From Isoetes taiwanensis (lineage: Eukaryota > Streptophyta > Lycopodiopsida > Isoetales > Isoetaceae): a DNA stretch of 64,000 nt. The notes under the pieces were generated by a model. That model was given only the letters and a program-made list of their open reading frames with translations, was not told the DNA's origin and made no database searches. Made by a program: the position numbers and the translations under genes. The stretch spans positions 6,409,079-6,473,078 of the forward strand of contig JAJEKV010000036.1 in assembly GCA_021234155.1 (NCBI GenBank), given 5' to 3'. Below are positions 1 to 64,000 of the stretch, one piece after another; within the stretch, counting starts at the first letter, position 1, and the number at the start of each line of letters is the position of its first letter.

Positions 1-44
1 GGTACAAAACCTGCTGGCAGGCCAAACAAGATGGTTCTCATATC

Positions 45-679
45 CTACGGCATGCAATGACTAGGATTGAGCAGGACTCTCCATGCAGCCCGGACACGGT
101 GCTCATTGATATGGGCAGTGTTGGAAGGGATAATCCAAGAACTAGACAAGGTAAATTTTCCAGAACGAATCATTCTGGCCAACGTATACAACAAACTAGC
201 AGTTAATCTACGGTTCCCATGGTAATTCACAAAATGGGCAGCTCGATTCAACAGGTTTTTGTTATCAAGCATAATTAAATTTTTCGTGTCACCAGCTCCC
301 CATCTCAAATACAAATCCTTTCCTTTCTCGATAGCAGCCTCACTCACATTATGAAGATGGTAGACATAATGAACTTTTCCCACATCCTTCATACAGTTTC
401 AATCATACCCTCAAAACAATGAAGGCGAGTATTTTTAAGGACTTTGCATACCAATATCACACCAGGAGGCTTAGAAACCCAATTGAAATCTCTTTTTATC
501 GCATCATTCATGGCCCTGGGACTATTGAACCAGGCTCTAAAAATAGCCTGACAATGCAAGTGATCTACAGTTGCACCACGCTCCATGGCTATAGCTCCAG
601 CCACACACCTCCGATTGCAAAACCCCACAAGACCATCATAAAAACTCATGGGCACATCTTGCCCAGATGTCACAATCAC
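45..679 (-). pseudogene. Unrecognised two-frame coding remnant with HLHCQ motif
   Basis: Two minus-strand frames follow each other (679 to 389, then 392 to 45) and read as one protein broken by a frameshift and stop near 390. The first part has His-Leu-His-Cys-Gln at about residues 40-44. The second begins with CMKDVGKVHY and is charged and well-composed, unlike random sequence. HxHxQ followed by a Lys-containing motif recalls HUH rolling-circle replication endonucleases, but no other motif was recognised, so this is a weak suggestion. It may be a transposon remnant. The 5' part of the protein would lie between 680 and about 1250, where frames are interrupted. Confidence 0.3.
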
Positions 680-3600
680 GTCTATGGCATTCCAGTCCTG
701 TCCAACAGAACAACCAGCATATCTCCCATCTCACGCTCTTGGGAATCAAAAGAACCCAGGTTTATAACGTGGCTCAGAGAACCAGGGACAGAGCAACCAA
801 CACTCTTACCTTTCTCGCTGCCCTCTTCAGAGACATAATTTATAAACAAAACAAGAAGAACACAGCTGGCTTACCTCTGACAGAAATCCCCTTGCACAAG
901 ACTCCAGCTCCGCTCCTGACCACGCAACCCGATCCCTCCTTATCCTAACAATCGAGCAACAGATGCTCGCCCTAGATTCCAGAGTTTGGAATCCACAGTG
1001 CCACCGTCACCAACATACCCTTCTTCCATACGAATACTTATGCCCACCATTGCAAACCTAGGGTAACAAATATACGCTGTCCAAATTTTGTCCACATTAT
1101 AAGGGATGTCGACCTCTAACCAATGATGCATTAGGGAGGCAAATAACGTATCTAGACGACACGTGTAAGATAAGGGGAGCATGAAAGTTGTTGTGAACAA
1201 TATTTCAAATATAGAAAATTTTGAAGGGCCCAAAATGTAGGAGATGAACAAGGTAGGTGCCTGATAGACAATTCGCCAAAGAGAATGTGGTCTGGACTTG
1301 GTACTGTGTGTTTATTTCGAGGAGTAGCTCCTCGATGGTATATGCGTACTAGAACTATTTATCATGCGTACTAGTACCATTTAATGGTGACGCATAACAA
1401 CAAAAAGAAAGGGTGTATAATAGAAGTTCTTGTTCACTTTTCATATGAGTACGGAAATAATGAAGAGAAGAGTTCCTAGAGTAGACGTTAAACATGTTCA
1501 CTAGGAACTTAGAGTGGCATCTCTTGAACTATGGTGGATAACATCATCCACTAGATGGTTATACGAGAGTGGATTATAATTACAGGCTATGACAAGAGTA
1601 TACATGGAAGGACACATGTATTAAACATGTAGGTAGTGAGGATTGTACAATACAGCGGGCAAGTATGAGCACCGCTATGTGGCTATGTGAAAGAATGACA
1701 TATGATTCTAGACTTAGGATTGGTTCACACATGTTACTATATCACATAATAACAAGGTAGAAGTCATGAATGTTGGAAAGTAGTATCAAATACTATAGTA
1801 GTAATGATATTAAGGATGTCGACTGTGATATTCAGATTTATGTCATACAGGAAAATAGTAGGATATTCGTGCAAGACGAATGGAATGTTACAGGATAAAG
1901 TTAGAAATAAGCATAATGGTATGCCTGTACCTGAAGGTATTTAAGGAGGTATGAAGTAGCAGAGATAAGCATTCAAGTTATCTCAATTGCTTGGGGTTGA
2001 CTGACGTCGGCAAGTACAACATATTAAGGGGCATAAAAGGTGTTCAAGTCAGGGAAATAGCTAGAGTAAGTCTAGCATATACGGCGATGTTACATTCTAG
2101 AACATCCCGAGGATGGTTGGAACGACATTGGAGTAACAGATAATGAGGAGTTAAGTACTCAAAGGTTGTAGATAGCAAGGAATTAATTCAGCGTTATAAG
2201 CTGAGAGTATAGAGTGGGTGAAAAGACGATAAAGAATTGGATAGCCCTATGGCGGTTGTTAACGAAGGTTCGAACATAGGGGTTTTCTATTATGAGATCG
2301 AGAGGGTTTAATGCTTCATCTCATTATGAGGGAACTAAAGACAACAACATTTGAAACTGATCAAAAGTTGAAGTTGACATGATAACTTAAGAAAATAGGT
2401 TAATTGTGACAAAGCATGGTTGATATTGGGAACACAAATGATATTTAGCTGAAGGAGCCTTTAGAAAAGCTCCTCAACTGAGGTAGTAAGCCTTCGGAAT
2501 TATGGCATAACCCCATGGGAGGATCATAGTTTATGTACACGACTGAAGCACCATAAGGCACTAAAGGAATGGTTAAAGTAGCTAGGGACTGCTGACAAAA
2601 TGTAGGCAGCATTAGAATTCCAACATAGAATTGGCCACTGTCCAGTTGGGAAGTCGGTGGCTCAGCCACATTATAAAGGTACATAAACAATATGTTTTGT
2701 TTCAAGGAACTACCAAGCTTACACTTTAGCTAAGTTAGAGCAGAGCTCTAGTATTGTAGGATGAGGACATATGTTTATCACGTACGTACTATGGACCATA
2801 CGATAAACATCTTGGAGAGGTAATCTATGCAGTGATGCGGGGAGAGAAGGACGAGTGTACCCCAAACTTACCAATGAAGGGTCTGGAATATGTCTGGAAT
2901 GCGCAAACAACGGTCAATCTTTTGCATGCTAAGGTAGAATGTTGTAGTTGGCACTTGAGATAAATGTCAACGGGCAATAGAATCTAGCTCAAGATGATGG
3001 GGTTGATTAGTACAATAGTACATCCAGGATAACATGGCGAACAATCATTTTACAAGGACCCTAGAAGGGTGCCTGATTGGTACTAACATTTGGGGCTATT
3101 GTTCTAATTTTTCTGAGATATGTATTTTATTCTTTAAATTTAGTGACCCTAAGACACTAAGATAATGGTTGGAAGGAGTTTGCCCCAATCAAATTTAGGT
3201 ATTCTTGAAGGTGTTGATGAGTCAAGAATGGTGGCATACCTTCAAGTGTCAGGGTAGAAAAACTTGAAAAGAGTTTTGGCCATTGCAAGTTGACAGACAT
3301 GTGATGCAGATATATAATCACTGCAATATAGGAGGTGAAGGGGTGCAAACTGATACGAAAGTTTATGCTCTAGATAGATTCGAGTGAGATGTTGACATAG
3401 CTGTGGGAGTTCGAACTCAAGCAATTACTAGGTGTTACAGAGTATGTGTCGTGACCTAGGAAAGGGAAGTGAAGGGTGATAAACATAAAGAAAAGTAGTG
3501 AAGGGTGATGGTACAATTTACAAACCCAAGGCCTAGAGGGTTGCTGCATGGCAGTGTCTAGTTGGTTGGGTCAAGAGAGGTCTATTCTCTGAGAAGCAAG

Positions 3601-4120
3601 GCGAGTCAAGGCTTAGAGACTAAAAGAAACAACATTAGGTATGGTTGGTTCTACAGTGCTACTTAGCTCCTGACATGCGAAGATGAATAAAATAGCATTT
3701 AAAGCAGATGACGATACTAGAGATTAAATGAAGGCAGGGTTGAAAGAATTTTGCTACTAAGGCATCTACTAGAGAAAAAATTATTTCAACATCAGTACTG
3801 GAGAATTTCGTACTTCTAGAGTATTGCTGCAAAAGAACGTTTATCATTGAAGGAGAGAGCGGATTAGGGTCCAGCTTAGGAGATTCTATCTTGTTCAGAA
3901 GAGTCGCCGTCCATCTCGCATCGACAAGGTGCGATACTATGGTCGGGGAACCCATTTGCCGAGGCCAATAATGATCCTTGGGGTGAGCGCACCTTGCCAT
4001 GGTGGCATAAGTTCGGCGGGGTTGTTGCCATCATAGCATAGGTTTACAGAAGGTAGTCCTCTAATTTAAATAGAAAACGGAGCCACTATAATTAAAATGA
4101 GAACTATTATATCCCTTTAA
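680..4120. other. Decayed repeat DNA, no gene recognised
   Basis: About 3.4 kb with stops in all frames and no reading frame longer than about 113 codons. Around 2,590-2,680 a plus-strand stretch faintly resembles the RNase H region of a Ty3/gypsy element, with an IELATV-like string, but it is too degraded to call. Dead retrotransposon internal sequence is the likeliest content. Confidence 0.3.
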
Positions 4121-4122
4121 CA

Positions 4123-4195
4123 AGGAACTTAGCCCATTGGTAAAGGGGTTGGCTTGGGCGCAGGAGGTCAGGGGTTGAATCCCACCATATGCCTC
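4123..4195 (+). repeat. tRNA-derived SINE-like unit 1
   Basis: An A-box match (TAGCCCATTGG, 4130-4140) is followed 32 bp later by a B-box-like GGTTGAATCC (4173-4182). This is the spacing of an internal RNA polymerase III promoter. The sequence is followed by T/C-rich DNA. No full cloverleaf could be drawn, so this is a tRNA-like SINE head rather than a functional tRNA gene. Confidence 0.45.
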
Positions 4196-4281
4196 TTTCT
4201 TTTAAAAAGAGTTGTGGTCTAGAAATAGAGTACTAGATATATATAAGAAATATATAAAATGTAAATATCAAATTTACTTAA

Positions 4282-4371
4282 AGAAAGTTGGCATAGTGAT
4301 AAGGATCTAAGGTTGGAATTAGGAGGTCACAGGTTTAAAATGCGGGTGGAAAAAGGAATTTTTTTTTTTTT
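4282..4371 (+). repeat. tRNA-derived SINE-like unit 2
   Basis: A second, more diverged tRNA-like unit 160 bp downstream in the same orientation. It has an A-box-like TGGCATAGTGA (4289-4299), a B-box-like GGTTTAAAAT (4332-4341), and ends in a run of T at 4359-4371. The shared AGGAGGTCA before both B boxes links it to unit 1. Confidence 0.35.
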
Positions 4372-4821
4372 GTTTGGTCAAGGGGCGCACGGTCAAACTG
4401 GCGTGAATGGGATTTTGGACACTTAAAATCAAAAAATAAGGGCCGTTTTTTCCAAGTACACTAATTTGGGTTTTGGGCCTGATTGATGATGCCGGAGAAT
4501 GCTGGAGAATCGGCCAAAGAATGTACTAGACTAATTCAGATGTTCTGGACACAACAGAACAAAGATTGCCTCAATCCGAGTTTCCTAGAAAAAGTTATGG
4601 GCCCTGGAAGAAAGGAACTGCATTTTGCCGAAAACTCAACATAACCTCATCCTAATATTTTGATTTTTTCTTCCTATCTAGCTCATTCCTCATATACTTA
4701 GGCCAAAAATCATCCTACTTACGAATTTAGTATAACTTTCTTACATTGGAGGTCCCCTACTATCTAGATGGTCTAACGAGTTAGACATGGCCAGTGCTAT
4801 GATATGGTCTACCAAGATCAT

Positions 4822-4833
4822 GCTCTGATACCA
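4822..4833 (-). promoter_or_regulatory. Initiator-Met tRNA primer-binding site of a minus-strand LTR element
   Basis: GCTCTGATACCA is the reverse complement of TGGTATCAGAGC, the standard plant retrotransposon primer-binding site for initiator methionine tRNA. It lies one base from the TGTGACG terminus of the LTR at 4835, the expected place just inside a 5' LTR on the minus strand. Confidence 0.75.
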
Positions 4834-4834
4834 T

Positions 4835-5990
4835 TGTGACGCTCCCCGGACCTATACGATGCTCCCATCATAAAAATATGGGAAATTCCCCTCCCATGGT
4901 GACTTCATCACCATAGAAAGGCCCTCCGTCTGACTCGGACCGCTGTGGTTCGGGTGAAGGATATGGAGGTGTCATTCGTCCTATGCCTTCTATGGGAATC
5001 CTATATAGCGGAAGCGTACATACATGTTAGCACCTAGCAATAATACAAATGAATAATATACCACCATGAAGGGTCGCCGATCATCATCAATACGAATACA
5101 ACAGAATACCAACATAACAAAAGAAAAATACACCATAAATAAGGGCTCTACCCCGGGCTCAGGCTCATGGGGGTCGACTGACAGTCGGAGCCTCAAGATA
5201 TCAGCAGACAGAAGCATGGCATGGCGTTTGCATAGAACAATAGTTAGGATAGTCCATTCCATCCACCCCTCTTGTGCACACTTTGCAGATAGGCTGAAAC
5301 ATGCTATGGCGTGATTGTAGCCCTCCGGAGATGCAATCCCATGGAATCACCCTATGATACTACTCCGGGTTACATCTCCCCGATCCGATATGGCAGGTTT
5401 GAGAGGCGTCCCCTCCTAGAGCATGATGGATCCCTAGGTGTGCTAGAGAACACGTGCCACATCAGTGACCCCCCCCATTCGTACTACTCCCCTAAATCTA
5501 AAGGCCGGCTTTCCAGCCCGTTCGAGTCCAGGACGTCCATATAGGCACGTCTCCTGTGACGTAGGGAGTATTGGACCCATACCCGGCCCTCTTAGTGACC
5601 GGCTATAAGCCTAGCACACTGTAGAAGTCTTGCAACCATGCTAGGCAAGACCGCAACCCCGATTTACCATCATACTCATTATTTGGTGCTGAATCACTTC
5701 AGAGCATCCACAACTAGGTAGGCTTTTGTGCATCGGCTGCATTTAATGGGATTTAAGGGGTTCTAGTTAGGAGCATCACTAAATCTAGACAGCCTTTAGG
5801 TCTCTACCCCCCTTAATCCAATAGAACACAGGAGGAACAGAAAGAGAAAACAGAATCAGATAACAAACATCCATCATCATTATCATCATAAGTAGATCAT
5901 AGAATAGAATATATTCATCCATCTACTCAAACAAGAGTCAAAAGAATACAAGCTATGCTAAAACTAACCGGTATCATAGCTATCTCTCTG
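4835..5990 (-). mobile_element. LTR (minus strand), diverged relative of the LTR at 49.65-51.13 kb
   Basis: Begins TGTGACG beside an iMet primer-binding site. It shares blocks in the same order with the complete LTR at 49,651-51,130: a GTGCACACTTTGC block near 5,274, a GGGTTACATCTCCC block near 5,367 and a TCTCTACCCCC block near 5,801. The outer end is not clear, since the expected CGTCACA was not found, so 5,990 is approximate. Internal gag-pol on the minus strand below 4,820 is not recognisable. The two LTRs are too diverged to belong to one recent insertion. Confidence 0.65.
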
Positions 5991-6368
5991 GTTCTCCATC
6001 CTTCTGGCTAGAACCAAGGTTGAATAGCAGCGGGCAAATTGGGGTGGAAGCCCCAATTTGGGTGTCCCAAATTAGTAAGCCTGCTTTGCCCAATCGATCT
6101 GGGCCAGGTGGCAACTCTGGATTGGTTATTATTAACTAATTTAATATATCCTTTTTAATATTAGGTTAAGCCCTAAATACGAATTAGGGTTTAGAGTTAG
6201 GTTTCCACCTTAATATTTAATGTGGGATTCTGAAGAGTCGAGCAACTACATGAAAATACTCGACAAGTATTTTTATAGATGAATCTTGTAAAACTCTTTG
6301 AAAATCAATATAAGTAAAAATTTTCTATGATATATATGTGTTGTACCTTTTCAATTTAAAATATTTGA
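5991..6368. other. Intergenic, short hairpin and AT-rich DNA
   Basis: No gene seen. A short inverted repeat (AATTGGGG / CCCCAATT) lies at about 6,037-6,058. Near 6,190-6,210 there is a single telomere-like TTAGGGTTTAG stretch, too short to be an interstitial telomere array. Confidence 0.4.
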
Positions 6369-6998
6369 ATGGATTGTGAGCAAATGTTCTCGTGTATGTC
6401 TAAAACTAGAGATGATAGAGCTTCGACAGTCCCTGTCTATCTAAAGCCACATACACATTTGGAAGTGTTGCTGAGTGGAACTGAAACTGTCATGATTAGC
6501 TCACCGACATCAAAATTTTGGAAGCTGATACACAGTGGTTCAATGATCAATTGATCCTCCTTTTCTCAAGGTGATACTTTCATCTGATTTGTGATCATCA
6601 GGATTGTGCCATCATATGCATATGTTTGCAGATACATGGAATATTACTTGATGCTCCAAGGAATGAGCCATCCCTTTCATATTTTTAACCCTTTTTTTCA
6701 CTCGACATTGTCCAAGGACACAAATAGTTACAAAACAATAAGGAAACATATGAATCTGGATAAGTGCCAGTACATGTTTGTTCCTGCTTGTGATCGACAT
6801 TACTGGACCTGTTTTTTTATTGTAAACCGCGCGTGTCTCGCACAGAGATATAAACCAGTAATATATCACTTTGATAGCATGGGCTTGTATGGCAGAAGAA
6901 GACATATTGAGAGGTTAGTGCTTGCTCATTGCATTTTGCTGTTGTCATATAATGAGAATAAACTTTCAATGCAGGTTCTTGGAATTGCTTGGACATAA
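6369..6998 (+). pseudogene. Ulp1-like (C48) cysteine protease fragment, transposon type
   Basis: The frame at 6,591-6,998 contains a MFVPACDRHYWTCFFIVN block and, about 25 residues later, YHFDSM. These match the catalytic His (HYW) and Asp (FDS) regions of C48/Ulp1 SUMO-protease-like domains, which plant Mutator-like and CACTA elements often carry. The preceding frame (6,369-6,554) is probably the upstream part, separated by stops. The Gln and Cys region of the active site is missing, because the frame ends at 6,998 before it. A truncated transposon-borne copy is more likely than a host deSUMOylase. Confidence 0.6.
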
Positions 6999-7142
6999 TA
7001 ATTTCAGCTTTACAACCTCAAATGTTGAAAATTTTCAAAACGCCTCTTCAAACCGATGGCCAAACAAGGTAAAATGAGGTTATTTAAAAAAAAGGGTGCA
7101 TGAAATTGTATTTTGAGCCCCCCCTCCTCCCGCCTAATGACT

Positions 7143-7581
7143 AATTTTTTTATGGAACGATAGAAATGACTTCTTTTAAGTGACACTTTTCCTTGCAAAT
7201 AGAATTTTCTTCAAGCATGTTTTCAGAAAAAACCACCAATTTAAGAGGGTATAATATTGAACAAGAAATTGAAGCAAAGCTTGTAATTGAAATTGTAGTA
7301 TTCTCAAAATGTGAAGATAAAATCTTCATATTCAAATGCAAAATTTACAGTCTTCTTTTAAGACTCAGCTATGTACAAAAGTATGAGGAGTGATGAGAGA
7401 GCGATCCAGCACATCATCATGTTCATTTATGCCATCCTCATCACCTTCACTTCTTTCACTGTCACCCGAGGAAGTGCTTGAGTTGTCTTCCTCATCACTA
7501 TCAACAGATGGTGAAGCATTGCCACCACCACTCCCTTCTTCATCCTCTTCCTCGTAATTACAAACCTTTTTAAGCAAATTG
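7143..7581. repeat. 439-bp tandem direct repeat, copy 1
   Basis: Nearly identical to 7,582-8,020 at a constant offset of 439 bp (for example ATGGAACGATAG at 7,152 and 7,591). On the minus strand each copy encodes a 70-residue acidic, Ser/Gly/Asp-rich peptide ending in a stop. It could be the C-terminal tail of the transposase whose other part is at 17-19 kb, but that link is inference. Confidence 0.9.
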
Positions 7582-8020
7582 AATTTTTTTATGGAACGAT
7601 AGAAATGACTTTTTTAATGTGACACTTTTCCTTGCAAATAGAATTTTCTTCAAGTATGTTTTCAGAAAAAACCACCAATTTAAGAGGGTATAATATTGAA
7701 CAAGAAATTGAAGTAAAGCTTGTAATTAAAGTTGTAGTATTCTCAAAATGTGAAGATAAAATCTTCATATTCACATGCAAAATTTACAGTCTTCTTTTAA
7801 GACTCAGTTATGTACAAAAGTATGAGGAGTGATGAGAGAGGGATTTAGCACATCATCATGTTCATTTATGCCATCCTTATCACCTTCACTTCTTTCACTG
7901 TCACCCGAGGAAGTGCTTGAGTTGTCTTCCCCATCACTATCAACAGATGGTGAAGCATTGCCACCACCACTCCCTTCTTCATCCTCTTCCTCGTAATTAC
8001 AAGCCTTTTTAAGCAAATTG
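7582..8020. repeat. 439-bp tandem direct repeat, copy 2
   Basis: Second copy of the unit at 7,143-7,581. It differs at scattered single positions and both copies keep the same frames. High identity means the duplication is young compared with the decayed sequence around it. Confidence 0.9.
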
Positions 8021-8130
8021 ATAGTCCTCTAGCGTAGATGATTGTCAGATTTCAATTTAAAATCATAGCACAATATAGTCACGTCATTAATATAGCGCTC
8101 GTGCAACACAGGGGGTTTTTCGTAGGGGAG

Positions 8131-8826
8131 ATGCCCGCGAAGAAGAAAGACCCCATCGAATATGATGGTGTTAGCGGTGATCAACGAGCTCAAGAACGAG
8201 ATCCATTGTTTGCGGTCGGAGGTCAAATCGATTTAGGGAACCCTGGACGAATTGCTTACCCAAAACCAAAATCTGAGAAAACAAACTGCAGAAATGTCTT
8301 CAAACCTAAAACCTTCAGATTTTAAGGCACAAATTACAGAGTTGGAGAGTAAGCTAGCATCTTTGGTAGCAGAAACCACAAAGGAGCAAATGAAACTTCA
8401 CCAAGCTGAAGTTTCATCAGAGCAAACAGAGCAAGAAATACGGGCCAAAAATCTGAAGATATCAGGTTTGCAAGAGGTAGAAGGAGAAGATTTGACAATT
8501 CTTGTTGGGCGCTTTTTCTCGAGAGACAATCGTCTTCATGACCCACTTCATGTGTAATCCACGAAGATTGGGAAAACCGGTACATACTCTCGCCCAATTC
8601 TAGTGAAATTCCGGACAAAAGAAGCTAGAGATAGAGTCCCCGCATAACGTAAATGTGCTTAAGGGAGAGAAGATCCGAATTTTGGATCGGGACCTTACTC
8701 CAAGCCAGTTAGAAGCTGCGAAAGCTTGAATGGGCAAAAGTAAAAGAGGCCGGGGATAAAGGATTAGTTGCATATCTGGACCAAGCGGGAAAAGCCATCA
8801 TCACAAGCGAGGGAAACACTGACTAG
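8131..8826 (+). pseudogene. LINE ORF1 (RNA-binding protein), frameshifted
   Basis: Starts MPAKKKD at 8,131. After a frameshift near 8,165 it reads as a coiled coil rich in Glu, Lys and Leu (about 8,170-8,430), then the typical ORF1 block KNLKISGLQEVEGED (8,447 on), an RRM-like ILVKFRTKEARDRV segment (about 8,598-8,640) and a C-terminal domain ending at the stop at 8,824-8,826. An in-frame stop at about 8,233 and shifts near 8,640 inactivate it. The product normally coats the LINE RNA. Confidence 0.7.
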
Positions 8827-8837
8827 GAAGCAAGGGC

Positions 8838-9248
8838 CTTGAGAATTAGTCTATGGAATGCGCATGGACTATCTCGGGGAAAAAATAAATGCAACACTTG
8901 GAAATTTGGCAACACCAAGATCTATTATGCTTCAGAGACATGGGCTCACCGGTTTCGATCTCTACGACATACCGGGTTATGTAATCGTTAGCTCAAGTGG
9001 AACGAGAAAGTAAATAGAGTTGGGCGTGGTTTTGGAGGCATAATACATACAAGAAGAAGGATACAACATATGATTTTCAGATCTTGAGACAAGACCCAAG
9101 CAACCAATACATTTGGTTTCGGGTTAATGGAAGGCAGCCACTAATGTTTGCTGCCTGCTACTTTGCTCCAGAAAATGCTAGCATATATCATAAGCATAAT
9201 CTAGACAAGGAGAACCCTTACGGAAATTTGTGCTCGGATATTCTTGAA
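8838..9248 (+). pseudogene. LINE ORF2, N-terminal endonuclease part before the hAT insertion
   Basis: Reads LRISLWNAHGLSRG at the start, the usual entry of the AP-like endonuclease. SETW follows, supplying the catalytic Glu, then GRGFGGII. Several frame changes are needed. The sequence stops at the 8-bp target duplication TTCTTGAA (9,241-9,248) and continues at 14,158 with the rest of the same domain. This domain nicks target DNA to prime reverse transcription. Confidence 0.7.
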
Positions 9249-9596
9249 CAGGGTATTTTTTAAGCGCCCTATATTTTTATAGGGGCAGAAACAACTGGCT
9301 ACTGCCCATGTAGGATAAATAACTTGGCGTAGTTTGGCCTGGCGATATTTTGCACCTTCTTGCTAAGATGGCGTAACTAAACTGGCGCAACCATGAAATT
9401 TTTATTTTTCTACGTTAACAAATTGGCTACGAGCAAATTCGTGCTAGTAAAGATAGGAACATGCTTTGGTAGTGAAAATACGACGTCTAGCCGCAACCAC
9501 CTAGGCATATTTCCCAAATAATACATTCAAAATTGCATTAGGGACATATGAGACCAAGGGGGGATATATAAGTAATTTAAGAAAATATCTGCAACT

Positions 9597-9785
9597 TTAA
9601 GGTATATGGTTATGCATGAGACCATTGCTTAAAAGTATTTCTAAGTTACTTGGTCTATGAGACCTATGCTCAAAAGTATTTCTATGCTATGCTAAGTTAC
9701 TTGGTCTATGAGACCTATGCTCAAAAGTATGAGACCTATGCTCAGAAATAATACGAGACCTATGCTCAAAAGTTACGAGACCTAT
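9597..9785 (+). repeat. Short subterminal repeats in the hAT element
   Basis: The motif GAGACCTATGCTCAAAAGTA recurs about five times with variants within 190 bp, some next to each other (9,709-9,745). Subterminal motif clusters of this kind are typical transposase-binding regions of hAT elements. Function here is inferred from position only. Confidence 0.6.
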
Positions 9786-10954
9786 AAGTAACTCCAGAAT
9801 AAACATTTGCTCTCATATTTCTATAGTTGCTATAGGTCTCGGATTTCTAAGTTATTATTTGGTCTCGTATTTCTAAGTTATTATGCTATGCAACTCCAGA
9901 ATGAACATTTGCTCTCATATGGTATGGTATCGCCCTATTTCGGCGTCTCTCCAAAAAGATTTGAATCCGGCTGTGCAGTCACATGCTTGAATCCGGCTTG
10001 TAAATTCTGCAATCACTGAATCTGGCTGTGCAAAATTTAGAACGGTTCCTGCAAAATTTAGAACGGCAAAAATATAACCGTGGCGAGCAGGGTATCTACG
10101 ATGCTTGGGACGATCCTATTGCTACAGTAACCGACTGTAACATTGAAAATAAGTTCCAATATTGCATTAAGTTCCAATCGCTTCCATCTAGGTTGCAGGC
10201 AACCTACCTAAAACCTCAAGGATCTCTGATCCTATGCTGCACTTCTTGTACAGAAATTACGAAACTATCTTTGCACAATGTTGCCAATTTAAATTACAAC
10301 ACCGCAATTAAACTATATCTTTCAAACACCATAACTAAAATAGATAATAGTATCATGATGGGTTCTAAGAAGACAGATCCTATGCTGCACTTCTTCTTGA
10401 TAATGTTGCACAGAAATACAACCTGCAATTAAACTATATCATACAAACACCATAACTAGATAATAGAAAATGAAAAGTGGAAACAGAAAACAGAAAGTTT
10501 CTTCTATTACATGTTACTTGCCTTAGAGTTGCCATTCAAGATCTGGCAGTAACCTGGAGTTTTCACACAAAAAGAAATACTCTTTACGTAACATATCATG
10601 TCTTCTATAGCACATATCCCGAATCTTTAACTAAACATTTTAAGAAACTAAATGTGATGTAGATTTAGGTTCTGTTTTTCCTCATAATATTGATGAGAGC
10701 CCTGCATTCAAGAGAACATGTATTAAAACATGCAGACTACTCCAAACAGAAAATAGAAATTAATCAAGTACATACCTTTTATGCTAGAGGTTTGGCGTGC
10801 CATGCATTCACGCTTAATTAGGTTTGTCATGAAGGATGGGAGGATTCTCATCTTTGCGGCTCATGCATTGTCAGTAGTTCCTCTTCTATTAATTGCTTGT
10901 TTCCACATTTGAAAAGCTTGATCATAAGGAAAACTTTCCAACGAGTGATCACAC

Positions 10955-13541
10955 TTATATAGGCGAGTTGCATCTAAGTTTGCATCCAAACTTCTTGTGA
11001 CTTATTTTTATGAAAGAAAGTGAGCTAAAAGCCCGCTCATCTTCTACGCTACCAAGTATCATTGTCAAAATCAGATTTGCCAACTTAATGTATTCACTCA
11101 AGGCAGCCTTTAGATAATCATGAGAGGTTAACTTCATCCATAATCTTGTAACAGCCCCTTGCTCTAGTGGCTTTTCTAATAGCCCATATTGGGCATACAT
11201 AGTAGTACCAAATAAGCCCGATTGTTCTTTCAATGCTTCAAGATCCAACACACCATTAATTTCCACACCATCAACCACATGGCTAGCACAAAAATGATCT
11301 CTCAAGACACCTAAACTAATAGTAAATCTGGGAAACAATACCTCATGCGTTGTAGCATTATTCCAGAAATTGGGAAATACAATACCCATTGCATCCAGGA
11401 GTTCATCTCGAGGAAATCTAGATCGTAATTCTTGAGATAGAGATTCTGCCACAGATTTCATCTCGTTTCTTATAGATGTAACAAGTGAATCAAAGTCTGA
11501 TTCCTTCACTTCCACCTTCCGCTTATAATTATTTCGACCACTCTTCTTCCTATGATACAATGGAAAAAACCTGTCATTAACATGTATGCATAATATCCCG
11601 CTGTCATTGTATGCCAAAAAGCTCCTGCCTTCCTGCAAGGAAACCAAGTTTTGCCATCTATAAAAGGCCTCATCCTTTTCAAAGCAATTATCTCCAACAT
11701 ATAACTTATCAAGTTTAGTGCATGCTATCTTTCTTGCAATTGAATACTCCGGAATGTAGATGGTTTTATCTTGAGCCTGTTTAATCAAGAAGGTTAACTC
11801 TCTAAGCAATGCAGTGAGAGCATAAAGAATTAACAAGGTTGTATGAAGTGCAAATAGATCTCGTACTGCTGCATCATTTTCATCAGCCAATTGTGTACAA
11901 GCCCTACAACAAAAACATTTTATTGCATAATCTACGAACATGCAAAGCTATGGATATCCATTGAGTTTCTACATCTTTTAGCAATTTTAGCCCCTCACTT
12001 AAACCTTTTGAAAATTGTTGGAAGTGAGCAAATCTTTGCGGGCTGCGACAATAAAACTGGTTAACTGCTTCTCAACCTTTTGAACACAAGCAAAGCCAGA
12101 GACAATTTTGAAAGGTACATTTGTTCGATGAGCCATACAATGTACTGCCACCATGTAAGGCAAAAACTGGGTGCGCAACCTAACGACCAATCGTATTGCA
12201 AACCGGTCATTACACTTGCTCCATCCGTACCAAAAGCAGATCAGCTTTCTTGCACAATCCATTGAACTCATATTTGCAATTTCATTTAACTTTTCTTGTA
12301 CCACATGATAAAGATTTCAACCATAGCATCCAAACGCAACTTTGTTATTCTCAGAAGGTATGATCGCCATTGAAAATCCACAAAATTATACAAACGCATA
12401 CAAAGCCATGATGCATTATCTTTTGCCGTGACTTCATCCAGAGACAAGGCTAAGAAGGTAGACCCTATGGCACATTCACAATCACAACAAGGGCTTAGTA
12501 TCATTCTAAGATGAAAGAAATTAGTTACTTTTAATTAGTTCACGTAGCTCCTCAAGTGCAACAAAGGACATGTCAGTTGCAAACTCTCAACCTGCATTTT
12601 TTGACCAATGACATCTTGTAATATTTGGTAGTCTATTTGCTACATTCAATATTTCATGCTCCGGGTAATCTTTGATTGGCCGACCATACTGGAGCAAATG
12701 TAGCACCACTCTCATTTGAATACATTTAGCCTCATACTCCAACAATTCAGCTTTTCAAACAGACAATGCAATTTGGTTGCTTTGTTCTTCTTTTCCTTCA
12801 AAAGTTCCTCATTTCTATAAAATAGTATTGCATTTCGTGCATGCAAATTCTTCTCAGGACCTTCCCATCCAGCAAATACATATTTAGTTACTCCATCCTC
12901 TATAATTTTCCTTTTCAATTTACCAACATGCCTATCAATACTGTTCTTCTTTGGTCGGAATAGTTTATCCGTCTTATTTTTCCAAGAGCAAATAGTGCAC
13001 TTTACCATTTTCCGCCCTTCCACATCGATAGGTTCCACGAAGGGATACTCTCTAAGCCAATCATTTTTGAAGTTTCTATTGGCATCCCATCGGCTGCACT
13101 TCCTCTCCTTATATGGTCCTCGCCCAAGCAGTTCTTTTTCCCCCGAAAACCCTTCGGGGCGGGGGTTTTTTAATCCTGGTAGTAATACGCCTGCTGCTCT
13201 CTCTTTGTACTTGGGTCCCATAGGCCAGTTGGTCTCCGTGGACGATAAAATCATATTCTATTCTATTCTATCTCATTTTCTGGACCAAAATCATCTGATT
13301 CTTCTGTCAACTCGTCAGGGTCATAATCCTTATCATCTGCAAATGCATAGCCTTCATCAAGCCCCTCAATTTGGTGTGTGAAAGTGGACGTAGACTCTGA
13401 TATAGTAATACGCCGCTTTGTCCTTGATGCCGCACCTCCCAAGAACTCAATTATTCTCTTTTGTGAAGCTCCCTCCATGCTGCACCAATTTAATGTTTGG
13501 GCATCAACCCTGTTTGCAAGCATCAAAAACCATTCTTGCAC
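10955..13541 (-). pseudogene. hAT transposase (BED zinc finger, RNase H-like core, dimerisation domain)
   Basis: Reads from 13,541 down in several frames. An N-terminal acidic segment is followed by a BED-type finger (KCTICSW then DRHVGKLKR, about 12,996-12,900). Next come core blocks with SLDEVTAKDNASWL near 12,440 and AVHCMAHRTN near 12,140, and a 328-residue open frame (11,941-10,955). That frame ends with GSVEDERAFSSLSFIK, the conserved hAT C-terminal dimerisation motif. At least three frameshifts separate the blocks, and the catalytic Asp region near 12,200 is frame-broken. Large hAT transposases are usually 600-800 residues, matching this span. Confidence 0.85.
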
Positions 13542-14157
13542 ACATGAACAGGGTGAAAACTAACCTGAAGTGATGAGATTAAAGCTTAGATTGGATTTAG
13601 GACTGATCTCCCTCTCAACCAAAATCGTGAATACAAATCGAAGATCTGCAAAGTGACAATATTAAATTCTTATTCCACTCAATATTATATGGTTAGACAT
13701 GATAAATGAAACAAAAAATAAGGTAACGGGGTAGAATAAGCTAAACCTGTGTGTGAAAGCACCGTCTACAGTCTCTGATGCTAAACTTGATTAAATTGAA
13801 AAACTAACATGAATCCCTAATAGAGGTACAAGTGGCGATTTCCTAGTAGCCAATGTGGCTGAGGTGTAATATGGCTACCCCCTAACCTATTTAAATTTAT
13901 TTGATGTTCTAAATGGCTACCTCATTAATTTTTTGACCACAAATAAAAATTCGAATTGGCCACACCCTACGTCTAGCAAAGCCTAGTAAATTTCAAATTG
14001 GCTACTAGACATGCAAAAATCACAAACACGTGGTTTGAACTGGCGATTACCCTTCGGTCATGACATGAACGTATCCTACTCTAGCGTAGCCAGCTGTTTC
14101 TAGAAAAATGTGAATGTGTGGCCAACTGGCCCGCCGGGGCCACTAAATAATACCCTG

Positions 14158-16907
14158 TTCTTGAATACTCATCCCAAGAGGATATATTTATAATGGGTGA
14201 TTTCAATGGCAGAACTGGCAGCCAGCAAGCGAATATCTTTGAGGATTTGGCAAATGTATGCCTTGATGAGCACGAAGACCCTGCATATGACAGATTTTCA
14301 GAGGATATAATATCCAATGAAATGGGTCACAAGTCGCTTGAATTAAGCACCACCGCCAACCGAAAATAATCAATGGAATAAAAGCTTTTCCACAATCCGG
14401 AAGGTCGACTTATAGGAATCATTTGGAGGCGGCACCATTGACTATCTTTTGGCAAGAAGCAAAGACCTTATTTCTGATTTCCATGTGGGAGGCTTGACTA
14501 CATGAGTCGGATCATGCCCCCTTGCATATAACACTTAAAGCTTTTGCCAAGCTAGAGATCTCTGCGAGCCGACTTTCATCCTCGTTTAAAAATCAGCTAT
14601 AAGCATCATGAAGCATATGAGAAAAAACATAGAAGAGCTTGTGGCTCTTTGCTACATGGTCGGGGATTTGGAGGCCCGATGCAAGAAATTTTCAAGGGCT
14701 CCTATTTGCGGCAGGGGAAAAAGGCATTTGGGCTCACAAAGAAATTCATAGCAGGTAAAACCTTGCAATTCGTGGTGGGATTGAGAATGTCGGGATGTTA
14801 GAAAAAGATTGCCACAAAATTGCATATGCAAGCCTAAATGGTACAAAGCGGTTCATTAGGAACAAAAAAGCGCTTACTTTGCTCAAAGGCAATCGGACCT
14901 ATCGAACAACCAACGAAATCTCCCAAAGTTTACGGAGTAGACCGCAGGAGACGACCATACACAAAGCTGCTCTAGATACCGAAGTCCTTTGTTAAAACAT
15001 GTCGGGGCTATATATGAGATAGATGCATATTTGAAAGCATGCCAAATCTAGCCACAACAACAGACCCTTTTTCAGAAAGGTGAAGTTAAAGAATGCTTAT
15101 CCAAAGCATCAAATAATAAGGCACGGGCCTTGGAGATGGCTTGTGTATGGAGCTTCTTAAATGGAGCGGGGAAAATACATTAGCTACCCTAACGGATCTG
15201 CTCAATAATAGCTTAATTCAAGGGCTACCAAGTAAGTTGGAGAATTAATAGGGTCCACCCGATCCATAAAGGAGGAGACCAAAAAGTTGCGAGGCAACTC
15301 TGAGAACTATTTTAATCGGGTGTTCTCAAAAATCTTGGGCAGCTTGTTAGAAGCAAAATTGAGCTCATGGGCTGAGCAAAAGAATATTCGCTCACATTAC
15401 CAAGCGGGTTTTAGGCGTAAAACATAGTACATTGGACCATGTGCTAACGCTTAGAGCGTTGATCGAGAAAGCCAAAGCTCCAAATGCATCCTGTACATGG
15501 CTTTTATAGACTTCACAAAGGCATTCGATACGATCTCACGCAAGGAACTCGGTGGATTAATTGAGATAGGTGCCCCTATGGAACTAAGGAGTGCAAAATA
15601 TCCCGGTTATCTGATGAAGTATTGATTAAGGTAGCATGGGACTTGGACCTTTGAAATCAGAAGCACCATAGGGGTTTGGCAAGGGCATCCCCTTTCCCAG
15701 ACTTCTGTTCGGAGTTTTCATAGATGAGTTAGATGATTGGCTTCGAGCCGGATCTTTAGCAGGAACAAAATTAGGCACATACATAGTGCAGCTTCTCCTA
15801 TACGCAGACGATGTAGTCCTTCTTGCTAGTAAGAAGGCAACCTTGCAAGATCATTTACAGAAGTTGGAGCAGTTCTGCGAAGCAAAAAAGATGAGTGTAA
15901 ACCTCTCGAAATCAAAGGTCATGGTTTTCGGGACAAGGGAGCGGCCTGTTTTCACATATAAGGGGCAGATTTTAGAAACAGTTGACTCATACAAATATCT
16001 AGGACTTGACATTGCATCCAATTACAGCTGGAAGAACTGCATAAATAGGCGAGTCTCAGGCGGTAAGGCAGCGTTATTTAGCATGATGGCGAAGTGTAGA
16101 AAAGCCTCCCTCACTGACTGGAACCTGAAGAAGATGCTATTCAAAACTCTTGTTCAGACAGTTGTGCTGTATGGTGCTCCAATTTGGGGGCCAGAAATCT
16201 CTTCAAGAATGTGGAAACAAATAGAGGGGGTCCAGAAGATGTATCTAAAGGAGGAACTTGGGATAAGATCACAGACTCCGTACGCCATAACTCTAGCAGA
16301 GACAGGTATGTTCCCGCTTGAGCTAGAAGGGCTTTTTCATGCTATAAATTTCTATAACAGGGTTAAAGCACAAAATCCGAATAGGTAACTGGAAAACTCA
16401 GAATGGCAAAGGAAGTTGTCGGCATGGGCTGGTAAATGGGGTTTAGAGAGCTCTTCATGGCCAACAGAGAAAGATGAAGTCCGAGCTTTACTTGAAAGGA
16501 TGGCATTGGAAAAATTATGGGCTGATCCAGGGAAGAGAATGCAACAATACCGGGCAGATGTTAATTGCATGAGGACATATGAGAGCCACCTATATTTAAA
16601 GGCTAACATCCCGCCAGCACAAAGGAAACTAATAGCCAGGTATAGAACCGGGTCACACAATCTGGAAATAGAAACAGGCAGATGGGCAAAAATACCAGCA
16701 GAAAACCGTCTGTGTAGAATATGCAAGACAGGATGTGTGGAAGACGAAAATCATACTTTCATACATTGTTCTGAATATGCAGATATTAGACACAACTTTG
16801 GCATCCAGGCCGAGGATTTCTCTTCACTGTTACATATACCACCAATGACGCTGGGACCATATATAAGGGCGGTGGACGCACACCGTTCCTTGCTATTAAA
16901 ATTGTAA
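14158..16907 (+). pseudogene. LINE ORF2, endonuclease remainder plus reverse transcriptase
   Basis: Directly after the hAT element the frame resumes with MGDFNGRTG (about 14,192), the AP-endonuclease GDFN motif, then GGTIDYLLARSKD and SDHAPLHITL (about 14,508). The reverse transcriptase follows with FIDFTKAFDT near 15,505 and YADDVVLLA at 15,800, the catalytic Asp-Asp pair, in an open frame to 16,388. The last frame (16,416-16,907) has a CRICKTG...HTFIHC Cys/His motif usual at LINE C-termini. Frameshifts and stops near 14,500-15,700 and 16,388 show it is dead. The final third is the best preserved. Confidence 0.85.
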
Positions 16908-16978
16908 ATTGTTGTTCATGTGCTCCATGGCCTCTCGAGGCCCAAGTGAGCATTAGACATTATATAATAATAATTAAG

Positions 16979-19060
16979 GTTCAACTCATCCCTACAACCC
17001 ACTTTCTTGGACTTTGTCCCTTTTCCTTGGCTTCTCATTTCTAGCTTATATCTACCTTCAAAAGCATTTTCTGAGCGTGTTGCAAGCCAATGAATCTTGA
17101 GTTTAGTGACCAAGCCTTCCTCCTTGACTGTATCAAGTACTTTCGCTATGAAAGGTCGACCTTTGTCATCCTCCTCGGTTGGAAGAGCAATCAGCATACC
17201 TTTGGCAATTTCTGTGATATTACCTTGAGGCTCATTCCTGCGTCTTGGTCCGAGGTACATGACTCGATCCTCGTCTTCTTCTACTGCAGGTGATAATGTA
17301 GCATTGCTTGGACCTGCTTGGTGCTGGGGTTAATGGAAGGTGTTAGGCCATTGAAATGGTTCTTGCAATTGACTTAGAGCTATGTTTTGTACAATGATTT
17401 TCTGTTCGAGAAAGAAATTTTCCCATCACATCCGATCTTCTTCTAAGAAGTACTTAAAGCCTGAGAAAATTCTATTTTCAATGGCTTTTAAGGATGACAC
17501 TGGGGTACTTTTCTTCTGCTTGGACTCCTTAGGATTTTTGAGAGGAAGTTGCTCAGTACGTTCTATGAAGCAAGTGTCTGGAATATATTTAAGGAAGCGC
17601 AATCCTTCTGGTGGACTCCAGTCCTTAGTTGTGGTGTACTTCTTCCCTTGTAAGAAGCTTTGTCCATCTTTCAAGTAGAACTTGATGTGATGTTGAAAGG
17701 TGAGATCATTCAACTTGTTCACAGCTTGTTCTCTATTCGAACGTTGAGAGAAAACAAAGTCACTGAAATCAACAGTCTCTTTAAGAAGCTCAATCACTGG
17801 AATGGGAGTGTAAGAATCTTCAATAATTCGAACTAAAGTAGGAAGAGAAAAAACCTTCTTCCTTTTAAGGCACACAGAAAAACTGCTAAACATTTAGTCA
17901 ATCCGATCATGAGTGTGGCCTACAAGCAAGAATCCGAGCTTTACTTTCCTAAAGATCCCTAGCTCCACTAACATGGCACAGTAAGCAAAGAGTGTTTAAT
18001 TCTTGTTCTCCCTTGTAGTACTGTCAAGTTGCAAGTAGAGCACTGGTGGTAATTACTCTTGCTCGCACAGGACCTTGTTAAGAATTGTAATTGTGAGGTT
18101 CGGGTCACCATGCAAGTTTGGATACGTCAAAAATACTTTGCACTTTAGACTTCCTTTGAAGACCATAGCTCCTACAATGTGGACCTTAACAAAACATTTC
18201 TCTGGCACATCTTTAGGAATGTTCAAGAAATGGGGTAGAGTAGTTTTTTTTTGATCCATTCCATCAATTACAATAGACATATATTGCAGTGGACTTTCGA
18301 GAGTTTTTTTTCTGTGCTTAGCAAGCTTTCTTCTCTCTGCGGCTTGTTGTTCACGATGTCTGGCAAGGTTCTGTTGCACATTATCTGTTGAAGAATTCAG
18401 GTCAAAATATTTCTTTAATCAAGAGAAGAGAACTTAAGCTTACTTCTTTCGACCTATGTCTTCGCAGTTTCTTGTTGACTCTTTAATTCTGCACACCTTG
18501 AGCAAACAGACATTCTGTGTCTCCTGGGAATTTTCACAAGACCGAATTCACTTTTTCACAGTCTGGTAAAGCGTGAGTAAGAGATATGCTGAAACGGAGT
18601 GCAAGTCTCTTTGTATTCGTTAAAAACATCTTTTTTGGTGATGTTATCTGTCAAATGATACATATTGCTATTAGGCAACTTCTCACAAGTTTCTCTAAAA
18701 TATTTCTCCATCCATGACACAGCAGCAAGGGCATGCATGGTTAAAACTCTTCTTGGTCTATAATGATCATCAATTGCTGGGTTTTTGTCCAGTCTTTTGT
18801 GCTGGACATTCTGGTGGACCCTAAATGGTAGACAACCATAAAGCATTTCTGGCAAACTTCTTCACAGTTAACGTAGTACAAGAAGGTGTTGCGGTCTGGT
18901 CTTATATGATAAGCCAAGTAGGCATTCTGGTCTGCCAATGTCATTGAACTGTAGTTATCTCTAATTGCTCGAAATTTAGACATGTTAAATTTGTTGATGC
19001 AACCCAATGAGCAGCTTTTAGTTCTTAAAAGTCTCCTCATTTTGTGCTCTCAAACTAAAA
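16979..19060 (-). pseudogene. DDE-type transposase family with IDGMDQ / LQLD / GHTHD motifs
   Basis: Reading on the minus strand from 19,040, the N-terminus has a Cys-containing CSLGCINKFN block, then EVCQKCFMVVYHLG. A central part follows (18,855-18,556). A frame at 18,379-18,053 has SIVIDGMDQKKTTLPHF. Then come LYLQLDSTTRENKN and FLLVGHTHDRID (about 18,030-17,890), and a C-terminal region down to 17,260-16,979. The three Asp-bearing motifs are the likely catalytic core of a transposase-like family common in algae, early land plants and invertebrates. I think it may match Pfam DUF7869, but cannot confirm that. Several stops and frameshifts are present. The C-terminus is cut by the LINE 3' end. 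Confidence 0.65.
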
Positions 19061-20928
19061 TCCACCTTGAATTTCTTGGTGGACTGGCTAGAGAATGTGT
19101 AATCTCGTTGCACCTCGTTGGTATCTTCATCTTTTGATGAGAGTTCTACTCAAGGGGTGACCTCCTCTGCCCTTAGTGGTGTGCTTGTAGAGGAAAAGCA
19201 GACCCACGTGGCATGCCGGATAAAGGCAGGCATGCACGGTGTTGAATGAAGGAGATGGGCCACAATACGCCGTGCCAGCAAATGTTGTTGCAGCTTCTTC
19301 ACAAGGAGTTCGTTCAAACATGTCTCTAAAGCCGAATGAAATTCTGCAAACCCATGTGTGACCACGGTTGTGTGAAGAGGAGTAGATGCTGCAAGGTCGT
19401 TGTTAACCACCTAGTGGTTAACATTGTGCATGCACATGTTAGGTGTCAGTGGTGGCAGACTGACACTTGGCATGATTAGGTTAACATAAGTGTAGGAATT
19501 AGATTAGTTAGATGTACTATTTCAGTTGCGGTCTATACTATATTAGGCAAGAGCCTCTTCGGATGTACTCGGGTTTGATCTCATATTTGGAGAGCCTCAT
19601 TTGGCCACGTTCCTTCACTCTTTGTACATATTTGTTTGTCTTCTTCTTGTTTTGTGATCATGAGCATGGCGGCTTTGTAGCATCCGGTGATCATAGGCTG
19701 GCTGCTTTGCAAGAGTGCATGCCAAGAACTCTCACAACTAACTTCTTGGCGCCGATTATTATAGGGTTAATTTCGTGATCACTTTCTTTTCGCCTTCTTT
19801 ACTGCTTTGTCTTCTTTGCTCTCATGCTTCTCTTTTGAAGATTTCTTGTATACTATTCTTCACCCTTTTGCCCAACCAAAGTCGATTTCGATTCTCGTAT
19901 CGGCTTGAGGCTTTAATTTTTCAAAACGACTAATGATTACGCCGGTGATCATGGTTTACAAAATGTGGCAATGGCATGGTGTTATTGCCATGAATCGATA
20001 GAAAGGTAAATTGGAGGTCGGAAATGGGAATCTTTGGTGGTTGTGGAAGTGCGAGCGTCGGCATGGTATTTTTGTAGATATGGCGGGTTGTTTTGAGCGT
20101 GCGGCTCATTGTCTTCTTTGGATATCAATTTCTTGTGTGCAATGCACAATCTCGGTTGTTGTGAATCCATCGCATCAAATAAGAGCGTAGATGTATATAA
20201 TCGAAAGATTATGTACGGAAGAATTGATTTCATAGAAGCTATCACATGAACTCAAGAATTTATAGTTCTCGATTCGTAGAATTAAAAGCTTGAAGTTCTA
20301 AAAAAGGAGAAGAATAGCCATAATATATCGGAGCAATTGCAATCATGAACGGAAAGCAAATCTTGGATTTATAATCCGACGTAAGCTTGGGCTTAAAAGG
20401 AATGGTGTATTAAAAGCGATATTTAATGAAGTTTTAACGAAACTTGACACTAAAATCAACAAATAAAACAACATGGGAAAGGTACCGAGTCCTTGATGCC
20501 TTGAAGAATTGTCGTCGGTGTGGCGGCGACAAAGTCTTTGGCGCCAAAATAATTTTGTGGTTGGCGCCAAGATCCTCTTCGACGTGTCGAGATAATAATA
20601 AACGGCAATTACATTGCCGAGCCACATCCCCCGATAGTTAGAGGGCAAGCCGGAATGTACACGTTCGCAAGAGGAGAAGAATTGCCGGGCTCCAATCTAA
20701 TCATGTGGGGAGTCAATTTTTATGACGTGTAAGCTTATAATTCGAAAACCCTGCCAGCTCTTAAAGGCCATTAGTGGAATCTGGGCCTTATTATGACGTG
20801 GAGCTGACATGGAGCCCCAAAGGGTGTCTTATAAAAATGACACAGCCTAAGATTGCTGTGGAAAAAGGGTCTAATATTCACCGGTTGATCCGATTTGTTC
20901 GAGCCTCCTATCGTGGTAGGAAGCGAAG
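19061..20928. other. Intergenic, no gene recognised; holds the GPN2 upstream region
   Basis: Frames here are short and without family resemblance. 19,430-19,930 is T-rich and looks like decayed LTR material, but no termini were found. The last few hundred bases before 20,929 must contain the GPN2 promoter and 5' UTR; no convincing TATA element was identified. Confidence 0.4.
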
Positions 20929-23266
20929 ATGCCATTTGGGCAAGTGGTCATCGGTCCTCCTGGCTCTGGCAAAACCACCTATTGTAATGGCCTCCAACAA
21001 TTCCTGCAATTAATTGGGAGGTAGGATTCTTTGGAGTGCGAAATCATATATTTCTGCTTCCATAACTTCCAAACCTTGTAATCGCAGGAAGACTGCAGTT
21101 GTCAATCTAGACCCCGCCAATGATAGGCTGCCGTATCTTTGTATTCTTTTCTTTGTAATGTTAGGGTTTAAGACAAGTCTGTTGATTCCTTTACATTTTG
21201 AAGATATGAATGTGCTGTTAATATAGAAGAGTTAATTAAGTTGGAGGATGTGATGGAACAACAGGGGCTTGGCCCAAATGGAGGTAACTGTTTTGCAAAA
21301 TGTTTGTCTTAGTCCATGGAAGTGGCATCACTTCTCTTCTCCTTCCGATTGTAGGTTTGGTGTACTGCATGGATTATTTGGAAAAGAACATTGACTGGCT
21401 TCAAGCTAAACTGAGTCCTATTGCAAAAGGTAAAGAGAGGTAATGCTTGGAACTGTATCTGTGATTATGATGATTCAAACTGTCGTGACTTTGAATTTGC
21501 AGGTCGTGACATACATTTGATGCGGCATCTAACATTCATTAAATGCTGCAGATCATTATATTCTCTTTGACTTCCCAGGCCAGGTGGAGCTCTTTACATT
21601 GCATACCAATGCAAAGAATATAATTCATGAAATGGTTAACAAATGGGATTATCGGGTATGTCTTTATGTTCTATTTAAGGCCATGTTAAAGTTAAGGACG
21701 GGCACAGCAAGATACAAAGTTGAACTTCTTATTAGTATGAATATCTCTTAGTCCTTTCTAATTATGGACCAAAGTAGCTGGAACCAGAATAAGTCAGATC
21801 TCGGGCCATTATGTTCTTATTGATTTCCCAAAGAGATGCAATATGCAGTCAGTGTATAAGTATGGCTACGGCCAAACCTTAGCTATTATGTCCAAAATTC
21901 AAGACAAACTCGTTTTCAAGTATGGCCCACATTAAGCCAAAATAATTAACTCTTAGATCTGTCCAGAAAGCAATGTAGGTTCCTATTTTTGAACTATCCC
22001 ATCAATCTTAAAGGTCCCAAATCCAGTCGAGCAGACTAAAAATGTGAAGGGAAAGAAGAGAAGGTAAATAAGACATTCCTTTGGAAGATGAAGTCTCATG
22101 TGAAACTTCGTTGCACCTTTTAGTTCCTATTTTTAATGTTCCAGTTTGTGATTTGTTTTTTTTAGTCCCAGTGTCATTGTTAATTTTAAACTTCATTTCC
22201 TTAAGTTAATTTTTGTTCTGCAGTTGACAGCAGTACATCTGGTAGATGCACATCTTTGTAGTGATCCTGGAAAATATGTCTCAGCATTGCTTCTATCTCT
22301 GTCTTCGATGCTGCATCTTGAACTTCCACATGTGAATGTTCTATCCAAAATTGACCTGGTTGAAAGCTATGGCAAACTAGGTGATTCTTATTTCTTTACA
22401 TCTTTAAACTATCTTTATGGCATTGTTATGTGTTTGGGACAATGCCCTTATTGTTTTATGATTTTTTGTTCATGGAAGTACATTTTCTCCTATAGATGGC
22501 TAGTAATCTGGATATAGATATGATATAGAGCTAGGTCCGAGATTGGCAGGTTTTCATTTGTACTTCAATTGAAGAAATGGTATCTAACAACACTGTCTGC
22601 TTCCTTACCATATAAACTCTAGCTCCTATTTCATTGTGGTTGTCTTTGCAGCATACAACTTGGAGTTCTACACTGATGTACAGGATCTGTCATATTTACA
22701 ATACCATTTAGATCAAGACCCTCGTTCTGCAAAATACAGGCCAGTATACAAAGTTGCGAGCTAATATTTTCCTTATCTAGGCTTACATTTAATACTCTTG
22801 GATTCAGAAAGCTTACAAAGAGTTTATGCGAAGTGATTGAAGATTACTCACTAGTTAGCTTCACAACATTAAATATTCAGGTATTTTGGTTAAATAGGCT
22901 ATGTTTCTCACCAATAAGGCATAAGCTTATTTTTTAAGACAAATTGTGCAGGATAAAGAGAGCGTAATGGATCTAGTGAAAACAATCGACAAGAGCAATG
23001 GCTATGTGTTTTCTGGAATCGAAGGAAACATTGTTGAGTTTAGCAAAATTGCAGCAGCTCCACTAGATTGGGATTATTATAGATATCCTTCTTATATATT
23101 TGTTCTTGTAGGCCACGTGAAGCTATATAGTTTTGTCGCAGTTTGACATCATTCATTGTAAGGTTATTAAATAGTTGCATGCTTAACAAAGAAAGATACA
23201 AATGCAGAAGTGCAGGAAAAGTACATGGACAGCATGGATGATTTGAATGGTTCTGAAGATGTTTAA
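20929..23266 (+). CDS. GPN2: GPN-loop GTPase 2 (QQT1-like), ten exons
   Basis: Encodes a 303-residue protein when ten exons are joined: 20929-21020, 21088-21132, 21204-21283, 21355-21429, 21552-21655, 22224-22380, 22652-22739, 22808-22880, 22952-23082 and 23200-23266. It starts [20 protein letters not shown], giving the P-loop at residues 10-16. It continues with VVNLDPAND, the family-defining Gly-Pro-Asn loop (LGPNGG), DFPGQVELF (switch II), LSKIDL (base recognition) and the family C-terminal [17 protein letters not shown]. All junctions are in frame and no stop interrupts, so it looks intact. Human GPN2 is about 310 residues. GPN GTPases act with GPN1/GPN3 in assembly and nuclear import of RNA polymerase II in the cytoplasm. 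The Arabidopsis counterpart QQT1 is essential for early embryo division. Intron 7 is GC-AG and intron 9 is AT-AC. Confidence 0.95.
22740..22807 (+). other. GPN2 intron 7 with GC-AG ends
   Basis: Exon 7 ends AAATACAG and the next bases are GCCAGT, while the acceptor is GATTCAG. Only this junction keeps the frame (Lys-Tyr-Arg-Lys-Leu-Thr). The donor matches the tolerated GC class, supported by the strong CAG on the exon side. Confidence 0.85.
23083..23199 (+). other. GPN2 intron 9: U12-type AT-AC intron
   Basis: The donor is ATATCCTTCT, a perfect match to the U12-type 5' splice site ATATCCTT. The branch-site-like TGCTTAAC (23,180-23,187) lies 13 bases before the acceptor GATAC. Joining 23,082 to 23,200 gives an in-frame [13 protein letters not shown] junction that fits the conserved GPN2 C-terminus. 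No GT or AG alternative in the interval keeps the frame. Confidence 0.92.
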
Positions 23267-24762
23267 TATCACCTGTGGGAGCTAGTGGGAGCTAGAGCAA
23301 AACTATGTTTCAAAGATGTTTGATCCCTCATGAGATGTTTGATCCCTCGTGCCTATCTGTTGACCGGTTATGCAAGGCGTTGTCAAAATGGATATATCGT
23401 ACCTTACTAAGGCTGGTTCCTCATGGATCTGACATGGTCATCTTTCCCAACTGCCACATCTGTCATGGTCAATCCATTTTTATTTAGCACATCTTTCGGA
23501 ACACATGTTAATGTTCTGAAATTTTTTTAATGAAGATACTATATATCTTGTTACTTTTTGTCATTACTAGTATAAGATAACCTACTTTGTCTAACCTACT
23601 TTGTCTAGGCGGATTTTTTGTTATTCCTATGGAAAATGGAATCCATCTATGTCTATGGCCTTGCTTTGCAGCATAAATCTGCTCTGTAAAATTATTCTCC
23701 TTTGCTTCTATGTTATTAACAGCAGCTTCCATGCTCTGTAAAATTATTCTCCTTTGCTTCTATGTTATTAACAGCAGCTTCCATTCTAACTATTGCAGAA
23801 CTAGTGAAGAAGATTTAACTCGTCCATGATTTGAGCACCGAGTTAACAGTTTTGTGAACATCTATTTCTTTATAAAACATATATTTTGAAGTTCTTAGTT
23901 TATGGATTGTCATGATTTAATCTTGATTTCAATATTGAGTTCTTGTTTTGTGACCCAAAATTGTAGTGCTCATTATGGTCATGGTCCTTGCTGTAATTCT
24001 GGTCAGTTCCTGCCATGTCAAACTGCTGCTACATGCATACTATCAACCTCCAGATCAAATATAATATGCAACTATATTCTGAGAGGAATATGCTCTCTAT
24101 ATAGTTGAAATTGCAATAAAAAGGATGGATCTCTTTAACTTTTCATTTCTGTAATTGTATAGGGTACCTTCAGCATAAGCTTATGATGTATAACGTACAT
24201 GTAATATGGATGTAGTGATGGAAATCTTCAATACAGAATAGTTTGATGGACGTGCAAGACATCTCCATTGGCCTGCATTAGGTAGGTTTTCTTGCCTATA
24301 AAGTTATTCTCCTTTCCTAAATGCTGCAACCACACGATCTGCAATCTCTTGGCCAAATAACCTAGGCATATTAGAGCTTAGATCAATCTCTTGGCCAAAT
24401 AACCTAGGCATATTAGAGCTTAGATCAACCTGTGAACTTGTGAGATTATGCTATCCATGTTGTCTTCTGCGGCATCACCTGCTTCGCTAGTATCAAATTT
24501 CAACAGAATAGCTGTGGAAGAGCAAGCTTCTCATATAAAGTAATGATGACACAAAGTTCTCTGACCCAAAAATGCTTGCAATTTTTTTGCGCACATTCTC
24601 AATCTCTGTATCCTCATAATATTGCTTCAAATATTCTGTATCTAGAACCAGGTTAAGTATTCTAGAAAATTTCCAAGTTACTTAAATACTTGAGCAAAGA
24701 TTAGCTGGCCAGAGATTAGCAAGCTATGTGTGACTGTACCACCTCTAGGGAAATACAAAATA
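23267..24762. other. GPN2 3' flank with short tandem duplications
   Basis: No gene recognised. Contains perfect tandem duplications of 52 bp (23,681-23,732 and 23,733-23,784) and 42 bp (24,342-24,383 and 24,384-24,425), plus shorter ones near 23,290, 23,330 and 23,590. The 3' UTR of GPN2 should end within the first few hundred bases; no single polyadenylation signal stands out. Confidence 0.5.
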
Positions 24763-25060
24763 TGAATCGTGATTTATTGGGAAAAGGAAGTTTTGGAAAG
24801 GTTTATAAGGCAGAATCGTGTGGCTTATTCGGTTGTCATCAAAGAGTTTGAATATGAAGATGTCTTCTGGAAAGAAAAGAATGCAGTAGATAATTTTCTT
24901 TCTACTGATTGTCACATATTGTGCAAGTGCTTGGCCATGCAAAAAATGATGACAAACATTGCTTGGTTCTAGAGCTCATGGATTGTAATCTAAAGTCTCT
25001 TATTGATAGCAAGAAGAAATCAAATGATCCTCCATTCTTTCTTCTTTACGTTTTGACTTT
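24763..25060 (+). pseudogene. Protein kinase N-lobe fragment
   Basis: Three frames in succession read as one kinase. LLGKGSFGKVYKAE (24,772 on) is the Gly-rich loop. VVIKEFEYEDVFWKEKNAVD (24,832 on) carries the ATP-binding Lys, and IVQVLGHAKNDDKHCLVLEL (24,918 on) covers strands 4-5 to the hinge. Two frameshifts separate them, and sequence homologous to kinases ends near 25,050. The style is that of plant TKL/receptor-like kinases. A C-lobe piece in the same orientation lies at 48.07 kb, but a shared origin is unproven. Confidence 0.7.
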
Positions 25061-25288
25061 CTTCTTTACGTTTCTTATATGATTTCCCAGCCCACTTCAG
25101 TAGAATTCCTCGCCTTCACCAACTATCAAGATCAACTCTCATGTATGCAAATGGCATGTATGGGTCAGATATGAGGCATTAATTCTCTGGACCACGTGCA
25201 AAGATGTTCAGAAATCCCTGCAACACCTGAGTGAGATTTATAAAGAAGGGACATGTAAGTAACTCACTAGGCAGTTGGACTAATGCTA

Positions 25289-25560
25289 TTCGAGAATACA
25301 AAAACCTATTCTGGAATATTGTTTGGTGTGATGCATTTGCTGTGTGAGTGCATGAGTCCTATTCCAGAATACACTAGTCCAGACTGTCTGGACAAGACGT
25401 ATTCCGCTGTACATAGAAATAGATAACAAACAATAGCCTACCTTTAAAAAGGAAAATTGAGCACCTTAGTTGCGTATTCCGCTTTCAGAGATTTAGTCGC
25501 CAGCCTAAGCGCCTTCTTTTCTATTCAGAGTTGATGTATTCCGGTTTACATAGCGAAAAT
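25289..25560. repeat. Scattered ATTCCGGAAT-type palindromes, outer 5' group
   Basis: Variants of a GTATTCCGGAATAC palindrome occur at about 25,291 (ATTCGAGAAT), 25,309 (ATTCTGGAAT) and 25,361 (ATTCCAGAAT), with half sites at 25,401, 25,475 and 25,537. The same motif continues in the hairpin cluster and in the introns of the downstream gene. Confidence 0.7.
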
Positions 25561-25622
25561 TATGGACAGGTAAGCATGTAAAGTACATAGTACGTCTTTT
25601 GTCTCTGTTTTAGTTTACTTTT

Positions 25623-25912
25623 GTGGGCAAAGTGCATTCCGGAATGCACTTTGCCTTTCGTTGGAAGGGCAAACACTTTGGCCTTCTCATGTGAGCAAAG
25701 TGTATTCCGAAATACACTTTGCCTTTCGTTGGAAGGGCCTTTGGCCTTCTTGTGTGAGCAAAGTGTATTCAGGAATACACTTTGCCCTTCAGGCGAAAGG
25801 CAAAGTAAGGGCAAAGTGTCCGGAATACACTTTGCTCACATAAGAAGGGCAAAATGTATTCTGAAATACACTTTGCCCATCCAACAAAAGGCAATGTGTA
25901 TTCCGGAATATG
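25623..25912. repeat. Hairpin cluster: six palindromes of the GGCAAAGTG-TATTCCGGAATA-CACTTTGCC type
   Basis: Six related inverted repeats occur at spacings of about 40-70 bp, with centres near 25,641, 25,709, 25,772, 25,822, 25,863 and 25,905. Several extend to arms of 13-15 bases (GGCAAAGTGCATTCC / GGAATGCACTTTGCC). They are separated by CTTTCGTTGGAAGG-like spacers. The cluster ends about 220 bp before the first coding sequence of the ParB-methyltransferase gene, so it sits where a promoter or origin-like region would be. Confidence 0.9.
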
Positions 25913-27488
25913 TTTCTCGGATTTTTGGAAAATAATGTCCTTTTTTTGTTGTTTTTAGCCTACACAAATCACTTTTTAGCTAAATTAGAACACGAAAAAG
26001 CATGCTTGTGCAACTTTTTTCTGGCCGTTTTTTCTTCTTTTTGCTTGCATTTAATGCACAAATTAACAATTCTTATTCTGGAATATAGTTTTCGTTCCTT
26101 TTTTACTCGTGACAGCGTTGTTTTAAACGTTGCTCTGGCAGACAAGAAGGAAGCAAGAAGGCACCAAAGAAAGTGCTTAAGATTGTTCAACGGCCACATC
26201 CAATGAAGCAGACTAGGGACACAGATGTGCCTGCGATTTACGAAAATTTTCAAACACAGTGGTTCGTAACCAGAGGTGCAGGCGGCAAGTACAACACACT
26301 GACTTTTCTTCATGTTTGCAAAAGCCCTGGGAATAAACGCTATGCCGACTCTGAGTTTGTCAACCTTGGGACAATAAAAGATGTTTCTGAGGTTGCTGGT
26401 CAAGAGGTCAAGTGGGGAGGCTATCTTTCAAGACCTCCCAGGGCTACATTGTTGTCGATATTGCAAGCTTCAGAATCGTCAGTGTGCAACCACAGGAACT
26501 GTACAAGTATTTCCCATCACCGGAACAACAAAGCCTAGCTTCCATTATTAGACAGGTTTGTTCCAGTCAGAGCGAGGACTTTCTTGTTAGTGAGTCCAAG
26601 CATGAGGAAGCAGCTGAAGAATCTCCTTCTGCTAGTACTTCTGGGCGGAAAAGGACGGAAGCTCAGAAGAAGAAATAGAGGAGCAGCCCAAGAAACTTAG
26701 CAGGCCAAGAGACACCGTAACTGCTAAGGAACCAAAGAATAGGAAAGTACAGCAGCTTGAAGTAGTAGAGATCCCCAAGGAAAGCACAAAAAAGAGAAAA
26801 GGAAAAGGTAAGGCACCTGGGGTTACAATAAAGGAAAAGAATCTTGATAAGACCTCTGAAAGAATGGAGGTAATAAACAGAGAAAAATTTGTACAAAAGG
26901 GGTGATCTATCTTCCTAAGAATGAAGCTGGTGAACGGCCACTTCAGGTTCGAAAAATCTATGCCGGTCACTTGAGGAACCTGAAGGACAGAATAAGGAGC
27001 AATCTGAATGCTCATGTGGCCCCAATCGTTGTCCTTGTTGACAGGGAGCAGTGCACAACCCCCCAAGACTATGACAGGAAAAATGCAGACACCTACACAC
27101 ACTATGTCTTGGGAGGTAATCACAGCTTCAAAGCAAGAAGGCAACTATATAAAGAGAAGAAGAACCCAAGGTACCTCTCCGTCCTGTGTGCTGTTTACTA
27201 TGGTCTTACTGATGAAGAAGCAAAAATCGTTGCCAACACCCACAATGCTGACAATGAGTACAAATTAAAGATGAGCTTCGTCGACAAGATCAGGTTTATG
27301 CACAGGGAATACGTTATTTTCAAGGAAAAATACGGCGAGGACCTAAATAAGCCAGCGTATAGCTTAAGGAGGCATGCGCCATTGAATGCTGCCTGAAATA
27401 TGACGAAGCCAACAAAAGGCAGTCACTCATTGGCCATGACAACTGGTTCCAATTGGCTTTTAGAGATGGCAAGGTACACACATAACGT

Positions 27489-27498
27489 ATTCCGGAAT
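27489..27498. repeat. ATTCCGGAAT palindrome in intron 1 of the ParB-methyltransferase gene
   Basis: Perfect ATTCCGGAAT, 15 bases inside intron 1 (27,474-27,582). Confidence 0.85.
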
Positions 27499-27880
27499 AA
27501 CAAGTCCTACTAATGTTTTGCTTAGATTTGTTTGTGTCTAGATTTACTTGTCCACTAGGTGACTTAACATTTTCTTGAACAGATATGGGAACTCCAGGCC
27601 GAAATATTTACAATGTTCGAACGCAGGGAGTTGAAGAGCAAGGGAAAGGAGACAACAAAGAAGAAAACCTCAGACGTGCCTAAAAAAGAAATGACTATTA
27701 CCGTCTGGAGGGAATTGCAGAGCTTCTCCGACATAAAACTACTAGAGCGGCTGCTCCAAAAAGTTGTTGACAGGGAGTTCAGCCTCGAAGAAATGTCAAA
27801 GAAATTGCACAAGTAAGTTCTCTGATACAAGCTTTGCTCTTTGGCTGTTGTTGTCCTAGTAGCATCGGTGTAGACTGTGT

Positions 27881-28032
27881 ATTCCAGAATATACAAGCCT
27901 TCTAGTAAACGAGCAATGTGTATTCTAGAATACACTTTGGTGTGTTCGAGCAGAAAAAGCTTTTAAACCTTAGAATTTTTGTCTTAGAACAGACACTCAT
28001 TTACTAGACAAATAAAAACAGTATTCCGGAAT
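27881..28032. repeat. Three ATTCCGGAAT-type palindromes in intron 2
   Basis: ATTCCAGAAT (27,881), ATTCTAGAAT (27,922, inside the 18-base palindrome GTGTATTCTAGAATACAC) and ATTCCGGAAT (28,023) lie in intron 2 (27,813-28,167). Confidence 0.85.
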
Positions 28033-28869
28033 ACAAAATGATTTCACAGTAGCAGCATATTTCATTTCAAGATAGCAAATACAAATTGCTTTACTTCGAA
28101 TTGTTTTCCTTCAGTCTTGTTTTGTTTCACTTACTTCCTAACGCAGTGTTTCCTTTCTGTCTTGCAGCCAGAAAAACGTCATAACATGTCAAACATGTTT
28201 GATGGAGCAGCTAAACGTTGAAACTTAGGAAAGATGCAAGGAGCTCTACCCTGTAGCCACCTCCGACGAGCGCATTCTACAATACGCACCAAATTTTGAG
28301 GGCTGGGTAAGTAATCTCGATTCCTTTCCTCTTCACCAGCGATGTGTTAACAGTTGTAGTTTTGTTTTTTCATACAGAGCAAGAAAAAGAACAAAGACCT
28401 TCCCAAGGGCTTCATGCACTTGGTTAGAACTGCACGGGAAGAGAGGTCATTAGCTGAAAGAAGGATTGTTCATGCAGGACCATCCGACTATGAAAGATTT
28501 TGCATGTTTGATCAAAACAACCTATTTTCGATCATTCATGGCGATTGCACGAACCTAGTCGGAACAGTAAAGCCGCAAAACTTTACTTTGGTTCTTGCAG
28601 ACCTTCCTTATGGGTTTAAGCTTAAAGATAGCTGATACGATGACCAGCCCTTCAAATTTCCCGAGTTCAACGCGTTCATTGATGGCATCAAGAGATCACA
28701 ACGGCTAAACATTGGCATCTAGTTGTGTTCCATTCTAGTATGCAGGCAGGCTTGGTAGAACCAGCTTTTAAAAACCACTTCAGTTCTCCAATTCGAGGCG
28801 GGGATATGAAAACACAGTGCGGTAAGTCTTATTCGAATCTGATTACTAACCTCTTCAATTACGTCTCGT

Positions 28870-28879
28870 ATTCCGAAAT
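28870..28879. repeat. ATTCCGAAAT site in intron 4
   Basis: One-mismatch copy of the palindrome in intron 4 (28,822-28,950). The 71-bp intron 3 has none, and no copy was seen in an exon. Confidence 0.75.
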
Positions 28880-29609
28880 AGGATTACTTTGTTTCTAGTT
28901 TTCGAACTGTTTTCTTGTTTTTTCTAACATCACTTCTAATATTTCACTAGGTACAAAATGAACATCAATTATCATGGTGCAGGACCAAGGTTACTCAGCA
29001 AGGTGGAGTACCTTCATGTTGCTTACTGGAGTTTTGATGGGAAGAGAACCATGGAGCACTTCAAACACTTGCTTTGTCAAAAATTTTCAAACGTCCTAGA
29101 GTTTCCAATGGTCTTACGAAGTTGGGGACCCAAATGCACAAGGCAGGATTGTAAATCACTATGTAAATGCACAAGCTCATCAAACATCTCTTGGACATGT
29201 TTTTGCGTCCAGGAGATTGGGTGCTTGATTCTTTTTCTGGTTCTGGCACTACCATTGCATGTGCACTTAAGAAGGACCACAACCGTAGCCGTGGATATTG
29301 ATAAGGAGGTCAAATTTTGTGAGGATGAGGCCCGGGTGCCTTACCTACTTTACCAGATGAAAATCAAGAGTTAGGGGCCAAGTCTTCATCTGATTATGCT
29401 AAGTGACGTCCTCAGAGATACAGTCTCCTTTCTTGAGCTCACTAGATGACGAGGCCACCTTTGCAAAGCTTAAAGAAGTAGCTTTAGCTACCATTCCAAA
29501 GGACAAGGCAGAAGCAAAAGGTAAGTCTCCAGCAAAGGAACAGACGGCAGAGAAAGAAAGTGCTGAGACCAGCAAAAAAAATGATGAGGACTATGATGTA
29601 GATCTTTGA

Positions 29610-30453
29610 CTACTTTATGCTAAAATCATTATTATTTACTCCAATGGATTGCCATTATTGATGTACAGAATTTTATTAAAAAAATAAAATTATTTTTTCC
29701 TTTCTATTCTGGTGCTTTTTTTTTTGTCTTAATTTCAGTCTTTTCAAGTTGATGCCTAAATTTTGCCTCTTTCATAATTTTCTTTTCATAAGTACAAAGT
29801 TGTCGCCTAATGATGGCCCTAAATGATAGGAAAAAAACTCCGAACCTTTACAAATTCTCAACAACTTTCAAAATTGGCTAATTTTAGAAACGTGGAGTTT
29901 TTTAAAAGGGAATCTATGAAATGGGAGTGTCGCAACACTCCCATTTAATTTGCAACAGTGTTGGCCATTGTTGTGGCCCTACCATATGTCATTTATGCAC
30001 AAATTTGTGAGGGGGTACTTGAAAGGAGTGAATATATTTGTTGCCTAATCTAGTAAATTAACTCAAATGCAGCAGACAAACCAATCTCTGTTATCGACAA
30101 AGTGTGGTTAACTGCAGGTTGTGAACATTTCAGACCAGGATCTAGTTGATGTTAGTGTGTTCATGCTTGAAATTTTAAGATTAGAAGTAACAAAAGCTGG
30201 AGCTGAGAGGAACATATATATTGGGAAGTATGTAGGTGCATGAATCTTGTACTTTCAAATCACTGTATATCTTTCTTATGTACATAATTGTTACTGTAAC
30301 CTCGATACATTTGAATGAAAATTCATATTCAATTATATGTTCTTTGTCACAAAATAAGGCATTACGTCTTCAAAAGAATTCAAGTCTTCAAAAGAAATCA
30401 AGACAAACTCATTTTCACAGCTGAAGCACAGAACTTCAGATGAGTTCTGAAAA
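29610..30453. other. Intergenic, 3' flank of the ParB-methyltransferase gene
   Basis: No gene recognised. An AATAAA-type signal lies at about 29,682 in AT-rich DNA, suitable for 3' end formation of the preceding gene. Confidence 0.4.
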
Positions 30454-32862
30454 TTACAGAATAGTTTTACATTTCATCCTCATCAGAAAGAACTCGGGTA
30501 ATTTCTGTAAGATTTTCTCTTCATCTAAAGGATTCTGCCTATATACAGTCCTGTTTTGACGTTTAGTTGATGTCATATGAAGTCTGATTGCACAGATATG
30601 TGTTGTGAATACTATGCCCTTAGCGTCTTTACTGCAAAGATCGTAGCTGCTGGTTGATCTTACGCCCTTCTTGTAATACATACCTTCTACGACACTATCA
30701 CCGGTGAGTTACCATGCTCCATTGAGTTGGAAGTCTTTATCCACTATCCATTTTGGTTTTGTGCATATCAGAATCCAAAATTCAGCACCCTCATCATTCC
30801 CTTTCGGAGCAACGACAGCAAAATTATCACCAACTCTAAGTGCCGCTGCTAACATCGTGGGATTGGAGGAGGACAAGGACTTGTTGGATTTACGGTCCTC
30901 CTCAATGTCAGCATGCACATTGGAGGATGGTACAATAACTTGAAGTTTTCAGTTATCAACATAGTCCTTGTTCACACAACTGTCCCACATGCCATCCAAG
31001 CAATAGCTGCAGAAGCATGAAAGTTCCCTCGTATGCAACTGCAATGGAGACCCAAGATTGAATGCATGTACAAAATCCTTTCTGCACATCATGTTTTCTT
31101 TCTATCTATATCCTCCACCTTGACTTTCCAAAAGAAGTCCTTTTGCTGGTTTCAGATGTGTTCATCCACTCGGATGTTCCATAAGTAAACATCTCTTCAG
31201 CAACTTCTACTACTTCATGAGCATTACCCAATTTTATGCTGTTGTATTTTAATTACAGTTGTCTTAACCATCTCTTCAACTCAGCAACCTTGCCATCATG
31301 TCACCTTTCCTGTGGTTAGAACAAAAAAAATTCATCATATAGACTTCAGTGTCGTTTGTATACCTAGCCACAAGGTAAAATGGTCTAGAAGCCTTGAATT
31401 GAGATGCTGCACCATCTGAAAATACATAATGTCTCTTTGGCACCCTTCCTTTCTGCTCCAGATATTTGTGGTGCTTCATGAAGCAGTGTTGCACGAACAA
31501 AGTATCGTGTTCCCTATCATCTGATACATCGTAATGTGTTTCCTTGATAATCTCATCTGCCACTGAGTCATACTGATATGTTATTTGAACCAAAATGGTA
31601 ATCTGGTTATTGACCCAGTGCATCGACTGCATCTCCTCTTGTTTCTTGAATGTATAGTTCTCTGCAAAATCCACTACCGAAAGACATGCATCTGTTGGGA
31701 TATTCTCCAAAAGCTCCTTAAATTGTTTTGCCTGCCATTGGTACCTGAAATTATACAGTGGAAAGATTTTTAGATGCTCTTTCAGTTTATCTAGAAGCTC
31801 CTTGGGTTCTGTCTCATTGTATTGATGAGTCAATCTCTTACCAGAACTCAAGACGTTGTCTTTTTCATAGTCAATGTACTCCCATTTCACTTTCCTGTTA
31901 CTGCCACTTTCTTCCATGGGACATGTCTGAAACTTCTTGATTCCACACAGCTCACAATCTCCAAGGATGCATGCCTTCTTATGAAACTCATCTAATTCAC
32001 TCTTTGGACACAATATAGATCTCCACAGGCTTCCTGTACTTGCATTAGAGGAAATTTGAGATCTCATTTCATCCCCATAAGAATCCTCCAATGGAATGGC
32101 TTACCCTCTATTAACTGCAATTAATACAGCACCAACAACTTCATTGCTGTTGTTTTCCCCCCATAACTTTTGATCCACTTGTCAAAATGTTGCGGCGTTT
32201 GTTGCATTAGATGCGGAATGAAAAGATCTTTCCAATGATATATGGTTATGATGTATTTCAACATGGTCATATGCGTTAACCTTAAAAAAATATGATTTTT
32301 TGCTTATTTCTTATATATTTATATCGTAAAAGATGTATGAAGGGTTATCACTAGATAGATCTTGTGAAGACGAACACATTGCTACAAAAAGTTTTTGAAT
32401 CGGAGTTCTGGATCAAAAGTTATAATGAAAAAATGATACTACAGAAGTTAGTTGCATCTGCATTAATTACAGGCTGCCACATGATACTGAAATGAGATAT
32501 ACTGGAGCTCTTCTCTTATTGGACAGTTTAAAAAGCTGACATAGCATTTTAAGCATCCCTTAATGGGACAAAATGTGATCTCATTTTTCCTCTAATGCAA
32601 TTTTATATTGGTATGCCCTGCATTGACCAAGTTCATGTGATCTACATATATCACAGGTGCAAGTGCAATTCTTCGGATGTTTGGATCTCATCCCATTATG
32701 TCCATCCACTAGCATGTGCATCCTCACATGCCGAATACGACAGCAACTATTGAGGTCCTTCAATTTCACAACAGACCAAGGTTTTAGCTTCTCAAAAGCT
32801 CGAAGACGAATCTTAATTTGTGGATATTGGTCATTGAACCACTTGAACAATAGCATCTGCAT
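30454..32862 (-). pseudogene. DFAENY/SDG-motif transposase family, minus-strand copy
   Basis: The N-terminal part (32,862-32,581) has an AFEKLKPWSVVKLKDLNSCC segment and a CTCTCDICRSHELGQC Cys cluster. A 271-residue open frame (32,091-31,276) carries CELCGIKKFQTCP, SVVDFAENYTFKKQEEMQSMHW, a DDREHDTLFVQ block, YVFSDGAASQFK and FFCSNHRKGD. A C-terminal piece (30,918-30,709) has VGDNFAVVAPKGN. The two Asp motifs (DFAENY and FSDG) are the likely catalytic positions of a DDE-type transposase. The family is widespread in invertebrates and early plants as uncharacterised proteins. It is homologous, block for block, to the plus-strand copy at 34-37 kb. Gaps between frames may be introns or damage, and no termini were found for this copy. 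Confidence 0.65.
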
Positions 32863-32884
32863 GAAATGAACAATGAACTGTTAG

Positions 32885-33120
32885 GATGTGTATACCACAC
32901 CACACCACACCATGCACTATACCATGCCCCACACTCATCATTTCACCAGACCGAGCACCTTAATGTTGTGTACGTTACCACACACCACACCACACCATGC
33001 ACCACATACGTCATAACCATCAAACATACGATACTAAACTCATGCCACACCACACACCACAGAGCATATACTATGCACTACACACTCTACACCACACATT
33101 CTACACGCTATACGCTCACA
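32885..33120 (+). repeat. Degenerate (CACAC)n / CCACA microsatellite
   Basis: About 230 bp of imperfect CCACACCACACCATGCAC-like repeats with almost no G. It lies between the minus-strand transposase copy and the copia remnant. Confidence 0.85.
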
Positions 33121-33228
33121 TAGCAGAGGAGATACTACTGGAAGAGGAAACTGCGGAAGAGGAGGAAGAGGTAAGCATTTCAATGTTTTCATCATGTGAA
33201 AATAGATCTAATAATGATGATCTTTTAA
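33121..33228 (+). pseudogene. Ty1/copia remnant, end of gag before the TTAA element
   Basis: An open frame, acidic (ETAEEEEE) and then SMFSSCENRSNNDDLL, runs into the TTAA at 33,225-33,228. Across the inserted element the frame continues at 40,127 into the protease motif ILDSGA, so this short piece is the upstream part of the same copia polyprotein. Sequence further upstream is replaced by the microsatellite. Confidence 0.75.
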
Positions 33229-33914
33229 GGGTAATTTTTTGTTAGTGGTACACAAAAAAGCATGTCGCGACATTGGTGCTGGCGTGGTGCTTTTTGCCCT
33301 TCATCGAATTTCTTCATGCCCGTCACCTATTTTTTCAAGGCGATCCGCGGTTGCTGATCACCCGCCAATTTCCTTCCCATCATCAGGAGCGGTTGATCGT
33401 GAGCCATCTCAAACAATCGGAATCCTCAAGCCATCTCATCAATCCATCTCATCGATCCGAATTTGATCTTTGGAGAATCATGGCTTCAATTTTGAGTCGG
33501 TTGAAAGATTGGCGGGCAATTGAGATAGAATGGCGGGCTTCCACGGTTTATCTTGTTTGAATTGATGTGCTTTCTTTTTAGTGAATTTACCATGAATTGG
33601 GAGGAAAGATTTCTCCAATGCTTCGAAGCATAGTGTCACTTTTGATGCTAAAGATTTCATAAGCGTGTATCGAATTTGGAACACAATCGGAGGAAATTTT
33701 ATGCTTATACTCCCTTGGGCGAGATAATTTTCTCGGTCGGTTCAAAATTGCCCTGTTGTGGAGAATGCGAGATAATTCTTTTTTTCTTCTATTTGCGAAA
33801 AGAAGCGCAAATAGTGAGGGGAATTTATTTTCGGTTCTTATAATGGTAATATCTTGAATTACTGATCAATTGCTTGCAAATTATGATAGCTAACAAGTTA
33901 ACCTCATTTTTCAG

Positions 33915-36900
33915 ATGAAGGTGAGGCCAATAGTCAATTCGGACCAACAGACAATTGGAATCTTGTTTTTGGTGAAAGTACTAGAAATTGTGAAGAGGAT
34001 TTTCGATTGAACACTCAGTCTCATGTTTGTGATGCTACCACTGATGCAGAGCCACCAAAGACATCCAATTTTGAAACAAACTGTGATGGTTTTGAAGCAT
34101 TTTGTGATCTACCTACAAATTCTGGTAAGTGCTTGAAAACTACTTTTAAATGTTAAACAGTCTTGAAATACTAGTTTGCTAATTGTTTTAAAGGTGGTGT
34201 TGAGGTCCAGCATGAACATGGGTTTGAAGATCAGGAATCACTCTATAGAAAATTGCATGCAATGAAAAGGAGAGAACAAAGAGCAAAGAAAAGAGCAAGA
34301 GAAGCAGACTTACAGAAAGATGTCTCCAGCAGTGGACTAAGCAAGAGAAGAAAACAACAAATTTCAAAAAAAATTGCATTGTATAATAATAAGGTATGTG
34401 CAAATGCTTCACAACAAGACGGGGAAGACATTCTTGAAGGTCTTTGCTAAAAAGGCGCCGAGAATACCAGGTATTGAAATTGAAAGAAGTGAAAACAATG
34501 TCAACAATAGTGGAAAATTTGAGAAAATCTTTGGCTCAACATAAGTATGATAGGAAAACTGATGTGGTCAGAGCTCGAACCTCAGAATGGTTTATCTTTG
34601 TTGCCTCAGAGAAAACCAACTGTAGAAGGCTATCTGAATGTTTGAATTTGAACAGAAAATATGTTACAGCAGCAGTACATAGAAGAGCAGCAGCAGAAAT
34701 TGGTGAAGGTCCCTGGTCAATATTTAAGAGACAAACCAGATCTGACAAACTCACTAATCAACAGCAAAAGCTTGTGGTTGAGTTCTGGACCAATAATTCA
34801 AGAGTGTCTCCATGCAAGAAGCATGTGATTAAAATTAGGATTGCCAAAGGCAATAAAATATTGCATCCTCTACATTTTTTGGAAGAGACTGAGGTTGGTT
34901 TATCTAATTTCCCTTTCTTTTCTTTTTTTTTTTTAAATTTACCATGCCTACAATGCTTATGGTTTTAATGCAGGTTTCATTTTATGAAAGATTTCGAAGA
35001 GAGTTTCCAAAATTCGAGGTGTCTTTCTCAGCTTTTCATGCACTGAAACCTAGCTTTGTAAGGAAAGTAAAGGACAGGGAGACATGCAAGCAATTAACAA
35101 AATGAGGTTGGACACAAAGATTCATGGAAGTGAATGTAATTGTACATGTGCTGTTTGTGGTCCTGGCCTTAAATGTGAAGCCAACTTGAAGACATACAAG
35201 TCATCAAGTGACATGTGGAGGTCATTGGTTTGTGTCAAAGATATAGCAGATGAGTGGTATCAACATAATTGCATGCTATTGAAATGCAATTCTTGTGGTC
35301 CTTCAAATTGCCTATGTGTCCAAAGGAGTTGAATAGAGGTGCTGGTCACACGGTTGATTGGAAGACATTTGATAGAGTAAACCCTTGTTGCATTATCTAC
35401 TTTAATCTGTTTGTTGTATTGGAGATCTTTCATACTCATTACTAAAAAGAGTTTTATGTAAAATTACAGGTTTTTGAAGCATCTTGAACTGATGGGCTGG
35501 AGCTTTGAAAGTAGTACCAAAACCAATAGTTAAGCTCGTTTACAAGACAAGTGAAAATCTTGCTGATATTTTGGAGTATGCTAAGAATGTATTGATTGAT
35601 TTTATTCCTCACAATTATGAAGCGGATGGCAAAGGCTAAGCAGTTTAGGGATTGCTTAGCCACTTTTCCAAAAGACACGGTTGTATCGGTAATAGACTTT
35701 CTTTGAGAATTACACATTCAAAATCTGACAAAGAGATCCAAAGTTTGCATTGGAGGAATGATCAATGCACAATCTTGGTGCACATCACATACGGGCATGC
35801 AAGCTGCTGCAGAGGTTCAAGAAAATTGTCTAAGTAAGTGTGAGAGGAACATCATCAAAGAGACACACTTTTATGTCTCGGATGATGAGAGAACATGATA
35901 CTCTCTTTGTTCAACATTGTCTTAATAAAGCATGCTAAGTTTCTAGGCGAGAAAGGTGTGGATTACACCAACCATGTGATGTGGTCCGATGGTTGCTCAC
36001 ATCAATTCAAGGGTGCAAGATTTTTTTTCTTCATTGGTAGATTTTTAAGACCTCACGGTATTCCAATTAAGCTGGAATTACTTTGCCTCTTACCATGGAA
36101 AAGGTATGCCAAAGATCTGCAGATTTACTTCAATTGTATGTCTCCAAAGTAAGCTTCTCTTTTTGTTTGTAGGTGAACATGATGGGGAAGGGGGGCGGTG
36201 ATTAAAAGAGCACTCACACATGAAATGTTAAAGAGGAATTCTAGACCCTTAAGAGATGCTCATGATGTTGTCATATTTTTGCGGGAACACTTGATAATTC
36301 GACAAGCACTGGGTAAATATTGTGTTCATAGTTATATTTGTAAGCACCATTTATGAACTCATTTATTTGGTGCAGATTCTTTTTGGAAAATAGGCAAAGA
36401 AGATGTGTGCGGGGATGAATTGTTTGAGTGTGCTACTTTGGTAGGATCTAGCAAATTCCATAGCATTAGACCGGTCAACAACAAGGACCCTACTATGGTT
36501 GCACACATGAATTATTCACCTTACGCCACCACTTTGTTGGTGCGCTAAGTACAACAAGTGTATTAATAAAGAAAGAATAGGATCATGGGTTTTTTCAGAA
36601 TTAAGGCCGGGGAATAGAGGAGGAAATAGAAGCTTGTGATGGGCGGTGTATGAAGGTGATCTTTGAAAGTGGAAGTCCGATATCATAGACATTGGAGAGA
36701 ATTTTTTCTTTGTTGTTGGCTCCAGTGGAGACAATAAGGAGAAAGTTGATTTTACATTCTCAAATGTACCCGGACAAAGCATGTTGTTGAGAAAGCTTTC
36801 AAGGATCCACAGGGGACGAAGTTTGGTAGGAGAGAAGTTGTAATGTTGGTAAGTTTTATAAGTTTGTAGGTGATAATAAGTATGAACTTCTAAGACATGA

Positions 36901-37145
36901 ACATCGCAATGTGTACTGATCATTTGGTTGTATCATGCAACTTTTTGATGGAAGATATGGGAGGTAACTTGTATGAGTTACAAGAGGAGGTCCATGAGCA
37001 CATTCTAGAAAGTTTGCAAGCTCAATCTTCAATTCTAGCCCAGTGTGATGCAGCAAATAACAGTAAGCTAGCAGGAGCAACAACCAAGGCCAATTCAAGA
37101 AAAGCAAAGAAAGTGGAAAAAGGAAAAACCCGATGCTTGCAATGA
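33915..37145 (+). pseudogene. DFAENY/SDG-motif transposase of the TTAA element, multi-exon
   Basis: First recognisable exon 33,915-34,125, ending at GTAAGT. A basic exon follows from 34,194. A DNA-binding-like part (34,444-34,880) has TNQQQKLVVEFWTNNSR, then an exon from 34,975 with SFSAFHALKPSFV. A Cys cluster CNCTCAVCGPGLKC comes at 35,137. The core has VVSVIDFLENYTF (about 35,682), REHDTLFVQHCLNKA, HVMWSDGCSHQFK (35,976) and FASYHGKG, then VIKRALTHEML and an exon near 36,375. The C-terminus (36,897-37,145) is Lys-rich. Splice-like GT and AG sites occur at most gaps. A few stops and frameshifts in 35.4-36.2 kb inactivate it. The core matches the minus copy at 31.3-32.9 kb. Confidence 0.7.
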
Positions 37146-37750
37146 CAAAGCAATGAGACAAGAAAGATGTTGTAGGAAATTCAACAAAGCGGGTTGCAAG
37201 CAAGGTCGATTGCAAGGCAAGCAAGAAAAATAGTGAAAAAGAATTAAAAAAAAAAATAGCAAAGAAAGCGGGACAATGACAAACCAAGAAAAAGATGTTG
37301 CAAAGTCGAGTAAAGTTGTTGCAAACAAAACAACTACTAAGAATGGCAAGAACATTCTAAAAGGAAAAAGTTGATGAATTAGCATTCAGCACAATGCAAA
37401 CAGTGATGTATACAAATCAATTCAATCAATATACACATTCTTTAAAACCTGCAGCTTTTAGAGTTGTGTTTATTTTGGCAAAAAAATTACTCCATTCAAC
37501 ACAAATCTAATTATACATTATTTAAAATCCATCAAACCATTTGGATTTGTGTTAAACTTGCAACAAGAAAAAGGAATGCAGAATAAACAATTCACATTAG
37601 GAATAAAACGTAAACTTTCTTTGTATTACAAAAACGTCCACAAGTGTGGAGTACATTACAAAATGCATTATGCAGGTATAACATAAGCAGATCATAAATA
37701 TTAATCTTTGGTATAACAACAGCAGATCTTTTCGGCGATCAAGAGCAAAC

Positions 37751-39631
37751 TCATTCATCTGGCTTGGTAGCAGGAGCCTGATACTTCTTCAATTCAGCAA
37801 GCCAACCTACTTGGTCAAGTGTTATGTCAGTGTTTGGAATCACATCCTCTTCAGAAGTTGCTTCCTCATCCTTATTAACACCTTTTCCATCATCTGTGGA
37901 AACAACCTCAGCTGCAAAAACAAAAAAAAACTCAATTTCGGGGAAAAAGTATAAAAAGGAAAACAAATATATTGTTAAAAGGTTTTTAACCTTTTCTTGG
38001 ACTAACATCCTTCATTTCATTGTTGTTTTTGTGGACCAAATCTGCTCAACCTTTCTTTGTCACTATAAAAGATAAAAGGAATAGATAAAAAAATAATACA
38101 TCACTTATCCGGCACCTAGTAACACTTTACCTTCCTTAGCGACTGCATGTTCAAATCTGGTGCATCATTCTTCTTTGCTTTTGAAGAGGAAGCATAGTGA
38201 CTCATCTTGATTTGGACTAAGCTTGTCCACATCAATAAGATCAAGCTCTTTGAAACACCAAAAAAAAAACATCATCAAAAAAGAAAAATAACACATGTAA
38301 CAATTAAAAGTTAATTATACGTATCACATCTTCTCATCTTTTTGTAGCACCGGTACCAATGGTCCTCTTCACGGCCTTCCTAATAGGTAAAAAATCTTCA
38401 TCAATTTTTACCTCACGCTTGCTTCAAACACTATCCTCAAATTTCTGGTTTTTTCACTATCGTTTCTTGGGGTTGTATCTTCAATTTCCTCATCTTCTTC
38501 AAATTCCTCATCACCATCCTCCTCTTCAACATCGGCATCTTCTTCACTCTCTCTCTGCTGCTTTGCATCATCAGCTTTGTATCCAGTTCTTTTAAAAGTG
38601 CTTGAGGCATACGCACCACGATACGGAACTATGCATGCGGAGTTTCCAGCACTATACTAAAGCAATACACATGATACTTGTCTTTGGCAAGAAAGCTTAA
38701 CATGCATTTCATAATCGGTAGCAAGCACCAAACCACGGACATTGCATACCTCGTCATGCATTAGAGGAATGTGGTACTCTCCCATGGTTACTCGACATGC
38801 CTTTTGGACTTCACATCTGCTTTGCATGAGGCGCACATTTTACAACACTTGTGCGGTACTCCATTTTCTCTTGATACCTTGCAACATCCATCTTGACTTC
38901 TCAATCTCCTTTTGGGTGCAAAATCTTTGGGTTCATGTCGACTTTGGCAAGCGACCTCTCCGGCATTTCCCTTAACAACTTCTCTTCCCTTTTAAGGGTC
39001 TCGATGCATGTCTTTATGTCATCATCCGGTTCTATATGTGCTTCCATTCTTTGTCCAAGATTGTTTTTATCCTCAATAGCTTCCAGTGAGACAGAACAAT
39101 TTTGTCGGCACCTTATACAGCACACCCGAGCCTCAACGGATCCTCTTGTTTCTTCATTATGTTCATTTCATCAATTTGTTTGAGCTCGTTCAAGCTGTTT
39201 TATGACATCTTGAGAATGGCCTCTATACTTTTATTGAAATAAGACCCATCATTTCTTGACCTCTTGTCCATTGAATCTCTGTAAGCTCGAGCTGCAAAGC
39301 GTGCCCAATTCACCTTGTATTTCTCACGGATTAAGGCGAGCTTTAATGGTGTTTTGCCACACAAAGGCACGAGAAATTTGAGTCCTACACTCATTGTTGG
39401 TGAGGCCCCTTTGATATATCTTGGAAATCGGATCTTTTAGCTTGGTGGCATCTTGTTCTCGAACCATTTTGACATGAATCTTCCCTTTAACCAAAGGGGC
39501 TTTCCATATCTCATTCCAATCTGCTTTGGAGAAACATCTTTCCACTTAATTTCTTTTCGACTTTGTGCGGCACCACATAAATCTCGCAATGAAACAAACT
39601 CGGCCTCGGTTCGAGCAATTTTCATCCGCAA
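37751..39631 (-). pseudogene. Second gene of the TTAA element, unknown function
   Basis: Minus-strand frames succeed one another: 39,631-39,437, 39,545-39,324, 39,394-39,200, 39,125-38,901, 38,619-38,437 and 38,008-37,751. Their compositions look real, charged with Lys, Arg and Glu. The second and third overlap in a way that suggests a one-base shift within one exon (IYQRGLTNNECRTQISRAF, then WARFAARAYRDSMDKRSRND). The tail is acidic (NKDEEATSEEDV). I recognise no domain. The gene is tail-to-tail with the transposase and wholly inside the element, so it is probably an accessory protein of the transposon. Confidence 0.45.
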
Positions 39632-40122
39632 TCAAAAGGAAAAAATAATCGGTTTCATAACGAGCAAAAACGAGGTCTTCAAAGCTAATTCGGGGGGGCT
39701 TACCTCCTTAACCGTTTGCCATGGCCTACAAACAAAGTAATTTAAGAAATCGGGTGTCTTGAGAAGATGAAATAGCGCTTAGGAAGAGGAACGAGAGATA
39801 TCGGTTTTTCAGCAATACACCAAAAGGGGTCGAATTTGAGATCAAGCGGCTCGCGTCTACTTAATGAATTCTCGGATTGTGGGATGAATTATATCTTGTG
39901 GCGGGATCATACTCATTTCTTTGATAATTGGCATGATGGGATCATGCGGCCTTTTCGCGCCCAACACTTCATTACTGTCATCCGACTTCATAGCCCATCA
40001 TGAACCCTTCAACTTGCGGCACCCTTCATTTCTTTTTCGCCGCGGCGTAAAAAAGCTAAAAAAAAAGGTCGGAGGCGTGCTAAAATTTCGTTTTTTTGTA
40101 TACCACTAATATAAACATACCC

Positions 40123-41202
40123 TTAATCCTAGATAGTGGAGCTGAGAAAATCATTGCATGCTCAACCAAAATTTAAAAAAAAATACAAAGAAAATCGAGG
40201 ACATATTCAAGTGGGAAATGGAGATTTGTAGAGGATTGAAGGATGTAGGAGTCTTAGAGTTATTTGATTTAAATGGAAGAAGTGTACTTAAAAAATGTAC
40301 TTTGTGTTCCTAGTCTGGTTAGAAATTTGATATCCATTGCTCAGTTGGTTGACATGGGCTTCAAAGTTGTATTTGAGCAAATGCATTGTAAGATTTTTGA
40401 AGGCTTGAAATTTTTAGGAAGACGAGTGAAATCTATTTGGTATTAGTTCTAACTGCTGTGGAAGTGCAAACTTGGTAATAAATCCAAACATTGCAATATC
40501 GCACGAAAGACTTGGGCATAAAATGTGAAAAATCTTGAAATGATGGTTAAACAAGGCTGGCTAAAATCAACTGATAGCAAAATAAATAATCTTGTCTGCA
40601 AAGGTTGCATGTTGGGAAAACATAGCAGGTTGCCTTTCTCAAAGGCCAAGAGGAAAACAAAGGAGATTCTAGAATTAATTCATACTGACATCTGTGGACC
40701 ACTGAATGTCACAGGAATCTCTGGAAAGCGTTATTTCATAACATTTGTAGACGATCTTAACAGGAAAACAAGAGTTTACTGCTTCAGGACAAAGAAGCTA
40801 GCTTTTGAAGCTTTCAAAAGGTTTGCATTAGAAGTGGAGTGCACAACAAGGAAGAAAATTAAATGTGTTCGATCTGATAGAGGAGATGAGTATGTGTCAT
40901 CTAAATTTACAAGTTATTGCATAAACATAGGAATTAAAAGGCAATATACATGTAGCTACACATCCCAGCAGAATGGGATAGCAGAAAGAATGAATAAAAC
41001 AATTTTGAATGCAACTAGATCAATGCTTAAGCATGCTGGCCTACCAAATTTCCTTTGGGAGGAAGCTGTTAAGACAACTGTGGAGATAAACAATGTCTTG
41101 CCATCTAAAAGCATAAATGGAAAGACTCCTGAGCAAATGTGGTCAGGTTGAGAACCAAGTTATGATAAATTCAGGGCATATGGGTGTTTGGGATATGCAC
41201 AT
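40123..41202 (+). pseudogene. Ty1/copia pol fragment: protease to integrase
   Basis: Begins at the protease active-site motif ILDSGA (40,127) right after the TTAA element. It continues with VLCVPSLVRNLISIAQLVDMGF (40,300 on) and the zinc-binding integrase entry CKGCMLGKHSRLPF. The integrase core (40,525-41,151) has HTDICGP, VRSDRGDEY and NGIAERMN, which hold the Asp, Asp and Glu catalytic residues. Several stops lie before 40,525 and one at 41,149. The sequence is cut at 41,203 by the CACTA element, and no reverse transcriptase was found beyond it. Confidence 0.88.
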
Positions 41203-41222
41203 CACTACAAGAGGATGAGGGT

Positions 41223-41470
41223 TTGGCGTCAGAAAAATCGTCAGAGAAATTGAATGATTATGTCCTGACGATTATCCTGACGATTAAATTCCTGACGATA
41301 TATCGTCGTCGGAAGAAAACGTCGATCAAATCGTCGAAATTAAGCGTCACATGTAACGTCGGAAAAATGCGTCGGAAAAATCGTCGAGATTTTTTTCGCC
41401 AGATCTTAACGTCGGCATTTTCGTCGGAACAAGCGCCGATTCTGCGTCGGACAAAACGTCGGGGAAAAAC
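41223..41470 (+). repeat. CACTA left subterminal repeats
   Basis: About 20 copies of CGTCGG, CGTCAG or CTGACGAT variants in 250 bp, then a T homopolymer at 41,473-41,491. Confidence 0.85.
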
Positions 41471-41766
41471 GTTTTTTTTTTTTTTTTTTTTTATAAATCA
41501 TAACAATTGATCCAAAAGCTTTGTTTTGAGTGAAATTTGTTGCATTGGAAAACTCTCTTATAGATCTACGCCATGATATATGATTGAATAAAGTTTGGTT
41601 AAATTATCTGGTTGAAAAGCTTAACGTTTTGGCTGGCTTTAGTTATGGTTTATTCAGTGTAACCTCCATTTGAAAACCTCTCAGGATTACTTACCTAGTA
41701 ATTAATCTTTTGGTATTATAAACACTATGGATAAATGTAGATTCTATAAAAAGATAATAATTATGA

Positions 41767-41945
41767 TCCCATCGATCCGAGACATCGGATCGCCATTCTA
41801 GAATGGGACGAGCATGCATGTTTTGCATGCATCGCGGGGCTTTATGCGGATTACGGTTGGGGAGTTCGCTATTTTAGGCGCGTTTACGCCCGACTTCTCA
41901 TCGGCGCTTCCTCTTCTCTCTCGCCGAGTACCTTATTCTCTTTGA
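41767..41945 (+). repeat. Direct repeat A inside CACTA, copy 1
   Basis: About 180 bp starting CCCATCGATCCGAGACATCGG, repeated nearly identically at 42,131-42,308 (offset 364). It includes the palindromes ATCGATCCGAGACATCGGAT and CCATTCTAGAATGG. Confidence 0.85.
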
Positions 41946-42092
41946 ATTGTTTCCGAGGCGGGGGAGGGCTTCTTCACACTTTGGTTTGGGCTAATTGGCG
42001 TTTCTTTCATCTTTGTCCTTTCTCGACCTTTAGCCTTCATCTGTGACCTTCGTCCTCGATCCTAGTTTGTTAAGGAAGTCCTTTGGTATTCG

Positions 42093-42308
42093 AGGCGGTT
42101 TGTTGGTTTCATGCGAGTCCCATTCTAGAATCCCATCGATCCGAGACATCGGATCGCCATTCTAGAAATGGGACGAGCATGCATGTTTTGCATGCATCGG
42201 GGGCGCATGCGGATTACGGTTGGGAGTTCGCTATTTTAGGCTGCGTTTACGCCCGACTTCTCATCGGTAGCTTCCTCTTCTCTCTCTCGATTACCTTATT
42301 CTCTTTGA
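42093..42308 (+). repeat. Direct repeats B and A inside CACTA
   Basis: Repeat B (42,093-42,130, GGCGGTTTGTTGGTTTCATG) is followed at once by copy 2 of repeat A. B recurs at 42,756-42,793 without A. The arrangement A ... B-A ... B suggests a secondary insertion or segmental duplication within the CACTA element. Confidence 0.75.
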
Positions 42309-44989
42309 CCCACCCTCCCCCCTTCTTTGTTATTGTATTTTTATCGCGTGGCACGGCAAGATAATCACCCCTCCACTCTGGGAGGTTTATTTTGTCTTGT
42401 TGTTTTGTTGGTGATGTGCGTGTACAGGGTTAGCGGCGACATCTGTTTTCGACTTTTCCATTCGTGGGTTTTGGGAGCGATTTTTATGCCTTACGTTTGT
42501 CCAAGCCCCTTGCCGGAAGGCTTATCACTAGGGTTTTTCCTCTAAAAACCGAAAGGGCTGAGGAGTTTTTTTAATCCCGGTGATAAGCTTTTCGGCCGGT
42601 ACACTAGCCGATCTCTATTAGCATTGTAATTTGTTGGGGTCCAAATGATATAATTGGATTTTCCCTTTATTTTTATGGGTAGTTCGCGTGTGTCGGCTAC
42701 CCACTATCCACCATTGTAGAAAATCTGCTGAGATGAATGAGAAGCAAGTCTAACGGGCGGTTTGTTGGTTTCATGCGAGTCCCATTCTAGAATGGTAAAC
42801 TTTGAATCAACAGAAGAGTTGACCACTCATGCTAAACCTTCCTTTCCTTAAGCATTGTTTGGAAGTCACTATTGTTGAAGTTCAGAAGATCCCTGGTCAT
42901 GATATCTCAAAATTTAGCATCACTTTGCTTCTTTTAGTTCCATTCGCTATTCATTCTTGAACTTGCCCCTTGCTACATACCATAATTCCCTAGCCATTAT
43001 TTCCATCCCTATTCCCATGCCATATTTTTATCCCATGTTCACCTTTTTGTTATGAATCCACTCCTTGAATACTTTTGCATAGACCATTTTCTTATTTTCC
43101 CATGCATAACCCTTGGGACTATTTACCTTCATCATTTTTGCTTTCCACCCCACAACCCTTGTTCTGTAATTTCTCACCTTTGCCCTTTTGTCCACCATTC
43201 ATTTCAACCATATTGCTATTTTCCATGATCCATCCCTTTAAATTTTTAGCTAAGTACACCATCATTTCCATTGTCTTTTTACTTTCATGATTATTCCCCT
43301 TGCCATATTATTTTTTATCTCTATGCTTTCCTTACCATTTTATACCCTTGTTGTTGCCATGCCCCTACTTTAAATATTTCTTCATGGTCGAACCTTGCAA
43401 TTGTGTCTCAAGGGCTTCCCTAGAAGTACGTGACCTCACTCAAATTTGCCTTGCACCAAATTGTTTTCCATGGTCGAAAGTATTTAATTTTTTAAAGCTC
43501 ATAATTATTGGCTTATTTTAACCCCTTCAGACCATGGTCGAAGACGTCTAAATACCTTAACAAGTGAATACGGTGAAAATACAAAGAAACTCTTTCTTTC
43601 CCCTTTTTTGTATGACTATGGCACTAACGAAGACCTGGCTCAAACCTGGCTTTGAAGCTTTGGAGATTTTTTGCGAACAAGCATGAAGTTGGTAGGCCTA
43701 TGTATAGTTTGAATGAATGGAAAATAACCTTTCTTTCGGTGTATGGCCCAAAATCTTCTCTGATACATTAATCAGAGATATAGTATTCAAGATTCAGACC
43801 TTAACATTAAAAAATAGTAAAGTTTAGCAATGAAATCTTGACATATATAGTTTAGCAATGATCTTGACATATATGAGACATTAACTAGAAGAGATGGTGT
43901 GGGTAATCCCGAACCAAAATGAGTACACAATAAACATAAACAATTAAAGTATTAATTGAGTGATTGAGTGCTCAATAGACAAAGAAATTATAAAAGCAAA
44001 AGAAATTGTAGTACTCAAATTTTTTTTTGCAAATCATAACGAATTATATGTGAAGGAGTGATTCATACTGAGGAGGAGAAGAAATGGAGGCCAAAAACGG
44101 TGTAGGCACAATAGCGGATTGATTATGAGCAAAATTCTTCTCTTTGAATGGGCCAAAGGCTGCAAAAAGAAGAAACCGGATGATTTGGAAATTTTAGCCG
44201 GCGTGGTTACCCGCAAAAGTTTAGATGGGCGGTGTTGCTGTGAGAAAACCAAGAGGGTGCCAAAACGGCCGACTAGGTTTTGGCACCCTAAGTGTGATCG
44301 TTGGGTGTCCAAAAAATACACATTGCAATATATTAATGGTTATCTTTTATATAATTTTTGGTTCGGCTATAATGTGATTTCGGCCTAAGACCTTTGAATT
44401 TCTTCAAAGTGCTAAAATTCGAATTAGGGCTTGAAAGCCCTATTTCCAACAACCCTATGGCCGTGGAAATCATCGCTATGCTCAAATGTGGATGGCACTT
44501 TGTGATTCATATGCGAGGTAATTAATCTTGGCCTTAAATCGATACACGATCTAGGAAGATATTTTGTTTTATCCATGATTGAGCCGATTCGGCCGCTTGT
44601 AGGAGTCGTATTGCTTATGCAAGATCCCGCTCTATGACTTCAGTGTATTTGGTGTATTTGATTGCCATTCTTATCAAGATCGTAGTGCGGACTTGGCGTT
44701 ACTTGCCATTGGAGAAACCTTTGATTTTGTTTTCCTATTCTCTTCTCACGAACAATCGAGGATTTACGGGCGATGAAAATTGGGTCGGATCGTAGCGGGA
44801 TTAAGAGATTTCTCGGAAAGCCCATGATAAATGAAATGATTTTGCCCTTTCTCTTCTTTCTCCAATCCATCGCGAGCCAAGTAGGTCTATGTTGTAAGTT
44901 TTGGAGCTCTACCTCTTTAGTTTCTGCATTGCATTTATATTATTTCTTTGTGTTTGTGATTTCTTTGTAGAAGCATAGGCTTGCGCTAC

Positions 44990-45915
44990 TCGGAAGAGAG
45001 AAGAGAATGCGGTTCAATGATGGGCTTGCAATGAAAGGTAACATTTGCATGTTCTTGAATGAATGCTTACTCGTGTTTGAACATCAATATCCTTGTTTGG
45101 GAAATGTTTAGGCCCCTTTTGGTTTTACGAAGATGTAGATGTTGATATAAAAAGGAAATACTCGTATTTTTGTCCGGTTCACAGCCCTCCTTGGGGATGA
45201 GATTGCTTTGCGGATATAAGGTTTCCGGATAAGCATACATTATGCATTAGGGACATTTCTATTGGCGACACATCTTTGGAATATTGTTTTGACCAAGTGT
45301 ATGGACGGAACCACGGCACAAGGTGATTCATCTTATATTTGGTCTTATATCTTTGCATTTTGAAAAGTATTTGGATAGTCATGCTTGTATAATGGATGTA
45401 GAAAGGAATGAGTACTAGTACTATTAGCCTCGGCATAGTGGACGATGTTTTTTCTTGAGTTGAGATTTTGCATGAGCGATTTTTGCATGTGCGGCTTGAG
45501 ATGTCATGCTTCTTGTGGGACATATCCATTAGTTGTATGCACCTAAGATTGTGGCAAGCCAATGCATATATTTTCAGATCTACGACCCAATGGTGCATGT
45601 AGATTTGGTGTCTTTATTAACAAGTTTGAGGCAATTGAGACAACAAGGCTCCTCTCGTGTTATAATACACATTTTACGCCTTATGATTGATCCCACGATT
45701 GGGTTCTCTGTTATCAATTTTGCATTGTCGGTTCGTATTGTTCGTTTCGGTTCTTATATTACTCCTTGTTTGAAGTATGGGCTTAATGTATTGCGGGTGA
45801 CCTTTTCCAAGGCATCTGACCTTTGGTCGATCGGCATTGGATGGTTATAACGTTTGTATATTTGCATGCGGTCAATGTGCATCGGGAAAGACCTACACAA
45901 TGGTATACTATAGTT
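44990..45915 (+). pseudogene. Captured kinesin-14-like fragments
   Basis: At 45,834-45,915 the sequence reads [20 protein letters not shown] then YTM, matching the kinesin-14 P-loop region (consensus [20 protein letters not shown]) with a few substitutions. At about 44,990-45,060 a weaker match reads as the neck/motor start (LAMKGNICMF against ELKGNIRVFC). The fragments are in order on the plus strand and separated by unrelated or intron-like DNA. Stops follow. They appear to be a host motor gene captured by the CACTA element. Confidence 0.6.
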
Positions 45916-46149
45916 AATCGATGGTGCAAGGCTTCATGCGGCATCTCTGTTTCTTTTGTCAATCGAGCACCATGATGCCCATGATGCCCATGTACTTGTT
46001 ACTTATTACTACTTGAATAAAGGAAATTTTTCACATTCTTGTCTATAAATTTGTAAGATATATTTATGTCAATTTAAGCATCAACATATCCTTAGAATGC
46101 AGCGTGGGGGCAACTAGATTTAATTTAAAGCGCAACTAATTCGGGATAT

Positions 46150-46500
46150 ATTGCAAAAATGTTTTCGGCGAAAATGTTGAAGGCGAGTTTGTGAAATTTT
46201 TGGCGATTTTGTTGACAAAATTTTTTTTGGCGATTTTCACGACGATTTTCGGCGATTTTGTCGGCGAACAATCGGCGATTTTTCTTTGCGGCGAACCACG
46301 GCGTTTTTCGGCGATTTTGTGGCGATAAGTGTGGCGTTTTTCGTGGCGATTTTTTGTGGCGTTTGTTTTGGCGCAAAATCGCCGGAAACGATGATATTCG
46401 ACAAAAATTACGGCGTTTTATCGTCAGATAATAGTCGTCAGGCAAAAGGGTCCGAGCACTTGCCTGTTTTGTGAAGACTATCTGACGATTTTCCTGACGC
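46150..46500 (-). repeat. CACTA right subterminal repeats
   Basis: About 20 copies of (C/T)GGCGATTTT or GGCGTTTTT variants, the inverse complement of the left-end motif AAAATCG(T/C)CG, then CTGACGATT copies near the terminus. Confidence 0.85.
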
Positions 46501-46577
46501 AGAACCGTTATTCTCTTGTAGTGCAAGGCGCCTATTTACTTAAAACCTTCACGTATTTCAGACTTTTTCTAATTATT

Positions 46578-46646
46578 GGTCTCACAGGTAGCGCCTCGTT
46601 CAAAAACTAGAGTTTAGTTTTTAGACCAGGCGCTACATGTGAGATC
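46578..46646. repeat. 69-bp foldback repeat, copy 1
   Basis: GGTCTCACAGGTAGCGCC at the left pairs with GGCGCTACATGTGAGATC at the right, around an AT-rich loop. The same 69-bp unit recurs at 49,381-49,449. Outer arms (TATTTACTTAAAAC near 46,531 and GTTTTAAGTAATTTA near 46,654) extend the inverted repeat, as in a MITE. Confidence 0.8.
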
Positions 46647-46679
46647 TTACACAGTTTTAAGTAATTTAAGTGATTTAAA

Positions 46680-48060
46680 CATACTATTCTAACTAACTAG
46701 TAAGGCCCAGCCTGTAAATGTCTTGGCCCAAATGAGAAAAGCTTGTACGAATATGCATAATACTTTTTATTAAGTGCTCAATAAATCAAAAGTCCTATCT
46801 ATTGAATGGTCAATTGATCAAAGGTTTCCATTATAGGTGCTTGTATTGCGATTCGAGCCCATTAGTCACATATTATCCCCACCCAAATTTGAAAATGGAA
46901 AGGCGTGCACAGAAGAAATCCTTTGCTGTGAAATAGGGTTTGGAGCTATGGCCGTTGACGGGAAAGTCGATACCTCAGCTTGTGAATTATGTAACCCATA
47001 TGAAGAAGTAAGAAAAAATTTCATCACTAAGATGCTAGCATGAGATGCAGTCCTAAATTACCTCTTATAAATATGATGCATCACCATAAGGAAAAGAAGA
47101 TCTTTGTCAAGCTTGTAAAGAGTTTTGCAATTTAGATGCATTGAAGTCGAGACAACATGCATTTGAGCGCAAGAGTATGTTATGGCCTACCATGTCTCCT
47201 TTTTAAGTTATTTTCTACGCTATTAACATATAGTTAACATAGAGGACATGCCTTGAACATGCATTTGACATCATCCATAAGGCAGATGATTAGCAGTGGA
47301 TTAGTTGAGTAATGAGACTTACAGGAATGTATAAATCTGTCCATCGTTAAGACATTATCGAAAATAATTGTGACTGAAAGCCATGGATTCACATAAAAAA
47401 TTTACATGGTAGCTATTTGAACCTAGTATCTTCTCTTAGAAACATGATACACAATCAGATAGGCATCCAAATTCTTCATAACTCAATATGCTGAGGATAC
47501 TCAAGAAATCTGACATTGATTTTCTTCTGTTCTGCAGAACATAGAGAATGTAATAGTTATGCATCTTGTAAATCATAAACTTGTTAGCTGTGAACATGAT
47601 GCAGCTACCTATAGTAGAAACAATCAAGATTTGCAAGAATGGAAAAATGTGTTTTGATGTAGCCCATTTTCTCTGTATCTTCAGAAGTAGCTGCCAGATC
47701 ATTTGGAATACCACCATCACATTCTAGCATAAACCTACTCTAAAGAACACATGTGAGTTTTGAAATATCTACCAGAGTTGTTTCTTTATCTCAGGACCCT
47801 GTAATATGGTAATCTTGGGCAGTGAGTGACCTTCAGATCTGTCGTGGGAAGGCCGTGTTTGCACACCTCCAACTGGTTTCTTCTGACGACTCTTCTCTTT
47901 GAATGGCTTGTCTGTACCCCTACATTGCAAAAATGTTGAGACCTTACGCCTTTAGGCTAAACTAAAATTTGTACTCAAAAAAGACATACCTGGTTCTAAA
48001 AACGTGAGCCAAACAATGTATCCATGGGGAATGATAGTTTTCTTTACTGCTCAGTCTGGC
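46680..48060. other. Intergenic, no gene recognised
   Basis: Short frames at 46,837-47,043 (with Cys pairs CCEIGF and CELCNPY) and 47,436-47,720 do not match any family I know. Otherwise AT-rich non-coding DNA. Confidence 0.35.
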
Positions 48061-48077
48061 CTGTTACCTCCTCTGCA

Positions 48078-48164
48078 GAATACACAGCAGTAGGTCATCT
48101 GACACAGAAGAGTGATGTGTATGCATTTGGAATGCTTCTGCTAGAGATACTCTCCTAGATACTT
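48078..48164 (+). pseudogene. Protein kinase C-lobe exon fragment
   Basis: After a good acceptor (TCCTCTGCAG, ending at 48,079) the sequence reads EYTAVGHLTQKSDVYAFGML then LLEILS and a stop. This is kinase subdomains VIII-IX, with the invariant Asp in SDVYAFG. Only this exon-sized piece is evident. Orientation matches the N-lobe fragment at 24.8 kb. Confidence 0.7.
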
Positions 48165-49637
48165 GGTCTGTGGCAAGATTATCCATGTATTTGAAAAAGG
48201 TGCTCCAAGTAATAGCGCAACTTTGATTGATCTGCTGCAAATTTGTTGCTCTTACTCAAATCCAATGCCAATGCTTAACTTAGAACACTTTCCATGGGAG
48301 TTGGGCCACAAATGTGCCATTCTTTGGCTGTGAAATCACAAATCCCCCCCGGCCCTTTCTTTGTTAGGAGCTCTGCCATATCATATGATATGATATGTAT
48401 TGATCCCACAAAAGGAGAATGCCTACATATCTAAGTTAGCTCATAAAAAGTACCATCCAGGGTTGAAAATCACTTTGAAAATCGCCATGTTCTTATCAGC
48501 TAAGCATCAGACTCTTGTCCCATGCATAATAACAAAGAAAAATGTTTGGAAAAGTGTGAACAGACCTAGTGCCAAAGATGCCTGTGATTATGGTTGACAT
48601 TAAAGAGTATGATCAATGGTCATGATTTACCTCTTCATCAGGGTAAAGGAAGGTTCCTGGCAGTAAGTTGTGGCCTAAGACTAACACCCAACAAAAAAAA
48701 GGAAAAGAAAGGCATGGACATAAGATTGAATCCTTACCTTCAAGAAGCTATGGCAGTGCTGGTGCATGACAAAAGAAAGAAAAGTGCACGAAATTTCCTG
48801 AACACCTGGAGCTTTCCGGAAACATCTGTTGGCAACAACAGTCTGCAAACATACGGTGCTGTAGCTTCGAACCCAGAAAGGCAGGATCTACATTTTTCGA
48901 AGGGAAAAGGGTCTTGATTTTAGAAGATAGAGTCAGAGCTGAAGGAGAAGAACTCTGAGGCATGGTAAGAACAAAAAGATGGGAAAAATTAGAAGATCCG
49001 CAGTGCAGAACCCCCACACAATGCAAAACCCTACTCAAGCACTATCTTTGCAACTCGATGTTTCTGTTTTCACCAGCAATGCAGCAATGAATCAAATGTC
49101 ATCTTTGGCGCTGACGTAGATGATAATCCTAGAACCTCCATCGCCCTCTCGTCGTTAGAAAACAGAGTGAGAAAATAGCGAACACAACCCCTTTTTTTCC
49201 TTTTGCCCCCCTTTTTTGTCAACCGTCGGATGGGCCAAACAAATATAAGCCATTGGATCTAGGGCTCGATGCACTACGCACTTACGGTATAACATTATAA
49301 TATAAGATTCTTACCTTAGAACTGGCCTTACCATATTACTTTTCTCAAATTCATCAAGTTTACTGTGTTCTTGGCTCGATGTCTCACAGGTAGCGCCCTG
49401 TTCAAAAATTAAAGTTCAGTTCTTTGACCAGGCGCGACGTGTGAGACCACCTTTCCTGAGGAGGTTTTGGCTCATTCTTTTTAGTCTTATTATGTTCAAA
49501 TTCACTTAACTGTTACTAGCTTAGCATAACTATAAAAATGAGAAAAAAATTTCCCACTTTTCGAGGTTCGAGGATCCTATCAAGATAGTACTACTGGGAG
49601 CATGGTCAATGCTTTGCTCTTGATCTCCAAGAACATT
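48165..49637. other. Intergenic, no gene recognised; includes foldback copy 2
   Basis: Short frames only. Contains the second 69-bp foldback at 49,381-49,449. DNA next to 49,637 is the internal side of the LTR element and is quickly lost. Confidence 0.4.
49381..49449. repeat. 69-bp foldback repeat, copy 2
   Basis: Same unit as 46,578-46,646. The arms GTCTCACAGGTAGCGCC and GGCGCGACGTGTGAGAC are inverted. Sequence outside the unit differs from copy 1. Confidence 0.8.
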
Positions 49638-49649
49638 GCTCTGATACCA
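49638..49649 (-). promoter_or_regulatory. Initiator-Met tRNA primer-binding site
   Basis: GCTCTGATACCA, the reverse complement of TGGTATCAGAGC, lies one base inside the LTR that starts at 49,651. Confidence 0.85.
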
Positions 49650-49650
49650 C

Positions 49651-51130
49651 TGTGACGTCCCCTACTCGTATACGATGCCCGCACTGTATACAAACAGGAG
49701 TTCATCCCCCGCACCAGCTCCCTCCACATATCACTGTGATCGTCTAGAATCCACAGTGGGAAGAATGAAGGGGTCATTTTACCCCGTCTCCCTCAGGGCC
49801 TACCTAGCTGCGGAAGCGTAAACATACACGTCAGTAACATAACATCATATATCCACCTCGAAGGGTGGCACCTCAATATCTGCATAGACAAGATCAGCAC
49901 AATACAAAGGAAGTTCCTACCCAAGGCTCAGACTCCAGGGGGATGGCCCGACTAGCTTGGGTCTCGAGTTCGGTCAGGGAGCGAGAATCATGACAATGGA
50001 TTGGTGGCATAAGAACATGGCTTAGGGTTGTCCCTCCATCCGCCCCTCATGTGCACACTTTGCGAGTAGGTTGAAAAGTGTTGGAACGGCTGTAGCCGCC
50101 CGGGTGCATAGCCAAAGGGGCTATTCCCGGGTTACATCTCCCGGTCAGATGGGGCGGTAGGGATCACTCCCTCGAGAGATCTACATCTTTGACCCAAGGT
50201 GACTAGAGGCCACCTTGCCCTTATTCGACTTAACCCTTTGGAAGGTGAACACCACCCCACGGGTGTCGAGCCCATGCCTTACCCCACTTTCGGTGGCAAG
50301 CCATTAGACCTAGTCACTCACGATCCCGGTAGACCTTACACACCGGAGGGATCGGTCAAGGGTCGAGAACACGAACCTCATTCTAAGCCCGGTCGGCCCC
50401 TTCACCCACAACCGTGGTGGGCTCATGACCTTGGTAAAACTAGTAATGCACTAAGAGGGACTAGCTAGGAGCATCATCTACTAAGCTTTAAGTCTCTACC
50501 CCCTTCCCAATACAATGAGTCCACGAGAATACATCCGTCCATCATATGAACATAAGTAATAAGAACTAATCTAATACATAGAGTTAGGTTCTTTAGTTAG
50601 AGTCAATCTCGGGATGCTTGGCTACTAAGAGGCGATTTAATAGGCTAAACCCTCTTTGGTTGAAGAAGGCTGGAATAAGGTTTAGGCTATTCAATCGACC
50701 AAATACCCTGATCCCTGGTTCACTCCTCTTGATCCGAAGGCGTCCATGTCTCGTTACGCCGGGATGCGGTCGGAGGGATGATCGACAAGGCGGGCGATAC
50801 GGGCATATCGTGGGAGTTGGAATTGACTCCTCAGGCGCGCGAATCAGAGCTCGGGAGGTCTGTGGGCGAAAAAGGGAATGTTAGGGTTTGGTGCCTTATG
50901 TAGGCTATCAGTTAGGTTTAGGGTTTCCATGACCCTTGGTCTTCCTTTAATGGTTAAAGGTCTAAAGGTGCGCGCATTGCTAAGTGTGCGCACCATTGCA
51001 AGTTGCCCCCTAGGGCATCCTTGCTTGGGTACATCGTCGGTACCGCGTCATTTGGGCCGGCGGCGTGTATGCGTGGCAAGACGCGAGACGGTATACATCT
51101 TGAGACCGTATATTATACTGGAACGTCACA
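49651..51130 (-). mobile_element. Complete LTR, 1,480 bp, minus-strand element
   Basis: Begins TGTGACGT and ends ACGTCACA, so it has the TG...CA ends plus a longer inverted repeat. The adjacent iMet primer-binding site shows that it is a 5' LTR on the minus strand. The internal region is missing beyond about 49,560, so only the LTR edge of the element survives. It is related to the LTR at 4.8 kb. Long LTRs without coding next to them are usual for decayed gypsy or large non-autonomous plant elements. Confidence 0.85.
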
Positions 51131-51255
51131 GTTGATGTACAAACGTCATACGTAGTTCATGTCATGGATTCTGTACATATTTACCATATTTTGACCAACC
51201 TATATTTCTCACATGGGGTTGAATATCAAATCTATAGATATTATTGAAGGATGTT

Positions 51256-51388
51256 ATGTGGAACGGGAAGGGGGAGGGTATTCTTGCCAGCCCCCTGACC
51301 TGCAAAATCTGGGAGCGCCGTTGAGGCATGACCAGATTCTGCAGGTCAGGGGGTTGGCAAGAATGCCGGATCCTTTCCAGCTCCACTA
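51256..51388 (+). ncRNA. Long hairpin, miRNA-precursor-like or foldback element
   Basis: The left arm 51,256-51,312 and right arm 51,331-51,388 are inverted copies with an 18-base loop. The inner part (ATTCTTGCCAGCCCCCTGAC to CTGG, against CCAG to GTCAGGGGGTTGGCAAGAAT) pairs over about 32 bp with only two mismatches. The outer part pairs less well. Size and mismatch pattern fit a young plant MIRNA or a foldback transposon. I do not recognise the arm as a known miRNA. Confidence 0.55.
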
Positions 51389-52040
51389 CGTCAAGGTAAG
51401 CCTACTTGATTTTCTCGGTTTTCTGCATGCCATTTTTCATTCTGGATAAGAACGATCCTTGAATCAGTAGGAATCAATATCCACCTACCTTGACATATTG
51501 AGTATATAGAATACCAATTTTAAAGGTACTAGTTGATAATCCCAAGATAGAAAATGAAGTTCTTATGTAAAGGTCTATGCAACTTGGAGGACCGTAAAGA
51601 TGGTTTTTGAGCACCAGGAGTAGTAGTGGAAATTACCTCTATGTTTATGCTACCCCCTATACAATACTCTAGGCCTATAGGATTATGTTTTTATGGAATT
51701 TCCATCATGTGATGTTCCTAAAGTCTGTTTTGAATGAAAGTTTTATGTAGACATTTGTTAGATGCAAATTTAATTTCAAGCTTTTTAATCCATGATTGCT
51801 TTAGTTTAGAGAAAGTTGCCAAAATACCCTTATTGTTTGTTATTGAAATGCCCCTGAACCAAGGCATTTCGGTAATAAATGATAATAACGTTTCTATGAA
51901 AATCGGAATGCAGTTGTGTCGTTCAAACGAATTGAAGATAATAAGTCGTATTTAATTAAAGTGGGACAAATCTCGAATTTTGGGACTCAGACTGAAAATG
52001 AGACTCATACTGACAAATTTTTTTTCATTGAATCGTTGTT
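51389..52040. other. Intergenic, no gene recognised
   Basis: AT-rich single-copy-looking DNA without long frames. Confidence 0.35.
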
Positions 52041-52045
52041 AGATC

Positions 52046-52430
52046 AGGGGGAGGGGAAGGGGAAGGGGAGAAGTTGGGGGAGAAGTTGAGAGAAGTAAGG
52101 AAGGGGTTTAGTTAGAAGAAGGGGGGAGGGAGGAAGTTCGAAAAAGGGGTGAGAAGAGTGGGCAAGGGAGGTGAGAGGAGGGTGCAAGGGAGGTGAGTTA
52201 AAAGGGGGGAAGAAGAGGGGCAAGGGGAGGTGAGAGGAGGGTGCAAGGGGGAGGTGAGTTAGGAAAGGGGGGGGTGAGAAGGGGCAAAGGGAGGTGAGAG
52301 GAGGGTGCAAGGGGAGGTGAGTTAGGAAGGGGGTGAGAAGAGGGGGCAAGGGGGGAGGGGAGGGAAGGGGCAAGGGGAGGGAGAGCAAGGGGAGGGGAGG
52401 GAAGTGGCAAGGGGAGGGAGTCTCCCCCAC
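52046..52430 (+). repeat. GA-rich minisatellite, almost pure purine strand
   Basis: About 385 bp made nearly wholly of G and A. It is built from imperfect units of about 60 bp containing GAGGTGAGAGGAGGGTGCAA and GTGAGTTAGGAAGGG. Many G runs could form G-quadruplexes or triplex DNA. The Pro/Leu-rich antisense frames are a product of composition. Confidence 0.9.
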
Positions 52431-52439
52431 CCCCTCCAA

Positions 52440-54055
52440 AATAAAAATAATAATACAATATTCATAATATAAATAAATAAATAAATTACAAATTAATTAA
52501 TTAGAGTTGTCAATGTAATTAAATATATAAATTAGAGAAACATTTACGAGTATGAATTAATTTAGCCTAGACATTAATTTAGCCTTAGACCATTTGTCGC
52601 CTCGCAAGGCGAGAATGTGCATGGACTGCATGTGCATGTTGAATTGTAAACATCATTTTCTCCCCTCTCATGATGTGAAGTGGATGTAAAATGATGACTA
52701 ACTTAAATAATAATCGTTGGCATGCCCAAATACACAACTAAGCCCAAATACAACACAACACAGAACACAAGTGCCTCCATTCTCGACTCGGTAGTCGAGA
52801 ATGAAGCATCCCTTCATCAATAGGAAGAAATGGTCATGCATTTTGCTTTCACGGGGTTTTTTGTAAAACAAAGACCCTACTTGAGTCTTCCCCTTTGTGA
52901 TCCCTGCTGTGATTCGAGCTTGCAGTGCAGACAGCAGATCCGCCAAAAGTGAGAGCATTCAGAAGCTTGTATGCATAGCAAGAAGCGGCGAATCGGAGCG
53001 TTTGGCCGGGGTGTTGTGGCGGCGAGGAGGTGTTTTGATTTGGCGTTATTGCATCCGGACGGGCGGGAACTTGAAAAGCGGTGTCATCTGCGTGCCCATA
53101 TCTCGATGCAACACCGCCCGGTATCGCGTCGATTGCGCATCCTTCATCATCGACCTATGCTCGGAGTATGCACCAAAAACTCATCCTTGTTTTCGCACCA
53201 CCAGGTAATCGGATATTTATCTGCTCACACTCAAAAAATTCAAATCGGACAAAATGCGTTACACTTTTAGACACAAAAAACAGAGGAATTGGTAATGCAA
53301 AAACACAGAACCAAACCTGTGGGGTATAGCTCCGTCGAGGATCCCAAGAGACAATCTGTCGAAGCTCGAGGACTGGTGCTGCATTTCTCCGCCGGAATGC
53401 CGTGCTCTTTGGAAGAATCCCCATGTATGGGGCTTTGGCTTGGGCTTTGGCTTGGCTTGGGCTTTGTATGGGCCCGGTGCTTCTTTATTCATTTTTTTCC
53501 ATTCTTTTCTTTGCCTCTCCCGGCAGCGGCAACAAGGCGCAGGGGCTCCGCCTCCATACAAGCACATTTGAGCTCCATATCCAAGCTCCGTTCCTTGGCT
53601 TTGATCCAAACAGGAAGAGCAGGTTTTTGCCACTATCGCCTGTGCTCTGCTCTGTGCTTTTTTTTTTTTTCCCATTCTTTTCTTTGCCTCTCCGGTGGCA
53701 ACAAAGCTTGAGCGTAAGAAACAATGGAAGAAAGCAAAGCATGAATGACGACTAGCAAAAGAAATGAGCGGCCATACCTTATAAAAAGATCATCCCGCCA
53801 TAGCCTTCTTGCTCCCGATCTTTCCTATTCTTTTTTGTGCATGTATGCCGGTTTCTTGCTCCAACTCTTTCAGATTCTTTTTGCATAGCCCACGATTTTT
53901 GGTAAGTGTTGATTTTGCATAGCCACGATTTTCGGGCGTAAGTGTTGCTTTAACCGCCAAGCGAAATTGATTAGCAAGCCGGTGGGAGATATGGTGTTGG
54001 GGAGCTTCTTCCAAGTGGTACAAAGGAACTTCTGTCTCAAAGGTATGTATCAAAG
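52440..54055. other. Intergenic with T-rich duplications, no gene recognised
   Basis: AATAA-type simple repeats occur at 52,465-52,500, and GGGCTTTGGCTT repeats at 53,430-53,470. A direct repeat of CATTCTTTTCTTTGCCTCTC sits near 53,500 and 53,672. Arg/Cys-rich frames at 52,900-53,330 have no family resemblance. Confidence 0.4.
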
Positions 54056-54233
54056 TTTAAAATTCAACCATAGGGAAAAAAAGGCGGGGTATTAAAAAAA
54101 AGGGGTAAAATAATACGTTGAAAAAAGAAAGTAAAATAAATGATTTTAAAATTCAAGCATGGTAGGAAAAAAGCGGGAATTAGAAAAAAAAAGGGTAAAA
54201 TAATACGTTGAAAAAGAAAGTGTAAAATAAATG
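54056..54233. repeat. Tandem duplication of about 90 bp
   Basis: TTTAAAATTCAA...GGGTAAAATAATACGTTGAAAA...TAAAATAAATG occurs twice in a row (about 54,056-54,141 and 54,146-54,233) with small differences. Confidence 0.85.
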
Positions 54234-54689
54234 CTAATAATATAGGATTATATTTTGACGTGTCCCCATATTTTGCCATGGTGCACGTTTTCTAGGAATA
54301 TATTCTTATTCTAAGGTAAAAATTTAACTTTGCGAAGATCATGATATAATTTACACCTTATTTAACCCATTTTGAAGGTTCAAGACAGGACAATGCATAG
54401 GTCTAATAGGCTCTCATAGGTTATAATGTGCATTATAGGTGCATATGTTGCTATTTACATGTGCATTAGGCATTACTCTTTACATAGCTAAATATGAGCC
54501 CAATGGTCCCGTCTTCATATAGCTATATGGTATGGTCCATTAGAAAGGGGGAGGGTCCATTGGATATGTGTCCATTAGATAATACATGGGGAGGGTCTAT
54601 TTTTCATGGAAAATACGTAGGAAATTTATGGGGAGGGTATTTTTTCATAGAAAATACATAGGATGTTTGAAGGTTATTCATTTTCGACC

Positions 54690-55235
54690 TTCTCGGACTC
54701 TGAGCTTTGAAATTGCCCTTTTTTACTACGAGTCTGCCTTTTAGGACTCGCGAGTGAAAGGCCCTCAAACTTGCATTTTTTAAACTTTAAAGTCGCCTTT
54801 CTCAACTTCATGAAGTCGAAAGGCCTTCTGACCCCCCTAAAATCCGTGTTTACGGCTTTTGGCGGCTTTCGACTCGCGAGTCGAGAAAGGCCTTCGACAC
54901 CTAAAACCTGCGTTCGGCTTTGAGCGCCTTTCGATTTCTTGAGTTGAGAAAGGCCTTCTGATCCCTAAAACTGCGTTTTAAGCTTTTCGCCTTTTCGACT
55001 TCAGTCGAGAAAGGCCTTCCGACCTAAAAAACTGTTTTTTTTAGCTTTGAGCTGCCTTTCTCATTTCATGAGTCGAAAAGGCCTCTCCGAACCCTAAAAC
55101 TGTGTTTTAAGCTTTGGTGCCCTTTTCGACTTCGCTTGAGTCGAGAAAGGCCTTTCCACCCTAAAAACCTGCGTTTTTGGCTTTGGTACGCCTTTCTCGA
55201 CTCGCTGAAGTCGAGAAAGGCTCTCGTGACCTGTA
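54690..55235. repeat. 66-bp minisatellite, each unit with a hairpin
   Basis: About eight units of 61-70 bp. AAGGCC marks recur near 54,757, 54,820, 54,887, 54,950, 55,011, 55,078, 55,148 and 55,218. Each unit contains CCTTTCTCGACT...AGTCGAGAAAGG, an inverted repeat, followed by CCTAAAACTGCGTTTTAAGCTTTG. Units differ by substitutions, so the array is not recent. Confidence 0.88.
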
Positions 55236-55239
55236 TTTT

Positions 55240-56671
55240 CCAAAAATGGCCCTAAGAACTGTGTTTTATTTTAATTTTTTTGCCTGTAGCATCACTTGAC
55301 TAACTTGATTTTGTCTTTTGTAATCCTTATCTCGACCAGATAGTACATGCTTGGGAGCAATGAAAAGACCAGTTCATTGAAGAAAGATGTCGAGAAGAGG
55401 GTGGTGACATCAGTTGGACATACAAGCACGCGTGACCTATGAAGGAACTCCTCATACAAATTTCTATCGTCGTAAGTTGCTCGCGTGACTTGGAATGAGC
55501 TCCACCCCCCGATTTGCACTAGGTGGTTCATGTGTGAAGAGGGTGTAATCATTGTGATAATACGACCACTATGGTCGCTTCACCCACTGTAATATATATT
55601 GTAATGAGCCCATTTATAAATATAAGGTATCTCAAAACTAGTATTTTTTGGTAATTAAGTAAACAATTTGCTTATTTTTTGTTGGAATTTATGATCTCTT
55701 GTCTACCCACCTAAGAAAATAGAGCCAAAATGTAATGGTAAAGGAATTCACCCTCACGCGAAAAACTCTTATTTTGGATGACAAATAAGCCCCAAAACAG
55801 GGACTCGACTCGTTATCCGACAAAAACTGGGAGAAAGCTTGGATGCATAGTAACAGTCAAAAATTTGAATTAAGGACAGTTTTCGGGTCGGGGTGCTCCT
55901 TCTTGTGTAAAATAACAGAGTTCCGAAAAAAAGTGGGAATGGAATGAGTCCCACTTTAATTAAATACGACTTTAATGATTCCAATAAGTATAAGGATTAT
56001 CTGAATTGAAGAAGTTGATGTAAAGCTATGTTGTCTTAAACTCTTAAAATTTTAAAAGGAAAATATGTCATAATTTAATGCTACGGTCTTAAAAAACAAG
56101 TGATATTACACTTGTTGGAAAGCTCTCACCATTGTCTACAATTCATGTGAAAGACACATTTGCATTCCGGTATTTTCATGTATTTTCATGTGAATACCGG
56201 TCTTTATTTATTTTAGCAAAAAATAAAGGTCTTTCGGTAACATTTCCTATAATTTATGATCCTCCAATATAATATGAACATTATCATCTAAGATAAAATT
56301 AGCATCAAAAGGAGAATCTAAGCTTGTATCTTGTCACTAAGATAAAATTAGCATCAAACGGAGAATCTAAGCTTGTATCTTGTCCAATGGATGTTCCATT
56401 GACATTTGAAACCGCTAATACATATAAAATAAAGTTGAGTGTCAATTTATATACACGTCTCGGGATGCATACTTTGACAAAATCCAAAGTGCCCCACCAC
56501 TTCACCAAAAACAGAGGAAGAGGAAGCACCAAAATGGGAATCTACCTTTGCATAGAAGGAGAGGCACCAAAATGGCTGGTTCTAAGTTCCCAATTCATGA
56601 GGAAGCACCAAAAATGGATGGTTCCTAGGTTCCCATTTCCAAAGACTTGAGTTTACAAGACTTGAGTAAAC
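55240..56671. other. Intergenic, no gene recognised; one 49-bp tandem duplication
   Basis: A perfect-looking 49-bp duplication lies at 56,288-56,384 (unit CTAAGATAAAATTAGCATCA...). No coding frame with family resemblance. Confidence 0.45.
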
Positions 56672-57322
56672 TCATATGGAGAGGCGCCTGGAACGAAAAG
56701 GCAATGTGAGAGTACGGAGAGAAGAACGCTGGCTCATAGAGGGGTTGAAGAAAGGTTGGGCTTTTCTTCCGCTTCTTCTGCTGGTGGTGTTGGTGCTTCT
56801 AGTGCTAAAGGACCGGAAGAATTCGCGGTTCGGAGTCCAGCAAAACCGCGGCGGAGGCTCATCTTCCTCCTCATCATCCTCTACAATAACATCCAAACCT
56901 TCTTCTGTCCTTAAAACACTTTTCTTCTGAGCTGGAGAAGTAAGAACCAAACATGCCCCATCGAAATTCCCCACAATGCATACCTCAACCCCCAAAGCCC
57001 CCTCCTGGCATTCCAAACTCCACCCCTTGGGTGCAGATCTACGCACAATCGCAGCATCCATCAGAACCTTTTTCTGGCAACGGATTTCCAGCCGGAAAGT
57101 GCCCATAGCACGAACGTGATCTGTTGCAAGGTATGTGAGTATCCGGGATCCAGAATCCGTCTGATCCAGCCGGAACGGAATCGTGGCACATTCTGAAGGG
57201 CTGATTTCGGACCCGTTTATCAGCAGGCTAGAATTGGAAGCCATGGGGCAGATTCTGGCGCTCAGATCAACGGGATTTCCCCTCTTGAGGCTGCAGTAGA
57301 GGACCTTCATATCCAGACCCAT
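56672..57322 (-). CDS. Uncharacterised 216-residue plant protein
   Basis: A single open frame of 216 codons from ATG at 57,322 (MGLDMKVLYCSLKRGNPVDL). The first 110 residues have balanced composition, with IPFRLDQTDSGSRILTYLAT and VRAMGTFRLEI. This pattern reminds me of the N-terminal region of the plant At1g01500-like family, but from memory only. An acidic stretch follows (VEDDEEEDEPPP, about residues 145-156) and then a basic Ser/Arg-rich tail. If it is that family, the usual C-terminal membrane segment is absent. It has no introns in this span. A TATA-like element and a G-box lie upstream, favouring a real gene. Confidence 0.55.
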   Translation of the reverse strand: MGLDMKVLYCSLKRGNPVDLSARICPMASNSSLLINGSEISPSECATIPFRLDQTDSGSRILTYLATDHVRAMGTFRLEIRCQKKVLMDAAIVRRSAPKGWSLECQEGALGVEVCIVGNFDGACLVLTSPAQKKSVLRTEEGLDVIVEDDEEEDEPPPRFCWTPNREFFRSFSTRSTNTTSRRSGRKAQPFFNPSMSQRSSLRTLTLPFRSRRLSI

Positions 57323-57384
57323 CTCTGCATCAAACTAAAAGTGCTTTGTTGTAGCTCGTTTCTGACCCTCGGACCCTTAAATAA

Positions 57385-57413
57385 TAGAATAGAATAGAAT
57401 AGAATAGAATAAT
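57385..57413 (+). repeat. (AATAG)n microsatellite
   Basis: Five consecutive copies of AATAG just upstream of the 216-residue ORF. Confidence 0.9.
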
Positions 57414-57418
57414 GCAAA

Positions 57419-57472
57419 TCTATACATAGGTTTGTCAAAGGCCAGTACATCGTATTGTACTTAACACGTGGC
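57419..57472 (-). promoter_or_regulatory. Putative promoter: TATA-like TATGTATA and G-box CACGTGGC
   Basis: On the minus strand CACGTGGC lies at 57,465-57,472 (read GCCACGTG) and TATGTATAGAT at 57,419-57,429. The ATG at 57,322 is about 100 bases downstream. Order and spacing suit a plant core promoter with an ABRE/G-box. The (AATAG)n stretch at 57,385-57,413 would lie around the transcription start. Confidence 0.45.
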
Positions 57473-58811
57473 AGCCGGCTACGGATATATCCACGTTCCC
57501 ATTATCCTTGTCCGTGCTAGTTGTTCCTTCCTTTTTCTATTTGTCACTCAAATACAAGAACAACTTAAAATGGATTTGATCATTGTCAACGATTGGTTCA
57601 TGCTTGGGACTTGGCTTTCCTATGTTAAAGCTGCTCCATAGTCAACCTTATTTGCAAATCGCCAAACTTGAAAGGCACCTTCAACCTGACAAGCTCAGCT
57701 TTTGAGAAAGCTCTGTCCACCCATATAGATTCTTGTGATTTCATTCACCCTACATCATGCCTCATGTTCATCCTAGGAAGACAATTTCCATGCCAGACAG
57801 TCCAATACAATCCTTTTTTTACCACCATGGGACCACCTCCATTTACTTGAGGACAACAACCTTCCTTCGCAGGACAATTGTCAAGAGATAGGATTGTGAG
57901 GAAACTAGACGTGTTGCTTAAAAGCCTAAATATAAAAAGTCTAATTGAGGTAAGTTTTTATTTCTTAGTGATAACTTCAGATAATAACAAATGCATGTCT
58001 CTGCGGAGGTGAATTGAAGCTAACCTTTTTGGATATTCCTGGAGCTTTGCATATGTTAGATATCCAATGTTTCTGTTTTTCTGCCACTAAATTCTCATTA
58101 AAATTACTCATCCAATCCAAACAGCTCATCCCGTTCTATGCTTCAACACAATATATTTTCATGTTGCACCGGTACTTGCTTTCACAAACAAAAATTTGAT
58201 CTCCACGAGGATCACTCTTTGTACAGCTTCAATGAATCCCTGTATTATTGCTATTTAAATTGTTACGAACCAAAATTTTTAGTCCGAAAAAAGCTTCGAT
58301 TTATATTCACATAAACCATCAGAGTACACAAAACAAGTATTGCCTCCCACGATGTTATATACATGAAAGCCACGTATACAGATAACAAGATGACAATACA
58401 TGATAACTATATACACATGTAGTCCCGCCAGCTATCAAACAGCCTGCACATTCTTCCACGTGTTAGTAATATATATGAGACTCATAGAGTCAACATGAAG
58501 CAATGACTGATGGACTGCAAGAACACACATATGGAATCCACCACATGCACCATAGCATCTGCCATGCAGTTGCACCCCACCATATCTAGACGATACGTTG
58601 TCTAGGACCCCCGCGCTAGTGGATCCAGTGTAAGGGAGAAATTGCAAGCAACAGGAATTCTCAGAGCATATAGACTATTGGTCAACATGCACCACCGTCC
58701 TATACTAACAAACTGTCCAAATGTAGGTCTCTACTAGTTTCAGAGGTTTAAAATTAAAAGCAGATAAAAAATTCAAAGAGGAAGATGAATACATTTACAA
58801 CATGCTTCAAT
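57473..58811. other. Intergenic, no gene recognised
   Basis: Only short frames, none with recognisable features. Confidence 0.35.
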
Positions 58812-59901
58812 ATTCCTAGGATGGGTCCTATGAGACAGACAAGTTGGCCAAGTGAAGTGGTGTTCTCATTGAGCTTTGTAAAACATTGAGTACAAATGGA
58901 TCCCTCACTAGGGATAGATAAATTTGAAATATGAACTTTAAATGCTCCGAAACTAGACAATCATCGAGAGCATGATGAAACTGAAGAAAAAGATAGTTTT
59001 ATCCGCCACTTGGTCGATGCAAAGGTGAGAAGACTCGATGACTGCTCCTCATCGGGAAGAAGAACCACGCCTTCCTAGGTTTTGAGGAAACCCAAGGAAA
59101 TAGTTGAAGCACGACCCCACGCACTATGGCAACCACAAGACCTTAAACAATCCTGAGAATCAAGGCTGAAAGAAAAAATAAGATCAATGAGTTAGATGCC
59201 ATAGGCAAGAAGACTCGGAGGCTCCAGGGCCACGCCGAGAAAGAAACAACGGTAGGCCAATCGGGAACCATCCGCGGAATGACCATCGCGGGAAAAAACA
59301 ACCGATTAGTGCTGCCTCGGAGGCTACTGGGCCACGTAGAGAAAAAAACAATAAATATGATCTCGAGGCAAGCCACTTGTAGAGAAAACGTGAATAATAA
59401 ATATTGACTCAGAGGTTACAATGCCACACAGAGGCTATAATGCCACACCGAGAGAAAACATGAATAAATAAAATACTCGAAGGTTACAGTGCCCCCCCAA
59501 GAAAGAATAATAAGTAAGCCGGGAGGCTAGGCTAGCCAATAAAAAAAAGAAATGAAACATAAACACATCTACACTTACAAAGAATATAGAAAAGACACAT
59601 GTAGGATGTCAGAAGCTGCGAGCGACCCAGAAAATATAGAAAAATAGATAGAAAATAAAGATGACCAACCGACCAAAATCAACCAAGAGGGAGGTTGGGG
59701 GAAACTTGAGGAGCCAAAGAAGAGAGAACAGGAAAGGGAGCTCAAGAGAACGCCGATGACTAGAAATGAGACAAGAGGTGAATAAATAGAGAGACGTGAA
59801 GGAGAACGCCCCATCCAAGGAATGTCGGTTCTATTCTTTACGTCACAATAGAACCGCGGGCATTCCTAGGATGGGTCCTATGAAACAGAACAAGTTGGCC
59901 G
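58812..59901 (+). repeat. Pair of 39-bp direct repeats about 1.05 kb apart
   Basis: ATTCCTAGGATGGGTCCTAT...AACAAGTTGGCC-like sequence occurs at 58,812-58,850 and 59,862-59,901. The interval holds AGGCTAC/GCCACGC-rich repeats near 59,215-59,510. It could be the ends of a small retroelement, but no termini were established. Confidence 0.55.
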
Positions 59902-60224
59902 ATAGAAGAGGAATCTATCTCAAAAAAGGGCTAGACAAAAGAAGATAACTAGGGAAAGGGCGAGCAACCAAAATGGGGAAAGCGCGAAAGAAAGATGACC
60001 GTAATAGAACAGTAACGGGAAACAAAAAGGCTAGGCAAAGCGAATCGAGAACAAAGGCTATGATAAAAGAGGCACTAAGAAGGCAAAAGGACTATGGCGA
60101 GCCATAAGGTGAGGCTTAACAAACAAAGGAGTCCAGGATGCCAAGACGTTTCAAGAAGGACCAAGACGTTTTTGAAAGGATAAGTGAAAGAAGGAAAATT
60201 ACGAGTAAAGGGCCAAAAGACGAA

Positions 60225-61620
60225 CCAAACGTAAGGATAAAATAATGAGAAGATAAAGGGATTGTGAACAAAGGCGGAGTACATAAGGACAACGACATAG
60301 TGAATGTCACATAAAGCAAGGTCGCATAACACAAATATCTAACGAGGGGCAACCACAAGAAACACCGAGGAAAAGCGAGAATAGGCCCTCAAGACCTTTA
60401 TGAGAACAAACCTGAAAAATTACGGAAGAAGCATGCATAGATCTATCAAGAAGGACCAAGGCGCTGAGTAAAGGACCAAAAAGGCAGAACCAAACATAAG
60501 GATAAAATAATGGGAAGATAAAGGGATCGTGAACAAAGGGCGAGTACATAAGGACAACATAGTGAATGTCACATAATGCAGTCACATAACACAAATATCT
60601 AACGTAAGGGCAGCCACAAGAAACACTGAGGAAAAAGCGAGAATAGGCCCTCGAAGACCTTCATGAGAACAAACTGAAAAATTACGGGAAGCAGCATGCA
60701 TAGATCTAGTGAATATATACAATAGCACCATAACCAAAAACATGATTCGCATAATCATAACACTAGAACATACGAACAAAAAGAGCATCAAACCTACCAA
60801 TCATGATGTTGGAAACAAGAGCCCTAGAATATGAAATACTAGTGAAGTAATCTCGAAACACCAGAAAAAGCTAAAGCAGATATAAAACATGCAACCACAG
60901 AATACTAGAGGATAACGCTTTTCAAAGGAAAGGAAAAACTCAAAATGATATGAACTCAAGAAAGAACATCCATGTCCCAAACAACCCATGTAAAAAGAGA
61001 TACTAATAATGTAAAAACAACAAAAGAAACGATTTATGTAAAAACAGACAAACGAGCCAGAAGAACCTAAGGAATAAAGGATGAGACTCTTAGAATAGCG
61101 AAAAGGTGTCATGAGATAAACCTCCATAACATAACAAAAAATCAACATGCACTAGTAAACCATAGTGACAATTGTAAACCGCAACATATAAAAGAAATTC
61201 GAGGAGATAACAATCTATTACTAAAATACCAGTAAAACCATGGAAAGTTGTTAAGTGACAAACGACAACTAGAACAAAAGAAGCACGTGACGCTTAGAGG
61301 CAAATGTGGAAGCATGTAATGGCAATACATGAATGAGATAAACCCGAAAAGCAAAGGTCAAAAAGAGAAATAAGAGAACTATGACAATGGCAAAAAGGGG
61401 TCTGCGAGGCAATAGGGCACAAATAACTAATAGGATTGAAAAAACACAACGCATGTGGGAGAGTAAGAAGAACAATATTATCAAGGTGACAAAAAGGGGC
61501 AACATGGAGCAATAAAACAGAAAGAGTAACGGAAGTTGAGGAATCCAACGAAGAAACATGAATAAAGGAAGACAAGAGACAATGGGGCTAAACATGCTCC
61601 TACCAGGCCAAACACCTTAA
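60225..61620 (+). repeat. 1.73-kb direct duplication, copy 1, with an internal 270-bp repeat
   Basis: Blocks such as ACTAGAGGATAAC (60,904), CATAGTGACAATTG (61,160) and GACAACATAGTGAATGTCAC (60,552) recur in the same order about 1,725-1,729 bp further on. Within it, 60,225-60,395 and 60,495-60,680 are themselves direct repeats (GATAAAGGGAT...GAATAGGCCCTC). The plus strand is strongly purine-rich. Confidence 0.8.
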
Positions 61621-62215
61621 ACATAAAAAAAGTTTAAACAATCGAGAGCAATGATTGTGAAATCATGATGTTACGAGGAAAATAGAATGAGCTTAAAACT
61701 CAAAGAAACAAATCAATGTGCGCAAAAACGAACAATATCGAAAATACGAATCAACACACATAAGATACTTAAAGAAAGATAATTGTGCCAATATACACAA
61801 ATAAACTAGATGTCGAACTACATAATTGAGAAGTCATGCTAATATGCTTGCAAGAGTCGACTATGAGATCAAAGAGAGTATGTGGCAAAGAAATCGACTA
61901 TGACATCAAAGAGAATATGCTCGCAGAGAAACTAAGAAATAACCGATTTAAAACCCATTGTAAACACACATGCGAGAAGTGGATATGGGATCAAAGAAAG
62001 CATGCTTGCAAACAAACGACTAAAAGGCCAAAAACCCCGAGAAATAAGACCTTTGTGGATACGCGACAACAATGCTCCTAGATGATCCGGTATGGAAACC
62101 AAAGACGCCTTCAAGAGGGTAAGTGAGAGAGAAAAAGGAGGAACAAGGAGTGTGGATCAAGAGATAAGGATCAACATGCAATACAAGGAGACAAACAAGA
62201 TAAATGGTGAAATAG

Positions 62216-63300
62216 AATAGAATAGAAAAGAACAAGAAAATAAAGGGATCGTGAACAGAGAACATAGTACATAGGGACAACATAGTTAAAGTCACATAAT
62301 GTAAGGACGTATAATGCCACGCCAAACAAGCCCACAAAGGCAACCATGAGAGAAACCCGAGGAAAGAGCAAGAACACCCCTCAAAGACCTCCATGAGCAA
62401 GAGCCGAGAAGCTATAGAAAGGAGCATGCACCGATCTAGCGGTAGAAAGTACATACGACCAACACCATAACCGAAAAAACAATTTGCCTGCATTAACACT
62501 AGAACACACAGGAAAAATAGCATATACCCTACCACATTAACGTTGGAAACAAGAGCCATAATATACCGGAGAAAGTATTCACAAGGGACCAGAAAAAACC
62601 CGAAAGGAGACATCGAGCAAGCATCCACGGAGTACTAGAGGATAACACATTCCAAGGGAAAGGAAACACTCATGACGATATGAAAAAGAAAGAACATTCA
62701 TGTCCAAAACGACCCTTAGAAAGATACTAATAATGCAAAAACAATAGAAGAGACGATTTCACGTAACCAACAAATTAGCTAGGCGAGCCTAAATGGAAAA
62801 AGAAGGAGGCGACTCTCGGAAACAATGAAATGACGCTACGGGCAAAACCCCCATTGCATGACAAAAAGGTCAATATGCGTTAGTAAACCATAGCGACAAT
62901 TGCACACTGGAACATAACAAAGAAATCAAGAGATAGCATTCTATAGAACGAAAACATGCTTGGGTAAAACCATAGAAAGTTGTTAAGTAAGTTCATCTAT
63001 TGGAATTCATGAGAAAAACCATGAAATAGAGCATACTATAGGACGTGCACAATAATTCATGACAAGAGTGAGAACCAAGATAGCATATAAGGTAGACAAG
63101 ATGCAGAGGATGACTCGAACAAAAGGAGCACGTGATGCTTAGAGACAAATGTGGAAGATAAACACGAAAAAGCATAAAAATAGAAGATATCCAAATGAAA
63201 CAAGCGAAGGGGATATAATTGAGATACATGGAAGGAAATGTAAAGCAAAAAGAAACTCGATCCATAGGAGCAAACGAGGTTAAAAGAGCAAGATGACCAT
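62216..63300 (+). repeat. 1.73-kb direct duplication, copy 2
   Basis: Matches 60.5-61.6 kb in order at a near-constant offset (for example ACTAGAGGATAAC at 62,633 and TTAGTAAACCATAGCGACAA at 62,880). Identity is roughly three quarters by eye, so the duplication is old. Confidence 0.75.
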
Positions 63301-64000
63301 AGGAGTGGTTTGGAAAAACTGTGGTAACCAGTAATAAATTAGAATATGAGATAACCATAGGGGCTAAGAAATTATATGTATAAGGGCTAAGAAATTATAT
63401 GTAAACACGTAGAAATAAGAAACCCGTGGAGAACCCCTGAAACCAAAACAAACAAGAATAAAAGGCCGAGCAACTGGACACTAACAAGGCGGAAAGGACA
63501 ACGAGGAGTCAAAAAGATGAGATGAACAAATGAAGGAGAGATGACAATCGAAAAAACTAAGACAAGTGAGACAAAAAGAGGTAAGGAAAAATGCGAGACT
63601 AAAAAAACAAACAAGAAAGAAAAACGTAATGCTTTGGACGACATATAGTTTTGGGATCACAGAAGAGAGGAGGAAAGCATAAAAAATGCAAGACATCAGA
63701 CAACAACATGGGATAGCGAGAGAAAGAAACCGATAAGCGGCCGAGAATAGAAGACCCCACCTATCATGCCAAAAAGACTAGGCGGGAACCACATTATATA
63801 AAGGGAACTACATGGGCATATGCAAAACTAGACCATGCTAACCAAAACCAAGGAAATTTGAAATACCGAATAGTTGGGATGCCACGACCCGTTATCCCCC
63901 TTCCCTAAGCAAAAGAACGCAGAGGTCGCGGAGCTCGCCGCCAGGCAAACATGGGCAGGAAAAAATTGATTGCCGACCGCTTTCCGACCAAACCAAATAA
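63301..64000. other. Purine-rich repeat field continuing to the window end
   Basis: No gene recognised. A 26-bp tandem duplication (AAGGGCTAAGAAATTATATGTA-like) lies near 63,361-63,407. Hydrophobic antisense frames throughout 59.5-63.7 kb follow from the purine-rich plus strand. Confidence 0.5.

Follow-up and report, generated by a model that had tools for sequence, protein, structure and literature searches.

A cluster of short palindromes in the upstream flank and predicted introns of a broken ParB-like/DNA methyltransferase gene of Isoetes taiwanensis

Genes that pair a ParB-like domain with an N4/N6 methyltransferase have been described in eukaryotic transposons: the Ectocarpus Sola1 transposon Sola1-1_Ec32 carries one on the strand opposite its transposase, and ParB-methyltransferase accessory genes also occur in green and red algal transposons (PMC12477816). 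That such elements recognise themselves has been conjectured in print: the ParB-methyltransferase proteins might attach to, and modify, the transposon that carries them; an array of sites does not appear in the passages that discuss it, and the string "palindrom" has no occurrence in the main text (PMC12477816). For palindromic sites, or for ParB with a methyltransferase, in eukaryotic transposons, this was the sole pertinent paper among the matches listed. A ParB-CTPase fold fused to an N6_N4 methyltransferase (PF01555) is enriched in phages (PMC12704722). The bdelloid enzyme N4CMT, a chromodomain protein with an SPPY motif, is a bacterial-type N6_N4 methyltransferase that acts at transposons in a eukaryote (PMC8885841). 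The virus-borne Mariner elements Mariner-2_PGv and Mariner-1_OLpv encode a DNA methyltransferase of unknown role, which belongs to other methyltransferase families than the one described here and is presented, in the passages on these elements, with no mention of a ParB-like part (PMC3627910).

We analysed one 64,000-base window of the Isoetes taiwanensis genome, to which all motif counts below refer. It contains a cluster of palindromes in a broken eukaryotic gene with frameshifts and an in-frame stop; this copy, the only one seen, is a pseudogene. The gene would share with Sola1-1_Ec32 the joining of the two domains in a eukaryote and possibly the convergent transposase layout, but here a cluster of palindromic sites is seen in the upstream region and introns. 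The phage proteins would show the same fusion, whereas the present gene is eukaryotic and has introns, which we predict from the sequence; unlike bdelloid N4CMT, it combines an ADLPYGF motif with a ParB-like part and looks element-borne. Its features are as follows.

25287..25371: exact TATTCNNGAATA palindromes at 25287, 25307 and 25360, all three 5' of the predicted start codon
25399..25544, + strand: half-sites GTATTCCG at 25399, 25474 and 25536, each lacking an intact partner half
25562..25569, + strand: first coding exon ATGGACAG, inferred from sequence, with an in-frame junction to the exon at 26142
25570..26141, + strand: predicted intron 1 (GTAAGC...CAG, 572 bp), with seven sites, one of them degenerate
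26142..27473, + strand: exon 2, an N-terminal part of unknown family and the ParB-like domain (ORF 26860-27393), with frameshifts
27474..27582, + strand: predicted intron 2 of 109 bp; a single site, at 27488, is perfect
27583..27812, + strand: exon 3
27813..28167, + strand: predicted intron 3 of 355 bp; exact sites at 27880, 27921 and 28022
28168..28306, + strand: exon 4
28307..28377, + strand: predicted intron 4 (71 bp), without a site
28378..28821, + strand: exon 5, the N-terminal methyltransferase part with ADLPYGF, a DPPY-like motif; interrupted by an in-frame stop and a frameshift
28822..28950, + strand: predicted intron 5 of 129 bp; a single site, at 28869, has one mismatch
28951..29608, + strand: exon 6, the C-terminal methyltransferase part with the DSFSGSGTT motif (PF01555); frameshifts
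30457..32880, - strand: remnant of a convergent coding region, possibly this element's transposase, without an exact TATTCNNGAATA

The palindrome ATTCCGGAAT, allowing at most one mismatch, has 13 matches in the 64,000 bases, 4 of them perfect, against an expectation of 2.32 (sd 1.37), and none of 100 shuffles reached 13. Eleven of these matches fall within 25,308-28,879, the remaining two at 11,746 and 56,164. In a scan of all 1,024 ten-base palindromes with at most one mismatch, scored if at least four copies lay within 3.6 kb (13 qualified), ATTCCGGAAT ranked first (Poisson about 1.6e-18); the second, AAAGGCCTTT (about 1e-9), had 6 of its 10 matches in a tandem array at 54.8-55.2 kb. A better description of the motif is TATTCNNGAATA, with 10 exact copies within 25,287-28,033 and none elsewhere in the window, which bears out the first-pass annotation's impression that the motif is rare outside the region. 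With at most one mismatch there are 13 copies in 25,280-28,890 and 3 outside, and with at most two, 17 and 32, so the enrichment sits in near-perfect copies (10, 3 and 4 in the region with zero, one and two mismatches). All ten occurrences of the half-site GTATTCCG/CGGAATAC in the window are likewise inside the region. When the non-coding segments alone were shuffled by dinucleotide, the observed 10 compared with a mean of 0.0025 and a maximum of 1 in 2,000 shuffles; without 25,618-25,912, the observed 8 compared with a mean of 0.0005 and a maximum of 1. Both kinds of shuffle thus reject chance as the source of the cluster.

The resulting list comprises 15 full or nearly full sites plus the three half-sites, close to the "about 16" first counted between 25.29 and 28.88 kb. 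The consensus of the roughly 15 sites is (G)TATTCNNGAATA(C); as sites were listed by core matching, the constancy of this core is partly built in, a bias that the counts by mismatch number ease but do not remove. The centre, which had been taken as a fixed CG (a WTTCCGGAAW-type motif), proved variable: 7 of the 15 sites have CG, 3 TG, 2 CA, and one each GA, AG and TA. CpG is depleted and TpG in excess in this DNA (CpG observed/expected 0.45-0.62 over 1-40 kb, 0.62-0.89 over 40-64 kb), and some of the central variation is therefore simple CpG decay. The two varying bases resemble a spacer between half-sites. Because they vary most, CCGG is unlikely to be the methylation target that the first-pass annotation proposed.

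Since TTCNNGAA amounts to two heat-shock pentamers, the sites could be heat-shock elements that make a transposon heat-responsive, as in the ONSEN/COPIA78 retrotransposon. Heat elements are known in transposon promoters, but a heat-shock element needs at least three nearby nGAAn units, and nTTCnnGAAn alone is a non-functional proto-element (PMC5059998). A scan of ungapped arrangements found a third adjacent in-register pentamer at none of the 15 sites, and on this ground we rejected the heat-shock element. As in ONSEN-type elements, TTCNNGAA would lie in a mobile element, but the shared core here is longer: 11 of the 12 copies of TTCNNGAA in the region extend to ATTC..GAAT and 10 to TATTC..GAATA, compared with 4 and 0 of the 33 outside. 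We know of no need of heat-shock factors for these extra bases, and a role in the heat response is hardly credible.

None of the 10 exact sites falls in an exon, as had been noticed at first reading, although 2,804 of the 4,321 bp considered are exonic (chance about 3e-5, with intron borders one base off the final ones). A lone two-mismatch match in exon 4 (28,273) is at chance level, given the 32 matches with at most two mismatches outside the region. All 10 exact sites occupy the upstream flank and predicted introns of this single broken gene. The claim that every intron longer than 100 bp holds a site also stands, the last with one mismatch, but such introns number four (572, 109, 355 and 129 bp) rather than three; the 71-bp intron has no site. 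The one missed was intron 1. Because splicing ATGGACAG at 25,562 to the first long exon keeps the reading frame (MDRQEGSKKAPKK...), the hairpin cluster at 25,618-25,912, originally placed just upstream of the gene, would lie within this intron (25,570-26,141).

This cluster is a tandem and inverted array of units of about 63 bp in which the palindrome is embedded in longer flanks, for example GCAAAGTGTATTC..GAATACACTTTGC. Six of the 15 sites belong to it, and a seventh (27921) has array-like flanks, with a longer stretch (GCAATGTGTATTC) in common with the site at 25899; these seven sites, having related flanks, are not independent. Such an organization would suit a palindrome that spreads by itself as a small repeat (the remnant of a foldback MITE or a short palindromic insertion), builds up in introns and flanks because exons do not tolerate it, and is read by no protein, as would the array's strong potential to form an RNA hairpin. 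However, the eight sites outside the array that lack array-like flanks have little in common beyond the core: their flanks are slightly above random in identity (mean pairwise 35% vs 26% for random pairs, highest 57%), with one flank column standing out. A spreading repeat should moreover have populated the other 60 kb, where none of the 10 exact copies is found, and we regard this origin as distinctly unlikely.

Folded as RNA, the array reaches -165.9 kcal/mol (z -14.9), with arms of up to 44 nt. This raises the possibility that the sites act in RNA, as intronic hairpins that aid splicing or give double-stranded RNA for silencing; the pair of sites in intron 3, which can pair mutually when folded as DNA (z -3.78), points the same way. 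Three of six stretches folded showed some or strong pairing (z -5.94, -3.78, -1.91). By contrast, the single sites in introns 2, 3 (28022) and 5, folded as single-stranded DNA, showed no hairpin tendency relative to shuffles (z +0.61, -0.25, +0.46), and the upstream sites fall outside the predicted coding part. An RNA or cruciform hairpin was accordingly rejected as the common function, the isolated sites folding no better than shuffles while the array and the intron-3 pair do, and action through RNA is very improbable. At the three isolated sites, the likely ligand is the DNA duplex and not a fold.

We tentatively favour, at somewhat less than an even chance, a reading of the sites as docking sites for a symmetric DNA-binding dimer, read most likely by the gene's own ParB-like/N6-N4-methyltransferase protein. 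Their dyad symmetry, variable centre, mostly unrelated flanks and non-coding confinement fit dimer binding; the eight sites outside the tandem array that lack array-like flanks have a common core and nearly unrelated flanks, and half-sites also occur singly. Each of the roughly 15 double-stranded sites would offer one half-site per subunit, and the element's own protein would be the most likely reader. It might dock to the gene that encodes it by one of three parts: the ParB-like one, the N-terminal one or the recognition domain of the methyltransferase. Once loaded, it would either control its own promoter or methylate DNA of the element and so mark or protect that copy; as the methylation target, an adenine in GAATA is more plausible than CCGG. 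Sites may lie in introns because coding sequence cannot easily hold them.

The methyltransferase half of this protein is identified by PF01555 (N6/N4-type), with E 5.6e-9 for a 44-residue C-terminal piece (29167-29298) and 2.6e-10 for the joined part. The SAM-binding FxGxG-type motif is present as DSFSGSGTT, and the (D/S)PPY position is occupied by ADLPYGF (28597-28617), with DLPY instead of DPPY in this broken copy; read directly, the catalytic-type motif precedes the SAM-type one. Solved structures matched by sequence to the C-terminal piece are methyltransferases (best E 0.017), and PHROGs assigns it to DNA methyltransferases (best E 2.2e-7). For the ParB-like part, matches were below threshold: TIGR03764 ParB at E 6e-4 (19.5 bits vs a cut-off of 143.75) and DUF6551 at E 0.0044. 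Pfam ParB matched none of the gene pieces scanned, PHROGs gave a family of unknown function (E 0.002), solved structures yielded nothing sensible by sequence, and a structure model of the ORF (pLDDT 39.8) was too poor to use. Domain order and predicted splicing fit a single eukaryotic gene encoding both domains, with a weakly matching ParB part and several frameshifts and stops in between.

The first-pass annotation likened the locus to ParB-parS, and the likeness holds in part: both have a ParB-like domain with several short palindromic sites near its gene, and clustered dyad sites fit dimer binding. Canonical ParB proteins read parS with a helix-turn-helix. Here, beyond the sub-threshold ParB matches, the Pfam scan of the gene pieces found no helix-turn-helix family, although a decayed copy could hide one; no ParA model matched among 37 pieces (some overlapping) scanned from part of the window; and the ParB-like part is joined to a methyltransferase. 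The core TATTCNNGAATA also differs from what we take to be the parS sequence.

Alternatively, the sites could be bound by some other protein, be it a host transcription factor, an accessory binding protein or the transposase of the element, and would then serve the methyltransferase gene as promoter and as enhancer within its introns. The three exact sites and three half-sites directly 5' of the predicted start codon and the seven in the first intron, a common location of enhancers, would suit this arrangement, and many dimeric factors would be served by a short palindrome whose centre is free. On the other hand, introns 2, 3 and 5 also contain sites, reaching as far as 3.3 kb into the gene, and the lack of an exact site in the convergent remnant or the rest of the window argues, judging by this copy, against an element-wide transposase site. 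We consider such another binder unlikely on balance.

The gene is probably transposon-borne; we infer this, as element ends were not found. A search for terminal inverted repeats (left ends 20.0-25.7 kb, right ends 32.6-38.0 kb) gave 292 weak pairs, none convincing, one of them with a 4-base flanking repeat (25,020/34,522; 5/20 mismatches). The convergent remnant is related to a second one at 35,165-36,044 on the + strand, and no named transposase matched. Rfam at gathering thresholds and a tRNA search each returned nothing in the window. The ParB-like ORF gave 10 pattern matches in viral contigs and 191 in genome contigs, no relative among them, and no match in phage records. The minus-strand remnant and the methyltransferase exon had no match in viral contigs, where GTGTATTCCGGAATACAC was also absent; among 50,697 phage records, 17 matched the methyltransferase part, weakly and each below 60% identity.

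It is conceivable, though we think it doubtful, that a eukaryotic transposon here carried both a ParB-like methyltransferase and, in the 5' flank and introns of the gene for it, an array of sites which that protein recognises, with loading in cis and chemical marking of its own element. Such self-addressing would amount to a parS-like system of addresses in a nuclear genome. If the protein does read the sites in its own gene, the published conjecture of self-marking would become directly testable with a defined sequence of 12-14 bp, and the locus would exemplify recognition sites housed in introns, away from coding sequence.

On both strands of the 64,000 bases, ATTCCGGAAT occurs 13 times at up to one mismatch, against 2.32 expected; none of 100 shuffles reached 13 copies, and 11 of the 13 matches lie within 25,308-28,879, in the upstream flank and body of the ParB-like/methyltransferase gene. 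With its centre free to vary the motif becomes cleaner: TATTCNNGAATA has 10 exact copies in this region and none in the rest of the window, which confirms and sharpens the palindrome cluster described in the first-pass annotation. Counts in the region and elsewhere are 13 and 3 at up to one mismatch, and 17 and 32 at up to two, and all 10 copies of the half-site GTATTCCG in the window (either strand) fall in the region. When all 1,024 ten-base palindromes were treated alike, 13 had at least four copies in 3.6 kb, and the gene's own palindrome ranked first among them. Shuffling the non-coding segments alone gave a mean of 0.0025 exact sites against the 10 observed; with the tandem array left out, 8 sites compare with a shuffle mean of 0.0005.

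Other palindromes and repeats occur in the window. Those of the CCATTCTAGAATGG type (41795, 42122 and 42784; two of the three imperfect or shortened) resemble the gene's motif but differ from it, and sit in another repeat (41766-41945 / 42130-42308, 93%). The window's second most clustered palindrome, the AAAGGCCTTT type, has six matches in a tandem array at 54776-55225. A strong A-over-T skew (0.45-0.50) marks 59001-64000, within which 60514-61256 and 62236-62988 form a diverged repeat (72%).

The gene is eukaryotic in build, with five introns predicted from the sequence rather than from transcripts.

Predicted introns of the gene (+ strand; each starts with GT and ends with AG) and sites in its non-coding parts
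5' of the predicted start codon at 25,562: three exact sites and three half-sites
25,570-26,141, intron 1: seven sites
27,474-27,582, intron 2: one site
27,813-28,167, intron 3: three sites
28,307-28,377, intron 4 (71 bp): no sites
28,822-28,950, intron 5: one site

Intron 1 is an addition to the earlier gene model. It follows a putative 8-base first exon, ATGGACAG at 25,562, whose in-frame junction yields MDRQEGSKKAPKK; the hairpin cluster (25,618-25,912), previously put just upstream of the gene, is therefore placed inside this intron. The gene's exons are free of the palindrome, as had been noticed: exact sites and copies of ATTCCGGAAT with one mismatch are both absent from them. A single two-mismatch match in exon 4 is at chance level.

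The C-terminal stretch of the protein hits PF01555, a family of DNA methylases, at E 5.6e-9 over 44 residues and at 2.6e-10 for the joined part, and direct reading gives the methyltransferase motif order ADLPYGF, then DSFSGSGTT. The middle ORF (26,860-27,393) matches the ParB model TIGR03764 weakly (E 6e-4, far under the cut-off) and DUF6551 at E 0.0044; no helix-turn-helix family appeared among the scanned pieces of the gene. Because it carries frameshifts and in-frame stops, this copy is broken, so present-day constraint on the sites cannot be claimed; the array is a reflection of an earlier active element.

The sites' sequences point to a DNA site bound by a protein dimer, since they combine a dyad, lone half-sites and a variable two-base centre, share a core despite near-unrelated flanks (35% identity among eight sites, 26% for random pairs), and include three isolated sites without hairpin tendency. 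CpG decay accounts for centres TG, CA and TA (6 of 15 sites) but not for GA and AG (2 of 15). As the sites are confined to one gene, its own product would be their most economical reader, and may have used them for autoregulation or to mark its own element. Against this, selecting sites by their core overstates the constancy of that core, six of the 15 sites share a single array while the flanks of a seventh resemble it, just one copy of the gene was seen, and the scanned pieces of the protein hold no clear DNA-reading domain. The ParB-parS-like self-recognition proposed earlier is partly supported.

Downstream, a coding remnant on the opposite strand (30,457-32,880, -) is related to another at 35,165-36,044 (+), a member of the same family that faces the other way (tblastn, best E 3.6e-13). 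Judging by their repetition, both may be transposases; their scanned pieces matched no transposase family. They may stem from separate elements within a single superfamily. Within the minus-strand remnant, 42-nt inverted arms (32040-32081 / 32559-32600; 83% complementary, 477 nt between, a second pair nested) look like a MITE-like insertion. No convincing element ends were found around the gene. To its left, a piece at 22152-22514 (+) matches PF03029, a conserved ATP-binding protein (E 7.2e-12), perhaps a host gene to the left of the element, and 17429-18418 (-) holds two DUF7869 pieces (E 3.5e-7 and 1.9e-5, the second under the cut-off). Copia-like integrase (rve, E 4.9e-10) and reverse transcriptase (E 5.2e-12) pieces lie elsewhere in the window. 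The window's CpG depletion, with observed/expected ratios of 0.45-0.62 over 1-40 kb and 0.62-0.89 over 40-64 kb, resembles that of a 5mC-methylated genome.

The word palindrome is absent from the main text of the paper on ParB-methyltransferase accessory genes of algal transposons (PMC12477816), and the ParB-fold survey reports the ParB-fold/methyltransferase fusion to be enriched in phages (PMC12704722). Among the matches listed in a literature search, judged by titles and abstract openings and mostly outside subscription journals, there was no paper on such sites. Accessory genes of this kind are already published; the site array was not met within the scope of that search.

Follow-up and report, generated by a model that had tools for sequence, protein, structure and literature searches.

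A gene that encodes a class-beta amino-methyltransferase preceded by a ParB-like region is almost certainly carried as an accessory by a family of DNA transposons in the quillwort Isoetes taiwanensis. We analysed a 64,000-nucleotide stretch of its genome (hereafter the window), in which positions 26131-29609 hold a broken, five-exon copy of this gene. The gene makes up one arm of a DNA transposon that measures 8.2-8.8 kb and ends in terminal inverted repeats (TIRs), and the non-coding parts of the element (the divergent promoter and the introns) carry repeated 12-bp palindromes of the form TAT-N6-ATA. The explanation that we favour, with some reserve, is that the accessory ParB-like/methyltransferase protein binds and marks the palindrome arrays of its own transposon.

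On the + strand of the window, the motifs GGNHSFKAR (in the open reading frame 26860-27396), DLPYGF (28360-28635) and DSFSGSGTT (29167-29301) were found in the order, and with the GT/AG-bounded exons, given in a preliminary description of this DNA. The exon borders, read off the window sequence, lie at 27473/27583, 27812/28168, 28306/28378 and 28821/28951. Exon 1 (26131-27473; all exons and introns here are on the + strand) has a putative start at 26131, contains the N-terminal region and the ParB-like core (26860-27396), and is broken in frame. It is followed by intron 1 (27474-27582), which holds a perfect copy of the TATTCCGGAATA palindrome at 27488; exon 2 (27583-27812; IWELQ...KELHK); intron 2 (27813-28167), with palindromes at 27880, 27921 and 28022; exon 3 (28168-28306), a linker that contains CQTC in other copies; exon 4 (28378-28821), with the methyltransferase catalytic motif IV, DLPYGF; and exon 5 (28951-29609), with motif I, D-FSGSGTT, and the C-terminal tail. 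The borders of exons 1 and 2 agree with those of other copies, and the borders of exons 3-5 with most of six other aligned copies. Some aligned copies have lost a splice site, such as the exon 3 acceptor of locus L009. The broken frames described earlier for the window copy, with their stops, are there in the assembly. In a test for base-calling errors, 25 of 159 short indels fell at CAG/CTG sites, compared with 16.1 ± 3.8 expected, an enrichment too weak for us to claim errors at methylated cytosines; CGC/GCG sites were more enriched (19 versus 2.7 expected).

The predicted enzyme is confirmed as a member of the class-beta amino-methyltransferase family, with motif IV before motif I. The Pfam profile PF01555 (cut-off 26.7 bits) matched the window fragment 29167-29301 at E=5.6e-9 (36.7 bits) and the spliced copy from L009 at E=1.7e-18 (67.9 bits), the latter match covering profile positions 94-217 of 221, with motif IV outside it. 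Both motifs are covered by the matches to PHROG 67 (E=6.3e-26), to the NCBIfam CcrM model NF050803 (E=4.5e-13) and to the best solved relative in the PDB, CcrM (6pbd, E=5.8e-12). These matches bear out the domain order and enzyme family assigned in the preliminary description. Motif IV, D[LI]PYGF, is present in 12 of 13 alignment rows, the exception being the broken locus L045, and motif I is complete in 8 of the 13. The order of motif IV then I is shared with CcrM and other PF01555 class-beta enzymes, but the quillwort protein has D[LI]PYG where motif IV of the class is usually DPPY, and its gene, unlike that of CcrM, is spliced, transposon-borne and preceded by a ParB-like region. Across the genome, the methyltransferase exon gave 150 scored matches among 2094 candidates, and PF01555 gave 150 places among 1444 candidates, counted together whatever their type, so that a separate host gene may be among them.

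The ParB label of the N-terminal region is marginal on the profile evidence, so that only the methyltransferase half of the ParB-methyltransferase fusion proposed earlier stands on an above-threshold match. The best ParB score came from NCBIfam TIGR03764 (E=1.7e-4, far under its cut-off), which reached E<=0.1 with three of seven lineage members; three of seven members also gave scores of up to E=3.2e-4 with a Pfam family unrelated to ParB. DUF6551 scored E=0.0044, below the curated cut-off where one exists, and the PHROG ParB profile a sub-threshold E=0.0054. PF02195 (ParB_N), which the preliminary description had named alongside PF01555, gave zero matches at E<=1 in the whole genome and was positive in 11 of 14 control genomes. 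In hhalign comparisons, neither a narrow nor a diverse alignment matched a set of six phage ParB-like sequences; ParB was absent among the matches of PDB searches with a single ParB-like sequence and with a diverse profile; tblastn of the core against phages returned zero matches; and none of eight pattern matches from a scan of viral contigs was confirmed. Structure prediction for the window ParB-like open reading frame alone gave a mean pLDDT of 42.8. A protein of Methanoculleus virus Blf4 (QXM18669.1) has a partition-related annotation and a methyltransferase C-terminus, and is similar in its N-terminal part to phage proteins that carry ParB or pNOB8 ParB N-like annotations. Pfam likewise found no ParB match in this protein, and profile comparison of its N-terminal domain set with the quillwort region showed nothing significant.

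The ParB-like core itself gave 150 scored matches among 3058 first-look candidates in the genome. Given these numbers of scored matches to the ParB-like region and the methyltransferase exon, many of them with long open frames, we consider the signal of both to be above chance; copies with such frames are the relatives that had been predicted to exist elsewhere in the genome. In a comparison of subfamilies using copies selected for long open frames, the core was 80-82% identical in DNA and 96-98% identical in protein, with dN of 0.024-0.035 and dS saturated, and so not computable, in nine of nine pairs. By this measure the putative ParB-like codons are under purifying selection.

Several lines of evidence place the gene in a transposon. 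The PF01555 gene (spliced, L009) and a gene for a DUF7869 protein (PF25273; E=2.3e-52 on an open copy in L010) lie on opposite strands of TIR-bounded elements, the two genes being divergent and the DUF7869 gene forming the other arm; its product is probably the transposase. The left TIR occurs 1012 times in the genome at two or fewer mismatches, compared with 0 for its reversed control, and 4-bp target site duplications flank all six elements that we traced to both ends (four of four full-length, two of two non-autonomous). Terminal inverted repeats with a target duplication of fixed length are those of a TIR DNA transposon. Elements of the Sola-1 superfamily make 4-bp target duplications, as do those of other superfamilies; the comparison with Sola-1 here covers duplication length alone. 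A literature search found no paper naming DUF7869. The non-autonomous elements have unrelated interiors but keep the TIRs and the palindrome arrays. They also retain sequence alignable to the region of exon 3, so that their arrays may simply persist by descent, which lessens their weight as evidence for self-marking.

The window copy of the transposon has been split by two insertions. Its left-end fragment (7068-8090, + strand; element positions ~91-656) is 80-88% identical by blastn to four full-length copies, contains a local duplication of ~510 bp and lacks the first ~90 bp, including the left TIR. A remnant of the DUF7869 gene with broken frames, identified by its open reading frames and by blastn (84-87% to full copies), lies on the - strand at 16973-19400. 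The region between the divergent genes, which includes the promoter (25254-26110), carries TATTCNNGAATA palindromes with a period of 63 bp in this copy. To the right of the methyltransferase gene are a subterminal inverted repeat, AAATGGGAGTG...CACTCCCATTT (29919-29946), and the right TIR (29936-29962, - strand), which ends the element at 29962. The DUF7869 arm, the two insertions and the palindrome arrays go beyond what the preliminary description had observed.

The palindromes share their outer TAT and ATA triplets across four lineages of the element, and the central hexamer is lineage-specific. Among exact 12-mers at 17 loci, the matrix of lineage by centre was near-diagonal: lineage I had 27 TCCGGA, lineage II 106 AAATTT and lineage III 22 GCGCGC, each with no other centre, and lineage IV, a single locus, had five GAATTC and one AAATTT. 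None of 144 sites in gene spans fell inside a coding match. With one copy taken per subfamily, identity was 0.93 in the palindrome core versus 0.32 in the spacer. Spacings cluster at 21, 28-32 and 41-42 bp; among 1006 distinct pairs, the first 50 listed include 46 at the last of these distances, and intron 2 of other copies holds an array spaced at 41-42 bp. The best period for lineage II was 10.35 bp, and its coherence at 10.4 bp was reached by none of 5000 uniform draws. Lineages I and III, with best fits at 9.8 and 12.45 bp, yield no period because their spacings are almost all of one value. In lineage I the central CpG reads TG or CA at 56 of 103 sites, as would be expected were the host to methylate it, so any protection of these sites would be incomplete. 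A search for arrays whose centre begins with C or T and has a base other than C in second place gave 0, and its reversed control 18. Locus L045 has the same centre as L038 and L044 even though, in this comparison of one locus with a broken methyltransferase, it is just 40/35% identical to them in the methyltransferase, as against 63/56% in the ParB-like region and 72/76% in DUF7869. Across 14 DUF7869 loci, at least five TAT-framed palindromes were present in nine of nine ParB-positive and one of five ParB-negative loci (p=0.005). We rejected the ParB-negative loci as a control for the arrays and do not rely on this comparison, because three of them (L034, L041 and L042) look truncated or rearranged, their homology to array-bearing copies stopping before the array region.

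The arrays are probably sites for a protein encoded by the element. We propose that the ParB-like/methyltransferase protein would bind them as a dimer, with the central hexamer conferring lineage specificity and the TAT/ATA flanks serving as a common contact or as the methylated adenine. The enzyme would set N6-methyladenine, or less likely N4-methylcytosine, on the control regions of its own element. That the element modifies DNA, one of the possibilities raised in the preliminary description, and that the enzyme thereby marks its own transposon, are both inferred from the predicted proteins and their candidate sites; for modification of the TAT-N6-ATA arrays in particular, we hold the case for and against to be evenly balanced. 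The likely benefit would be that the element's genes stay expressible despite host silencing or that transposition is timed, and this idea is modelled on the VANC proteins of Arabidopsis VANDAL elements; VANC itself is not known to be a methyltransferase. Anti-silencing as the benefit is a tentative suggestion. Equally speculative is a fuller self-recognition code, in which a ParB-like reader and an amino-methyltransferase writer might use helically phased arrays and a 6mA/4mC mark to maintain four mutually exclusive identities, acting in trans on non-autonomous relatives, with the central hexamer having changed together with the protein in each lineage.

The arrays might instead bind the DUF7869 protein, with the methyltransferase acting elsewhere. 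Repeated sites are commonly bound by transposases, the non-autonomous elements retain arrays near both ends, and DUF7869 identity also tracks the lineages; since transposase, ParB-like and methyltransferase divergence go together, the DUF7869 protein could be the reader, and the three truncated-looking loci do not weigh against this. Full elements, however, carry their arrays internally, in the divergent promoter and the methyltransferase gene introns and away from the ends, with exact 12-mers inside intron 1 (window 27488), intron 2 and intron 4 (position 6524 of L009). We regard binding by DUF7869 as unlikely. A similarly low probability attaches to a role in timing rather than anti-silencing, in which self-methylated control sites would tie transposase expression to replication. 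Dam methylation couples IS10/Tn10 transposition to replication in this way, and CcrM, the closest solved relative of the quillwort enzyme, is a replication-coupled adenine methylase; the arrays, moreover, lie in the promoter common to the DUF7869 and methyltransferase genes. Nothing in our data separates timing from anti-silencing. Inspection of the four palindromes alone reveals neither GATC nor GANTC.

Two explanations that look to the host fare worse than binding and marking by the element's own protein. The element could exploit sites for a host transcription factor, for instance of the heat-shock type TTCnnGAA, and TTCCGGAA does read as what we take to be a two-unit TTCnnGAA site. In the other lineages the TAT/ATA flanks are unchanged and the positions comparable, but the centre is AAATTT, GCGCGC or GAATTC. 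A single site of the heat-shock type therefore fails to explain all four, and we consider this account very improbable. Domestication as a host methylase akin to the bryophyte N4-cytosine methyltransferases was one of two origins offered in the preliminary description, the other being a mobile element. The gene is indeed spliced, plant-encoded and of an amino-methyltransferase family, but a domesticated gene would be single or in a few fixed copies without transposon ends, and this family has TIRs, target duplications and candidate places scattered by the thousand through the genome. The dispersed copies, their TIRs, the 4-bp duplications at every element traced and the divergent DUF7869 gene make the mobile-element origin the right one, and for the window copy the transposon structure contradicts domestication, to which we give hardly any credence.

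The closest system that we found is a Sola1 transposon of Ectocarpus (Sola1-1_Ec32), for which a ParB-methyltransferase gene has been reported in a paper that also cites red and green algal cases, Iyer 2011 and a Bostrychia paper, and whose authors suggest, as an untested idea, that proteins of this kind might bind and modify the transposon that encodes them (PMC12477816). By gene content and description, rather than by protein alignment, the quillwort element resembles it in that a gene on the other strand from the probable transposase encodes an N4C/N6A methyltransferase domain; a ParB-like domain in the same protein is matched in the quillwort only by the sub-threshold scores given above. 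The quillwort element differs in its land-plant host and its length (8-9 kb versus 21.5 kb), and has four lineages in one genome, lineage-specific arrays and array-bearing non-autonomous derivatives, which the passages of that paper on Ectocarpus do not mention. High copy number is no difference, because the Ectocarpus table gives a single Sola-1 family with 1989 in what appears to be the copy column. No land-plant case was in print among the matches listed by our literature search, whose coverage lay outside subscription journals and Repbase. In Arabidopsis, VANC recognises short motifs that are specific to the element and recur in the introns and upstream regions of VANDAL, relatives use different motifs, and motif and protein change together (PMC5735166). 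The quillwort arrays are likewise element-specific and non-coding. The VANC motif, YAGTATTAY, is non-palindromic and in one orientation, with binding and methylation loss demonstrated (PMC5735166), whereas the quillwort motif is palindromic and a candidate binding site. Fungal DNA transposons that encode TET/JBP dioxygenases (PMC12730594) also carry a DNA-modification enzyme, but an unrelated one that oxidises methylcytosine.

Algal transposons with their own DNA-modifying enzyme, and the suggestion that they mark themselves, were thus already known (PMC12477816). What is new is that a variant occurs in a land plant and that its four lineages carry candidate target sites, the TAT-N6-ATA palindromes. 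The many copies, the four specificity variants and the explicit candidate palindromes make the self-marking idea directly testable, as each lineage comes with a prediction of where its enzyme should bind or set its mark; if they derive from native DNA, the nanopore reads of the Isoetes assembly could reveal that mark. If the idea is true, a bacterial-type base modification would occur in vascular plants, used by a genomic parasite as a self-label, and the lineages would offer a ready set of enzymes with swapped specificity.

The preliminary description had read positions 26131–29609 as a spliced gene fusing a ParB-like domain to a class-beta DNA methyltransferase. Its three motifs lie in the claimed order on the + strand of the window, and comparison with other copies places them in a five-exon gene whose exons are bounded by GT and AG (the 5′ limit of the span is an approximate prediction). 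Exon 1 encodes the N-terminal region and the ParB-like core, exons 2 and 3 lie between this exon and the one carrying motif IV, exon 4 encodes methyltransferase motif IV (DLPYGF), and exon 5 encodes motif I, which reads DSFSGSGTT in the window copy and DAFSGSGTT in most other copies. The reading frames of the window copy are broken, as had been noted.

We searched the genome (1,658,258,908 bases, 1110 contigs), scoring only the best 150 candidates per query, so that the first-look counts are lower bounds: at least 3058 for the ParB-like core, 2094 for the methyltransferase exon, 1444 for PF01555 and 9908 for DUF7869. We then compared six 10-kb stretches selected for long open frames (L009–L014; L014 and L003 are one locus), together with four upstream extensions (L015–L018). 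Four copies could be traced to both ends (8274, 8202, 8284 and 8760 bp); each of the four is bounded by inverted terminal repeats, with the same 4 bp on either side (AATA, CCTA, TGTT and ATGA, in turn). The left terminal repeat, allowing up to two mismatches, occurs 531 + 481 times in the genome (reversed control, 0). These repeats, duplications and many copies bear out the earlier suggestion of a mobile element. Transposable elements are reported to make up 37.08% of the published assembly of the quillwort Isoetes taiwanensis (PMC8566536). A gene for a DUF7869 (PF25273) protein occupies the minus strand of the left arm (E=2.3e-52 on the open L010 copy). The DUF7869 profile had matches in none of 14 control genomes, and the protein keeps its LDNTTREN block intact in 19/20 rows and its GHTHDQID block in 16/20. 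Because of its position and copy number, we infer that this protein is the transposase.

Three blocks of the window copy (7068–8090, 16973–19400 and 25254–29962, the last reaching its right end) align collinearly with full copies and are parted by two insertions of ~8.9 and ~5.9 kb; the copy lacks the first ~90 bp, including the left repeat, and has a local duplication in the left block. By eye, the 8.9-kb insertion contains an open reading frame whose end resembles a hAT transposase and a non-LTR reverse-transcriptase fragment showing LLYADDVVLL (10955–11947, − strand, and 15672–16907, + strand). The second insertion (19.4–25.25 kb) holds, also by eye, a protein-kinase-like fragment, GKGSFGKVYKAE (24720–24972, + strand), possibly a captured or interrupted piece of a host gene. 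Beyond the element, a 274-aa open frame with FSDGAASQFKASRPF (31276–32100, − strand) had no Pfam match above cut-off and perhaps encodes another transposase-type protein. Across the 6 kb at 58000–64000, AT skew climbs to 0.27–0.48, with one open reading frame of at least 200 aa.

The methyltransferase assignment held up in profile searches: PF01555 matches spliced exons 4–5 of L009 (one stop entered as X) with E=1.7e-18 over profile positions 94–217. Matches to PHROG 67 DNA methyltransferase (E=6.3e-26), the solved adenine methylase CcrM (E=5.8e-12) and the NCBIfam CcrM model (E=4.5e-13) each cover motifs IV and I. In a 13-row alignment, which leaves out L036 and L046 for low coverage, motif IV is D[LI]PYGF in all rows except the broken L045, and motif I is whole in eight, degraded or absent in L012, L014 and L045, singly substituted in L040, and cut off in L043 where its stretch ends. 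The motif IV aspartate presumably fits N6-adenine rather than N4-cytosine modification.

Support for the ParB label was weaker. PF02195 had no match anywhere in the genome, but other models matched the region weakly: DUF6551 (E=0.0044–0.013), PHROG ParB (E=0.0054) and NCBIfam ParB (E=1.7e-4; 3/7 lineage members matched at E≤0.1). Against these, hhalign comparison with six phage ParB-like domains was negative, a PDB search retrieved no ParB, and an unrelated Pfam family reached E=3.2e-4, matching 3/7 members of the set; we therefore write 'ParB-like'. Methanoculleus virus Blf4 joins a partition-annotated N-terminus to a methyltransferase; that N-terminus resembles phage ParB-annotated proteins, and there too Pfam has no ParB match.

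We measured selection on 627 bases of the ParB-like core in two subfamilies of lineage I, A (L009, L010 and L014) and B (L011–L013). Within groups, dN/dS was 0.064–0.081 (three pairs) and 0–0.025 (three pairs), values that the choice of copies with long open frames would favour. This choice does not explain the comparison of A with B, in which DNA identity is 80–82% and protein identity 96–98%, with dN of 0.024–0.035 and dS saturated and not computable in all nine pairs. Because synonymous change is saturated while the protein is conserved, its function was probably retained over much of the family's history.

The lineage I palindrome, TGTATTCCGGAATACA, has 3392 exact occurrences in the genome (reversed control, 0), a count expected of any repeat this abundant; the evidence is the pattern of sites, which lie in the divergent promoter and introns. 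Intron-2 units of L014 (A) and L012 (B) agree at 0.93 of core versus 0.32 of spacer positions. Among the first 50 distinct close pairs listed (of 1006), which include several related copies, 46 are spaced at 41 or 42 bp. All ten TATTC..GAATA sites in the window fall within the element (25287–28022); units of its promoter array (25618–25790) recur every 63 bp, close to six helical turns, in place of 41–42 bp. Of 103 sites taken from the window and six copies, 30 have CG as their central dinucleotide and 56 have CA or TG, the change that deamination of host 5-methylcytosine would be expected to cause.

Two non-autonomous elements, 83% identical to each other (3778 bp, L031:159–3936; 3736 bp, L032:149–3884), have terminal repeats of the full-element type and 4-bp duplications (ATAC and TTCT). 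The L031 interior gave no translated match to full elements; its right part additionally aligns with their exon 3 region, and we therefore regard both elements as derivatives. Arrays persist close to both ends of each, possibly kept by descent.

We compared 14 additional DUF7869 loci (batches of six and eight), of which nine have ParB-like sequence (partial in L046) and eight the methyltransferase. TATTC..GAATA is absent from all of the first six; ParB-positive loci instead bear a different palindrome that keeps the outer triplets, TAT-N6-ATA. This frame accounts for most perfect 12-bp palindromes in L036 (22/22), L037 (25/26), L040 (19/20) and L038 (11/14), and for a lower share in L033 (6/13) and L044 (5/8). 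Across 17 lineage-assigned loci (the array-less L034, L041 and L042 left out), a count of exact sites for the four centres gave only TCCGGA in lineage I (27 sites, six loci), only AAATTT in II (106 sites, seven loci), only GCGCGC in III (22 sites, three loci), and five GAATTC with one AAATTT in IV (one locus). Lineage labels were set by centre, and identity tables yield the same grouping. None of 144 sites in gene spans falls inside coding matches, which make up 36–40% of the spans. GGTATAAATTTATACC, CTATGCGCGCATAG and GGTATGAATTCATACC have 7218, 1551 and 13 exact occurrences genome-wide (reversed controls, 0); by eye, five of the 13 GGTATGAATTCATACC occurrences (one being L033) lie within 5 kb of a listed DUF7869 or PF01555 place.

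Spacing is mostly 41–42 bp in lineage I and 40–41 bp in III, and clusters at 21, 28–32 and 41–42 bp in II. The best period for II is 10.35 bp (range tried, 9–12.5 bp), and its coherence at 10.4 bp was matched by 0/5000 uniform draws; because copies are related, these statistics are not strict probabilities. The best fits for I (9.8) and III (12.45) are not usable, since each has nearly a single spacing.

Between lineages, readable copies share 48–66% identity in DUF7869, 31–64% in the ParB-like core and 31–65% in the methyltransferase (query-anchored values; DUF7869 figures fall in broken copies, for example L012 and L014), with II and IV closest. The three parts diverge together. L045 carries the GCGCGC centre, as do L038 and L044, and is 63/56% identical to them in the ParB-like region, 72/76% in DUF7869 and 40/35% in the methyltransferase. 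Because it shares the centre despite this low methyltransferase identity, the centre may go with either the ParB-like region or DUF7869 and not with the methyltransferase, judging from one locus whose broken methyltransferase depresses the identity.

As a proposal beside the observed arrangement, specificity pattern and selection, the ParB-like region would bind the palindrome of its lineage, and the spaced arrays would gather many copies of the protein along a single face of the double helix. The methyltransferase would modify adenines or cytosines nearby, perhaps within the shared TAT/ATA, and the mark or the bound protein could then hold the divergent promoter active or tune transposition.

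The 4-bp duplication, a length associated with the Sola-1 superfamily, and a parallel in Ectocarpus make the element a Sola-1 candidate. Ectocarpus Sola1-1_Ec32 is described as carrying a gene for a ParB-like domain and an N4C/N6A methyltransferase opposite its transposase, and its authors propose self-modification and point to green and red algal cases (PMC12477816); in the quillwort element, too, a methyltransferase gene lies opposite the gene for a putative transposase, DUF7869. In VANDAL elements, VANC proteins are reported to bind motif repeats that are particular to the element and sit in its introns and upstream regions, and to lower the methylation of these elements (PMC5735166). As far as the literature listings show, what is new here is the occurrence in a vascular plant, the several lineages within one genome, the non-autonomous derivatives, and the lineage-specific palindrome arrays as candidate targets.
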